The notes beneath the pieces were generated by a model that was not told the DNA's origin, made no database searches, and saw only the letters and a program-made list of their open reading frames with translations. Of a stretch of DNA of 33,134 nt, positions 1 to 33,134 are shown piece after piece. The position numbers and the translations under genes are program-made. The DNA lies in contig NZ_JAJQQP010000003.1 in NCBI RefSeq assembly GCF_028994805.1, positions 1 to 33,134 of the forward strand, written 5' to 3'. The stretch is from Promicromonospora iranensis (GTDB lineage: Bacteria > Actinomycetota > Actinomycetes > Actinomycetales > Cellulomonadaceae). Every line of letters starts with the position of its first letter. Position 1 is the first letter of the stretch.

Positions 1-127
1 TACGCGTCCACTATGCGGTTCCCGAGTCACGGGCACCACACCCACCACCCACCCACTGTCGGGCCCCGTTCCACGGGATTCTGACAGACCGGGCAGGGGT
101 TTGGTCGGGTGTTGCCTTCTCGATAGC
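1..127 (+). other. 23S-5S rRNA internal spacer
   Basis: This stretch lies directly upstream of the 5S rRNA and codes for nothing recognisable. The early segment GTCCACTATGCGGTT (about positions 6-20) is of the kind usually found in actinobacterial 23S-5S spacers, so the 23S gene most likely ends just before the window. The 23S end itself is not visible, so this is inferred from position and from the 5S that follows. Confidence 0.55.
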
Positions 128-128
128 G

Positions 129-246
129 TTACGGTGGTCATAGCGTGGGGGAAACGCCCGGTCCCATTCCGAACCCGGAAGCTCAGCCCTACAGCGCCGA
201 TGGTACTGCCCTGGAGACGGGGTGGGAGAGTAGGACGCCGCCGGAC
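129..246 (+). rRNA. rrf: 5S ribosomal RNA
   Basis: About 118 nt with the usual 5S landmarks: a 5' strand TTACGGTGGTC, the loop region CCCGGTCCCATTCCGAACC, then GGTACTGC and a GGGAGAGTAGG segment near the 3' end. Positions 132-137 pair with 238-243 to close helix I (one G-U pair). It is the last gene of an rRNA operon and is followed by a very strong hairpin at 259-310. The exact mature ends are estimated from helix I and may be off by one or two bases. Confidence 0.95.
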
Positions 247-258
247 AACCATTCCCAG

Positions 259-310
259 CAGGGGGTGGAACCAGCACAACCCACACGGGTGGTGCTGGTT
301 CCACCCCCTG
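259..310 (+). terminator. rRNA operon terminator hairpin
   Basis: Positions 259-277 are perfectly complementary to 292-310 (19 bp). After one unpaired step the stem continues with CCC (280-282) against GGG (287-289), with an ACAC tetraloop. There is no T-tract on the plus side. The location 13 nt after the 5S gene makes an rRNA terminator, with possible RNase processing, the natural reading. Confidence 0.85.
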
Positions 311-472
311 ACTGCATTCCCCAGGGGCAGCCCCACCGCGCGCGGGCCCAGATGCACCGGCCTACACGGACAGCACAGCGGCGTCCGTTCAGGAGCGGGG
401 AATGGTCTGCGCGTTGCAGAGATTTCACAGCCGACGGGCGGGAATCCGGGCGATCGAACGCCGTCCGGAGAC

Positions 473-486
473 TAGACTGGCGGCCA
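473..486 (+). promoter_or_regulatory. -10 element of a leaderless gatC promoter
   Basis: TAGACT (473-478) is followed by 7 nt and then the gatC ATG at 486, so transcription is expected to start at or next to the A of the start codon. No Shine-Dalgarno sequence sits at normal spacing before the ATG. A clear -35 hexamer is not seen. Leaderless mRNAs are common in actinobacteria; here it is an inference from spacing. Confidence 0.55.
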
Positions 487-782
487 TGTCCACCATCTCC
501 CGTGACGAGGTTGCGCGCGTGGCTGCGCTGGCACGGATCGACCTGCGACCCGACGAGGTCGCGCGCCTGGCCGGCGAGCTCGACGTGATCGTCGAGTCCG
601 TCGCTCGTGTGAGCGAGGTCGCTACCGCAGACGTGCCGGCAACCAGCCACCCCCTCCCGCTGACGAACGTGTTCCGAGACGACGTACCGGAGCCCGCCCT
701 GCCGATCCAGGACGTACTGGCCGGCGCCCCGCAGCAGGAGAACGGGCGGTTCGCCGTCCCGCAGATCCTCGGCGAAGAGTGA
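486..782 (+). CDS. gatC: Asp/Glu-tRNA(Asn/Gln) amidotransferase subunit C
   Basis: A 98-residue protein beginning [20 protein letters not shown], the typical GatC opening. GatC is the small belt subunit that clamps GatA to GatB in the GatCAB complex, which converts Glu-tRNA(Gln) (and Asp-tRNA(Asn)) to the amide form in the cytoplasm. The later segment with [14 protein letters not shown] is the conserved GatC region with proline and Asp residues that packs on GatA. The reading frame is open upstream to 402, but the family N-terminus and the -10 spacing both place the start at ATG 486. The stop overlaps the next start (TGATG at 780-784), which shows translational coupling with gatA. Confidence 0.95.
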
Positions 783-2323
783 TGGGAACCAACGACATGA
801 CACAGGACATCACCCGACTCAGCGCGTCCGACCTCGCGTCCGCGCTGAGGAACAAGGACGTCACCAGCGTCGAGGCCACGCAGGCCCACCTGGACCGTAT
901 CGCCGCCGTCGACGGGGACCTGCACGCGTTCCTGCACGTCTCCTCCGAGGAGGCGCTGGCGACCGCCGCCGAGGTCGACGCGCAGCGCGCCGCCGGCGCG
1001 GAGCTGCACCTGCTCGCCGGTGTGCCCATCGCGGTCAAGGACGTCGTGGTCACCAAGGGGCTGCCCACGACCGCCGGGTCGAAGATCCTCGAGGGTTGGA
1101 TCCCGCCGTACGACGCGACGCTCGTCGAGCGCATCAAGGCCGCCGGCCTGCCGATCCTCGGCAAGACCAACATGGACGAGTTCGCCATGGGCTCCTCGAC
1201 CGAGCACTCGGCGTACGGCAACACCAAGAACCCGTGGGACCTCGACCGTATCCCCGGTGGGTCCGGGGGCGGCTCCGCGGCCGCGGTCGCCGGCTTCGAG
1301 GCACCGCTCGCGATCGGCACCGACACGGGTGGCTCGATCCGCCAGCCGGGTGCCGTCACCGGCACCGTCGGCGTGAAGCCCACCTACGGTGGTGTCTCCC
1401 GGTACGGCCTGATCGCCATGGCGTCCTCGCTCGACCAGGCAGGCCCGGTGACCCGTTCGGTGCTCGACGCGGCGCTGCTGCACGAGCTGATCGGCGGGCA
1501 CGACCCGCACGACTCGACGTCGATCGACGAGCCGGTTCCCGGCGTCGTCGCGGCTGCTCAGCAGGGTGCCCAGGGCGACCTGAAGGGTGTGCGCGTCGGT
1601 GTCGTCAAGGAGCTGTCCGGTGAGGGCTACCAGGCCGGCGTGTCCGCGCGGTTCGACGAGTCGCTCGACCAGCTGCGTGCCCTGGGCGCCGAGATCGTCG
1701 AGGTCTCGTGCCCCAGCTTCGGCTACGCGCTGGACGCCTATTACCTGATCATGCCCGCCGAGGCCTCCAGCAACCTGGCCAAGTTCGACGGCATGCGGTT
1801 CGGCCTGCGGGTCGAGCCCGCCGAAGGCCCGGTCACCGCGGAGCGCGTCATGGGCGCCACGCGCGGGGCGGGCTTCGGCGACGAGGTCAAGCGCCGCGTC
1901 ATCCTCGGCACGTACGCGCTCTCCGCCGGCTACTACGACGCCTACTACGGCAGCGCGCAGAAGGTCCGCACGCTGATCCAGCGCGACTTCGCCGCGGCGT
2001 TCGAGCAGGCCGACGTGCTGGTCTCGCCCACGGCGCCGACCACCGCGTTCAAGTTCGGCGAGAAGCTCGACGACCCGCTCGCGATGTACCTCAACGACAT
2101 CGCGACCATCCCCGCGAACCTCGCGGGCGTGCCGGGCATGTCCCTGCCGAACGGCCTGTCCGACGACGGCCTGCCCGTCGGGTTCCAGATCCTGGCGCCC
2201 GCCAAGGCCGACGACCGGCTGTACCGCGTGGGCGCTGCCCTCGAGGCGGCCCTCGAGTCGCGCTGGGGCGGCCCCCTCCTGAACCAGGCACCCGAACTCA
2301 AGACCACGGAGCTCGCCCGATGA
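782..2323 (+). CDS. gatA: Asp/Glu-tRNA(Asn/Gln) amidotransferase subunit A
   Basis: The glutaminase/amidase subunit of GatCAB, 513 residues from ATG 782. It releases ammonia from glutamine and channels it to GatB. The amidase-signature catalytic triad is visible: K86 in PIAVKD, S161 in the [14 protein letters not shown] loop and the nucleophile S185 in [12 protein letters not shown]. The spacings of 75 and 24 residues match those known for Staphylococcus GatA. The start is uncertain: ATG 782 overlaps the gatC stop, but ATG 797 ([14 protein letters not shown]) looks more like the usual N-terminus and has GGGA 9 nt upstream. A GTG at 779 is also in frame. The stop TGA overlaps the gatB ATG (2320-2323). 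Confidence 0.95.
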
Positions 2324-3831
2324 CCGCCGCAACGACGACCGGACTGGTCGCCTACGAGGACGCCGTCCGCCGCTACGACCCGGTGCTGGGCATCGAGGTC
2401 CACGTGGAGCTCGGCACGCTCACCAAGATGTTCTGCGCGGCCGAGGTCGCGTACGGCGGCGAGCCCAACACCCAGGTCACCCCGGTGAGCCTCGGGCTGC
2501 CGGGCGCCCTGCCGGTGGTCAACGGCAAGGCGGTCGAGTACGCGATCCGGATCGGTCTCGCGCTGAACTGCTCCATCGCGGAGAGCTGCCGCTTCGCCCG
2601 GAAGAACTACTTCTACCCGGACGTCCCGAAGAACTTCCAGACGTCGCAGTACGACGAGCCCATCGCCTTCGACGGCTGGATCGACATCGAGCTGGACGAC
2701 GGCGAGGTGTTCCGCGTCGAGATCGAGCGCGCGCACATGGAGGAGGACGCCGGCAAGAACACCCACGTGGGTGGCGCGACCGGCCGCATCCAGGGCGCCG
2801 AGTACTCGCTCGTCGACTACAACCGCGCGGGCATCCCGCTCGTCGAGATCGTGACCCGGCCCATCGAGGGCGCCGGCGAGCGTGCTCCCGAGGTGGCGCG
2901 CGCCTACGTGCAGACGTTGCGTGACATCTTCCGCACGCTCGACGTCTCCGAGGCCAAGATGGAACGCGGGAACGTCCGTGCGGACGTGAACCTGTCCCTC
3001 CGGCCGACGCCGGAGTCGCCTCTCGGCACGCGTACCGAGACCAAGAACGTCAACTCCTTCCGCTCGATCGAGCGCGCCGTGCGCTACGAGGTGTCCCGCC
3101 AGGCGGGCGTGCTCGACGCCGGGCTGACGGTCATCCAGGAGACGCGCCACTTCCACGAGGAGGACGGCACGACGTCGTCGGGCCGCGTGAAGTCGGACGC
3201 CGAGGACTACCGCTACTTCCCCGAGCCCGACCTGGTGCCCGTGGCGCCGAGCCGCGAGTGGGTCGAGGAGATCCGGGCGACGCTCCCGGAGATGCCGGTG
3301 GCGCGCCGCCGTCGGCTCCAGACGGAGTGGGGTTACGCCGACGCCGAGATGCGCGACGTCGTCAACGCGGGTGCCATGGACCTCATCGAGGCGACCGTTG
3401 CCGCGGGCACGAGCGCCGCGGGCGCGCGCAAGTGGTGGATGGGCGAGCTGGCTCGCCGTGCCAACCAGGACGAGGTAGCGCTCGAGGCGCTGGCGGTGAC
3501 CCCGGAGCAGATCGCACAGCTCCAGGGACTCGTGGACTCGGGCCGGCTCAACGACAAGCTTGCCCGCCAGGTGCTCGACGGCGTGCTCGCCGGCGAGGGC
3601 GACCCGGAGGCGGTCGTGGCGGCCCGCGGCCTGGAGATCGTGTCCGACGACGGCCCGCTGCTGGCCGCCATCGACGAGGCGCTGGCCGCCCAGCCCGACA
3701 TCGTCGAGAAGGTCCGCGGTGGCAACCAGGGGCCGATCGGCGCGATCATCGGCGCCGTCATGAAGGCGACGAAGGGCCAGGCCGACGCGAAGCGGGTGCG
3801 CGAGCTGGTGCTGGATCGGATCGGCTCGTGA
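2320..3831 (+). CDS. gatB: Asp/Glu-tRNA(Asn/Gln) amidotransferase subunit B
   Basis: A 503-residue GatB, the subunit that binds the mischarged tRNA and phosphorylates then amidates the glutamyl or aspartyl group. The N-terminal catalytic cradle starts with [14 protein letters not shown] and includes [21 protein letters not shown] and the [18 protein letters not shown] segment typical of GatB. The last ~150 residues form the helical and YqeY-like tail that grips the tRNA elbow, ending [21 protein letters not shown] (seen around 3733-3790). The upstream part of the long open frame is only the gatA shadow; ATG 2320 overlaps the gatA stop. Last gene of gatCAB proper; the following acetyltransferase starts 22 nt later. 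Confidence 0.95.
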
Positions 3832-3853
3832 GACAAGGTTCGAGGTCGGAGAA

Positions 3854-4441
3854 GTGACCCGCGGGCCCCTCCTGCACGGCGAGATGATGCGGTTGCGCCC
3901 CATCGAGGCGCGCGATGCGGAACGCCTGTGGGAGGCGGTGCAGGATCCGGAGGGAACCCGGTTGACCGGCACCACCGCCACGTTCACGCGCGAGCAGATC
4001 GCGGAGTGGGCGAGCACGGTGAGCGACCGGCCCGGCCGGTACGACTGGGCGATCTGCCCCGCCGCGGAGCGGGACGGCAAGCCGGTCAGCGACGAGATGA
4101 TCGGCGAGATCGTGCTCAACGACCTCGACGAGGACGTCCGCTCGGCGAACCTCCGGCTCCAGCTGCTGCCGAACTACCGGGGCCGCGGGTACGGCCGGGA
4201 GGCCATCCTCGAGGTGCTCCGGTTCGCCTTCGACGGTGTCGACGGCGAACCGGGGCCCGGCCTGCACCGGGTGAGCCTGGACGTGCTCAGCATCAACCCG
4301 CGCGCGCAGGCTCTGTACGAGTCGCTCGGCTTCCGTGAGGAGGGGCGCCTGCGGGACATCTACCGCGACGGCGACACCTGGGCCGACGCCGTGGTGATGA
4401 GCATTCTCGAGGACGAGTACCGGGCGATGTCGCGGACGTAG
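3854..4441 (+). CDS. GNAT N-acetyltransferase (RimJ/RimL-like)
   Basis: A 195-residue GNAT-fold acetyltransferase. It opens with LHGEMMRLRPIEARDAERLWE, the start typical of the Acetyltransf_3 (RimJ/RimL/SpeG-like) group. The acetyl-CoA pyrophosphate loop is seen as NYRGRGYGREA (Q/RxxGxG/A), and the C-terminal signature is INPRAQALYESLGFREEGRLRD. Such proteins acetylate the N-termini of proteins, amino groups of polyamines, or small toxic amines; the substrate cannot be read here. The start is GTG 3854, preceded by GAGGT at 3842-3846. It lies 22 nt after gatB and may be co-transcribed with gatCAB, although no functional link is evident. Confidence 0.85.
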   Translation: MTRGPLLHGEMMRLRPIEARDAERLWEAVQDPEGTRLTGTTATFTREQIAEWASTVSDRPGRYDWAICPAAERDGKPVSDEMIGEIVLNDLDEDVRSANLRLQLLPNYRGRGYGREAILEVLRFAFDGVDGEPGPGLHRVSLDVLSINPRAQALYESLGFREEGRLRDIYRDGDTWADAVVMSILEDEYRAMSRT

Positions 4442-4487
4442 GACGGCACTGGCGTCGAGGTCCGCCCGGTCGAGCTACCGGCTGAGG

Positions 4488-4961
4488 CTACGGGCCGCCC
4501 GTGATGTAGGCGGTCAGCTGGTCCCGCTCGGCCTGGACCTCGGCGATCCGGTGCTTGACCACGTCGCCGATGCTCACGATCCCGGTGAGCCGGGCGTCCA
4601 CGAGCACGGGGACGTGCCGCACGCGGTGCTCCGTCATGACGGGCATCAGTTCGTCGAGGGTGGCCTCGGGCCCACAGGTGTGCACGGCGGCGGTCATGAT
4701 CGCCGCCACCGGGCCGTCCAGGACACCGTCGCCGTCCGAGTGCAGCCGGCGGACGACGTCGCGCTCGCTGACGATCCCGTCGACACGCACACCGTCGTCG
4801 GACACGACCACCGCGCCGATACCGTGCTGGGCCAGAAGGGCGAGCAGGTCGCGCACGCTCCGGTCCCTGGCGATGGTGACCACTGTGCTGCCCTTGCGTC
4901 GCAATGCTTCTGTCACTCGCATTCGAGCACCCCCGTCGCTGCGCGCCGGAGACCGCGTCAT
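4488..4961 (-). CDS. CBS domain-containing protein
   Basis: A 157-residue soluble protein made of two CBS domains: about residues 14-75 (VTIARDRSVRDLLALLAQHGIGAVVVSDD...IVSERDVVRRL) and 85-145 (MTAAVHTCGPEATLDELMPVMTEHRVRHVPV...GIVSIGDVVKHRI). CBS pairs bind adenine nucleotides and act as energy or ligand sensors; stand-alone versions like this have no catalytic domain. The ATG at 4961 has an ideal AGGAG (plus-strand CTCCT 4968-4972) at 6 nt. An internal ATG at 4922 (MRVTEALRRKG) would still give both domains and is closer to homologous starts. It converges on the GNAT gene and has no obvious partner in the neighbourhood. Confidence 0.88.
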   Translation of the reverse strand: MTRSPARSDGGARMRVTEALRRKGSTVVTIARDRSVRDLLALLAQHGIGAVVVSDDGVRVDGIVSERDVVRRLHSDGDGVLDGPVAAIMTAAVHTCGPEATLDELMPVMTEHRVRHVPVLVDARLTGIVSIGDVVKHRIAEVQAERDQLTAYITGGP

Positions 4962-5040
4962 TGCGGGCTCCTGCTACGACGGTACGGCACCGGGTGAGGT
5001 TCAGGTAGGGGCAGTCCGGCCGCCGTCGGGCCGGGCCGAA

Positions 5041-5076
5041 GGGACGGGATGCGCCGCCGCTGACGCATCCCGTCCC
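5041..5076 (-). terminator. terminator of the xylanase gene
   Basis: Positions 5041-5053 (GGGACGGGATGCG) pair perfectly with 5064-5076 (13 bp) around a 10-nt loop. It lies 23 nt beyond the xylanase stop on the minus strand. There is no long T-tract, as often in high-GC actinobacteria. Confidence 0.8.
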
Positions 5077-5098
5077 GGCTATCGGGGCCCGTGCTTCG

Positions 5099-6097
5099 TC
5101 AGCACGTGGCCGTCGGCAGTGTGTTGCTGCCGTTCTTGTAGACGGTGATCCCGAAGCTGTTGCCCGAGCCGTTCGGCGTGGCGGTGAGCGTGCCGGTGCT
5201 GCCCGTGACGTTGGCGTTCCAGCTGTTCTGCAAGGACTGTCCACCAGAGAGATTGATCCTGGTGGTCCAGCTGCTGGTGCCGCTGACCGAGAGGTTCACG
5301 TTGAACCGGTCGCCCCACTCCTGCCCCCTCGTGACGTTGACGGTGCAGGAGGTGCCGCCACCGCCGCCTCCTCCTCCACCACCGGACGAGCCGACCGTGA
5401 TGTTCGAGCTACCGCTGCTCTGGTAGCCCTCCGTGGCCATGATCTGGTAGTCGTGGTTGCCGAGGTTCATGCCCCGCGACGCCCAGGCGTCGAAGTGGTT
5501 GCCGGCGGAGATGGTGCCGCCGGTGCGCTTCTGCTGCCGCACGCTCCAGTACTGCGGGAACGTCGAGTTGTCGCCCTCGATCGACGGCTTGTTGTAGCGC
5601 ATCGTCTTGTAGATGTCGTAGGTGCCGCCGTCCGTCGTGACGGTGCCCTGGAACTCACCGGTGGGTCGGTAGGTGCCCCAGTTGTCGACCACGTAGTACT
5701 CGACCAGCGGGCTCCTGGTCCATCCGTAGAGCGTGAGGTAGGAGTTGCCGGACGGGTTGAACGTGCCCGAGTAGGTCACGTTCCGACGGGCGCCCGTGGC
5801 CCAGCCCTTGCCGGCCACGAAGTTGCCGGTGTTGCGCCACTGGGTGGAGTAGTTGCCGTTCGACCCGAGGTTCATCGAGACGGTTCCGGGGGCGTCGGTC
5901 CAGAACGAGTAGAAGTACCCGCCGTGGTTGCCGGTCTCGTTGCGGTCGACCGCCGCCGCGGGGACGGAGGTGGCCACCATCCCGGCCGCGAGCAGCGCCA
6001 CCGTGGCACCGATCCCGGACAGCATGCGGAGCAGGCGGCCTCGGACGGGAGGGTCGGATCGCGTAGCAAACGATTTCGTAGTAAACGTTTTCGCCAT
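5099..6097 (-). CDS. secreted endo-1,4-beta-xylanase, GH11 with CBM2
   Basis: A 332-residue exported enzyme that cuts the xylan backbone. Residues 1-49 form a signal peptide: basic start, hydrophobic core around 27-43, likely cleavage after VPAAA. The GH11 jelly roll spans about 50-236. The nucleophile is E133 in [12 protein letters not shown] and the acid/base is E223 in [10 protein letters not shown]; the thumb is the [18 protein letters not shown] region. A linker with ten consecutive glycines (239-248) leads to a CBM2-type binding module (251-332) bounded by Cys251 and Cys332, with Trp261, 277 and 293 as candidate xylan contacts. The start is ATG 6097, with GAGGTG upstream on the minus strand. 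The frame is open further upstream (to 6244), but that part does not resemble a signal peptide. The first dozen codons are AT-rich and repeated (see separate entry). Confidence 0.95.
6062..6096 (-). promoter_or_regulatory. tandem AAACGTTT-like boxes inside the xylanase start
   Basis: Read on the minus strand, the codons right after ATG contain CGAAAACGTTTACT and then ACGAAATCGTTTGCT, a near-perfect 15-bp direct repeat. Each copy holds a palindrome-like core (AAACGTTT; AAATCGTTT) with a central CG, the form typical of LacI-family operators. At protein level it gives the repeat [10 protein letters not shown]. The AAA, TTT, ACT and GCT codons contrast with the GC-rich usage around them. A roadblock-type operator is an inference. 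Confidence 0.4.
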
Positions 6098-6471
6098 GTC
6101 GCACCTCGTTGTACGTAGCAGTGAGCGGATACGTGCGTGACTCCACGCGTGACGTTCGGGTCCCGAACAGCGGCGTCCAGGTGACCGGCGTCCTCGCAGG
6201 CAGGTCCCGATATGTTTCGACGTCAGGCGCCTGCCGGTAGACAAGTGTGCACACGGCGGATGGCCGGGTCAAGGGTCCGGCCACGGCTCTTTCTGCCCCG
6301 GAGCGGCAGAGGCCGGGTGGGGCGCCACGGTGTCGTGAACGCGCGCGGTACCACAGCGCGGGTCACCTTGTGGACGCCCGGTGTCCGACGCCGCGGACCG
6401 GAGGTAGCGTGCAGAAGCCGCTCACCCTCGTATGGCGCGCGGCCATCCAGCATCGAAGGAGCTGAACAGTC
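6098..6471. other. divergent intergenic region, xylanase / ilvD
   Basis: This 374-bp gene-free stretch must carry promoters in both directions. On the minus side it holds the GAGGTG ribosome site of the xylanase and the palindrome at 6154-6168. On the plus side it ends with GAAGGAG before ilvD, and TAGCGT at 6405-6410 is a weak -10 candidate for ilvD. I see no RNA gene, repeat element or convincing small ORF in it. Confidence 0.5.
6154..6168. promoter_or_regulatory. 15-bp perfect palindrome upstream of the xylanase
   Basis: GTTCGGG-T-CCCGAAC is a perfect 7-bp inverted repeat, centred about 64 nt upstream of the xylanase ATG. Its symmetry and place between the xylanase gene and ilvD suggest a transcription-factor site. 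The regulator is not identifiable. Confidence 0.4.
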
Positions 6472-8334
6472 ATGAGTCGTCCCCTGCGCTCCCGGACGTC
6501 CACCCACGGCCGCAACATGGCCGGAGCTCGCGCGCTGTGGCGCGCCACGGGCATGGGTTCCGAGGACTTCGGGAAGCCGATCATCGCGATCGCGAACTCG
6601 TACACGCAGTTCGTGCCGGGGCACGTACACCTCAAGGACATGGGCGACCTCGTGGCGTCGGCGATCCGCGAGGCCGGGGGCGTCGCCAAGGAGTTCAACA
6701 CGATCGCGGTCGACGACGGCATCGCGATGGGACACGCGGGCATGCTCTACTCCCTGCCGAGCCGGGACCTGATCGCGGACTCCGTGGAGTACATGGTGCA
6801 GGCGCACACCGCCGACGCGCTCGTCTGCATCTCGAACTGCGACAAGATCACGCCGGGCATGCTCAACGCCGCGCTGCGGCTGAACATCCCGGTGATCTTC
6901 GTGTCGGGTGGGCCCATGGAGGCCGGCAAGGCGGTGGTGGCCGACGGCGTCGCGAAGACTCCGCTGAACCTGATCAACGCGATCAACTACTCGGCGGACG
7001 AGAACGTGGACGACGCCGCGCTCGGCCTGGTCGAGGAGAACGCCTGCCCCACGTGCGGCTCGTGCTCCGGCATGTTCACCGCGAACTCGATGAACTGCCT
7101 CACCGAGGCGCTGGGGCTGTCGCTGCCGGGCAACGGCTCGACGCTCGCGACGCACGCCGCCCGCAAGGAGCTGTTCCTCGAGGCCGGCCGCACCATCGTC
7201 GACCTGGCCCGCCGGTACTACGAGGACGAGGACGACGGCGCCGCGCCGCGTGGCATCGCGACCAAGTCCGCCTTCGCCAACGCGATGACGCTCGACGTCG
7301 CCATGGGCGGCTCCACGAACACGGTGCTGCACATCCTCGCGGCGGCCCAGGAGGCGGAGGTCGACTTCACGCTCGCCGACATCGAGGACATCAGCCGCCG
7401 GGTGCCGTGCTTGTCGAAGGTCGCGCCGAACCACCCCGACTACCACATGGAGGACGTCCACCGGGCTGGTGGCATCCCCGCGCTGCTGGGCGAGCTCGAC
7501 CGGGGCGGCCTGCTGGACCACGACGTCACCTCGGTGCACACGCCCACGCTGCGCGCGTGGCTGGACGACTGGGACATCCGCAGTGGCAAGACCACCGAGC
7601 GGGCGCTCGGCCTGTTCCACGCGGCGCCCGGCGGTGTGCGCACCACCCAGGCGTTCTCCACGAACAACCAGTGGGAGTCGCTCGACACCGACGCCGCCGG
7701 CGGCTGCATCCGCGACGTCGAGCACGCGTACACCGTCGAGGGCGGGCTCGCCGTGCTGCGGGGCAACATCGCCGAGGACGGCGCCGTCTTCAAGACGGCA
7801 GGCGTCGACCCCGACGTGTTCCACTTCGTCGGCAAGGCGCTCGTCTGCGAGTCCCAGGACGAGGCGGTCGAGAAGATCCTGACCAAGCAGGTCGAGCCGG
7901 GCCATGTGGTGGTCGTGCGTTACGAGGGCCCTGCCGGCGGGCCCGGCATGCAGGAGATGCTCTACCCGACCTCGTACATCAAGGGACGCGGTCTGGGGAA
8001 GGTGGTCGCCCTGATCACCGACGGCCGGTTCTCCGGCGGGTCCAGCGGCATCTCGGTGGGCCACGTCTCCCCGGAGGCCGCGGCGGGCGGCACCATCGGC
8101 CTGATCGAGGACGGCGACGAGATCGAGATCGACGTCGACACCCGCCTGATCCGGGTCAACGTGCCGGACGAGGTGCTCGCCGAGCGCCGCGCCAAGATGG
8201 AGTCCTCCGAGCGGCCGTGGCAGCCCGTGGACCGCGACCGGTACGTGTCGCCGGCGCTGCAGGCCTACGCGGCACTGGCGACGTCGGCCGACCGGGGCGC
8301 CGTGCGGGACGTGGCACGCCTCCAGCGACGCTGA
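6472..8334 (+). CDS. ilvD: dihydroxy-acid dehydratase
   Basis: A 620-residue Fe-S dehydratase that turns 2,3-dihydroxy-3-methylbutanoate (or -pentanoate) into the 2-oxo acid, the penultimate step of valine and isoleucine synthesis. The family blocks are clear: [12 protein letters not shown] (Cys119 and Cys123), [19 protein letters not shown] (Cys192, 195, 198, 209), PGNGST, and near the C-terminus [20 protein letters not shown]. The length and the VPGHVHL block without an early Cys fit the long E. coli-like subgroup. ATG 6472 has GAAGGAG about 10 nt before it. It is transcribed alone: a strong hairpin follows at 8343-8373. It lies 16 kb from ilvBNC, so the pathway is split across this window. 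Confidence 0.96.
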
Positions 8335-8342
8335 CCCGGCAC

Positions 8343-8373
8343 GGGCGCGGCACCCGGCGGTGGTGCCGCGCCC
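8343..8373 (+). terminator. ilvD terminator
   Basis: GGGCGCGGCAC (8343-8353) pairs perfectly with 8363-8373 (11 bp, 9-nt loop), starting 9 nt after the ilvD stop. No T-tract follows. Confidence 0.75.
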
Positions 8374-8464
8374 CGCACCCGCCCCCCCCGGCGGGCGAGG
8401 ACGTTCGAGTGTCGGTGTCTCGTGCCATGGTGGTGTCACCCGGACGACACACAGGGAGTGACTC

Positions 8465-9136
8465 ATGACCGACGCGATCACCGCCGCCGAGTTCACCGCG
8501 GAGCAGGGGACGGGTGACTGGCGTGTCCTGCGGAACTCCGCTCTCGCGCGCTTCACCACCGGCTCGTTCACCCGCGGTGTGCGGCTGGTCAGCCGAATCG
8601 GGGCGCTCGCGGAGGCCGCGAACCACCATCCGGACGTCGACCTGCGCTACGGCACCGTGACGGTGCGGACCTGGTCGCACGACGTCGACGGTCTGTCCGC
8701 GCGGGACGTCGCGCTCGCCCGGGAGATCTCCATGGCCGCCCGCGAGCTGGACGTCGCCGCGGACCCGGCAGGGGTGAGCGACGTCGTGCTGTGCATCGAC
8801 GCGACGAGCGGTCCCCAGGTGCAGGCGTTCTGGCAGGCGCTGCTGGGATACGACGCACAGGCGGAGTACTCGGGCAACGACGCCGCCGGGCGGCTGACCG
8901 ACCCGGACGGGCGGTTGCCCGCGATCTGGTTCCAGCAGTCCGACGAACGGCGCGAGCAGCGCAACCGTATCCACGTGGACGTGTGGGTGCCGTTCGACCA
9001 GGCCGAGCAGCGTGTGGCGGCGGCGCTCGCGGCGGGCGGCCGGCTGGTCACCGACGAGTTCGCCCCGTCCTGGTGGGTGCTGGCCGACGTCGAGGGCAAC
9101 GAGGCATGCGTCTGCACGTGGCAGGGCGAGTTCTGA
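8465..9136 (+). CDS. PCD-like / VOC (glyoxalase-like) fusion protein
   Basis: A 223-residue two-domain protein. Residues ~1-95 resemble pterin-4a-carbinolamine dehydratase: EAANHHPDVDLRYGTVTVRTWSHDVDGLSARD keeps the H-[HN]-P core, the aromatic residue, the later His and the Asp of the PCD signature (motif split here around residues 50-80). Residues ~103-223 form a VOC/glyoxalase-like domain (VVLCIDATSGPQVQAFWQALLGY ... RNRIHVDVWVP ... ADVEGNEACVC). PCD recycles the pterin cofactor or acts as a dimerisation partner; the VOC half may bind a small molecule or metal. The fusion is known in actinobacteria but its substrate is not established. ATG 8465 has AGGGAGTG just upstream. No operon partner is evident. 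Confidence 0.8.
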   Translation: MTDAITAAEFTAEQGTGDWRVLRNSALARFTTGSFTRGVRLVSRIGALAEAANHHPDVDLRYGTVTVRTWSHDVDGLSARDVALAREISMAARELDVAADPAGVSDVVLCIDATSGPQVQAFWQALLGYDAQAEYSGNDAAGRLTDPDGRLPAIWFQQSDERREQRNRIHVDVWVPFDQAEQRVAAALAAGGRLVTDEFAPSWWVLADVEGNEACVCTWQGEF

Positions 9137-9225
9137 CCGCTGCGGGGGACGCTCCCCGCGGGCGGTACGGGGTGCGGCGGCGCTCGGAGCTGCTCGTGAG
9201 ACCGGGGCGCTGCTCGTAAAACAGG

Positions 9226-9264
9226 GTGAGATCTGGCTGCGAGCCGAGTAGAGTCTCGCGCTTG
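9226..9264 (+). promoter_or_regulatory. candidate promoter of the ABC-2 exporter operon
   Basis: GTGAGA (9226-9231) and TAGAGT (9249-9254) are 17 nt apart, and the GTG start at 9264 lies 9 nt after the -10, leaving at most a 2-3 nt leader. Just upstream, GCTGCTCGT occurs twice (around 9189 and 9210), a possible binding-site repeat. Confidence 0.45.
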
Positions 9265-10082
9265 TGCGCCAGCTCCCGTCCCCCTCCCGGAACCCGTACT
9301 GGCGGTTCCTGGTAGCGGGATTTCGCGGGCAGTCGGCCTACCCGCTGGCCACGCTCGCGGGGCTGGTGGCGAACGCGACCTTCGGCCTGCTCAAGGGCGG
9401 CATCATGGGCGCGGCGGTCGAGAGCTCGGGCGGTGAGCTCGCCGGCTACTCCGCGGCGACCATGGCGGCGTTCGTCTGGCTCGGCCAAGGCATGCTGGGG
9501 TCGGTGAACTTCTGGGGCGGCAGCGACCTCCAGACCCGGATCAAGTCCGGCGACGTCGCCGTCGACTTCCTGCGTCCCGTGAGCGTGCAGGCAGCCAACG
9601 TCCTGACGGACGTCGGCAAGGGGCTGTTCGCCCTGCTGCCGCGTGGTCTGCCGAGCGTCGTCATCGGCGTGCTCGTGTCCAGCATGGCGCTGCCGCCCGA
9701 CGCCGCCGCGTATGGGCTCGGGCTGCTCAGCCTCCTGATCGGCATCACGGTCTCGCACGCCACCGTGTACGCGGTGGCCACCTCGGGGTTCTGGCTGGTG
9801 GAGACCCGGGGCATCAGCGTCCTCTACATGGCGGTCTCCGGGTTCTTCGCCGGCCTGTTCACACCGATCTACCTGTTCCCGGACTGGCTGCTGACCCTCG
9901 CGCTGCTCACGCCCTTCCCGTCGATGATGCAGTTCCCCATCGACGTTATCTCCGGGCAGGTCACCGGTGCGGGGGCGGCGCAGCACCTCGGGGTGCAGCT
10001 GGTGTGGCTCGCGGTGGTGCTCGCCGTCGGGCACCTGACCACGCGGGCCGGACGCCGGAGGCTGGAGGTGCAGGGTGGCTGA
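9264..10082 (+). CDS. ABC-2 type exporter permease, subunit 1
   Basis: A 272-residue membrane protein with about six hydrophobic segments (for example LATLAGLVANATFGLLKG, GLPSVVIGVLVSSM, GLGLLSLLIGITVSHAT, LVWLAVVLAVGHL). The block IKSGDVAVDFLRPVS is characteristic of the DUF990 / COG3694-type permeases that pair with a COG4586-type ATPase. Such trios are described as exporters of amphipathic or cationic compounds (viologen-type export), but the substrate here is unknown. The GTG start 9264 is almost leaderless. The C-terminus overlaps the next permease by 8 nt (GTG 10075), so this is the first gene of a tightly coupled three-gene operon. Confidence 0.82.
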   Translation: MRQLPSPSRNPYWRFLVAGFRGQSAYPLATLAGLVANATFGLLKGGIMGAAVESSGGELAGYSAATMAAFVWLGQGMLGSVNFWGGSDLQTRIKSGDVAVDFLRPVSVQAANVLTDVGKGLFALLPRGLPSVVIGVLVSSMALPPDAAAYGLGLLSLLIGITVSHATVYAVATSGFWLVETRGISVLYMAVSGFFAGLFTPIYLFPDWLLTLALLTPFPSMMQFPIDVISGQVTGAGAAQHLGVQLVWLAVVLAVGHLTTRAGRRRLEVQGG

Positions 10083-10902
10083 GCCGGAGGAGCAGCGCAG
10101 GGTGCGGGTACTCCGCGCCTACCGGGCGGTCCTCGCGAGCCGCGCGCGCTCCCAGGCGAGCCACCGGGCCAGCTTCCGCATGGACCTGGTCGGGGCGGTG
10201 CTCGTCGGGCTGATCGAGTTCACCGAGATCTGGGTGCTGTACTCGGCGACGGACCAGATCGGCGGGTTCACGCTCGCCCAGATCATGCTCGTCTTCGGCC
10301 TGTCCGACCTCGCGTTCTCCCTGGCGGACCTGGTGGCGGGACACTGCGACAACCTGCCGGTGTACGTGCGGGCCGGCACGCTCGACGTGTTCTTCCTGCG
10401 ACCGCAGCCGCTGCTCGCGCAGCTGATGACGAGCGACCTCAGTCTGCGCCGGATCGGGCGGTGCCTCGTGGGCGCGACGTCGCTCACGGTGGGCCTGGTG
10501 CTCAACGACATCGACTGGAGCGTCGGCACGGTCGGCCTGCTGCTGCTGGCCCTGGTCTGCGGGTTCGTCATCTTCACCGCGCAGTTCGTCACCGCCGCCG
10601 GCCTGCAGTTCTTCCTGATCAACGGCTCCGAGATGACCAACGCCTTCGTCTACGGCGGCCGGTACGCGGCCACGCAGCCCGCAGTCGTCTGGCCGCGCGC
10701 CCTGCTGGTCGTCTTCGGCGTCATCTTCCCGGTGGCCTTCGCGGCGTACCTGCCGGTATCCACGCTGCTGGACATGCCGGGCCCGCTCGGGTTGCCGACC
10801 TGGCTGGGCTGGTGCGCGCCCGTCGCCGCCCTCTGGGCGGTCACCGTCGCGGGGCTCTGCTGGCGCTGGGGCCTTCGTCACTACCGAGGAGCAGGCGGAT
10901 GA
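10075..10902 (+). CDS. ABC-2 type exporter permease, subunit 2
   Basis: A 275-residue permease of the same DUF990-like family, with a basic N-terminal stretch (RVLRAYRAVLASRARSQ) and about six membrane segments. The equivalent of the subunit 1 motif is NLPVYVRAGTLDVFFLRPQ, so the two permeases are distant paralogues that probably form the heterodimeric membrane pore. GTG 10075 overlaps the previous gene, and its TGA stop overlaps the ATG of the ATPase (10899-10902). The coupling supports stoichiometric assembly of the transporter. Confidence 0.82.
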   Translation: MAEPEEQRRVRVLRAYRAVLASRARSQASHRASFRMDLVGAVLVGLIEFTEIWVLYSATDQIGGFTLAQIMLVFGLSDLAFSLADLVAGHCDNLPVYVRAGTLDVFFLRPQPLLAQLMTSDLSLRRIGRCLVGATSLTVGLVLNDIDWSVGTVGLLLLALVCGFVIFTAQFVTAAGLQFFLINGSEMTNAFVYGGRYAATQPAVVWPRALLVVFGVIFPVAFAAYLPVSTLLDMPGPLGLPTWLGWCAPVAALWAVTVAGLCWRWGLRHYRGAGG

Positions 10903-11864
10903 ACGTCATCAAGGCCGAGGGCCTGACCCGGGTGTTCACCGGGCGGCCGGACCGGAAGAACAGGCTGCGGCGCAGCCGGCACGTCGCCGTCGACCACCTC
11001 GACCTGAGCGTCGAGGCCGGCGAGTCCGTGGGCTACATCGGGGCCAACGGTGCCGGGAAGTCGACGACGATCAAGATGCTCGTCGGCATCCTGGTGCCGA
11101 CGAGCGGTGCGGTGACCACCGTCGGCCTGCACCCGCTCAAGCAGCGGCGGGCGCTGGCACGGCGGATCGGCGTGGTCTTCGGGCAGCGCTCGCAGCTCTG
11201 GTGGGACCTGCCGGTGCGGGAGTCGTTCTCGATCCTGTCCGCCATCCACGGCCTGTCCGCCGCCGACGAGCGGACCAGGACCGCCGAGCTCGTCGACATG
11301 CTCGAGATGGGCGAGTTCCTGGCGACACCGGTGCGCCAGCTCTCGCTGGGGCAGCGCATGCGGGCCGAGGTGACCGCCGCGCTGCTGCACCGGCCGGAGC
11401 TGCTGATCCTCGACGAGCCGACGATCGGCCTCGACGTGCTGTCCAAGCAGCGCCTGCGCGAGTTCCTCGTGACCCAGCGGCGCGAGCACGGCACCACGCT
11501 GCTGCTCACCACGCACGACATGGGCGACGTCGAGCGGCTCTGCGACCGGATCCTCGTGGTGGACCACGGCAGGCTCGCGTTCGACGGCACACTCGACGGG
11601 CTGGCCCGCACGGTGGGCGCGCGGCGCGAGCTCGTGGTGGATCTCGCGACGGCGACCGGCGACCTGGTGGACCTGGACGGCGCGGAGCACGTCCGCAGCG
11701 AGTCGGACGGCCTGCGGCAGCGCCTCGCGTTCGACCCGCAGCGCACGACGGCGGCGCGCGTGCTCGCCGCGGTGTCCGAGCGGGCGGAGGTGCTGGACCT
11801 GTCGATCACCGAGCCCGACATCGAGGACGTGGTGCGCGAGATCTACCGCGCCACCCGCCGCTGA
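10899..11864 (+). CDS. ABC-2 type exporter ATPase
   Basis: A 321-residue ATPase that powers the two permeases before it. All catalytic motifs are intact: Walker A GANGAGKST, signature LSLGQRMRAE, Walker B LLILDEPTIGLD and H-loop TTHDMGD. The insert VFGQRSQLWWDLPVRESF after the Q-loop is typical of the COG4586 group. The last ~80 residues after the core form an accessory domain (LVVDLATATGDLVDLDG...). ATG 10899 has GAGGAG upstream. The longer open frame before it is only the shadow of the permease. It converges on P450 no. 1, with 36 nt between the stops. Confidence 0.9.
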   Translation: MNVIKAEGLTRVFTGRPDRKNRLRRSRHVAVDHLDLSVEAGESVGYIGANGAGKSTTIKMLVGILVPTSGAVTTVGLHPLKQRRALARRIGVVFGQRSQLWWDLPVRESFSILSAIHGLSAADERTRTAELVDMLEMGEFLATPVRQLSLGQRMRAEVTAALLHRPELLILDEPTIGLDVLSKQRLREFLVTQRREHGTTLLLTTHDMGDVERLCDRILVVDHGRLAFDGTLDGLARTVGARRELVVDLATATGDLVDLDGAEHVRSESDGLRQRLAFDPQRTTAARVLAAVSERAEVLDLSITEPDIEDVVREIYRATRR

Positions 11865-11900
11865 CCTGCCCTGGTTGGGTGCGCACGACCAGAAGCCTGC

Positions 11901-13223
11901 TCAGGTTCGCGAGACGATCAGCTCCGACCAGGCGGGGATCAGCACGCCACGGGCCGCCCGACGTCGGACGACGTGCAGGGGCCGGTCCTCCTCCCACAGC
12001 ATCCGCAGCAGCGCGCCGATCTCGGCCCGGGCCAGGGCGGCACCCAGGCACAGGTGCCGGCCCGCACCGAACCACAGCTGGCGGGACTCCCGCAGGTACG
12101 GACGATCGGCGCGGAACGGACCGGCGGCGGCGTTCGCCGACCAGACGAGCAGCATGATCCGCTCACCGCCGCGCAACCGCGCTCCGCCCACCTCGACGTC
12201 GGCCGCCACCCCTCTGCCGATCACGGACGCGGGACTCGTCACCCGCAGCCCTTCACGCACCACGTTCTCGACCGGGTCCCCCTCCCCGGGGTTCAGCAAC
12301 CGTGCCGCCCGCTCGTCGCCTCCCGCAGGACCGGCCGCCGGGACCGGCACGGCCGCCCCGGCACGCGCCCGCAGCGCCGCGAGCATCCGATGCTGCTCAC
12401 CGGTGTCGATCAGCAGGGCGGTGATCCGCCCCATGGCGCTCGCGGCGGTCTCGGTGCCCGCGACCATCAGCAGCGAGGCCAGGCCGGACGTCTCGGTGAG
12501 CCCGAGGCCGAGCTCCCGGCAGCGGCCGAGGAGGGTGTCCGGCGGTGCGTTCCGCCAGCCGTCGGGGATCCCCGCGTTCAGCTCGGCGACGATGCCCTGC
12601 GCGGTCGCCACCTGGGCCGGCGTCAGGATGGTCGACCCCGCGGTGCCGAGCGCGACGGAGGCGAGGCGCTCGCCGGTCTCGAAGATCCGCAGCGCTCCCT
12701 CGTCGTCGGGCCAGGAGCCGCCGTGCCCGGCGGGGCGGGGGATCCCGAGCAGGCTGATGACCATGCGGCCCACCAGGACCCGGGAGAGGTGTGCGACGTC
12801 GAGCGTCCCGCCCGAGCGGAGCTCATCGGCCGCGGCGGCGACGCGGTCGTCCCACGCGGCGCTCACCAGGTCGCGCGAGACGGTCTCCGTGAACAGCTCG
12901 CGTGTGCGGGAGCGCAGGTCGTGGTGGCCGGCGCCGTCGAACAGGTCGAGCACCCAGTCACCGAGGATCTGGGCCCACAGGTTTCCCACGCCGCCCTCGC
13001 CGAGGATCGTGAACGAGCGGTGGTCGCGGAGCACCGTGCGGGCCACCACGGGGTCCGCCGTGACCCACCCGATGCCCGGCACCCGGCGCACGGGCGAACC
13101 CGTACCGGGCCAGCGCTGGGCGGCCGTGCCTGCGAGGAGCAGGCCGGCCATCGCGGGCCGGGCGCGGTAGAGGAGGCCCAGCTCGTGCCGGGTGGTCGGG
13201 AGGGTGGGGATCACGGCCGTCAC
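11901..13223 (-). CDS. cytochrome P450 no. 1
   Basis: A 440-residue soluble bacterial P450. The heme loop is FGAGRHLCLG with ligand Cys392; the K-helix ExxR is E324-R327 (EGLR); the I-helix oxygen-binding motif AGTET is at 255-259. A low-complexity Ala/Pro/Gly insert (286-305) lies between the J and K regions. The C-terminal strand RRAARGVLIPAWSELIV is nearly the same as in P450 no. 2 (RRAARGVLVPAYRSLEL), so the two are paralogues. The start GTG 13223 lacks a good ribosome site; a second in-frame GTG lies 9 nt further in. It follows the Uma2 gene by 41 nt on the same strand and lies on the divergent arm of the Ole-like operon, which suggests it acts on the same product. Redox partners are not encoded nearby. 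Confidence 0.92.
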   Translation of the reverse strand: MTAVIPTLPTTRHELGLLYRARPAMAGLLLAGTAAQRWPGTGSPVRRVPGIGWVTADPVVARTVLRDHRSFTILGEGGVGNLWAQILGDWVLDLFDGAGHHDLRSRTRELFTETVSRDLVSAAWDDRVAAAADELRSGGTLDVAHLSRVLVGRMVISLLGIPRPAGHGGSWPDDEGALRIFETGERLASVALGTAGSTILTPAQVATAQGIVAELNAGIPDGWRNAPPDTLLGRCRELGLGLTETSGLASLLMVAGTETAASAMGRITALLIDTGEQHRMLAALRARAGAAVPVPAAGPAGGDERAARLLNPGEGDPVENVVREGLRVTSPASVIGRGVAADVEVGGARLRGGERIMLLVWSANAAAGPFRADRPYLRESRQLWFGAGRHLCLGAALARAEIGALLRMLWEEDRPLHVVRRRAARGVLIPAWSELIVSRT

Positions 13224-13264
13224 CCTATGGGCGGGCGTGCCGCGCGCGGTACCGGGTGGGCCGC

Positions 13265-13834
13265 TCAGCCGTACAGGCTCTGGACGTCCAGCTCGATCGG
13301 GAACGGCAGGTCGACCTTCAGCGTGTCGCGGAAGATGCCGGTCGGGACGTACGTCCTGGTCATGTCATCGAGCTCGTAGACGTAGATCGTCGTGATCGAT
13401 TCGACGTCCTCGACCCGCCAGAAGTGGCGGATGCCGGCCTCCGCATACTTGTGCGGCTTCACCGCCCGGTCGCGGTGCTCGGACTCGGGGGAGACCACCT
13501 CGACCGCGAGGACGATGTCCTTGGCCTCGTACCAGGTGGCGTCCCCGTCGATCGACGCCGTCGAGGCGAGCAGGTCGGGCTCGGGGCGGTTGTGCTGGTC
13601 CAGGCGGACTGTCATCTCGCTGTCGACGACGATCCCTTCCTGTGCCTGGCGCGTCAGGTGGGTCCGCAGGGCGAAGATGACGCTGCTGTGCCAGCGGCGT
13701 TGAGGGGACATCATGAAGACGAGGGCTCCGTCGATCAGCTCGGTGTGGCGGGGAGCGTCCGGCAGATTGTCCAGGTCCTCGGCGAGCCAGCCCTCCGGGC
13801 GCGGAGGGCGCATCCAGTCGGGGAGCTCGGCCAT
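13265..13834 (-). CDS. Uma2 family (DUF820) protein, PD-(D/E)XK fold
   Basis: A 189-residue protein beginning MAELPDWMRPPRPEGWLAED. The restriction-endonuclease-like core is visible: HTELIDGALVFM, the acidic strand RPEPDLLAS, then AVEVVSPESEHRDRAVKPHKYAEAGIRHFW with the E-x-V and lysine positions typical of Uma2. The family is widespread and often present in many copies, and its biological role is not settled; nuclease activity is predicted only from the fold. The frame is open to ATG 13897, but the conserved part starts at ATG 13834, which I prefer. It precedes P450 no. 1 on the minus strand and diverges from the Ole-like operon. Confidence 0.8.
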   Translation of the reverse strand: MAELPDWMRPPRPEGWLAEDLDNLPDAPRHTELIDGALVFMMSPQRRWHSSVIFALRTHLTRQAQEGIVVDSEMTVRLDQHNRPEPDLLASTASIDGDATWYEAKDIVLAVEVVSPESEHRDRAVKPHKYAEAGIRHFWRVEDVESITTIYVYELDDMTRTYVPTGIFRDTLKVDLPFPIELDVQSLYG

Positions 13835-13899
13835 GGCACCACGGTAGCAACGGGCACCTGTCGTGTCATGACTCGCCGCCGCCGCTGTCGATCGCATAC

Positions 13900-13919
13900 C
13901 TAGACGTTAATAGGTCTAG
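13900..13919. promoter_or_regulatory. dyad in the Uma2 / Ole-like divergent region
   Basis: CTAGAC (13900-13905) and GTCTAG (13914-13919) form a perfect 6-bp inverted repeat spaced by 8 AT-rich nucleotides. It sits upstream of the expected -35 of the Ole-like operon and close to the Uma2 gene, so one bound protein could act on both directions. Confidence 0.4.
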
Positions 13920-13932
13920 CCGTCACCTGCGC

Positions 13933-13961
13933 GTTATGGGCGTGCCATAACCTTTGCCGGG
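13933..13961 (+). promoter_or_regulatory. operator-like palindrome over the -10 of the Ole-like operon
   Basis: GTTATGG (13933-13939) and CCATAAC (13945-13951) are a perfect 7-bp inverted repeat with a 5-nt spacer. The right arm overlaps a -10-like TAACCT (13948-13953), which is followed by 7 nt and then the GTG start at 13961. A repressor bound here would block transcription; the mRNA would be leaderless. The -35 is not clear. Confidence 0.5.
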
Positions 13962-15166
13962 TGCTCCCCGAACCGGCCGCCGTGCTGAACCCGGCACCCG
14001 CCCGACCTGTCGAACCCTCCGCTGCGCCCCAGCCGGCGCCGCGGCAGCGTCCGCGCCCCGTCGCCCGCATCGCGGGCGTCGCCGTGCACCTGCCCGAGCG
14101 CACCCGGGACGTGGCCGAGGCCGAGCGCGAGCTGCACCGCAGGAACCCGGACGTCGCGCCGCGCCTGCCGCTGGTGTCGCGCCTGACGGGCGTGCGCCGC
14201 GTCCACGTGGCGGACGACGACCAGCAGGCCTCCGACCTCGCCGTCGCCGCCTCCCGCACGGTCCTCGACCGTGCGGGCCTCGGTCCGCAGGACGTCGACC
14301 TCCTGATCTTCGCATCGGCCACCCAGGACATGATCGAGCCCGCGACCAGCCACATCACGGCCGCCAAGCTCGGCGTCCGCGCGCCGGTGATGGACGTCAA
14401 GAACGCCTGCAACTCCGTGCTCAACGGCATAGAGGTCGCCGAGGCGCTCATCGGCACCGGTCGGTACCGCCGTGTGCTCGTCGCGTGCGGGGAGATGCCC
14501 ACCCGCGGCGTGCGGTGGGACGTCCCGGACCGCCGCACGTACGCGATGTCCGCGGCGGGCTACACGATGTCCGACGCCGGTGCGGCGGTGCTCGTCGAGG
14601 CGACCGGCGCCGCGAGCACGCCCGGCTTCGGGCCGGCGGGCGTCTCCGGACCCTCCGACGGCTTCGAGGACGACCTCGTCGCGGAGCTGGCGGAGCTGGT
14701 CGAGCCGGCCGGCCGGCCGTCGGGCATCCTCTCCTCGGTGTTCGCCGCGGAGTCGCAGCACTGGGACGTCGGCATGCTGCCGGGCGGCGGCACGGTGAGC
14801 CCGCGCGACCCGGAGCGGAGCTACTTCGAGATCGACGGGTCGCGGCTGCGTACGGCGTTCGACGCCTTCGGGTCGGCGCCCGTGGAGCAGGCCCTGGCCG
14901 CGGCGGGCGTGACCATGGACGACGTCGCGCTCGTCGCGGTGCACCAGGTGGCGGTCGCGTACCTCGCGGACGTGCACCGGACGCTCGGCGTGCCGGCCGA
15001 CCGCACGATCGTCACCGTGGCCGACCACGGCAACATCGCCTCGGCGACGCTTCCGCTGCAGCTCGCCACGGCGCTGGAGTCCGGCCGCCTGGGGCGGGGC
15101 GACGTCGTGCTGCTGCTCGGTCTCGCGGGCGGGGTCAGCATGGGTGCGATGGTGGTCCGGTGGTGA
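13961..15166 (+). CDS. OleA-like 3-oxoacyl-ACP synthase III family protein
   Basis: A 401-residue thiolase-fold enzyme. Residues ~1-35 are a Pro/Ala-rich extension; the KAS III core follows. The catalytic triad is C150 (VKNACNSVLNGIE), H328 (AVHQVAVAYL) and N358 (DHGNIASATLP). The segment QDMIEPATS carries E126, 24 residues before the Cys; a Glu at this place is the mark of OleA, which condenses two acyl-CoAs head to head, whereas FabH has another residue there. This and the OleC- and OleD-like genes downstream are the reasons for the OleA-like call; a FabH-type starter enzyme cannot be excluded. The GTG start at 13961 fits a leaderless transcript. The stop overlaps the next start (GTGA). Confidence 0.8.
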   Translation: MLPEPAAVLNPAPARPVEPSAAPQPAPRQRPRPVARIAGVAVHLPERTRDVAEAERELHRRNPDVAPRLPLVSRLTGVRRVHVADDDQQASDLAVAASRTVLDRAGLGPQDVDLLIFASATQDMIEPATSHITAAKLGVRAPVMDVKNACNSVLNGIEVAEALIGTGRYRRVLVACGEMPTRGVRWDVPDRRTYAMSAAGYTMSDAGAAVLVEATGAASTPGFGPAGVSGPSDGFEDDLVAELAELVEPAGRPSGILSSVFAAESQHWDVGMLPGGGTVSPRDPERSYFEIDGSRLRTAFDAFGSAPVEQALAAAGVTMDDVALVAVHQVAVAYLADVHRTLGVPADRTIVTVADHGNIASATLPLQLATALESGRLGRGDVVLLLGLAGGVSMGAMVVRW

Positions 15167-15957
15167 GCGGCGGACAGCTCGGCCCGCAGGCGGGTCGCCC
15201 CCGCCTCGCCGTCGTCGTGCCCGCGCTGAACGAGGCGCACGAGCACGGGATCCTCCGCACGCTCGAGGCGCTGCGCGATCAGGAGGACGACGACTTCGAC
15301 CTGGTGGTCGTGGACAACGGGTCCACGGACGGCACGCCCGACGTCGTGCGCAAGGCGATAGCGAACTGGGGACGGCTGCGCTGGCACCTCGTCACCGAGG
15401 ACCAGAAGGGGACCGGCGCCGCCGCGGACACCGGGATGCGCGCCGCCATCGGCCTCGGGGCCGAGCTGCTGGCTCGCACGGACGCCGACTGCCTGCCCCC
15501 ACCGACGTGGACCAGTGCTGTCCGGGCGGCCTTCGCGTCGGGCGACGAGCTCGTCGCGGGGCGGCTCGTCCCGCGCGACGACGACCTGCCGGTGTCGCGG
15601 TTCCAGCAGGGCGTGCTGTCGTTCGCGCTGTGGGCGTCGAGCACGTTCGGCAAGGTCCGGCCCGGGAACCAGGACGAGGGGTACCTCGGGCCGTACGTCA
15701 TGACGCCCGGCTGCAACATGGCGATCACCGCCTCCCTGTACGAGCGGGCCGGCGGGTTTCCGCGCACCCGGATCGAGGACCTGCACGAGGACCGTGCGCT
15801 GGTCAACGCGGTGCGGCGGCTGACGACGCGGTACGGCGAGCACCGTGACGTGTGGGTGCGCGCCTCGACGCGCCGGGTGCACGCCTGGGGGCTCGTGCGG
15901 ACGCTCGGCTGGTACGCCGACCACCGGTACCGGCCCGAGGTCGTGGACATCCGATGA
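15163..15957 (+). CDS. glycosyltransferase family 2 protein
   Basis: A 264-residue GT-A fold glycosyltransferase. It begins with the nucleotide-sugar binding strand LAVVVPALNE, followed by VVDNGSTDGT and the DxD-type metal site ARTDADC. Later, GCNMAITASLYERAGGFP and IEDLHEDRALVNAV supply the acceptor region and a likely catalytic ED pair. No membrane segment is evident, so it is probably soluble or peripheral. It is translationally coupled on both sides (GTGA at 15163, ATGA at 15954). In the Ole-like operon it most simply glycosylates the lipid product, perhaps at a hydroxyl made by a P450; that role is inference. The frame is open upstream only as the OleA shadow. Confidence 0.85.
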   Translation: MSGGQLGPQAGRPRLAVVVPALNEAHEHGILRTLEALRDQEDDDFDLVVVDNGSTDGTPDVVRKAIANWGRLRWHLVTEDQKGTGAAADTGMRAAIGLGAELLARTDADCLPPPTWTSAVRAAFASGDELVAGRLVPRDDDLPVSRFQQGVLSFALWASSTFGKVRPGNQDEGYLGPYVMTPGCNMAITASLYERAGGFPRTRIEDLHEDRALVNAVRRLTTRYGEHRDVWVRASTRRVHAWGLVRTLGWYADHRYRPEVVDIR

Positions 15958-17216
15958 GAGCCCACCCGGCGGTGGCGCGTGCGCACGACCTCGGCGGGGC
16001 GGCGCCCGAGGCGGCCTGGGAGGAGCGGGTCCAGCGCGCGGCACACCCCCTCGCGTACCCGGCACTGCGGTCCGCGCGGAACCGGCCGGTGGTCCGGGTG
16101 CCGCGCATCGGCGTGGTGGTGAGCGATGCCGCCCTCGCCCGCGAGGTGCTGCTCGACCTCGACCACTTCTCGAAGGTGGGCCCGGGGGCGCCGTCAGACC
16201 TGTGGACGCCGGTGCTCGGGCCGTCGGTGCTGCTCAACATGGAGGGCGCCGAGCACGCCGCACTGCGGCGGGCGCTCGGGCCGCTGTTCTCGCCCCGCGC
16301 GGTCCGCGAGCTCGTGGCGGCCGACGACGGCGACGCGGGCGTGCTGCCGGACCTCACGCGACGGCTCGCTGCGGGGGAGGCCGTCGACCTGGCGGCGGTG
16401 GTCGGCGCCCAGGCCGGCGCCGTGATCTGCGGGATGGTCGGACTGCCGCCGACCGACGAGGCGGTGCGCTCGTCCATGGCCGCCGCCCAGACGATCACCG
16501 GGATGGTGCGCCTGCACCGGCACGGCCTCACCCGGTCCCAGGTGGTCCGGGCACGGACCGTGCTGGAACGGCTGACCGCGCCCGCGCGCATCGCGTACCG
16601 TGCCGGAGACCCGGCGACGGTCCCCGGACGGATGCGCGACCTGGGACTGTCCGAGCGTGAGGCGATGGGCGCCGTCGGGGCGTTCGTGCTCACCGGGACG
16701 GAGACCATCCAGTCGTTCGTGCCCCGCCTCGTGGCCATCGCGCACGACGCCGGATGGACGGCGCGCCTGCTGGCGGACGACGCCCCGCTGCGGCGTCGTG
16801 CCGTCGAGGAAGGGCTGCGCGTCACCGTGCCGACCCCCGCGATGCTGCGCTCGGTGCGCGCCGGTACGTCGGTCGGCGGGGTGCCGGTCGCCGCGGGGGA
16901 CCGGGTGGTGATCGCCACCGTGAACTGCTGCCGGGCGGGCGGCGGCTTCGACCCCGACCGGTCGGTCGACCCCGCCGTGCGGCACCTCTGGTTCGGCGCG
17001 GGCCCGCACTTCTGCCTCGGCATGCCGCTCGCGATGGCGCAGGTGGACGCGGTGCTCGACGCGCTCGCGGCAGCGGCGTCCGACGGGCGTGTCCCGGTCG
17101 TGGGCGGGCGCCGGGCCGCTCGTGGCGTGCTGGTCCCCGCGTACCGCTCGCTCGAGCTTCGCCTGGGGGACCCAGGCCGTGCTCCTGTCCGGTCCGCTGC
17201 GCGGGTGGCGTCGTGA
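15954..17216 (+). CDS. cytochrome P450 no. 2
   Basis: A 420-residue P450 with heme loop FGAGPHFCLG (ligand Cys354), ExxR E286-R289 and I-helix TGTET (247-251), so the acid/alcohol pair for oxygen activation is kept. It is a normal Cys-ligated monooxygenase, not a CYP152 peroxygenase (OleT). It shares the EGLRVT..., LWFGAG.H.CLG and RRAARGVL(V/I)PA blocks with P450 no. 1. ATG 15954 overlaps the glycosyltransferase stop, and its own stop overlaps the GTG of the ligase. The tight coupling implies it works on an intermediate or product of the Ole-like pathway, for example by hydroxylation; the substrate is unknown. Confidence 0.92.
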   Translation: MRAHPAVARAHDLGGAAPEAAWEERVQRAAHPLAYPALRSARNRPVVRVPRIGVVVSDAALAREVLLDLDHFSKVGPGAPSDLWTPVLGPSVLLNMEGAEHAALRRALGPLFSPRAVRELVAADDGDAGVLPDLTRRLAAGEAVDLAAVVGAQAGAVICGMVGLPPTDEAVRSSMAAAQTITGMVRLHRHGLTRSQVVRARTVLERLTAPARIAYRAGDPATVPGRMRDLGLSEREAMGAVGAFVLTGTETIQSFVPRLVAIAHDAGWTARLLADDAPLRRRAVEEGLRVTVPTPAMLRSVRAGTSVGGVPVAAGDRVVIATVNCCRAGGGFDPDRSVDPAVRHLWFGAGPHFCLGMPLAMAQVDAVLDALAAAASDGRVPVVGGRRAARGVLVPAYRSLELRLGDPGRAPVRSAARVAS

Positions 17217-18940
17217 CGCACTTCGTGGATGATCTGCTCGCCGTCGCACGGAGCGCACCCGACCTCGTCGCGCTCCGCTGGTTCGGCGGCCGCGACGGAG
17301 GGCGCGTGCGCGAGGAGGTCACGTTCGGCAGCCTGGCCGAGCGGGTGGAGCGGACGGCGTCCGGGCTGCGAGCGCAGGGCATGGAGCCCGGCGACCGTGT
17401 GCTCTTCAGCATCCGGCCCCGGCCGGAGGGGGTGGTCCTGTGCCTGGCGGTCCTGCGTGCGGGTGGCGCCGTCGTGTTCGTGGACCCTGGCTCGACGCCG
17501 GAGCTGTTCGCCGCGCGGATCGCGGCGGCGAAGCCGCGCTGGGCCGCGACGGAGGCGCTGCTGTACGCGGCGTCGTCGGGGCCGCTGCGGGGGGTCGCCC
17601 GGTCGCGCGGCCTGCTGCTGCCCGACTACGGGCGGCTGCCCGTGCGGCACCTGTACACCGGTGCGTGGCTCCCGGGTGTGCCGCGGGGTGCTCGCCGGGT
17701 GACGAGCCTGGGCCGGGTGGCGCCGGGGTCGGGTCGGGCGTCGGCGACCGGTGCGGGCGCTCCCGGAGTGACGGGGGAGGCGGACCGGGAGGCGCTGGTC
17801 GTCTTCACGTCCGGCACGACGTCGGACCCGAAGGCGGTGGTGCACACCGCTCGGACGCTCGGCGGGATGCTGGGCCTGTTCGCCCGGGTCGGTGACCTGA
17901 AGCCGGCGCAGCGGGCGCACACGGACCAGATGTTCCTGGGGCTGCCGGCGATCATGGCGGGGGGCACGTGGGAGATTCCCGCGAAGGCGCCGAAGGACGC
18001 CCCGGAGGCGTTCGCACGGGGCGTCGCGGGGGCCGACTCCTCGTTCCTGGTGCCTGCCGACGTGACCGCGCTGCTCGACGTCCTGGAGACACGGAGCCGA
18101 GCGGGCGGGACCACGCCGGCGGAGGGCCCGGCGGTGCTCGCGGTCGGCGCCGCGCCCGTCACCGTGGCACTGCTCGAGCGTGGCCGCCGCGTCCTGCCGG
18201 GCACCCGCTGGCTCGCGGTCTACGGCGCCACCGAGATCCTGCCGGCGGCGGTGACGGACGCGGACGAGAAGATCGCGGCCGCCGCGGAGGGCGACCTCGT
18301 CGGGCACCCGCTCGACGGGACAGGCGTCCGGATCGATCCGGAGGCTGCTTCGGACCCGGAGGCCGCCGCAGGTGCGGACGGTGCGGACGGCGCCGGGGAG
18401 CCGGCGGGCGGCGACGGCGAACGAGTGGTCGGCGAGCTCGTGCTGACCGGGCCGTCCCTGATGGCCGGCTACCTGTCCGACCTCGACGCCGGCGGGCCAC
18501 GGGCGGTCGAGCACCGCACCGGCGACCTCGCGTACCGGGACGTCGAGGGGCGGATCGTGCTGGTCGGCCGCAACCGGGACATGATCATCCGCGGGACCGT
18601 GAACATCTACCCCGGTCTGTTCGAGCCACGGCTGCGGGACCTGCCGGGCGTGGCGGACGCCGTCATGGTCGGTGTCCCGGTGCCCGACGGAGACGAGCGG
18701 GTGGTGCTCGTGGTGACCGCCGAGGGCGGCACCCGGACCACCGGGACCCCGGAGATCCGGGCCACCACGGAGCTGACCCGGTCGGTGGCGGACCAGGTGG
18801 GCCGGGTCGTGGACCACGGCGCGCTGCCCGACCTGGTGGTCGAGGCGTCCCACCTGCCGCTCGCGGGCCGTTCCCGGAAACCTGATCGTCGTGCGCTGGT
18901 CAGCTTGGTTTCACCCGTGACCGGTACAGTGCGCGCATGA
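17213..18940 (+). CDS. OleC-like AMP-dependent ligase (beta-lactone synthetase type)
   Basis: A 575-residue ANL-superfamily enzyme. The motifs are FTSGTTSDPK (198-207), YGATEILP (337-344), TGD (436-438), RNRD (453-456) and the C-terminal catalytic lysine region SRKPDRR (K556). YGATE followed by Leu-Pro is the form I associate with OleC, which uses ATP to close a 2-alkyl-3-hydroxy acid into a beta-lactone; ordinary acyl-CoA ligases usually have YGxTE followed by other residues. Two low-complexity Gly/Ala/Asp inserts (170-190, 375-404) interrupt the fold. There is no alpha/beta-hydrolase part at the N-terminus, so it is not an OleBC fusion. GTG 17213 overlaps the P450 stop. A fatty acyl-AMP or acyl-CoA ligase is the alternative. 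Confidence 0.78.
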   Translation: MTHFVDDLLAVARSAPDLVALRWFGGRDGGRVREEVTFGSLAERVERTASGLRAQGMEPGDRVLFSIRPRPEGVVLCLAVLRAGGAVVFVDPGSTPELFAARIAAAKPRWAATEALLYAASSGPLRGVARSRGLLLPDYGRLPVRHLYTGAWLPGVPRGARRVTSLGRVAPGSGRASATGAGAPGVTGEADREALVVFTSGTTSDPKAVVHTARTLGGMLGLFARVGDLKPAQRAHTDQMFLGLPAIMAGGTWEIPAKAPKDAPEAFARGVAGADSSFLVPADVTALLDVLETRSRAGGTTPAEGPAVLAVGAAPVTVALLERGRRVLPGTRWLAVYGATEILPAAVTDADEKIAAAAEGDLVGHPLDGTGVRIDPEAASDPEAAAGADGADGAGEPAGGDGERVVGELVLTGPSLMAGYLSDLDAGGPRAVEHRTGDLAYRDVEGRIVLVGRNRDMIIRGTVNIYPGLFEPRLRDLPGVADAVMVGVPVPDGDERVVLVVTAEGGTRTTGTPEIRATTELTRSVADQVGRVVDHGALPDLVVEASHLPLAGRSRKPDRRALVSLVSPVTGTVRA

Positions 18941-19911
18941 AGGTGGCGGTGACCGGTTCGTCTGGTTTTGTTGGTGGTGCTGTGGTCCGCGACCTGGCGG
19001 CGCGCGGGCACGAGGTGATCGCGTTCTCGCGTCGGGTCCCACGCCTGCCCGGCGACGTCCTCCATCAGGTCGCCCACCAGTTCTGGGACCTCCGGGACGG
19101 GCCGCTGGCCAAGGAGGACCGCCCGGAGGACGTCGACGCCGTCGTGCACTGCGGCGCAGCGGTGGCCGACGGCGGTAGCCACGCCCGCGCGTGGGTGGTC
19201 AACGTCGAGGGCACCCGCGCGGTCCGCGAGACGTTCCCCGAGGCCCGGTTCGTGCACGTGTCCTCGGGCAGCGTCTACGACCCTCGTACCCCGAGCGTGG
19301 CGGTGACCGAGTCGGAGGCGCCCGCGCACGGCTACGTCAACGCCTACGGCTCCACCAAGGCGGCCGCCGAGCGGTACCTGACGGCCGACGCCGCGCGCGA
19401 GGACCGGGGTCCCGTCATCGTCCTGCGGCCGCACGCGGTCTACGGCCCCGGCGACACGACGCTGCTGCCGCGCCTGGAGGCGGCGGCGGTCGGCGCCTGG
19501 CTGCCGATCCCCGGTGGCGGGAAGGTGCGTCAGCACCTCACGCATGTCGACACCCTCGTCCAGGCGGTGCGCGCGGCGCTGGACGCCGACGTCGAGCCCG
19601 AGACGGCCGCCGGCCGGCCGCTCGTGGCCAACGTGGCCGACGCCCGGCCCGTCGACCTGGACGAGACGCTCGAGATGCTCATGTTCGCCAGGTTCCGGCC
19701 GGTGCAGGTGGTCGGCATCCCCATCCGGCTCGCGAACGTCCTGGCCTGGGCGGGCGAGAAGATGTCCCGCTGGACCGGTCGCGAGCCGCGCCTGTCCCGG
19801 TACACCATCAGCCACCTCGCGATGGAGCGCACCTACGACCTCACGGTGCTGCGCGAGCGGCTCGGCGTCGACCCGGCGCCGACGTCGCTGCACGGCGCGA
19901 TGAGCTGGTAA
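18937..19911 (+). CDS. OleD-like NAD(P)-dependent epimerase/dehydrogenase
   Basis: A 324-residue extended short-chain dehydrogenase. Residues 1-13 carry the dinucleotide loop MKVAVTGSSGFVG; the catalytic residues are S110 (VSSGSVY) and Y137/K141 (YGSTK). The segments HAVYGPGD and QHLTHVDTLVQAV are typical of the 3-beta-HSD / OleD branch, where the enzyme reduces the 2-alkyl-3-oxo acid made by OleA to the 3-hydroxy acid. By itself the sequence could also be a sugar epimerase; the OleD reading rests on the operon. ATG 18937 overlaps the ligase stop (ATGA). It is the last gene of the five-gene unit; no clear terminator follows, and the next promoter lies within 50 nt. Confidence 0.78.
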   Translation: MKVAVTGSSGFVGGAVVRDLAARGHEVIAFSRRVPRLPGDVLHQVAHQFWDLRDGPLAKEDRPEDVDAVVHCGAAVADGGSHARAWVVNVEGTRAVRETFPEARFVHVSSGSVYDPRTPSVAVTESEAPAHGYVNAYGSTKAAAERYLTADAAREDRGPVIVLRPHAVYGPGDTTLLPRLEAAAVGAWLPIPGGGKVRQHLTHVDTLVQAVRAALDADVEPETAAGRPLVANVADARPVDLDETLEMLMFARFRPVQVVGIPIRLANVLAWAGEKMSRWTGREPRLSRYTISHLAMERTYDLTVLRERLGVDPAPTSLHGAMSW

Positions 19912-19945
19912 CCACGACCGAAGCGGCGGCTTGCCTGGAATGCCC

Positions 19946-19961
19946 TACCCTGTGCGGGTGA
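19946..19961 (+). promoter_or_regulatory. -10 element before the ABC ATPase
   Basis: TACCCT (19946-19951) lies 6 nt before an in-frame GTG (19958) and 9 nt before ATG 19961, so the transcript is expected to be leaderless. No ribosome site is present. A -35 was not recognised. Confidence 0.4.
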
Positions 19962-21331
19962 TGCCAGGGAGCGACACCGCGGTCGAGACGCTCGGGCTGC
20001 GCAAGGCGTACCGGTCGGTGCGCGGGCGCGTCGTGGGCATCGAAGGGCTCGACCTCCGTGTACCGGTCGGCGGGATCCACGCGCTGCTCGGCCTCCCCGG
20101 TTCCGGCAGGACCACCACGCTCCGTCTCCTCACCGGCCTGGCGCACGCCGACGGGGGCGCCATCAAGATCTTCGGCACCCCCGTACCCGACGGCCTGCCC
20201 GACCTCGCCGGCCGCATCGGCGCCGTCGTCGGCGAACCCGGGTTCCAGGCCGGCCTGAGCGGCCGCCGGAACCTGACGCTCCTCGCGAGCGCGGCAGGAG
20301 TGCCGCGCACCAGGGTCGACGAGGTGCTGGCCCGCGTGCTCCTCACCGACCGCGCCACGACGGCCTACCGCACCTACTCGGCCGACGAGGGGCGCCGGCT
20401 CGCGCTCGCCGCCGCGCTCCTGTGCGATCCCGACCTGCTCGTCGTCGACGAGCCGAGCGCGGGGCTCGACGCCGTCGGCACGCGCGAGATCCGGGAGGCC
20501 CTGCGGCGCCTCGCCGACCAGGGGAAGACCGTCCTCCTGGCCACCGGCGTCCTGACGGAGGCCCAGCAGATCGCGGACACGGTGACCGTGCTCGACGGTG
20601 GCCGCGTCCTCGCCCAGGGCGTCGTCGCCGACCTCCTCGGTGATGCGGAGGTCAGCGTCCGGGTGCGGCTCGACGAGCCGGGGAAGGCGGCCACGGCGCT
20701 GCGCGCCGCGGGGTTCAAGGTCCGGGCCGACGGCGACGCGCTGTACGTCGACGGCGTCGCCGAACCGTCGGACGTCTCCCGGGCGCTCGCGAAGCAGAAG
20801 CTGTTCGTCAGCGAGCTGGTGCCGCAGCGCGAGGATCTGGCCGCTGTCGTGGGCAGGCTGCGGCCGGTCACGCCGCCGACCCCGAAGGTCCCGACCCGCG
20901 CGGAGGAGCGCGCTGCTCGTAAGGCGACCGAGCGGCAGGCCGCCGAGCGCAGGAAGGCGGCCGACCAGCGCAAGACCGCGAAGGAGGCCGCCGCCAAGCA
21001 GGCGGCTGCCGACGCGGAGCGCGCCGAGCGGGCGGCGGAGAAGCAGGCGGCTGCCGACGAGAAGGCGGCAGCCAAGCAGGCGGCTGCGGACGAGAAGGGC
21101 GCCAAGCAGGCGAGCGGCTCGACGACGGACACCGCGACGACGGACACCGCGAAGACAGGCGCCGCGAAGACAGGCGCCGCGAAGACAGGCGCCGCGAAGA
21201 CAGGCGCCGCGAAGACAGGTGCCGCCAAGACAGGTGCCGCCAAGACAGGTGCCGCCAAGACAGGTGCCGCCAAGACAGGTGCCGCCAAGACAGGCACTCC
21301 GAAGCCGCAGCGCACCGAGGGGACACGATGA
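19961..21331 (+). CDS. degenerate ABC transporter ATPase with AKTGA-repeat tail
   Basis: A 456-residue protein. Residues ~8-220 form an ABC-2 (BcrA-like) ATPase fold, but key sites are altered: Walker A is GLPGSGRTT with Arg50 in place of the invariant Lys; the LSGGQ signature is replaced by YSADE (139-143); the H-loop reads LLATGVLTE with Gly196 where His is expected. Walker B (LLVVDEPSAGLD) is intact. Residues ~225-300 form an accessory domain. Residues 313-385 are a highly charged Ala/Lys/Arg/Glu helix, likely coiled coil, followed by ten pentapeptides AKTGA (397-446; last one AKTGT). The start may be GTG 19958, ATG 19961 or, less likely, ATG 19940. The stop overlaps the permease start, so the two act together. 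Confidence 0.85.
   Translation: MPGSDTAVETLGLRKAYRSVRGRVVGIEGLDLRVPVGGIHALLGLPGSGRTTTLRLLTGLAHADGGAIKIFGTPVPDGLPDLAGRIGAVVGEPGFQAGLSGRRNLTLLASAAGVPRTRVDEVLARVLLTDRATTAYRTYSADEGRRLALAAALLCDPDLLVVDEPSAGLDAVGTREIREALRRLADQGKTVLLATGVLTEAQQIADTVTVLDGGRVLAQGVVADLLGDAEVSVRVRLDEPGKAATALRAAGFKVRADGDALYVDGVAEPSDVSRALAKQKLFVSELVPQREDLAAVVGRLRPVTPPTPKVPTRAEERAARKATERQAAERRKAADQRKTAKEAAAKQAAADAERAERAAEKQAAADEKAAAKQAAADEKGAKQASGSTTDTATTDTAKTGAAKTGAAKTGAAKTGAAKTGAAKTGAAKTGAAKTGAAKTGAAKTGTPKPQRTEGTR
21149..21298 (+). repeat. ten 15-bp tandem repeats coding for AKTGA
   Basis: Ten head-to-tail 15-bp units. Units 1-4 read GCGAAGACAGGCGCC, unit 5 is a hybrid, units 6-9 read GCCAAGACAGGTGCC, and unit 10 ends in ACT. 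Just before them, a different 15-bp unit (ACGACGGACACCGCG, from about 21122) occurs twice. The array stays in frame and ends the ATPase. The block pattern suggests growth by at least two separate duplication steps. Confidence 0.95.
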
Positions 21332-22089
21332 CGGGCCTGCTGTGGGCGGAGCTGCGGCGGTTCGGCGCGCGGCCCGCGATCCGCTGGATCGCCGCGGGCA
21401 TGCTGGGGCACGTCGCCCTGGCGGTCGCGCTGACGGTGTTCGAGGTCGGCTCGTCGACGCTCGCCCGGATGCTGGAGCAGGGGGCGATCTCGTTCTACGC
21501 GCTGACGTCGGTGTTCCTGGCCTATGTGGCGGGCGTGCTGCTGGTGACGGGCGACGCGGCGTCGGGCGGCACGCGGGCGCTGCTGACCGTCGAGCCACGC
21601 CGTAGCCGCGTGTACTGGAGCAAGGTGGCCGCCGCCGCCCTGGCAGTCCTGCCCGGAGTGGCGGCGGCGTACACGCTGCTGGCCCTGGGGATGTACGGGG
21701 TGCACGCACGCGCGGGGATGCTGGGTGGTCCGGCGTCGGACCTGGCCACCGAGCTGACGTGGAGCGGCGTGCGGGTGCTTGCGCTCGCGGCCTGTGCGGC
21801 GGCCGGTGGGGCAGCGCTCGGTGTCCTGGTGCGGCGCTGGTGGGTCGCCGTCCCGCTCGTCGTGGTGTGGTTCCTCGTCGAGGAGACGGCGCTGAGCACG
21901 GCCTCTGCTGGTCAGCAGTGGTTCTTGTTCACCAACGCCGACACCTGGGTCCGCGGCACACGGACCGTCGTGCCCGGCGACGGGCTCCTGGCGGTCCCGC
22001 TCGTGCACAGCGCGCTCCTGCTGCTCGGCGCGGCGGTGGTGCTGACCGTCCTCGGCTGGGTCGTATTCCGGCGGCGGGACGTACCCTGA
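21328..22089 (+). CDS. ABC-2 type permease
   Basis: A 253-residue integral membrane protein with about six hydrophobic segments (for example IAAGMLGHVALAVALTVF, FLAYVAGVLLVTGDAA, VLALAACAAAGGAALGVLV, VPLVVVWFLVEETAL, LLLLGAAVVLTVLGWVVF). The segment TGDAASGGTRALLTVEPRRSRVYWSKV resembles the cytoplasmic loop after the second helix in ABC-2 permeases, which contacts the ATPase. It overlaps the degenerate ATPase gene by 4 nt (ATGA) and should be its only partner in this window. The substrate is unknown. No gene follows on this strand until the ilv leader. Confidence 0.8.
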   Translation: MTGLLWAELRRFGARPAIRWIAAGMLGHVALAVALTVFEVGSSTLARMLEQGAISFYALTSVFLAYVAGVLLVTGDAASGGTRALLTVEPRRSRVYWSKVAAAALAVLPGVAAAYTLLALGMYGVHARAGMLGGPASDLATELTWSGVRVLALAACAAAGGAALGVLVRRWWVAVPLVVVWFLVEETALSTASAGQQWFLFTNADTWVRGTRTVVPGDGLLAVPLVHSALLLLGAAVVLTVLGWVVFRRRDVP

Positions 22090-22174
22090 CCGCTTGCCGG
22101 GCTGCCCGGTAGGCCCGGGATCTGGCGGCTGGCGGCCGTCAGTGTCTCGGATCGTGGGACCATCGGCCCGCTGG

Positions 22175-22203
22175 GTGACATCGCCGCAGATTCGGCGTAA
22201 CGT
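22175..22203 (+). promoter_or_regulatory. ilvBNC promoter (-35/-10)
   Basis: GTGACA (22175-22180) and TAACGT (22198-22203) are separated by exactly 17 nt. The -35 matches consensus at five of six bases. The GTG of the leader peptide starts 7 nt after the -10, so transcription probably begins at that codon. Confidence 0.65.
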
Positions 22204-22210
22204 GCGTCAC

Positions 22211-22255
22211 GTGCAGACGATCATTCTTGTAGTACTTCCTGAGCGCGCGGCCTAA
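22211..22255 (+). CDS. ilvB attenuator leader peptide
   Basis: A 14-codon ORF: GTG, then [13 protein letters not shown] and TAA. Six codons in a row (Ile Ile Leu Val Val Leu) are for branched-chain amino acids, the end products of the pathway it controls. Scarcity of a charged tRNA would stall the ribosome there and change the folding of the RNA downstream. The start has no ribosome site and coincides with the predicted transcription start, so the peptide is likely translated leaderlessly. The last codons overlap the left arm of the hairpin at 22241-22283. Confidence 0.85.
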
Positions 22256-22324
22256 GCCCAGCACAGGCATCGTCCGCGCGCTCACCCTGGCAGTCCTTGC
22301 TCACCAAGGACCCGGGGTTTTTTT
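22241..22324 (+). promoter_or_regulatory. ilvB transcription attenuator
   Basis: Two structures follow the leader codons. GAGCGCGCGG (22241-22250) pairs perfectly with 22274-22283 (10 bp), the likely pause hairpin. GTCCTTG (22293-22299) pairs with 22305-22311 (7 bp, 5-nt loop), followed within 6 nt by seven T residues (22318-22324), a true intrinsic terminator. A ribosome stalled at the Ile/Leu/Val run would cover or approach the left arm of the first hairpin. The antiterminator pairing itself could not be worked out by eye. Confidence 0.8.
22293..22324 (+). terminator. intrinsic terminator of the ilvB attenuator
   Basis: A 7-bp stem (22293-22299 with 22305-22311) precedes CCGGGG and seven T. 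It is the only hairpin in the window with a clear T-tract. It lies 57 nt before the ilvB start, so it decides whether ilvBNC is transcribed. Confidence 0.8.
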
Positions 22325-22380
22325 GTTGTCACGAACGCTCGCTTTCGCCCCAGGACGGGGCGCGACGGCAGGAGATCCGT

Positions 22381-24261
22381 ATGACCGGCACACCGACACC
22401 CGCACAGATCGCCGCGCGCGCCGAGGCGCGTGACCAGGTGCGCACCGAGCTTCGGTCCCGCGTGGTAAGCGGCAAGGCCGAGACCGAGGCAGCCACGCCT
22501 CGCGTCGGGCCGGAGGAGGTCACGGGGGCGCAGTCGATCGTCCGCTCGCTCGAGGAGATCGGTGTCGACACCGTCTTCGGCATCCCGGGCGGCGCGATCC
22601 TTCCCCTGTACGACCCGCTGATGGACTCCGCGAAGCTCCGGCACATCCTCGTGCGGCACGAGCAGGGTGGCGGCCACGCGGCGTCGGGCTACGCCCACGC
22701 GACCGGCAGGGTCGGGGTGACCATGGCGACGTCGGGTCCCGGCGCGACGAACCTGGTGACGCCCATCGCCGACGCGCACATGGACTCCATCCCGCTCGTC
22801 GCGATCACCGGTCAGGTGGCGTCCGCGTCGATCGGGACCGACGCGTTCCAGGAGGCCGACATCGTCGGCATCACGCTGCCGATCACCAAGCACAACTTCC
22901 TGGTCACCGACCCGGCCGACATCCCCCGCACCATCGCGGAGGCGTTCCACATCGCCTCGACGGGGCGGCCGGGACCGGTGCTGGTGGACATCTCCAAGTC
23001 GGCCATGCAGTCGCGCACCACGTTCTCGTGGCCGCAGGAGCTGCAGCTGCCCGGATACCACCCGGTGACCAAGCCGCACTCGAAGCAGATCCGGGAGGCC
23101 GCGAGGCTGCTGGCCACGGCGAAGCGCCCGGTGCTGTACGTGGGCGGCGGCGTCATCCGGTCCGGGGCGGCGAACCTGCTGCGCCAGCTCGTCGACCTGT
23201 CCGGGGCGCCCGTCGTGACGACCCTGATGGCCCGCGGCGCGGTGCCGGACAGCCACCCGCAGCACCTGGGGATGCCCGGCATGCACGGCACCGTGCCCGC
23301 CGTGGCAGCGCTGCAGAAGGCGGACCTGGTCTTCGCGCTCGGTGCCCGGTTCGACGACCGCGTGACGGGCAAGCTCTCGAGCTTCGCCCCGCTGGCCGCG
23401 ATCATCCACGCGGACATCGACCCGGCGGAGATCGGCAAGAACCGCGAGGCCGACGTGCCGATCGTGGGTGACCTGCGCGAGGTCATCGGCGACCTGCTGC
23501 CCGAGCTGGCCAGGGAGCACGAGACGCACGGCAAGCCGGACGTCGAGGGCTGGTGGCACCAGCTGGACGAGTGGCGCCGCACCTACCCCCGCGGCTACAC
23601 GCAGCCGGAGGACGGACACCTCTCGCCGCAGCACGTGATCCAGCGTCTCGGCGAGATGACCGGGCCCGACGGGATCTACGTCGCGGGCGTGGGGCAGCAC
23701 CAGATGTGGGCGGCGCAGTTCATCAGCTATGAGCGGCCGAACACCTGGATCAACTCCGGCGGCCTCGGCACCATGGGCTACTCCGTCCCTGCCGCGATGG
23801 GCGCGAAGGTCGGCCAGCCGGACCGGACCGTCTGGGCGATCGACGGCGACGGCTGCTTCCAGATGACCAACCAGGAGCTCGCCACCTGTGCGATCAACGA
23901 CATCCCCATCAAGGTGGCCGTGATCAACAACAGCTCGCTGGGCATGGTGCGGCAGTGGCAGACGCTCTTCTACGAGTCGCGCTACTCCAACACCGACCTG
24001 CACACCGGTCACGGCACCCGGCGCATCCCCGACTTCGTGAAGCTCGCCGACGCGTACGGCTGCGAGGGCATCCGCGTGGAGCACGCCTCCGAGGTCGACG
24101 CCGCGATCAAGCGCGCCAACGAGATCGACGACCGGCCCGTCGTCGTGGACTTCACCGTCTCGCGGGACGCGATGGTGTGGCCCATGGTCGCCGCCGGCGT
24201 GAGCAACGATGACATCCAGTACGCACGCGGCATCTCGCCGGCGTGGGACCGAGAAGACTGA
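22381..24261 (+). CDS. ilvB: acetolactate synthase, large (catalytic) subunit
   Basis: A 626-residue thiamine-diphosphate enzyme that joins two pyruvates (or pyruvate and 2-oxobutanoate), the first common step of branched-chain amino acid synthesis. The catalytic Glu94 lies in [19 protein letters not shown]; the FAD-binding middle domain contains RFDDRVTGK; the ThDP/Mg site is the [13 protein letters not shown]...[14 protein letters not shown] region at about 487-530. The first ~45 residues are an extension typical of actinobacterial homologues. ATG 22381 has AGGAG 8 nt upstream and lies behind the attenuator; the open frame before it covers the terminator and is not coding. ilvN follows after 16 nt. 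Confidence 0.96.
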
Positions 24262-24277
24262 GCGAGGACTGAATCCC

Positions 24278-24802
24278 ATGTCGAGGCACACCCTGTCCGT
24301 GCTCGTGGAGAACAAGCCCGGCGTGCTCACGCGCGTCGCCGGGCTGTTCGCCCGGCGCGCGTTCAACATCCACTCCCTGGCGGTGGGCCCCACGGAGCAC
24401 GAGGAGATCTCGCGCATCACCGTGGTGGTCGACGTCGAGGAGCACCCCCTGGAACAGGTCACCAAGCAGCTCAACAAGCTCATCCACGTGATCAAGATCG
24501 TCGAGCTCGAACCCGAGTCGTCAGTGCACCGCGAGCTCCTGCTCGTCAAGGTGCGGGCCGACGCCGCCACCCGCACCGGGGTGCTGGAAGTCGTCGAGAT
24601 GTTCCGGGCGCGCGTCGTCGACGTCGTGCCGGAGTCCGTGGTCATCGAGGCCACGGGACCCGCCGCGAAGCTCGACTCGCTGCTCGCGGCGCTGGAACCG
24701 TACGGCGTCCGTGAGATCGTCAAGTCCGGGACCCTGGCCATCGGCCGGGGTGCCCGGTCCATCACCGACCGCGCCTTCGAGCGCGCCGTCCGGTCCGCGT
24801 GA
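24278..24802 (+). CDS. ilvN: acetolactate synthase, small (regulatory) subunit
   Basis: A 174-residue regulatory partner of IlvB. Residues ~3-78 form an ACT domain (RHTLSVLVENKPGVLTRVAGLFARR, with NIHSLAVGPTE), where valine binds for feedback inhibition; the rest is the second ALS_ss_C domain ending with the GTLAIGRG block. It raises the activity of the large subunit and makes it sensitive to end product. ATG 24278 follows the ilvB stop by 16 nt with a GAGGA-type ribosome site. It lies between ilvB and ilvC as in the standard actinobacterial operon. Confidence 0.96.
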   Translation: MSRHTLSVLVENKPGVLTRVAGLFARRAFNIHSLAVGPTEHEEISRITVVVDVEEHPLEQVTKQLNKLIHVIKIVELEPESSVHRELLLVKVRADAATRTGVLEVVEMFRARVVDVVPESVVIEATGPAAKLDSLLAALEPYGVREIVKSGTLAIGRGARSITDRAFERAVRSA

Positions 24803-24846
24803 CCGCCTGACCTACTGACTTACTTTCACCCGAGAAGATCAATTGA

Positions 24847-25887
<1,041 letters not shown>

Positions 25888-25893
25888 GGCGTA

Positions 25894-25919
25894 GCGGCGC
25901 GCTGACGAGGTAGCGCCGC
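25894..25919. terminator. hairpin between ilvC and the converging transporter gene
   Basis: GCGGCGC (25894-25900) pairs with GCGCCGC (25913-25919), 7 bp around a 12-nt loop. It lies between two converging genes and could stop transcription from both. There is no T-tract. Confidence 0.45.
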
Positions 25920-25920
25920 G

Positions 25921-26958
25921 TCAGGCGTGGCGGCGCCGCTCCGCGAGGAGCGGCACCGCCACGCCGACCAGCGTCAGGGCGGCGCCCACGGAGGTAGCGA
26001 CCCCTGGCGGCGTGGCGCCCGGCGTGACCACGTCGAGCACCAGTGCCGTGACGATCTGTCCGGCGATCATGCCCAGGCTGAGCAGCAGCACCCCGATCCG
26101 GTGCACGACTGCCGCGGACAGCGCGATGAACGCGATGCCGATGATCCCGCCGGTGTACAGCAGCGGGTCCGTCGGGAAGGCACCGTCGGGCAGCCCTTCG
26201 ACCAGCAGCGACACCCCGAGGGCAGCCGCCAGCACCACGGTGCCGACCACGAAGTTCACGAGGGTAGCGGCGAGGACGTCGCCGGCCGCGGCGCGCACGT
26301 GCCCGTTGACCGCCTGCTGCCAGGCCGACCCGATGCCTGCCAGCAGCGGGAGCACGGCCAGCAGCAGGGCAGACGGCGACCCGAGGTCCCCGGACATCGC
26401 GATGGCGACGGCGGCCACGGTCAGCACCGGGCCGACGGCGCGGGGGAGCGTCACCAGCCGTACCCCGCCCGGCCCGAGGCCGAGCCGGTCGATGACGACC
26501 GAACCGACGGACTGGCCGGTGACGAAGGCGACGATGAAGGTCGCGACGCCCAGCACCCCGACGGTGAGGCCCTGGGTCGCGACGAAGAATCCGCCGGCGG
26601 CGCCCCCGAGGACCTGCCAGGGACGCAGGCCGCCGTCGCGCAGGGCGGCGAGAACCCGGCGCATACCGGCCCGGCTGCGCCGGGAGACCAGCAGCGCCAG
26701 CGTCAGCAGGAGCAGCCCGGACCCGAACGACACGACCGCCGCGAGATAGCCGCTGCCGACATGCTCCGCCAGGGAGCCGTTGACGCGACTCTGCACGGCG
26801 ATCCCGGCTCCGCCGACCACGGCGAGGGCGACGCCGGCGGCTGCGCGGTTGCCGGGGCGAGCGGCCGGCCGGCCGGTGTCGCCGACACGAGCGGGGCCGG
26901 CAGCGAGGGCGGGGCCGGCAGCCGGAGCGGGGTCGTCGAGCGAGACGTCGTGGGGCAC
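25921..26958 (-). CDS. DMT family transporter, YdcZ-like (DUF606)
   Basis: A 345-residue membrane protein with about ten hydrophobic segments built from two similar halves (first half: AAAGVALAVVGGAGIAVQSRVNG; second half: ALLLAVLPLLAGIGSAWQQAVNG). Both halves carry the Q-x-x-V/R-N-G sequence that marks YdcZ/DUF606 proteins. The first ~40 residues are an Ala/Pro-rich soluble extension. The family belongs to the drug/metabolite transporter superfamily; the substrate is not known. The start is GTG 26958, preceded by TAGACT at 6 nt and no ribosome site, so it is probably leaderless. It converges on ilvC. Confidence 0.85.
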   Translation of the reverse strand: MPHDVSLDDPAPAAGPALAAGPARVGDTGRPAARPGNRAAAGVALAVVGGAGIAVQSRVNGSLAEHVGSGYLAAVVSFGSGLLLLTLALLVSRRSRAGMRRVLAALRDGGLRPWQVLGGAAGGFFVATQGLTVGVLGVATFIVAFVTGQSVGSVVIDRLGLGPGGVRLVTLPRAVGPVLTVAAVAIAMSGDLGSPSALLLAVLPLLAGIGSAWQQAVNGHVRAAAGDVLAATLVNFVVGTVVLAAALGVSLLVEGLPDGAFPTDPLLYTGGIIGIAFIALSAAVVHRIGVLLLSLGMIAGQIVTALVLDVVTPGATPPGVATSVGAALTLVGVAVPLLAERRRHA

Positions 26959-26970
26959 GTGTCGAGTCTA
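26959..26970 (-). promoter_or_regulatory. -10 element of the YdcZ-like transporter gene
   Basis: On the minus strand TAGACT (plus 26965-26970) is followed by 6 nt and then the GTG start at 26958. The hexamer is identical to the one before gatC. A leaderless transcript is inferred. Confidence 0.45.
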
Positions 26971-27023
26971 GGAACCTTGCTTGCCCGGGGCAGCAGTGCC
27001 GGGCTGTCTGTCTGGTCACAGAG

Positions 27024-27059
27024 CGGCGCCCCGCCCTCCGGTCGGAGAGCGGGGCGCCG
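27024..27059 (-). terminator. terminator of the proVWX operon
   Basis: CGGCGCCCCGC (27024-27034) pairs perfectly with 27049-27059 (11 bp), and an inner TCCG/CGGA stem (27037-27040 with 27043-27046) closes the loop. It lies 22 nt beyond the proX stop on the minus strand. Confidence 0.8.
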
Positions 27060-27080
27060 TGTCCGGTGCGACGGCGAAGA

Positions 27081-27986
27081 TCAGGACGTGAGGGAGTCGA
27101 CCCAGTCCTGGTTGTCCGCGATCCAGGCCTCGACGCCGGCGGCCGGGTCGTCCGGGTTCTCGTTGACGACCTGGTCCTCCAGGGTGCCGTACTGCTCGTC
27201 GTCCAGCTTGGCCTTCGACATCATCTCGGCGACCTCGGGGAACTCCTCGCTGAACCCGACGGTCGCGAGCTCGTGCAGGCCCTCCGCCTCGCCGAGGGCG
27301 CCCTTCGGGTCCTCGAGGTCGCGGACGGGGAACTCGTTGTTCGCCCAGAAGGGACGCCACAGCGTGACGACGATGTCCTCCTTGGCGTCGACCGCCTCCT
27401 CGAGGGCGTTCAGCATGGCCGGCGTCGAGGAGGTCTGGAGCTCCCAGCCGTCCTCGTCCAGGCCGTACTGCGGGATGACCTGCTCCTGGACGGCCTTGGT
27501 GAGGCCGGCGCCCGCCTCGATGCCGACGATCTTGCCGTCGTAGTCGGCCGACTTGCCGACGAGGTCCTCGATCGACTGCAGGTCCGAGTCCTCCGGGACG
27601 GCCATGGTCAGCTTGGCGTCGTCGTAGTAGGCGCCGAGGTCCTCGATGTCGTCGCCGTACTCGTCCATGTAGGACTTGTGCGTGACCTCGGGCCATGCGG
27701 ACGGGTACACGTCGATGTCGCCCTCGGCGAGCCCCGTGTACAGCGGCGCGGCGTCGTTGATCTCCTCGATCTCGACCGTGTAGCCGTCCTTCTCGAGGAT
27801 GTTCTTCCACAGGTAGGCGGTGCTCAGACCGTCTGTCCACGAGGGGATGATGCCCAGCGTGATGGTCTTGTCGCCCTCACCGGGGTTGGGGTTGCTCTCG
27901 TCAGCCGAGGCGCATGCCGTGACGCTGAGGGTGAGGGTGAGAGCCGCCGCAGCGGCTCCGATCCGCTTGCCGGTCGTGCCGATCAT
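27081..27986 (-). CDS. proX: glycine betaine/proline-type ABC substrate-binding lipoprotein
   Basis: A 301-residue exported solute-binding protein of the OpuAC family. The signal peptide has a hydrophobic core (AAAAALTLTLSVTAC) and a lipobox VTAC, so Cys25 should be lipidated and anchor the protein to the outer face of the membrane. The mature part has the OpuAC blocks LGIIPSWTDG, DVYPSAWPEVTHK and VVTLWRPFWANN; their tryptophans probably form the aromatic box for a quaternary ammonium group. ATG 27986 has GGAAGGA upstream on the minus strand; an ATG 30 nt earlier is in frame but has no ribosome site. It is the last gene of the operon, 83 nt after the permease gene. The exact osmolyte cannot be read. 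Confidence 0.92.
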   Translation of the reverse strand: MIGTTGKRIGAAAAALTLTLSVTACASADESNPNPGEGDKTITLGIIPSWTDGLSTAYLWKNILEKDGYTVEIEEINDAAPLYTGLAEGDIDVYPSAWPEVTHKSYMDEYGDDIEDLGAYYDDAKLTMAVPEDSDLQSIEDLVGKSADYDGKIVGIEAGAGLTKAVQEQVIPQYGLDEDGWELQTSSTPAMLNALEEAVDAKEDIVVTLWRPFWANNEFPVRDLEDPKGALGEAEGLHELATVGFSEEFPEVAEMMSKAKLDDEQYGTLEDQVVNENPDDPAAGVEAWIADNQDWVDSLTS

Positions 27987-28069
27987 CGGTGTCCTTCCGT
28001 TTCGTATATGCATCGTCGTGTCCGTGAGTCGTGAGGTAGGAAAGTTCTTGGTTCGCGGGAAGAGACTGG

Positions 28070-28987
28070 TCAGGCCGCGCTGCCGGCCGGGGTCCGGGTG
28101 AAGCGCTCGCGGAGCTCGCGCATCCTGCCGTGGCCCGGCCTGCGCGAGCCGATCGAGGCGGTGAGCCGGTCCAGGAAGATCGCCAGGATCACCACGGAGA
28201 TGCCGGCGTCGAAGCCGAGGGCGAGGTTGAGCGTCGAGATGCCGCTGACCACCTCGTTTCCCAGGCCTCCAGCACCCACGAGGCCGCCGATCACGGCCAT
28301 CGAGAGCGACAGCATGATCACCTGGTTGACGCCGGCCATCACGGTCGGCAGGGCCAGCGGAAGCTGGATGTCCTTCAGGATCTGCCGCGGTCCGGCGCCG
28401 AAGGCCTGCCCGGCCTCGACCACCTCGCTGTCGACCTGACGGATGCCCAGCTCGGTGAGCCGGACGGCCGGGGCCACCGCGAAGATCACCGTGGCGACCA
28501 TCGCTCCGGCCACGCCGATGCTGAACAGCTTGACCACGGGGACCAGCCAGACGAATCCGGGCATGGTCTGCAAGAAGTCCATGACGGGCCTGAGGATGCG
28601 GCTGACGACCGCAGAGCGTGCCGCGAGGATCCCCAGTGGGACGCCGATGATCAGTGCGACCAGGGTGGCGACCACTACCAGGGCCAGGGTGTCCATGGCC
28701 GGGTCCCACATGCCCATCCCGATGATCAGGACCATGCCGACCAGGGTGCCGATCCCGAGCTTCCAGTCGCGGACGAGCCAGGCGAGCAGGGCGAAGATCA
28801 CGGTGAGGACCAGCGGCTCCGGGGCCAGCAGCACCCCGGCGAGCCCGTCGATGGCGCCGGTGATGATGTCACCGACCACGTCGAAGAACGCGTCGAACGT
28901 GTCCTTGAACCACGTGAAGCCGGTCTCCAGCAGGTCGCCGATCGGCAGGGACGGCACGATCGTCAGGGGAGCGGCGCGCTCAACCAC
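28070..28987 (-). CDS. proW: glycine betaine/proline-type ABC permease
   Basis: A 305-residue BPD_transp_1 permease with about seven membrane segments. The cytoplasmic EAA loop that contacts the ATPase reads EAGQAFGAGPRQILKDIQLPLALP. The N-terminal part before the core (up to ~90) includes an amphipathic segment (FTWFKDTFDAFFDVVGDIITG) as in ProW/OpuAB proteins. The GTG start 28987 overlaps the end of proV by 8 nt, so the two are translationally coupled. Confidence 0.92.
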   Translation of the reverse strand: MVERAAPLTIVPSLPIGDLLETGFTWFKDTFDAFFDVVGDIITGAIDGLAGVLLAPEPLVLTVIFALLAWLVRDWKLGIGTLVGMVLIIGMGMWDPAMDTLALVVVATLVALIIGVPLGILAARSAVVSRILRPVMDFLQTMPGFVWLVPVVKLFSIGVAGAMVATVIFAVAPAVRLTELGIRQVDSEVVEAGQAFGAGPRQILKDIQLPLALPTVMAGVNQVIMLSLSMAVIGGLVGAGGLGNEVVSGISTLNLALGFDAGISVVILAIFLDRLTASIGSRRPGHGRMRELRERFTRTPAGSAA

Positions 28988-30227
28988 GGACTGCCTCCTT
29001 CGTCTGGTCGGTGGGTTCCGGCACAGCCTCGGGTTCCGGCACAGCCTCCGGCTCGGAGAACGCGGCGAGCGCCGAGAGCAGCGTGATGCGCGGGATGACG
29101 CCGCTGAGCCGGCCGGCGTCGTCGACCACGGCGATGGCCGGGGTCTCGGCGGCGGGGCCGAACAGGTCGGCGAGCGAGGTGTCGGGGGTGACGCGGGCGA
29201 CGTCGGGCACCGGCTTCAGGAGGCTGGTGATGTCCTTCTGCTCCAGGTGCTTGCCCACCTCGTCCTCGGTGACGTACCCCTTCAGGGAGCGGTCACGTCC
29301 GGTGACGAACAGCGCCGAGATCTGGTGCTCGCGCATCAGCTTGTGCGCGGTGCGCGGTCCCTGCTCGGCCCCGAGGACGGCGACCGGCGGTTCCATGACG
29401 GACGACGCGGTCAGCACGCGGGTGCGGTCGACGTCGGCGACGAACTGGGCGACGTAGTCGTTGGCGGGGTCGGTGAGGATCTCCTCGGCGGTCCCGACCT
29501 GGACGATCCGCCCGTTGCGCATCATGGCGATGCGGTCGCCGATACGCATGGCCTCGTTGAGGTCGTGGGTGATGAACAGGATCGTCTTGCCGAGCTTCTG
29601 CTGCAGCTCGATGAGCTGGTCCTGCATGTCGCGCCGGATCAGCGGGTCCAGCGCGCTGAACGCCTCATCCATGAGCAGGATGTCGGTGTCGGCGGCGAGT
29701 GCGCGGGCCAGGCCGACGCGCTGCTGCATACCGCCGGACAGCTCGCTGGGCAGGTGCTCGTCCCAGCCGGTCAGCCCGCACAGCTCGAGCGCCTCGTGGG
29801 CGCGCCTGCGGCGCTCTTCCTTGGCGACGCCCTGGGTCTCGAGGCCGTATGCGGCGTTGTCGATGACCGAGCGGTGCGGGAACAGCGCGAAGTGCTGGAA
29901 CACCATGCTGATCCGCTCGCGGCGGAGCCGGCGCAGATCCTTGCCGGTGGCGGCGGTGATGTTCTCGCCGTAGAGCTTCACGTGGCCGGCGGTCGGGGGG
30001 TGGAGCCCGTTGATCATGCGGATCAGCGTCGACTTGCCGGACCCGGAGAGACCCATGACGACAAAGATCTCGCCCTCTTCGACCGTGAACGACGCGTCGA
30101 TGACGGCGGGGGTCAGCCCTGCCTTCTTCAGCTCGGCGGTGTCGGCACCGGCTTCGAGACGCTTGACGCCCTCGCGGCCTTTGCGGCCGAACACCTTGTA
30201 CAGGCGGTGTGCCTCGATAGCTGGCAC
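28980..30227 (-). CDS. proV: glycine betaine/proline-type ABC ATPase with CBS domains
   Basis: A 415-residue ProV/OpuAA ATPase. Walker A is GLSGSGKST, the signature LSGGMQQRVGLARAL, Walker B ILLMDEAFSALD and the H-loop FITHDLNEA. The ~30-residue helical insert before Walker A (KAGLTPAVIDASF region) is typical of ProV. Two CBS domains follow from about residue 265 to 395; in OpuA they sense ionic strength and gate transport. The tail is acidic and repetitive (EPEAVPEPEAVPEP). GTG 30227 has AGAGGGGG upstream on the minus strand and matches the family start; ATG 30269 is the upstream alternative. First gene of proVWX, an osmoprotectant uptake system. Confidence 0.93.
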   Translation of the reverse strand: MPAIEAHRLYKVFGRKGREGVKRLEAGADTAELKKAGLTPAVIDASFTVEEGEIFVVMGLSGSGKSTLIRMINGLHPPTAGHVKLYGENITAATGKDLRRLRRERISMVFQHFALFPHRSVIDNAAYGLETQGVAKEERRRRAHEALELCGLTGWDEHLPSELSGGMQQRVGLARALAADTDILLMDEAFSALDPLIRRDMQDQLIELQQKLGKTILFITHDLNEAMRIGDRIAMMRNGRIVQVGTAEEILTDPANDYVAQFVADVDRTRVLTASSVMEPPVAVLGAEQGPRTAHKLMREHQISALFVTGRDRSLKGYVTEDEVGKHLEQKDITSLLKPVPDVARVTPDTSLADLFGPAAETPAIAVVDDAGRLSGVIPRITLLSALAAFSEPEAVPEPEAVPEPTDQTKEAVRG

Positions 30228-30362
30228 GGAGCCCCCTCTTCTTGGCGGAAATTGTGGGCTGGGGAACAATCGTTAAGCACGCCGCTGGGACGTGGACCGC
30301 CGTTTACCAGATCATGGTCGGACTCGCACATGCAAACTGAGTAAGTGTTCGTTACCGGATCG

Positions 30363-30387
30363 TTCAGCGGTCGTCATGTTCGCTGAA
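30363..30387. promoter_or_regulatory. dyad in the proV / ASCH divergent region
   Basis: TTCAGCG (30363-30369) and CGCTGAA (30381-30387) form a perfect 7-bp inverted repeat with an 11-nt spacer. It sits in the 198-bp region between the divergent proV and ASCH genes, which is richer in A+T than its surroundings. A regulator of osmolyte uptake is a possible reader; this is inference. Confidence 0.35.
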
Positions 30388-30425
30388 GCCTCGTCCCGGG
30401 TCGTCGGTTAGGGCAGGATGTCCCC

Positions 30426-31055
30426 GTGACTCACGACGTGAACCCGCAGGCAGCGGACGACAACGAGCCGACCGACGCCGCGTCGGGGGCGGAGTCCTTC
30501 GATCCCGCGACGTTCGATCCCGCGACGTTCGACCCGGAGACGGTCTCCGCCGAGGACTCGGAGCTCGCGGCCGAGGTCCTCGACTTCTGGGCGGCCACCC
30601 GGCAGTACGCCGGCATGGCGAAGGCGAGCATCGTGGTGGGCCAGACCGTGAGCGAGACCGTGCCGCCGCAGGCCTGGTCGTTCGGCGACGAGCCGGAGCT
30701 GGCCGAGAGGCTGCTGGACGCGGTGCTCGCGGGGGACAAGACGGCGACGTCGTCGGCTCTGTGGGACTACGACGCCGAGGGCGCGCCGCTGCCGGTCGTC
30801 GGCGAGCTGTCGATCCTGCTGGACGGCGAGAACCACCCGCGCGCCCTGATCCGCACCACGAGCGTCGAGACCGTGACGTTCGACGAGGTCGACGAGGACT
30901 TCGCGGCTGCGGAGGGGGAGGACGACCGCACGCTGGAGTCGTGGCGCACGGGGCACGAGGCGTACTTCCGCCGGAACCTCCCGGAGGGCCGGGAGTTCTC
31001 CGCGGACATGCCCGTCGTGTGCGAGCGGTTCGAGCTGCTCTACCCGCGCCTCTGA
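30426..31055 (+). CDS. ASCH domain-containing protein
   Basis: A 209-residue protein. Residues 1-45 are an acidic, probably disordered tail with the repeat FDPATFDPATFDPETV, coded by a 15-bp direct repeat (TTCGATCCCGCGACG). The rest is an ASCH (YqfB/PUA-like) domain: QAWSFGDEPELAERLLDAVLAGDKTATSSA, followed by LPVVGELSILLDGENHPRALIRTTSVE, and ending FSADMPVVCERFELLY. ASCH domains are thought to bind RNA or modified nucleosides, and a few are amidohydrolases of modified cytidine; the role here is unknown. The GTG start 30426 has AGGA about 8 nt upstream. It diverges from proV. Confidence 0.85.
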   Translation: MTHDVNPQAADDNEPTDAASGAESFDPATFDPATFDPETVSAEDSELAAEVLDFWAATRQYAGMAKASIVVGQTVSETVPPQAWSFGDEPELAERLLDAVLAGDKTATSSALWDYDAEGAPLPVVGELSILLDGENHPRALIRTTSVETVTFDEVDEDFAAAEGEDDRTLESWRTGHEAYFRRNLPEGREFSADMPVVCERFELLYPRL

Positions 31056-31056
31056 C

Positions 31057-31293
31057 TCACGCGGTGTGGCCGGTGGCGCCGCTGAGCTCTTCCACGCCGT
31101 ACGCCCGCGCTCCCGGCCGGACGGAGGAGAACGCGGCGTCGACCGCTGGGGCCAGCTCCGCGTCCGGGACCTGGGCCGCAGTGGTGCCGAGGACCATGAA
31201 GTGGTTGTCGTCGATGACGCGGCGCGCGATGTCCCGGGGTTCCGTTGCACTGGTCTCCATGCCGGGTGGACCGGTGGCGAGCCGGGAACTCAT
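31057..31293 (-). pseudogene. decayed PPOX-like (pyridoxamine 5'-phosphate oxidase family) gene
   Basis: A 78-codon ORF (or 67 codons from ATG 31260). Its first half, METSATEPRDIARRVIDDN then HFMVLGTT, is the typical start of actinobacterial flavin/PPOX-fold proteins. The next residues AAQVPDAELAPAVDAAF resemble the part these proteins have some 60-70 residues later, so the beta-barrel core that binds the flavin seems to be missing through an in-frame deletion. The end (GARAYGVEELSGATGHTA) is also shorter than usual. A functional mini-protein is possible but unlikely. It faces the ASCH gene, with one base between the two stops. The comparison is from memory of the family, not a search. Confidence 0.5.
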
Positions 31294-31368
31294 CGCGAGT
31301 GTCAGTGTCTCGTCCTACCGTGTCGGCATCGGCCCGGACCTGCGGGCCGCCGGAACCGACCCGAGGTG

Positions 31369-31773
31369 ATGACGATGGCACTGCGCTGGTACTCGACGGT
31401 GGTCGAGTCGACCGACCACAAGACGCTGGCCCGCTGGTGGGCCGAGGCCCTGGGCTGGGACGTCCGGTTCGAGACGGACGAGGAGTCCGTGCTGGTGCCG
31501 TCGTGGGCGGGCGAGCTCTCGGAGCAGCTGGACTTCCACCGGGTGCCGCCGGGCATGGTGTTCGTCCCGGTGGGGCACGAGAAGACCGGCAAGAACCGCC
31601 TGCACTGGGACTTCGCGCCGCACACGAGCGACGACCGGGACGCGGAGATCGCCCGGCTGGTGGAGCTGGGTGCGACGGTGATCGACGTCGGACAGCCCGA
31701 CGAGGCGACCTGGACCGTCCTGGCGGACCCGGACGGCAACGAGTTCTGCGTGCTCTCGGCCAGGGACCAGTAG
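31369..31773 (+). CDS. VOC family (glyoxalase-like) protein
   Basis: A 134-residue protein with one VOC domain of two beta-alpha-beta-beta-beta units. It begins ALRWYSTVVESTDHKTLARWWAEALGW, and ends with LADPDGNEFCVLSARDQ, the usual metal-site strand with Glu. The central part has FHRVPPGMVFVPVGHEKTGKNRLHWDF, including the His of the NRLHWD motif found in these small glyoxalase-like proteins. The substrate is unknown. The start is either ATG 31369 or ATG 31375; the latter has GAGGTG at 6 nt. The open frame upstream belongs to the antisense of the decayed gene. It diverges from that gene. Confidence 0.85.
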   Translation: MTMALRWYSTVVESTDHKTLARWWAEALGWDVRFETDEESVLVPSWAGELSEQLDFHRVPPGMVFVPVGHEKTGKNRLHWDFAPHTSDDRDAEIARLVELGATVIDVGQPDEATWTVLADPDGNEFCVLSARDQ

Positions 31774-31836
31774 CGGCAGGCACGCGCCGGGTCCGGCCGC
31801 GGCCGTTTCGGCAGGGTCGCACTCACGTCCATTCCG

Positions 31837-31883
31837 TGAGACCCGCGTCTCATTCACCCGGTCGCGCGCGTAGGCTCCGGACA
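31837..31883 (+). promoter_or_regulatory. leuB promoter and operator-like palindrome
   Basis: TGAGAC (31837-31842) and GTCTCA (31847-31852) form a perfect inverted repeat with spacer CCGC. Its right arm overlaps the -35 position of a promoter whose -10 is TAGGCT (31871-31876). The leuB ATG at 31883 follows after 6 nt with no ribosome site, so the mRNA is probably leaderless. A repressor responding to leucine is a natural guess. Confidence 0.55.
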
Positions 31884-32941
31884 TGGCACAGGTGGGCAGG
31901 ACAGAGGGTATCGACCTCGCAGTGGTCGCAGGTGACGGCATCGGTACCGAGGTCGTGGAACAGGGCCTCGCGGTGCTCGAGGCGGCGCTGGCGCCGTCGG
32001 GCACCAAGCTCTCCACCACCGAGTTCGACCTGGGTGCGCGCCGCTGGCACGCGACCGGCGAGACCCTCACCGACGAGGACCTCGAGAAGATCAAGGGTCA
32101 GGACGCGATCCTGCTGGGCGCCATCGGCGACCCGTCGGTCCCGAGCGGTGTGCTCGAGCGCGGTCTGCTGCTCAAGCTGCGCTTCGCGCTGGACCACTAC
32201 GTGAACCTGCGCCCGACCAAGCTCTTCCAGGGGGTCTCCAGCCCGCTGGCCGACCCGGGCGAGATCGACTTCGTCGTGGTCCGCGAGGGCACCGAGGGGC
32301 CGTACGTCGGCAACGGCGGAGCGCTGCGCGTGGGCACGCCGCACGAGATCGCGACCGAGGTCAGCGTCAACACCGCGTTCGGCGTCGAGCGCGTGGTCCG
32401 TGACGCGTTCGCCCGCGCCGCCGCGCGGCCGCGCAAGCACCTCACGCTGGTGCACAAGCACAACGTGCTGGTGCACGCGGGCCACCTGTGGCGCCGCACG
32501 GTCGAGGCCGTGAACGCGGAGTTCCCCGACGTGACCACCGACTACGCGCACGTGGACGCGGCGACCATCTACCTCACGACCAACCCGAGCCGGTTCGACG
32601 TGATCGTGACGGACAACCTCTTCGGTGACATCCTCACCGACCAGGCTGCCGCGATCAGCGGCGGCATCGGCCTGGCGGCGTCGGCCAACATCAACCCGGA
32701 CCGCACGTCCCCGTCGATGTTCGAGCCGGTGCACGGCTCCGCCCCCGACATCGCGGGCCAGGGCAAGGCCGACCCGACGGCGACCATCCTCTCGGTCGCC
32801 CTCCTGCTGGAGCACCTGGGCTTCGCGGCGGAGTCCGCGAAGGTCCACGACGCCGTCGCCGCGGACCTGGCGACACGCGGCGACGCTGTACGCACCACCG
32901 ACCAGGTAGGCCGCGACATCGCGGCCCGCGTGACCGAGTAA
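31883..32941 (+). CDS. leuB: 3-isopropylmalate dehydrogenase
   Basis: A 352-residue NAD-dependent decarboxylating dehydrogenase, the third dedicated step of leucine synthesis. Visible landmarks are [16 protein letters not shown] at the N-terminus, [10 protein letters not shown], the catalytic lysine in LVHKHNVL, the Mg-binding aspartates in [18 protein letters not shown], and the NAD site [21 protein letters not shown]. It belongs to the group shared by actinobacterial LeuB; the related isocitrate and tartrate dehydrogenases differ in these loops. The ATG start fits the leaderless promoter. It is followed by a 21-bp hairpin and appears to be a single-gene unit. Confidence 0.95.
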
Positions 32942-32948
32942 GCACGCT

Positions 32949-33002
32949 GTACGACGGCGGCGCCCGGGTCACGCAGACCGAACCCGGGCGCCGCCGTCGT
33001 AC
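32949..33002 (+). terminator. leuB terminator
   Basis: Positions 32949-32969 are perfectly complementary to 32982-33002 (21 bp, 12-nt loop), starting 8 nt after the leuB stop. It is the longest perfect stem in the window. No T-tract follows. Confidence 0.9.
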
Positions 33003-33099
33003 GTCGACGGCCGTCCGGGCAGGCGCCCGGCTCGGAATGCTCCTCCTGCCTTGCCGGGCGTGGAAGACTGACCACAGCATTCCGGTGAAAGGCATCGAC

Positions 33100-33134
33100 A
33101 TGACAACAACGACGGATCCCATCCTCCCGGCGCG
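33100..33134 (+). CDS. start of a CDS cut by the window edge (possibly ilvE)
   Basis: ATG 33100 follows GTGAAAGG at a normal ribosome-site distance and opens a frame reading MTTTTDPILPA to the end of the window. In many actinobacteria leuB is followed by ilvE (branched-chain aminotransferase), and such Thr-rich starts occur there, so ilvE is a reasonable guess. Eleven residues cannot prove it. Confidence 0.4.
   Translation, partial: MTTTTDPILPA

Follow-up and report, generated by a model that had tools for sequence, protein, structure and literature searches.

Organization of the locus

The window, that is, the whole stretch of 33,134 nucleotides of Promicromonospora iranensis DNA analysed here, carries a plus-strand operon of five genes (13961-19911), each of which overlaps the next. 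The first gene (13961..15166) encodes an OleA-like thiolase/KASIII protein of 401 residues with Cys150, His328, Asn358 and Glu126 and an NACN motif. It is followed by a GT2 glycosyltransferase, a GT-A enzyme by fold (15163..15957; 264 residues), a cytochrome P450 with the heme Cys354, the E250-T251 pair and the ExxR motif (15954..17216; 420 residues), an OleC-like adenylate-forming enzyme and putative β-lactone synthetase with the P-loop TSGTTSDPK, the motif YGATEILP and the C-terminal motif GRSRKPDR (17213..18940; 575 residues), and an OleD-like short-chain reductase with the YxxxK and TGxxGxxG motifs (18937..19911; 324 residues). The overlaps read GTGA at 15163, ATGA at 15954, GTGA at 17213 and ATGA at 18937. 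Coordinates, junction tetranucleotides, the YGATEILP motif and the positions of C150, H328, N358 and E126 all agree with a preliminary description of this DNA, and the four OleA residues are invariant in 13 aligned OleA proteins of the host's family.

The extent given there, 13961..19911, captured the five genes but missed their immediate neighbours. A second, divergent cytochrome P450 is encoded on the minus strand (11901..13223), and an ABC transporter (19931-22089, plus strand) lies 3′ of the operon. The latter comprises an ATP-binding protein (19931..21331) and, overlapping its gene, a probable ABC-2 type permease (21328..22089), which scores 24.1 bits in Pfam against a cut-off of 27.2; together they may form an exporter. 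In the window the cluster is flanked by ilvD (6472-8334) on one side and by ilvB, ilvN and ilvC (22297-25887) on the other, with leuB beyond. The names of ilvD, ilvC and leuB come from NCBIfam models, and the two genes that we take to be ilvB and ilvN were assigned from position and general knowledge.

Conservation and spread of the cluster

Sought in related genomes, the five-gene order OleA-GT2-P450-OleC-OleD is kept in 17 of 20 loci sampled from the host's own family, and the cluster is therefore no chance assembly. By tblastn, the family loci L023 and L025 are without OleD, and L030 is cut by a contig end, the GT2 gene of that genome lying on another contig. In L018 OleA is separated from GT2 by a 3.2-kb insert, an FtsX/MacB-like ABC transporter, and in L019 a 2.4-kb gap separates the P450 from OleC. 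The second P450 adjoins the cluster in 12 of the 20 loci, distant genera included, an ABC ATPase lies 3′ of it in 13, and ilvB is found on the OleD side in 19. A close ilvD (at least 84% identity) occupies the opposite side in 13 of 20, a count to be read with the fact that in several of the remaining loci the stretch ends short of the ilvD position. Matches to a GT2 profile were obtained in 49 of 200 family genomes. These cover 10 of 25 genera and include every one of the 13 genomes that the draw contains from the host's own genus.

In 396 genomes drawn evenly from the phylum, the GT2 profile matched three, namely the host's own and two others, both of which have the five genes arranged as OleA-GT2-OleC-P450-OleD. 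A scan of genome contigs yielded 416 encoding stretches, and among the best 80 of these 416 loci, ranked by likeness to a Streptomyces GT2, 65 contain the complete set in this second order. The 80 loci belong mostly to Streptomyces and Kitasatospora, and also to Actinoplanes, Couchioplanes, Saccharothrix and others; we refer to them as the Streptomyces type and to the family loci as the window type. The P450 and/or OleD are missing from the available DNA in 15 of the 80, one of which is also without OleA, and several of the 15 are short contigs. Between OleC and the P450, 21 of the 65 complete loci show a second GT2 match; counting matches that follow OleC at an early contig end, the number is 23 of the best 80, and the one second match examined by Pfam is a GT2. 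The window cluster is part of a wider actinobacterial cluster family, one of whose members is known from the literature. The simplest reading starts from one ancestral five-gene cluster with a single P450; a duplication of the P450 followed in the window's family, and one of GT2 in some of the Streptomyces-type clusters.

Assignment of the KASIII protein to OleA

The window OleA falls below the cut-off of every NCBIfam and Pfam model listed, and far below the curated Ole cut-offs. Its score with a generic KASIII model (162.7 bits) exceeds that with PRK09258 (132.3 bits), which we take to be an OleA-like model. A family OleA profile searched against the PDB at E≤1e-30 retrieved FabH-type chains only. 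Since weak database profile scores do not settle the membership of OleA, OleC or OleD, we turned to trees for all three proteins; in each of them, 20 of the best 80 of 416 loci, plus L039 and L040, gave rows.

The Cys-His-Asn triad (C150, H328, N358) is present in 20 of 20 window-type OleA rows. The equivalent of Glu126 occurs in 20/20 window-type, 22/22 Streptomyces-type and 21/21 OleB-type OleAs but in none of five other KASIIIs, and E126-P127 is invariant in the 13 aligned family OleAs. The available text of a 2020 report describes an OleA-specific Glu117, followed by Pro, as the mark of OleA (PMC7064751). The two other KASIII genes found in the host's own genome, located on other contigs, are without this Glu. 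In the OleA tree all Ole OleAs (window, Streptomyces, OleB-type, Lst-like and Nlt-like) are set apart from the five KASIIIs with 100/100 support, and the window-type (12 rows) and Streptomyces-type (22 rows) proteins form one clade at 98/96. The tree carries a long-branch warning and leaves out eight window-family rows; the second Nlt-like OleA row sits on a branch of 7.22, and its place therefore means nothing. The proposal that this KASIII groups with OleA and not with FabH is thus borne out by the 100/100 split, taken against a small outgroup of five rows. If the protein were instead a FabH-like enzyme priming an ordinary fatty-acid or polyketide route, its likeness to Ole proteins being superficial, this would agree with the higher score of the generic KASIII model; given the catalytic Glu, the tree and the Ole-type OleC and OleD next door, we regard such an enzyme as very improbable.

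The clade has its own signature at the active site. Directly after the catalytic Cys, 42 of 42 window- and Streptomyces-type OleAs have Asn (NACN), whereas 21 of 21 OleB-type proteins have Leu (NACL). The search pattern EPxx[AS]x(14,18)DxxNACL, given for oleA in the available text of PMC7158056, matches 21/21 OleB-type sequences and misses all 42 clade rows (0/20 window-type, 0/22 Streptomyces-type), so that surveys built on this pattern would not count the clade.

Assignment of OleC and OleD

With the NCBIfam model OlefBLtnSynXan the window OleC reaches 88.8 bits against a cut-off of 900, and the OleC half of the OleBC fusion of the Micrococcales relative L083 also stays below it, at 306.6 bits. 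PRK09274 gives a non-Ole ligase of the host's own genome 151.7 bits and the window OleC 144.3 bits. In the OleC tree, however, 45 Ole OleCs are divided from ten other ligases by one split (100/97), with the OleB-type, Lst-like and Nlt-like OleCs on the side of the window protein, and window and Streptomyces type come together at 100/100. This tree omits eight window-family rows, L073, which is short, and ten Streptomyces-type rows, L190 gave no row, and two of the ligases (L214 and L216) fill under half of the columns. In an earlier version one S. toxytricini ligase, whose branch measured 3.05, fell on the Ole side; it was left out and ligases of the host's own genome were added.

For OleD, 54 Ole proteins are separated from 12 epimerase-family proteins of the host's own genome by one split at 98/96, and window and Streptomyces type unite at 98/88. 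The outgroup derives from 15 own-genome epimerase-family loci, three of which (L229, L230 and L233) gave no row; eight of its 12 rows are long-branched, the tree carries a long-branch warning, and eight window-family rows were left out. YxxxK and TGxxGxxG are present in 18 of 18 window-type OleD rows. The best NCBIfam match of the window OleD is NF042422, with 121.6 bits against a cut-off of 580 that is reached in 0 of 396 phylum genomes. The ligase had been described as OleC-like and the reductase as OleD-like; both placements, against ordinary ligases and sugar epimerases respectively, hold in these trees, with their small outgroups of 10 and 12 rows.

The OleA, OleC and OleD trees thus make the window-type and Streptomyces-type clusters sisters in all three proteins, the sister clade of the window consisting of further Actinoplanes, Couchioplanes, Streptomyces and Kitasatospora clusters. 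By tree and motif, the window type and the Streptomyces/Actinoplanes type are one distinct Ole clade. Its OleCs carry two signatures, each in 42 of 42 proteins, namely FTSGTT[SA]xP[KR]AVVH, with a P-loop that lacks the usual glycine, and the C-terminal motif GRS[RQL]KPDR; RHNSKIDR-like C-terminal motifs are found in 14 of 19 OleB-type OleC rows, the pattern being unmatched in the other five.

These peculiarities could be taken to mean that the enzyme is no lactone synthetase. The core would then make a mycolate-like 2-alkyl-3-hydroxy acid, which the OleC-like protein would activate as acyl-AMP for transfer or thioester formation, and GT2 would lead to an envelope glycolipid. The distinct OleC clade with its glycine-less P-loop and its C-terminal motif would fit such a role, as would the fact that a search of the open-licence PMC literature found no later product report for clusters of this kind. 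Conversely, the 100/97 split places the protein with OleB-type, Lst-like and Nlt-like OleCs and apart from the ten ligases, and Pfam and NCBIfam identify neither an acyltransferase nor a carrier protein among the five operon proteins. We therefore consider it unlikely that this enzyme serves such an activation in place of lactone closure.

Absence of OleB and co-occurring Ole loci

The OleB part of the L083 OleBC fusion was used as the tblastn query for OleB. In 14 of 20 reference loci it detects an OleB flanked by OleA and OleC, but it has no match at E≤0.01 in the window and none in the 20 family loci; among the best 80 of 416 loci, one (L153) shows a weak OleB-like match of 27% identity downstream. 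An OleB profile of 12 rows, searched over 59 genomes, matched 13 of them at E≤9.2e-90, the next match being at 2.9e-34. The host's own genome has no profile match at E≤1e-20, so that the lack of OleB noted in the preliminary description extends, at this threshold, from the window to the genome. In the 12 other genomes of the genus there are two weak matches (G003, 3e-27; G008, 1.6e-25); their distance from 9.2e-90 leads us to regard them as hydrolases of another kind. With 68 Abhydrolase_1 matches in the host's own genome, α/β-hydrolases in general are not scarce.

Three family genomes (G018, G019 and G032) combine the window-type cluster with a separate oleA-oleBC-oleD locus, which speaks against an olefin operon merely deprived of OleB. 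In G018 and G032 no OleD lies beside the window-type cluster, and the GT2 frame of G032 holds a stop, so that G019 alone has both loci complete. In G018 and G032 the two loci might share the OleD encoded at the olefin locus; alternatively, the cluster may be in decay in these genomes. Streptomyces toxytricini JCM 4421 carries a cluster of this clade together with an lst-like OleA-OleC-OleD locus. The simplest view is that the role of the cluster differs from those of the olefin and the lipstatin-type pathways.

The P450 enzymes

The acid-alcohol pair E250-T251 is kept in 20 of 20 operon P450s of the window type, and the corresponding residues in 13 of 13 second P450s; both window-type enzymes have the heme Cys, ExxR and the E-T pair as in a normal monooxygenase. 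By contrast, the Streptomyces-type P450s, taken from loci among the best 80 of 416, keep Thr in 61 of 61 and the acid in none (Asn in 51), and 59 of 61 have the heme Cys, the other two showing a gap or Leu in that column. In the P450 tree the operon, second and Streptomyces-type enzymes all lie opposite five other P450s of the host's own genome (100/99), the second P450 of the window being on the same side as that of the operon, and the operon and second P450s of the window's family are sisters (91/83). The tree is midpoint-rooted, carries long-branch warnings and leaves out 8 of 20 operon, 4 of 13 second and 49 of 61 Streptomyces-type P450s; a further own-genome P450 locus, L206, has no ORF with the heme pattern.

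P450 decarboxylases such as OleT are known, and a P450 standing in for OleB could decarboxylate the β-hydroxy acid or the lactone and so yield an olefin after all. The loss of the acid in 61 of 61 Streptomyces-type P450s is compatible with such chemistry, whereas the pair retained in the window-type enzymes is hydroxylase-like. Moreover, OleC and GT2 would be superfluous in this scheme, and an oleA-oleBC-oleD locus is also at hand in three family genomes. A decarboxylating role of the P450 is thus hardly to be expected.

Relation to known pathways

The window shares with the OleABCD olefin pathway of Xanthomonas, which in Micrococcales contains an OleBC fusion, the OleA triad and Glu, an OleC-like and an OleD-like protein. 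It departs from that pathway in having no OleB, NACN instead of NACL and a separate clade, and three family genomes hold both kinds of locus. The lst and nlt pathways, for which the reference loci L182 and L090 presumably stand (labelled from context and general knowledge), are a second point of comparison. Nlt and Lst β-lactone pathways employ two OleA-like subunits. Here the operon has a single, complete OleA gene, whereas the Nlt-like L090 has two OleA-like genes, one of them without Cys, His and Asn. Furthermore, the catalytic Cys is followed by Ala in the lst row and the intact nlt row but by Asn in the window, which belongs to a separate clade. What connects the window with the lst and nlt pathways is OleA-OleC-OleD without OleB, a combination that the available text of PMC7064751 reports for the producers of lipstatin and nocardiolactone.

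The same text describes an oleA-GT-oleC-P450-oleD cluster in Actinoplanes atraurantiacus, whose genome is without oleB, and proposes a hydroxylated, glycosylated β-lactone as its product (PMC7064751). That cluster and the window agree in the five functions, the lack of oleB and the proposed product type. Thus the combination singled out in the preliminary description is not new but was already in print, and with it the central idea that an Ole core without OleB, a glycosyltransferase and a P450 give a tailored β-lactone (PMC7064751). A. atraurantiacus itself lies outside the loci compared here. The gene order differs, OleA-GT2-P450-OleC-OleD in the window versus OleA-GT-OleC-P450-OleD in A. 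atraurantiacus, and the window's family often has a second, divergent P450 compared with the Actinoplanes type. As far as searches of the open-licence literature go, the new elements are the clade with its signatures, its spread, the rearranged order, the second P450 of the window's family, the co-occurrence with oleA-oleBC-oleD loci and the location next to ilv genes.

Proposed pathway

Starting from the observed genes, clades, conservation and missing OleB match, and taking the chemical steps and the product from the enzyme families, we propose that the locus probably encodes a lipid pathway making a sugar-decorated, oxidised β-lactone or a related lipid. OleA, to judge from its Cys-His-Asn triad, the Glu that marks OleAs and its position in the tree, would join two acyl units head to head. 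OleD would reduce the resulting β-keto acid to a 2-alkyl-3-hydroxy acid, from which OleC would form the β-lactone with ATP. With no OleB to decarboxylate it, the lactone would not be converted to an olefin. The P450, in many loci next to a second P450 from its own clade, may then oxidise an alkyl chain; GT2 could glycosylate the hydroxyl so formed, and export might fall to the neighbouring ABC transporter. We lean towards this form of the model, an OleACD-type pathway ending before decarboxylation and followed by P450/GT2 tailoring and possibly export.

The main doubt in the scheme is the substrate of OleA. The pathway could be the same, yet its OleA might not take a pair of long-chain acyl-CoAs: either unit, or both, could be short, branched, oxidised or ACP-bound. 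In PDB pairwise comparisons several FabHs give the window OleA a better score than X. campestris OleA does, and its catalytic Cys is followed by Asn and not by the Leu of NACL. The position of the operon between ilvD and ilvBNC in the window points in the same direction, although this neighbourhood can reflect location alone. Purified Actinoplanes OleA, according to the available text of PMC7064751, hydrolysed p-nitrophenyl hexanoate but condensed none of the C8-C16 acyl-CoAs; the same text states that the protein precipitated and little of it was obtained, which weakens the negative outcome. Such substrates are a real possibility, to which we give somewhat less than even weight.

We tentatively suggest that the clade, with its NACN OleA, the glycine-less P-loop of OleC and a dedicated P450 family and GT2, might be a third Ole branch beside those for olefins and lipstatin-type lactones. 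Its members, which may be spread over hundreds of actinobacterial species, would then build a new class of head-to-head lipid, both oxidised and glycosylated, and would start from something else than a pair of long-chain acyl-CoAs. Head-to-head lipids serve as membrane components, and β-lactones are drug leads, lipstatin having given orlistat. An uncharacterised pathway that is conserved across many Streptomyces and within one Micrococcales family, and that some genomes carry together with an olefin or lipstatin-like locus, points towards a lipid on which our search of the open-licence PMC literature turned up no report. Two short sequence signatures make the clade easy to find.

Sequence features of the cluster enzymes

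All 42 OleC proteins compared, encoded at 17213-18940 in the window and in 41 relatives, carry Ser or Ala at one position of the P-loop, TSGTT[SA]xP[KR]. On the OleB-type side, the comparison covers the 13 OleC rows that the search pattern matched, and these have Gly at the same position. The P450s of the Streptomyces-type clusters (L039, L040 and L093-L172) are uniform at another site: the acid of the acid-alcohol pair is absent from 61 out of 61, with Asn in its place in 51. An acid-alcohol pair devoid of its acid is unusual for a monooxygenase. Within the 80 named loci, which are the best 80 of 416 by GT2 likeness, an additional GT2 match lies downstream of OleC in 23; the copy in L100 (11249-12061) is classified as GT2 by Pfam.

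Gene surroundings and variation of the cluster

In the window the cluster is flanked by ilvD (6472-8334) on one side and by ilvBNC (22297-25887) on the other, ilvB and ilvN being assigned by position. These flanks could mark a mere insertion site, or could reflect a tie to branched-chain precursors. Among nine relatives that lack the cluster (L195-L203), six have ilvB within 1.3 kb of an ilvD-like gene (38-40% identity).

A Uma2-family gene (PF05685; 13265-13897, minus strand) separates the second P450 gene from OleA and is present in 7 of the 20 family loci, all seven from the window's genus. The ABC ATPase encoded 3' of OleD ends in a run of KTGAA repeats (window ~21130-21320), and its orthologues differ greatly in size, from 330 aa (L023) to 957 aa (L016). 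In family locus L018 (G014), an FtsX/MacB-like ABC transporter gene (4081-7221) interrupts the operon after OleA and before GT2, perhaps a second hint at product export.

Two family clusters, L025 (G032) and L023 (G018), are apparently decaying or changing. OleD was found in neither cluster; in L025 a stop interrupts the GT2 frame, and in L023 an alpha-amylase-family gene occupies the place of OleD. In both genomes an OleD is encoded elsewhere, as part of a distinct oleA-oleBC-oleD locus. Coexistence also occurs in Streptomyces toxytricini JCM 4421, where the GT2-type cluster L106 shares the genome with an OleA-OleC-OleD-like locus, L182, which from its context is probably the lipstatin cluster.
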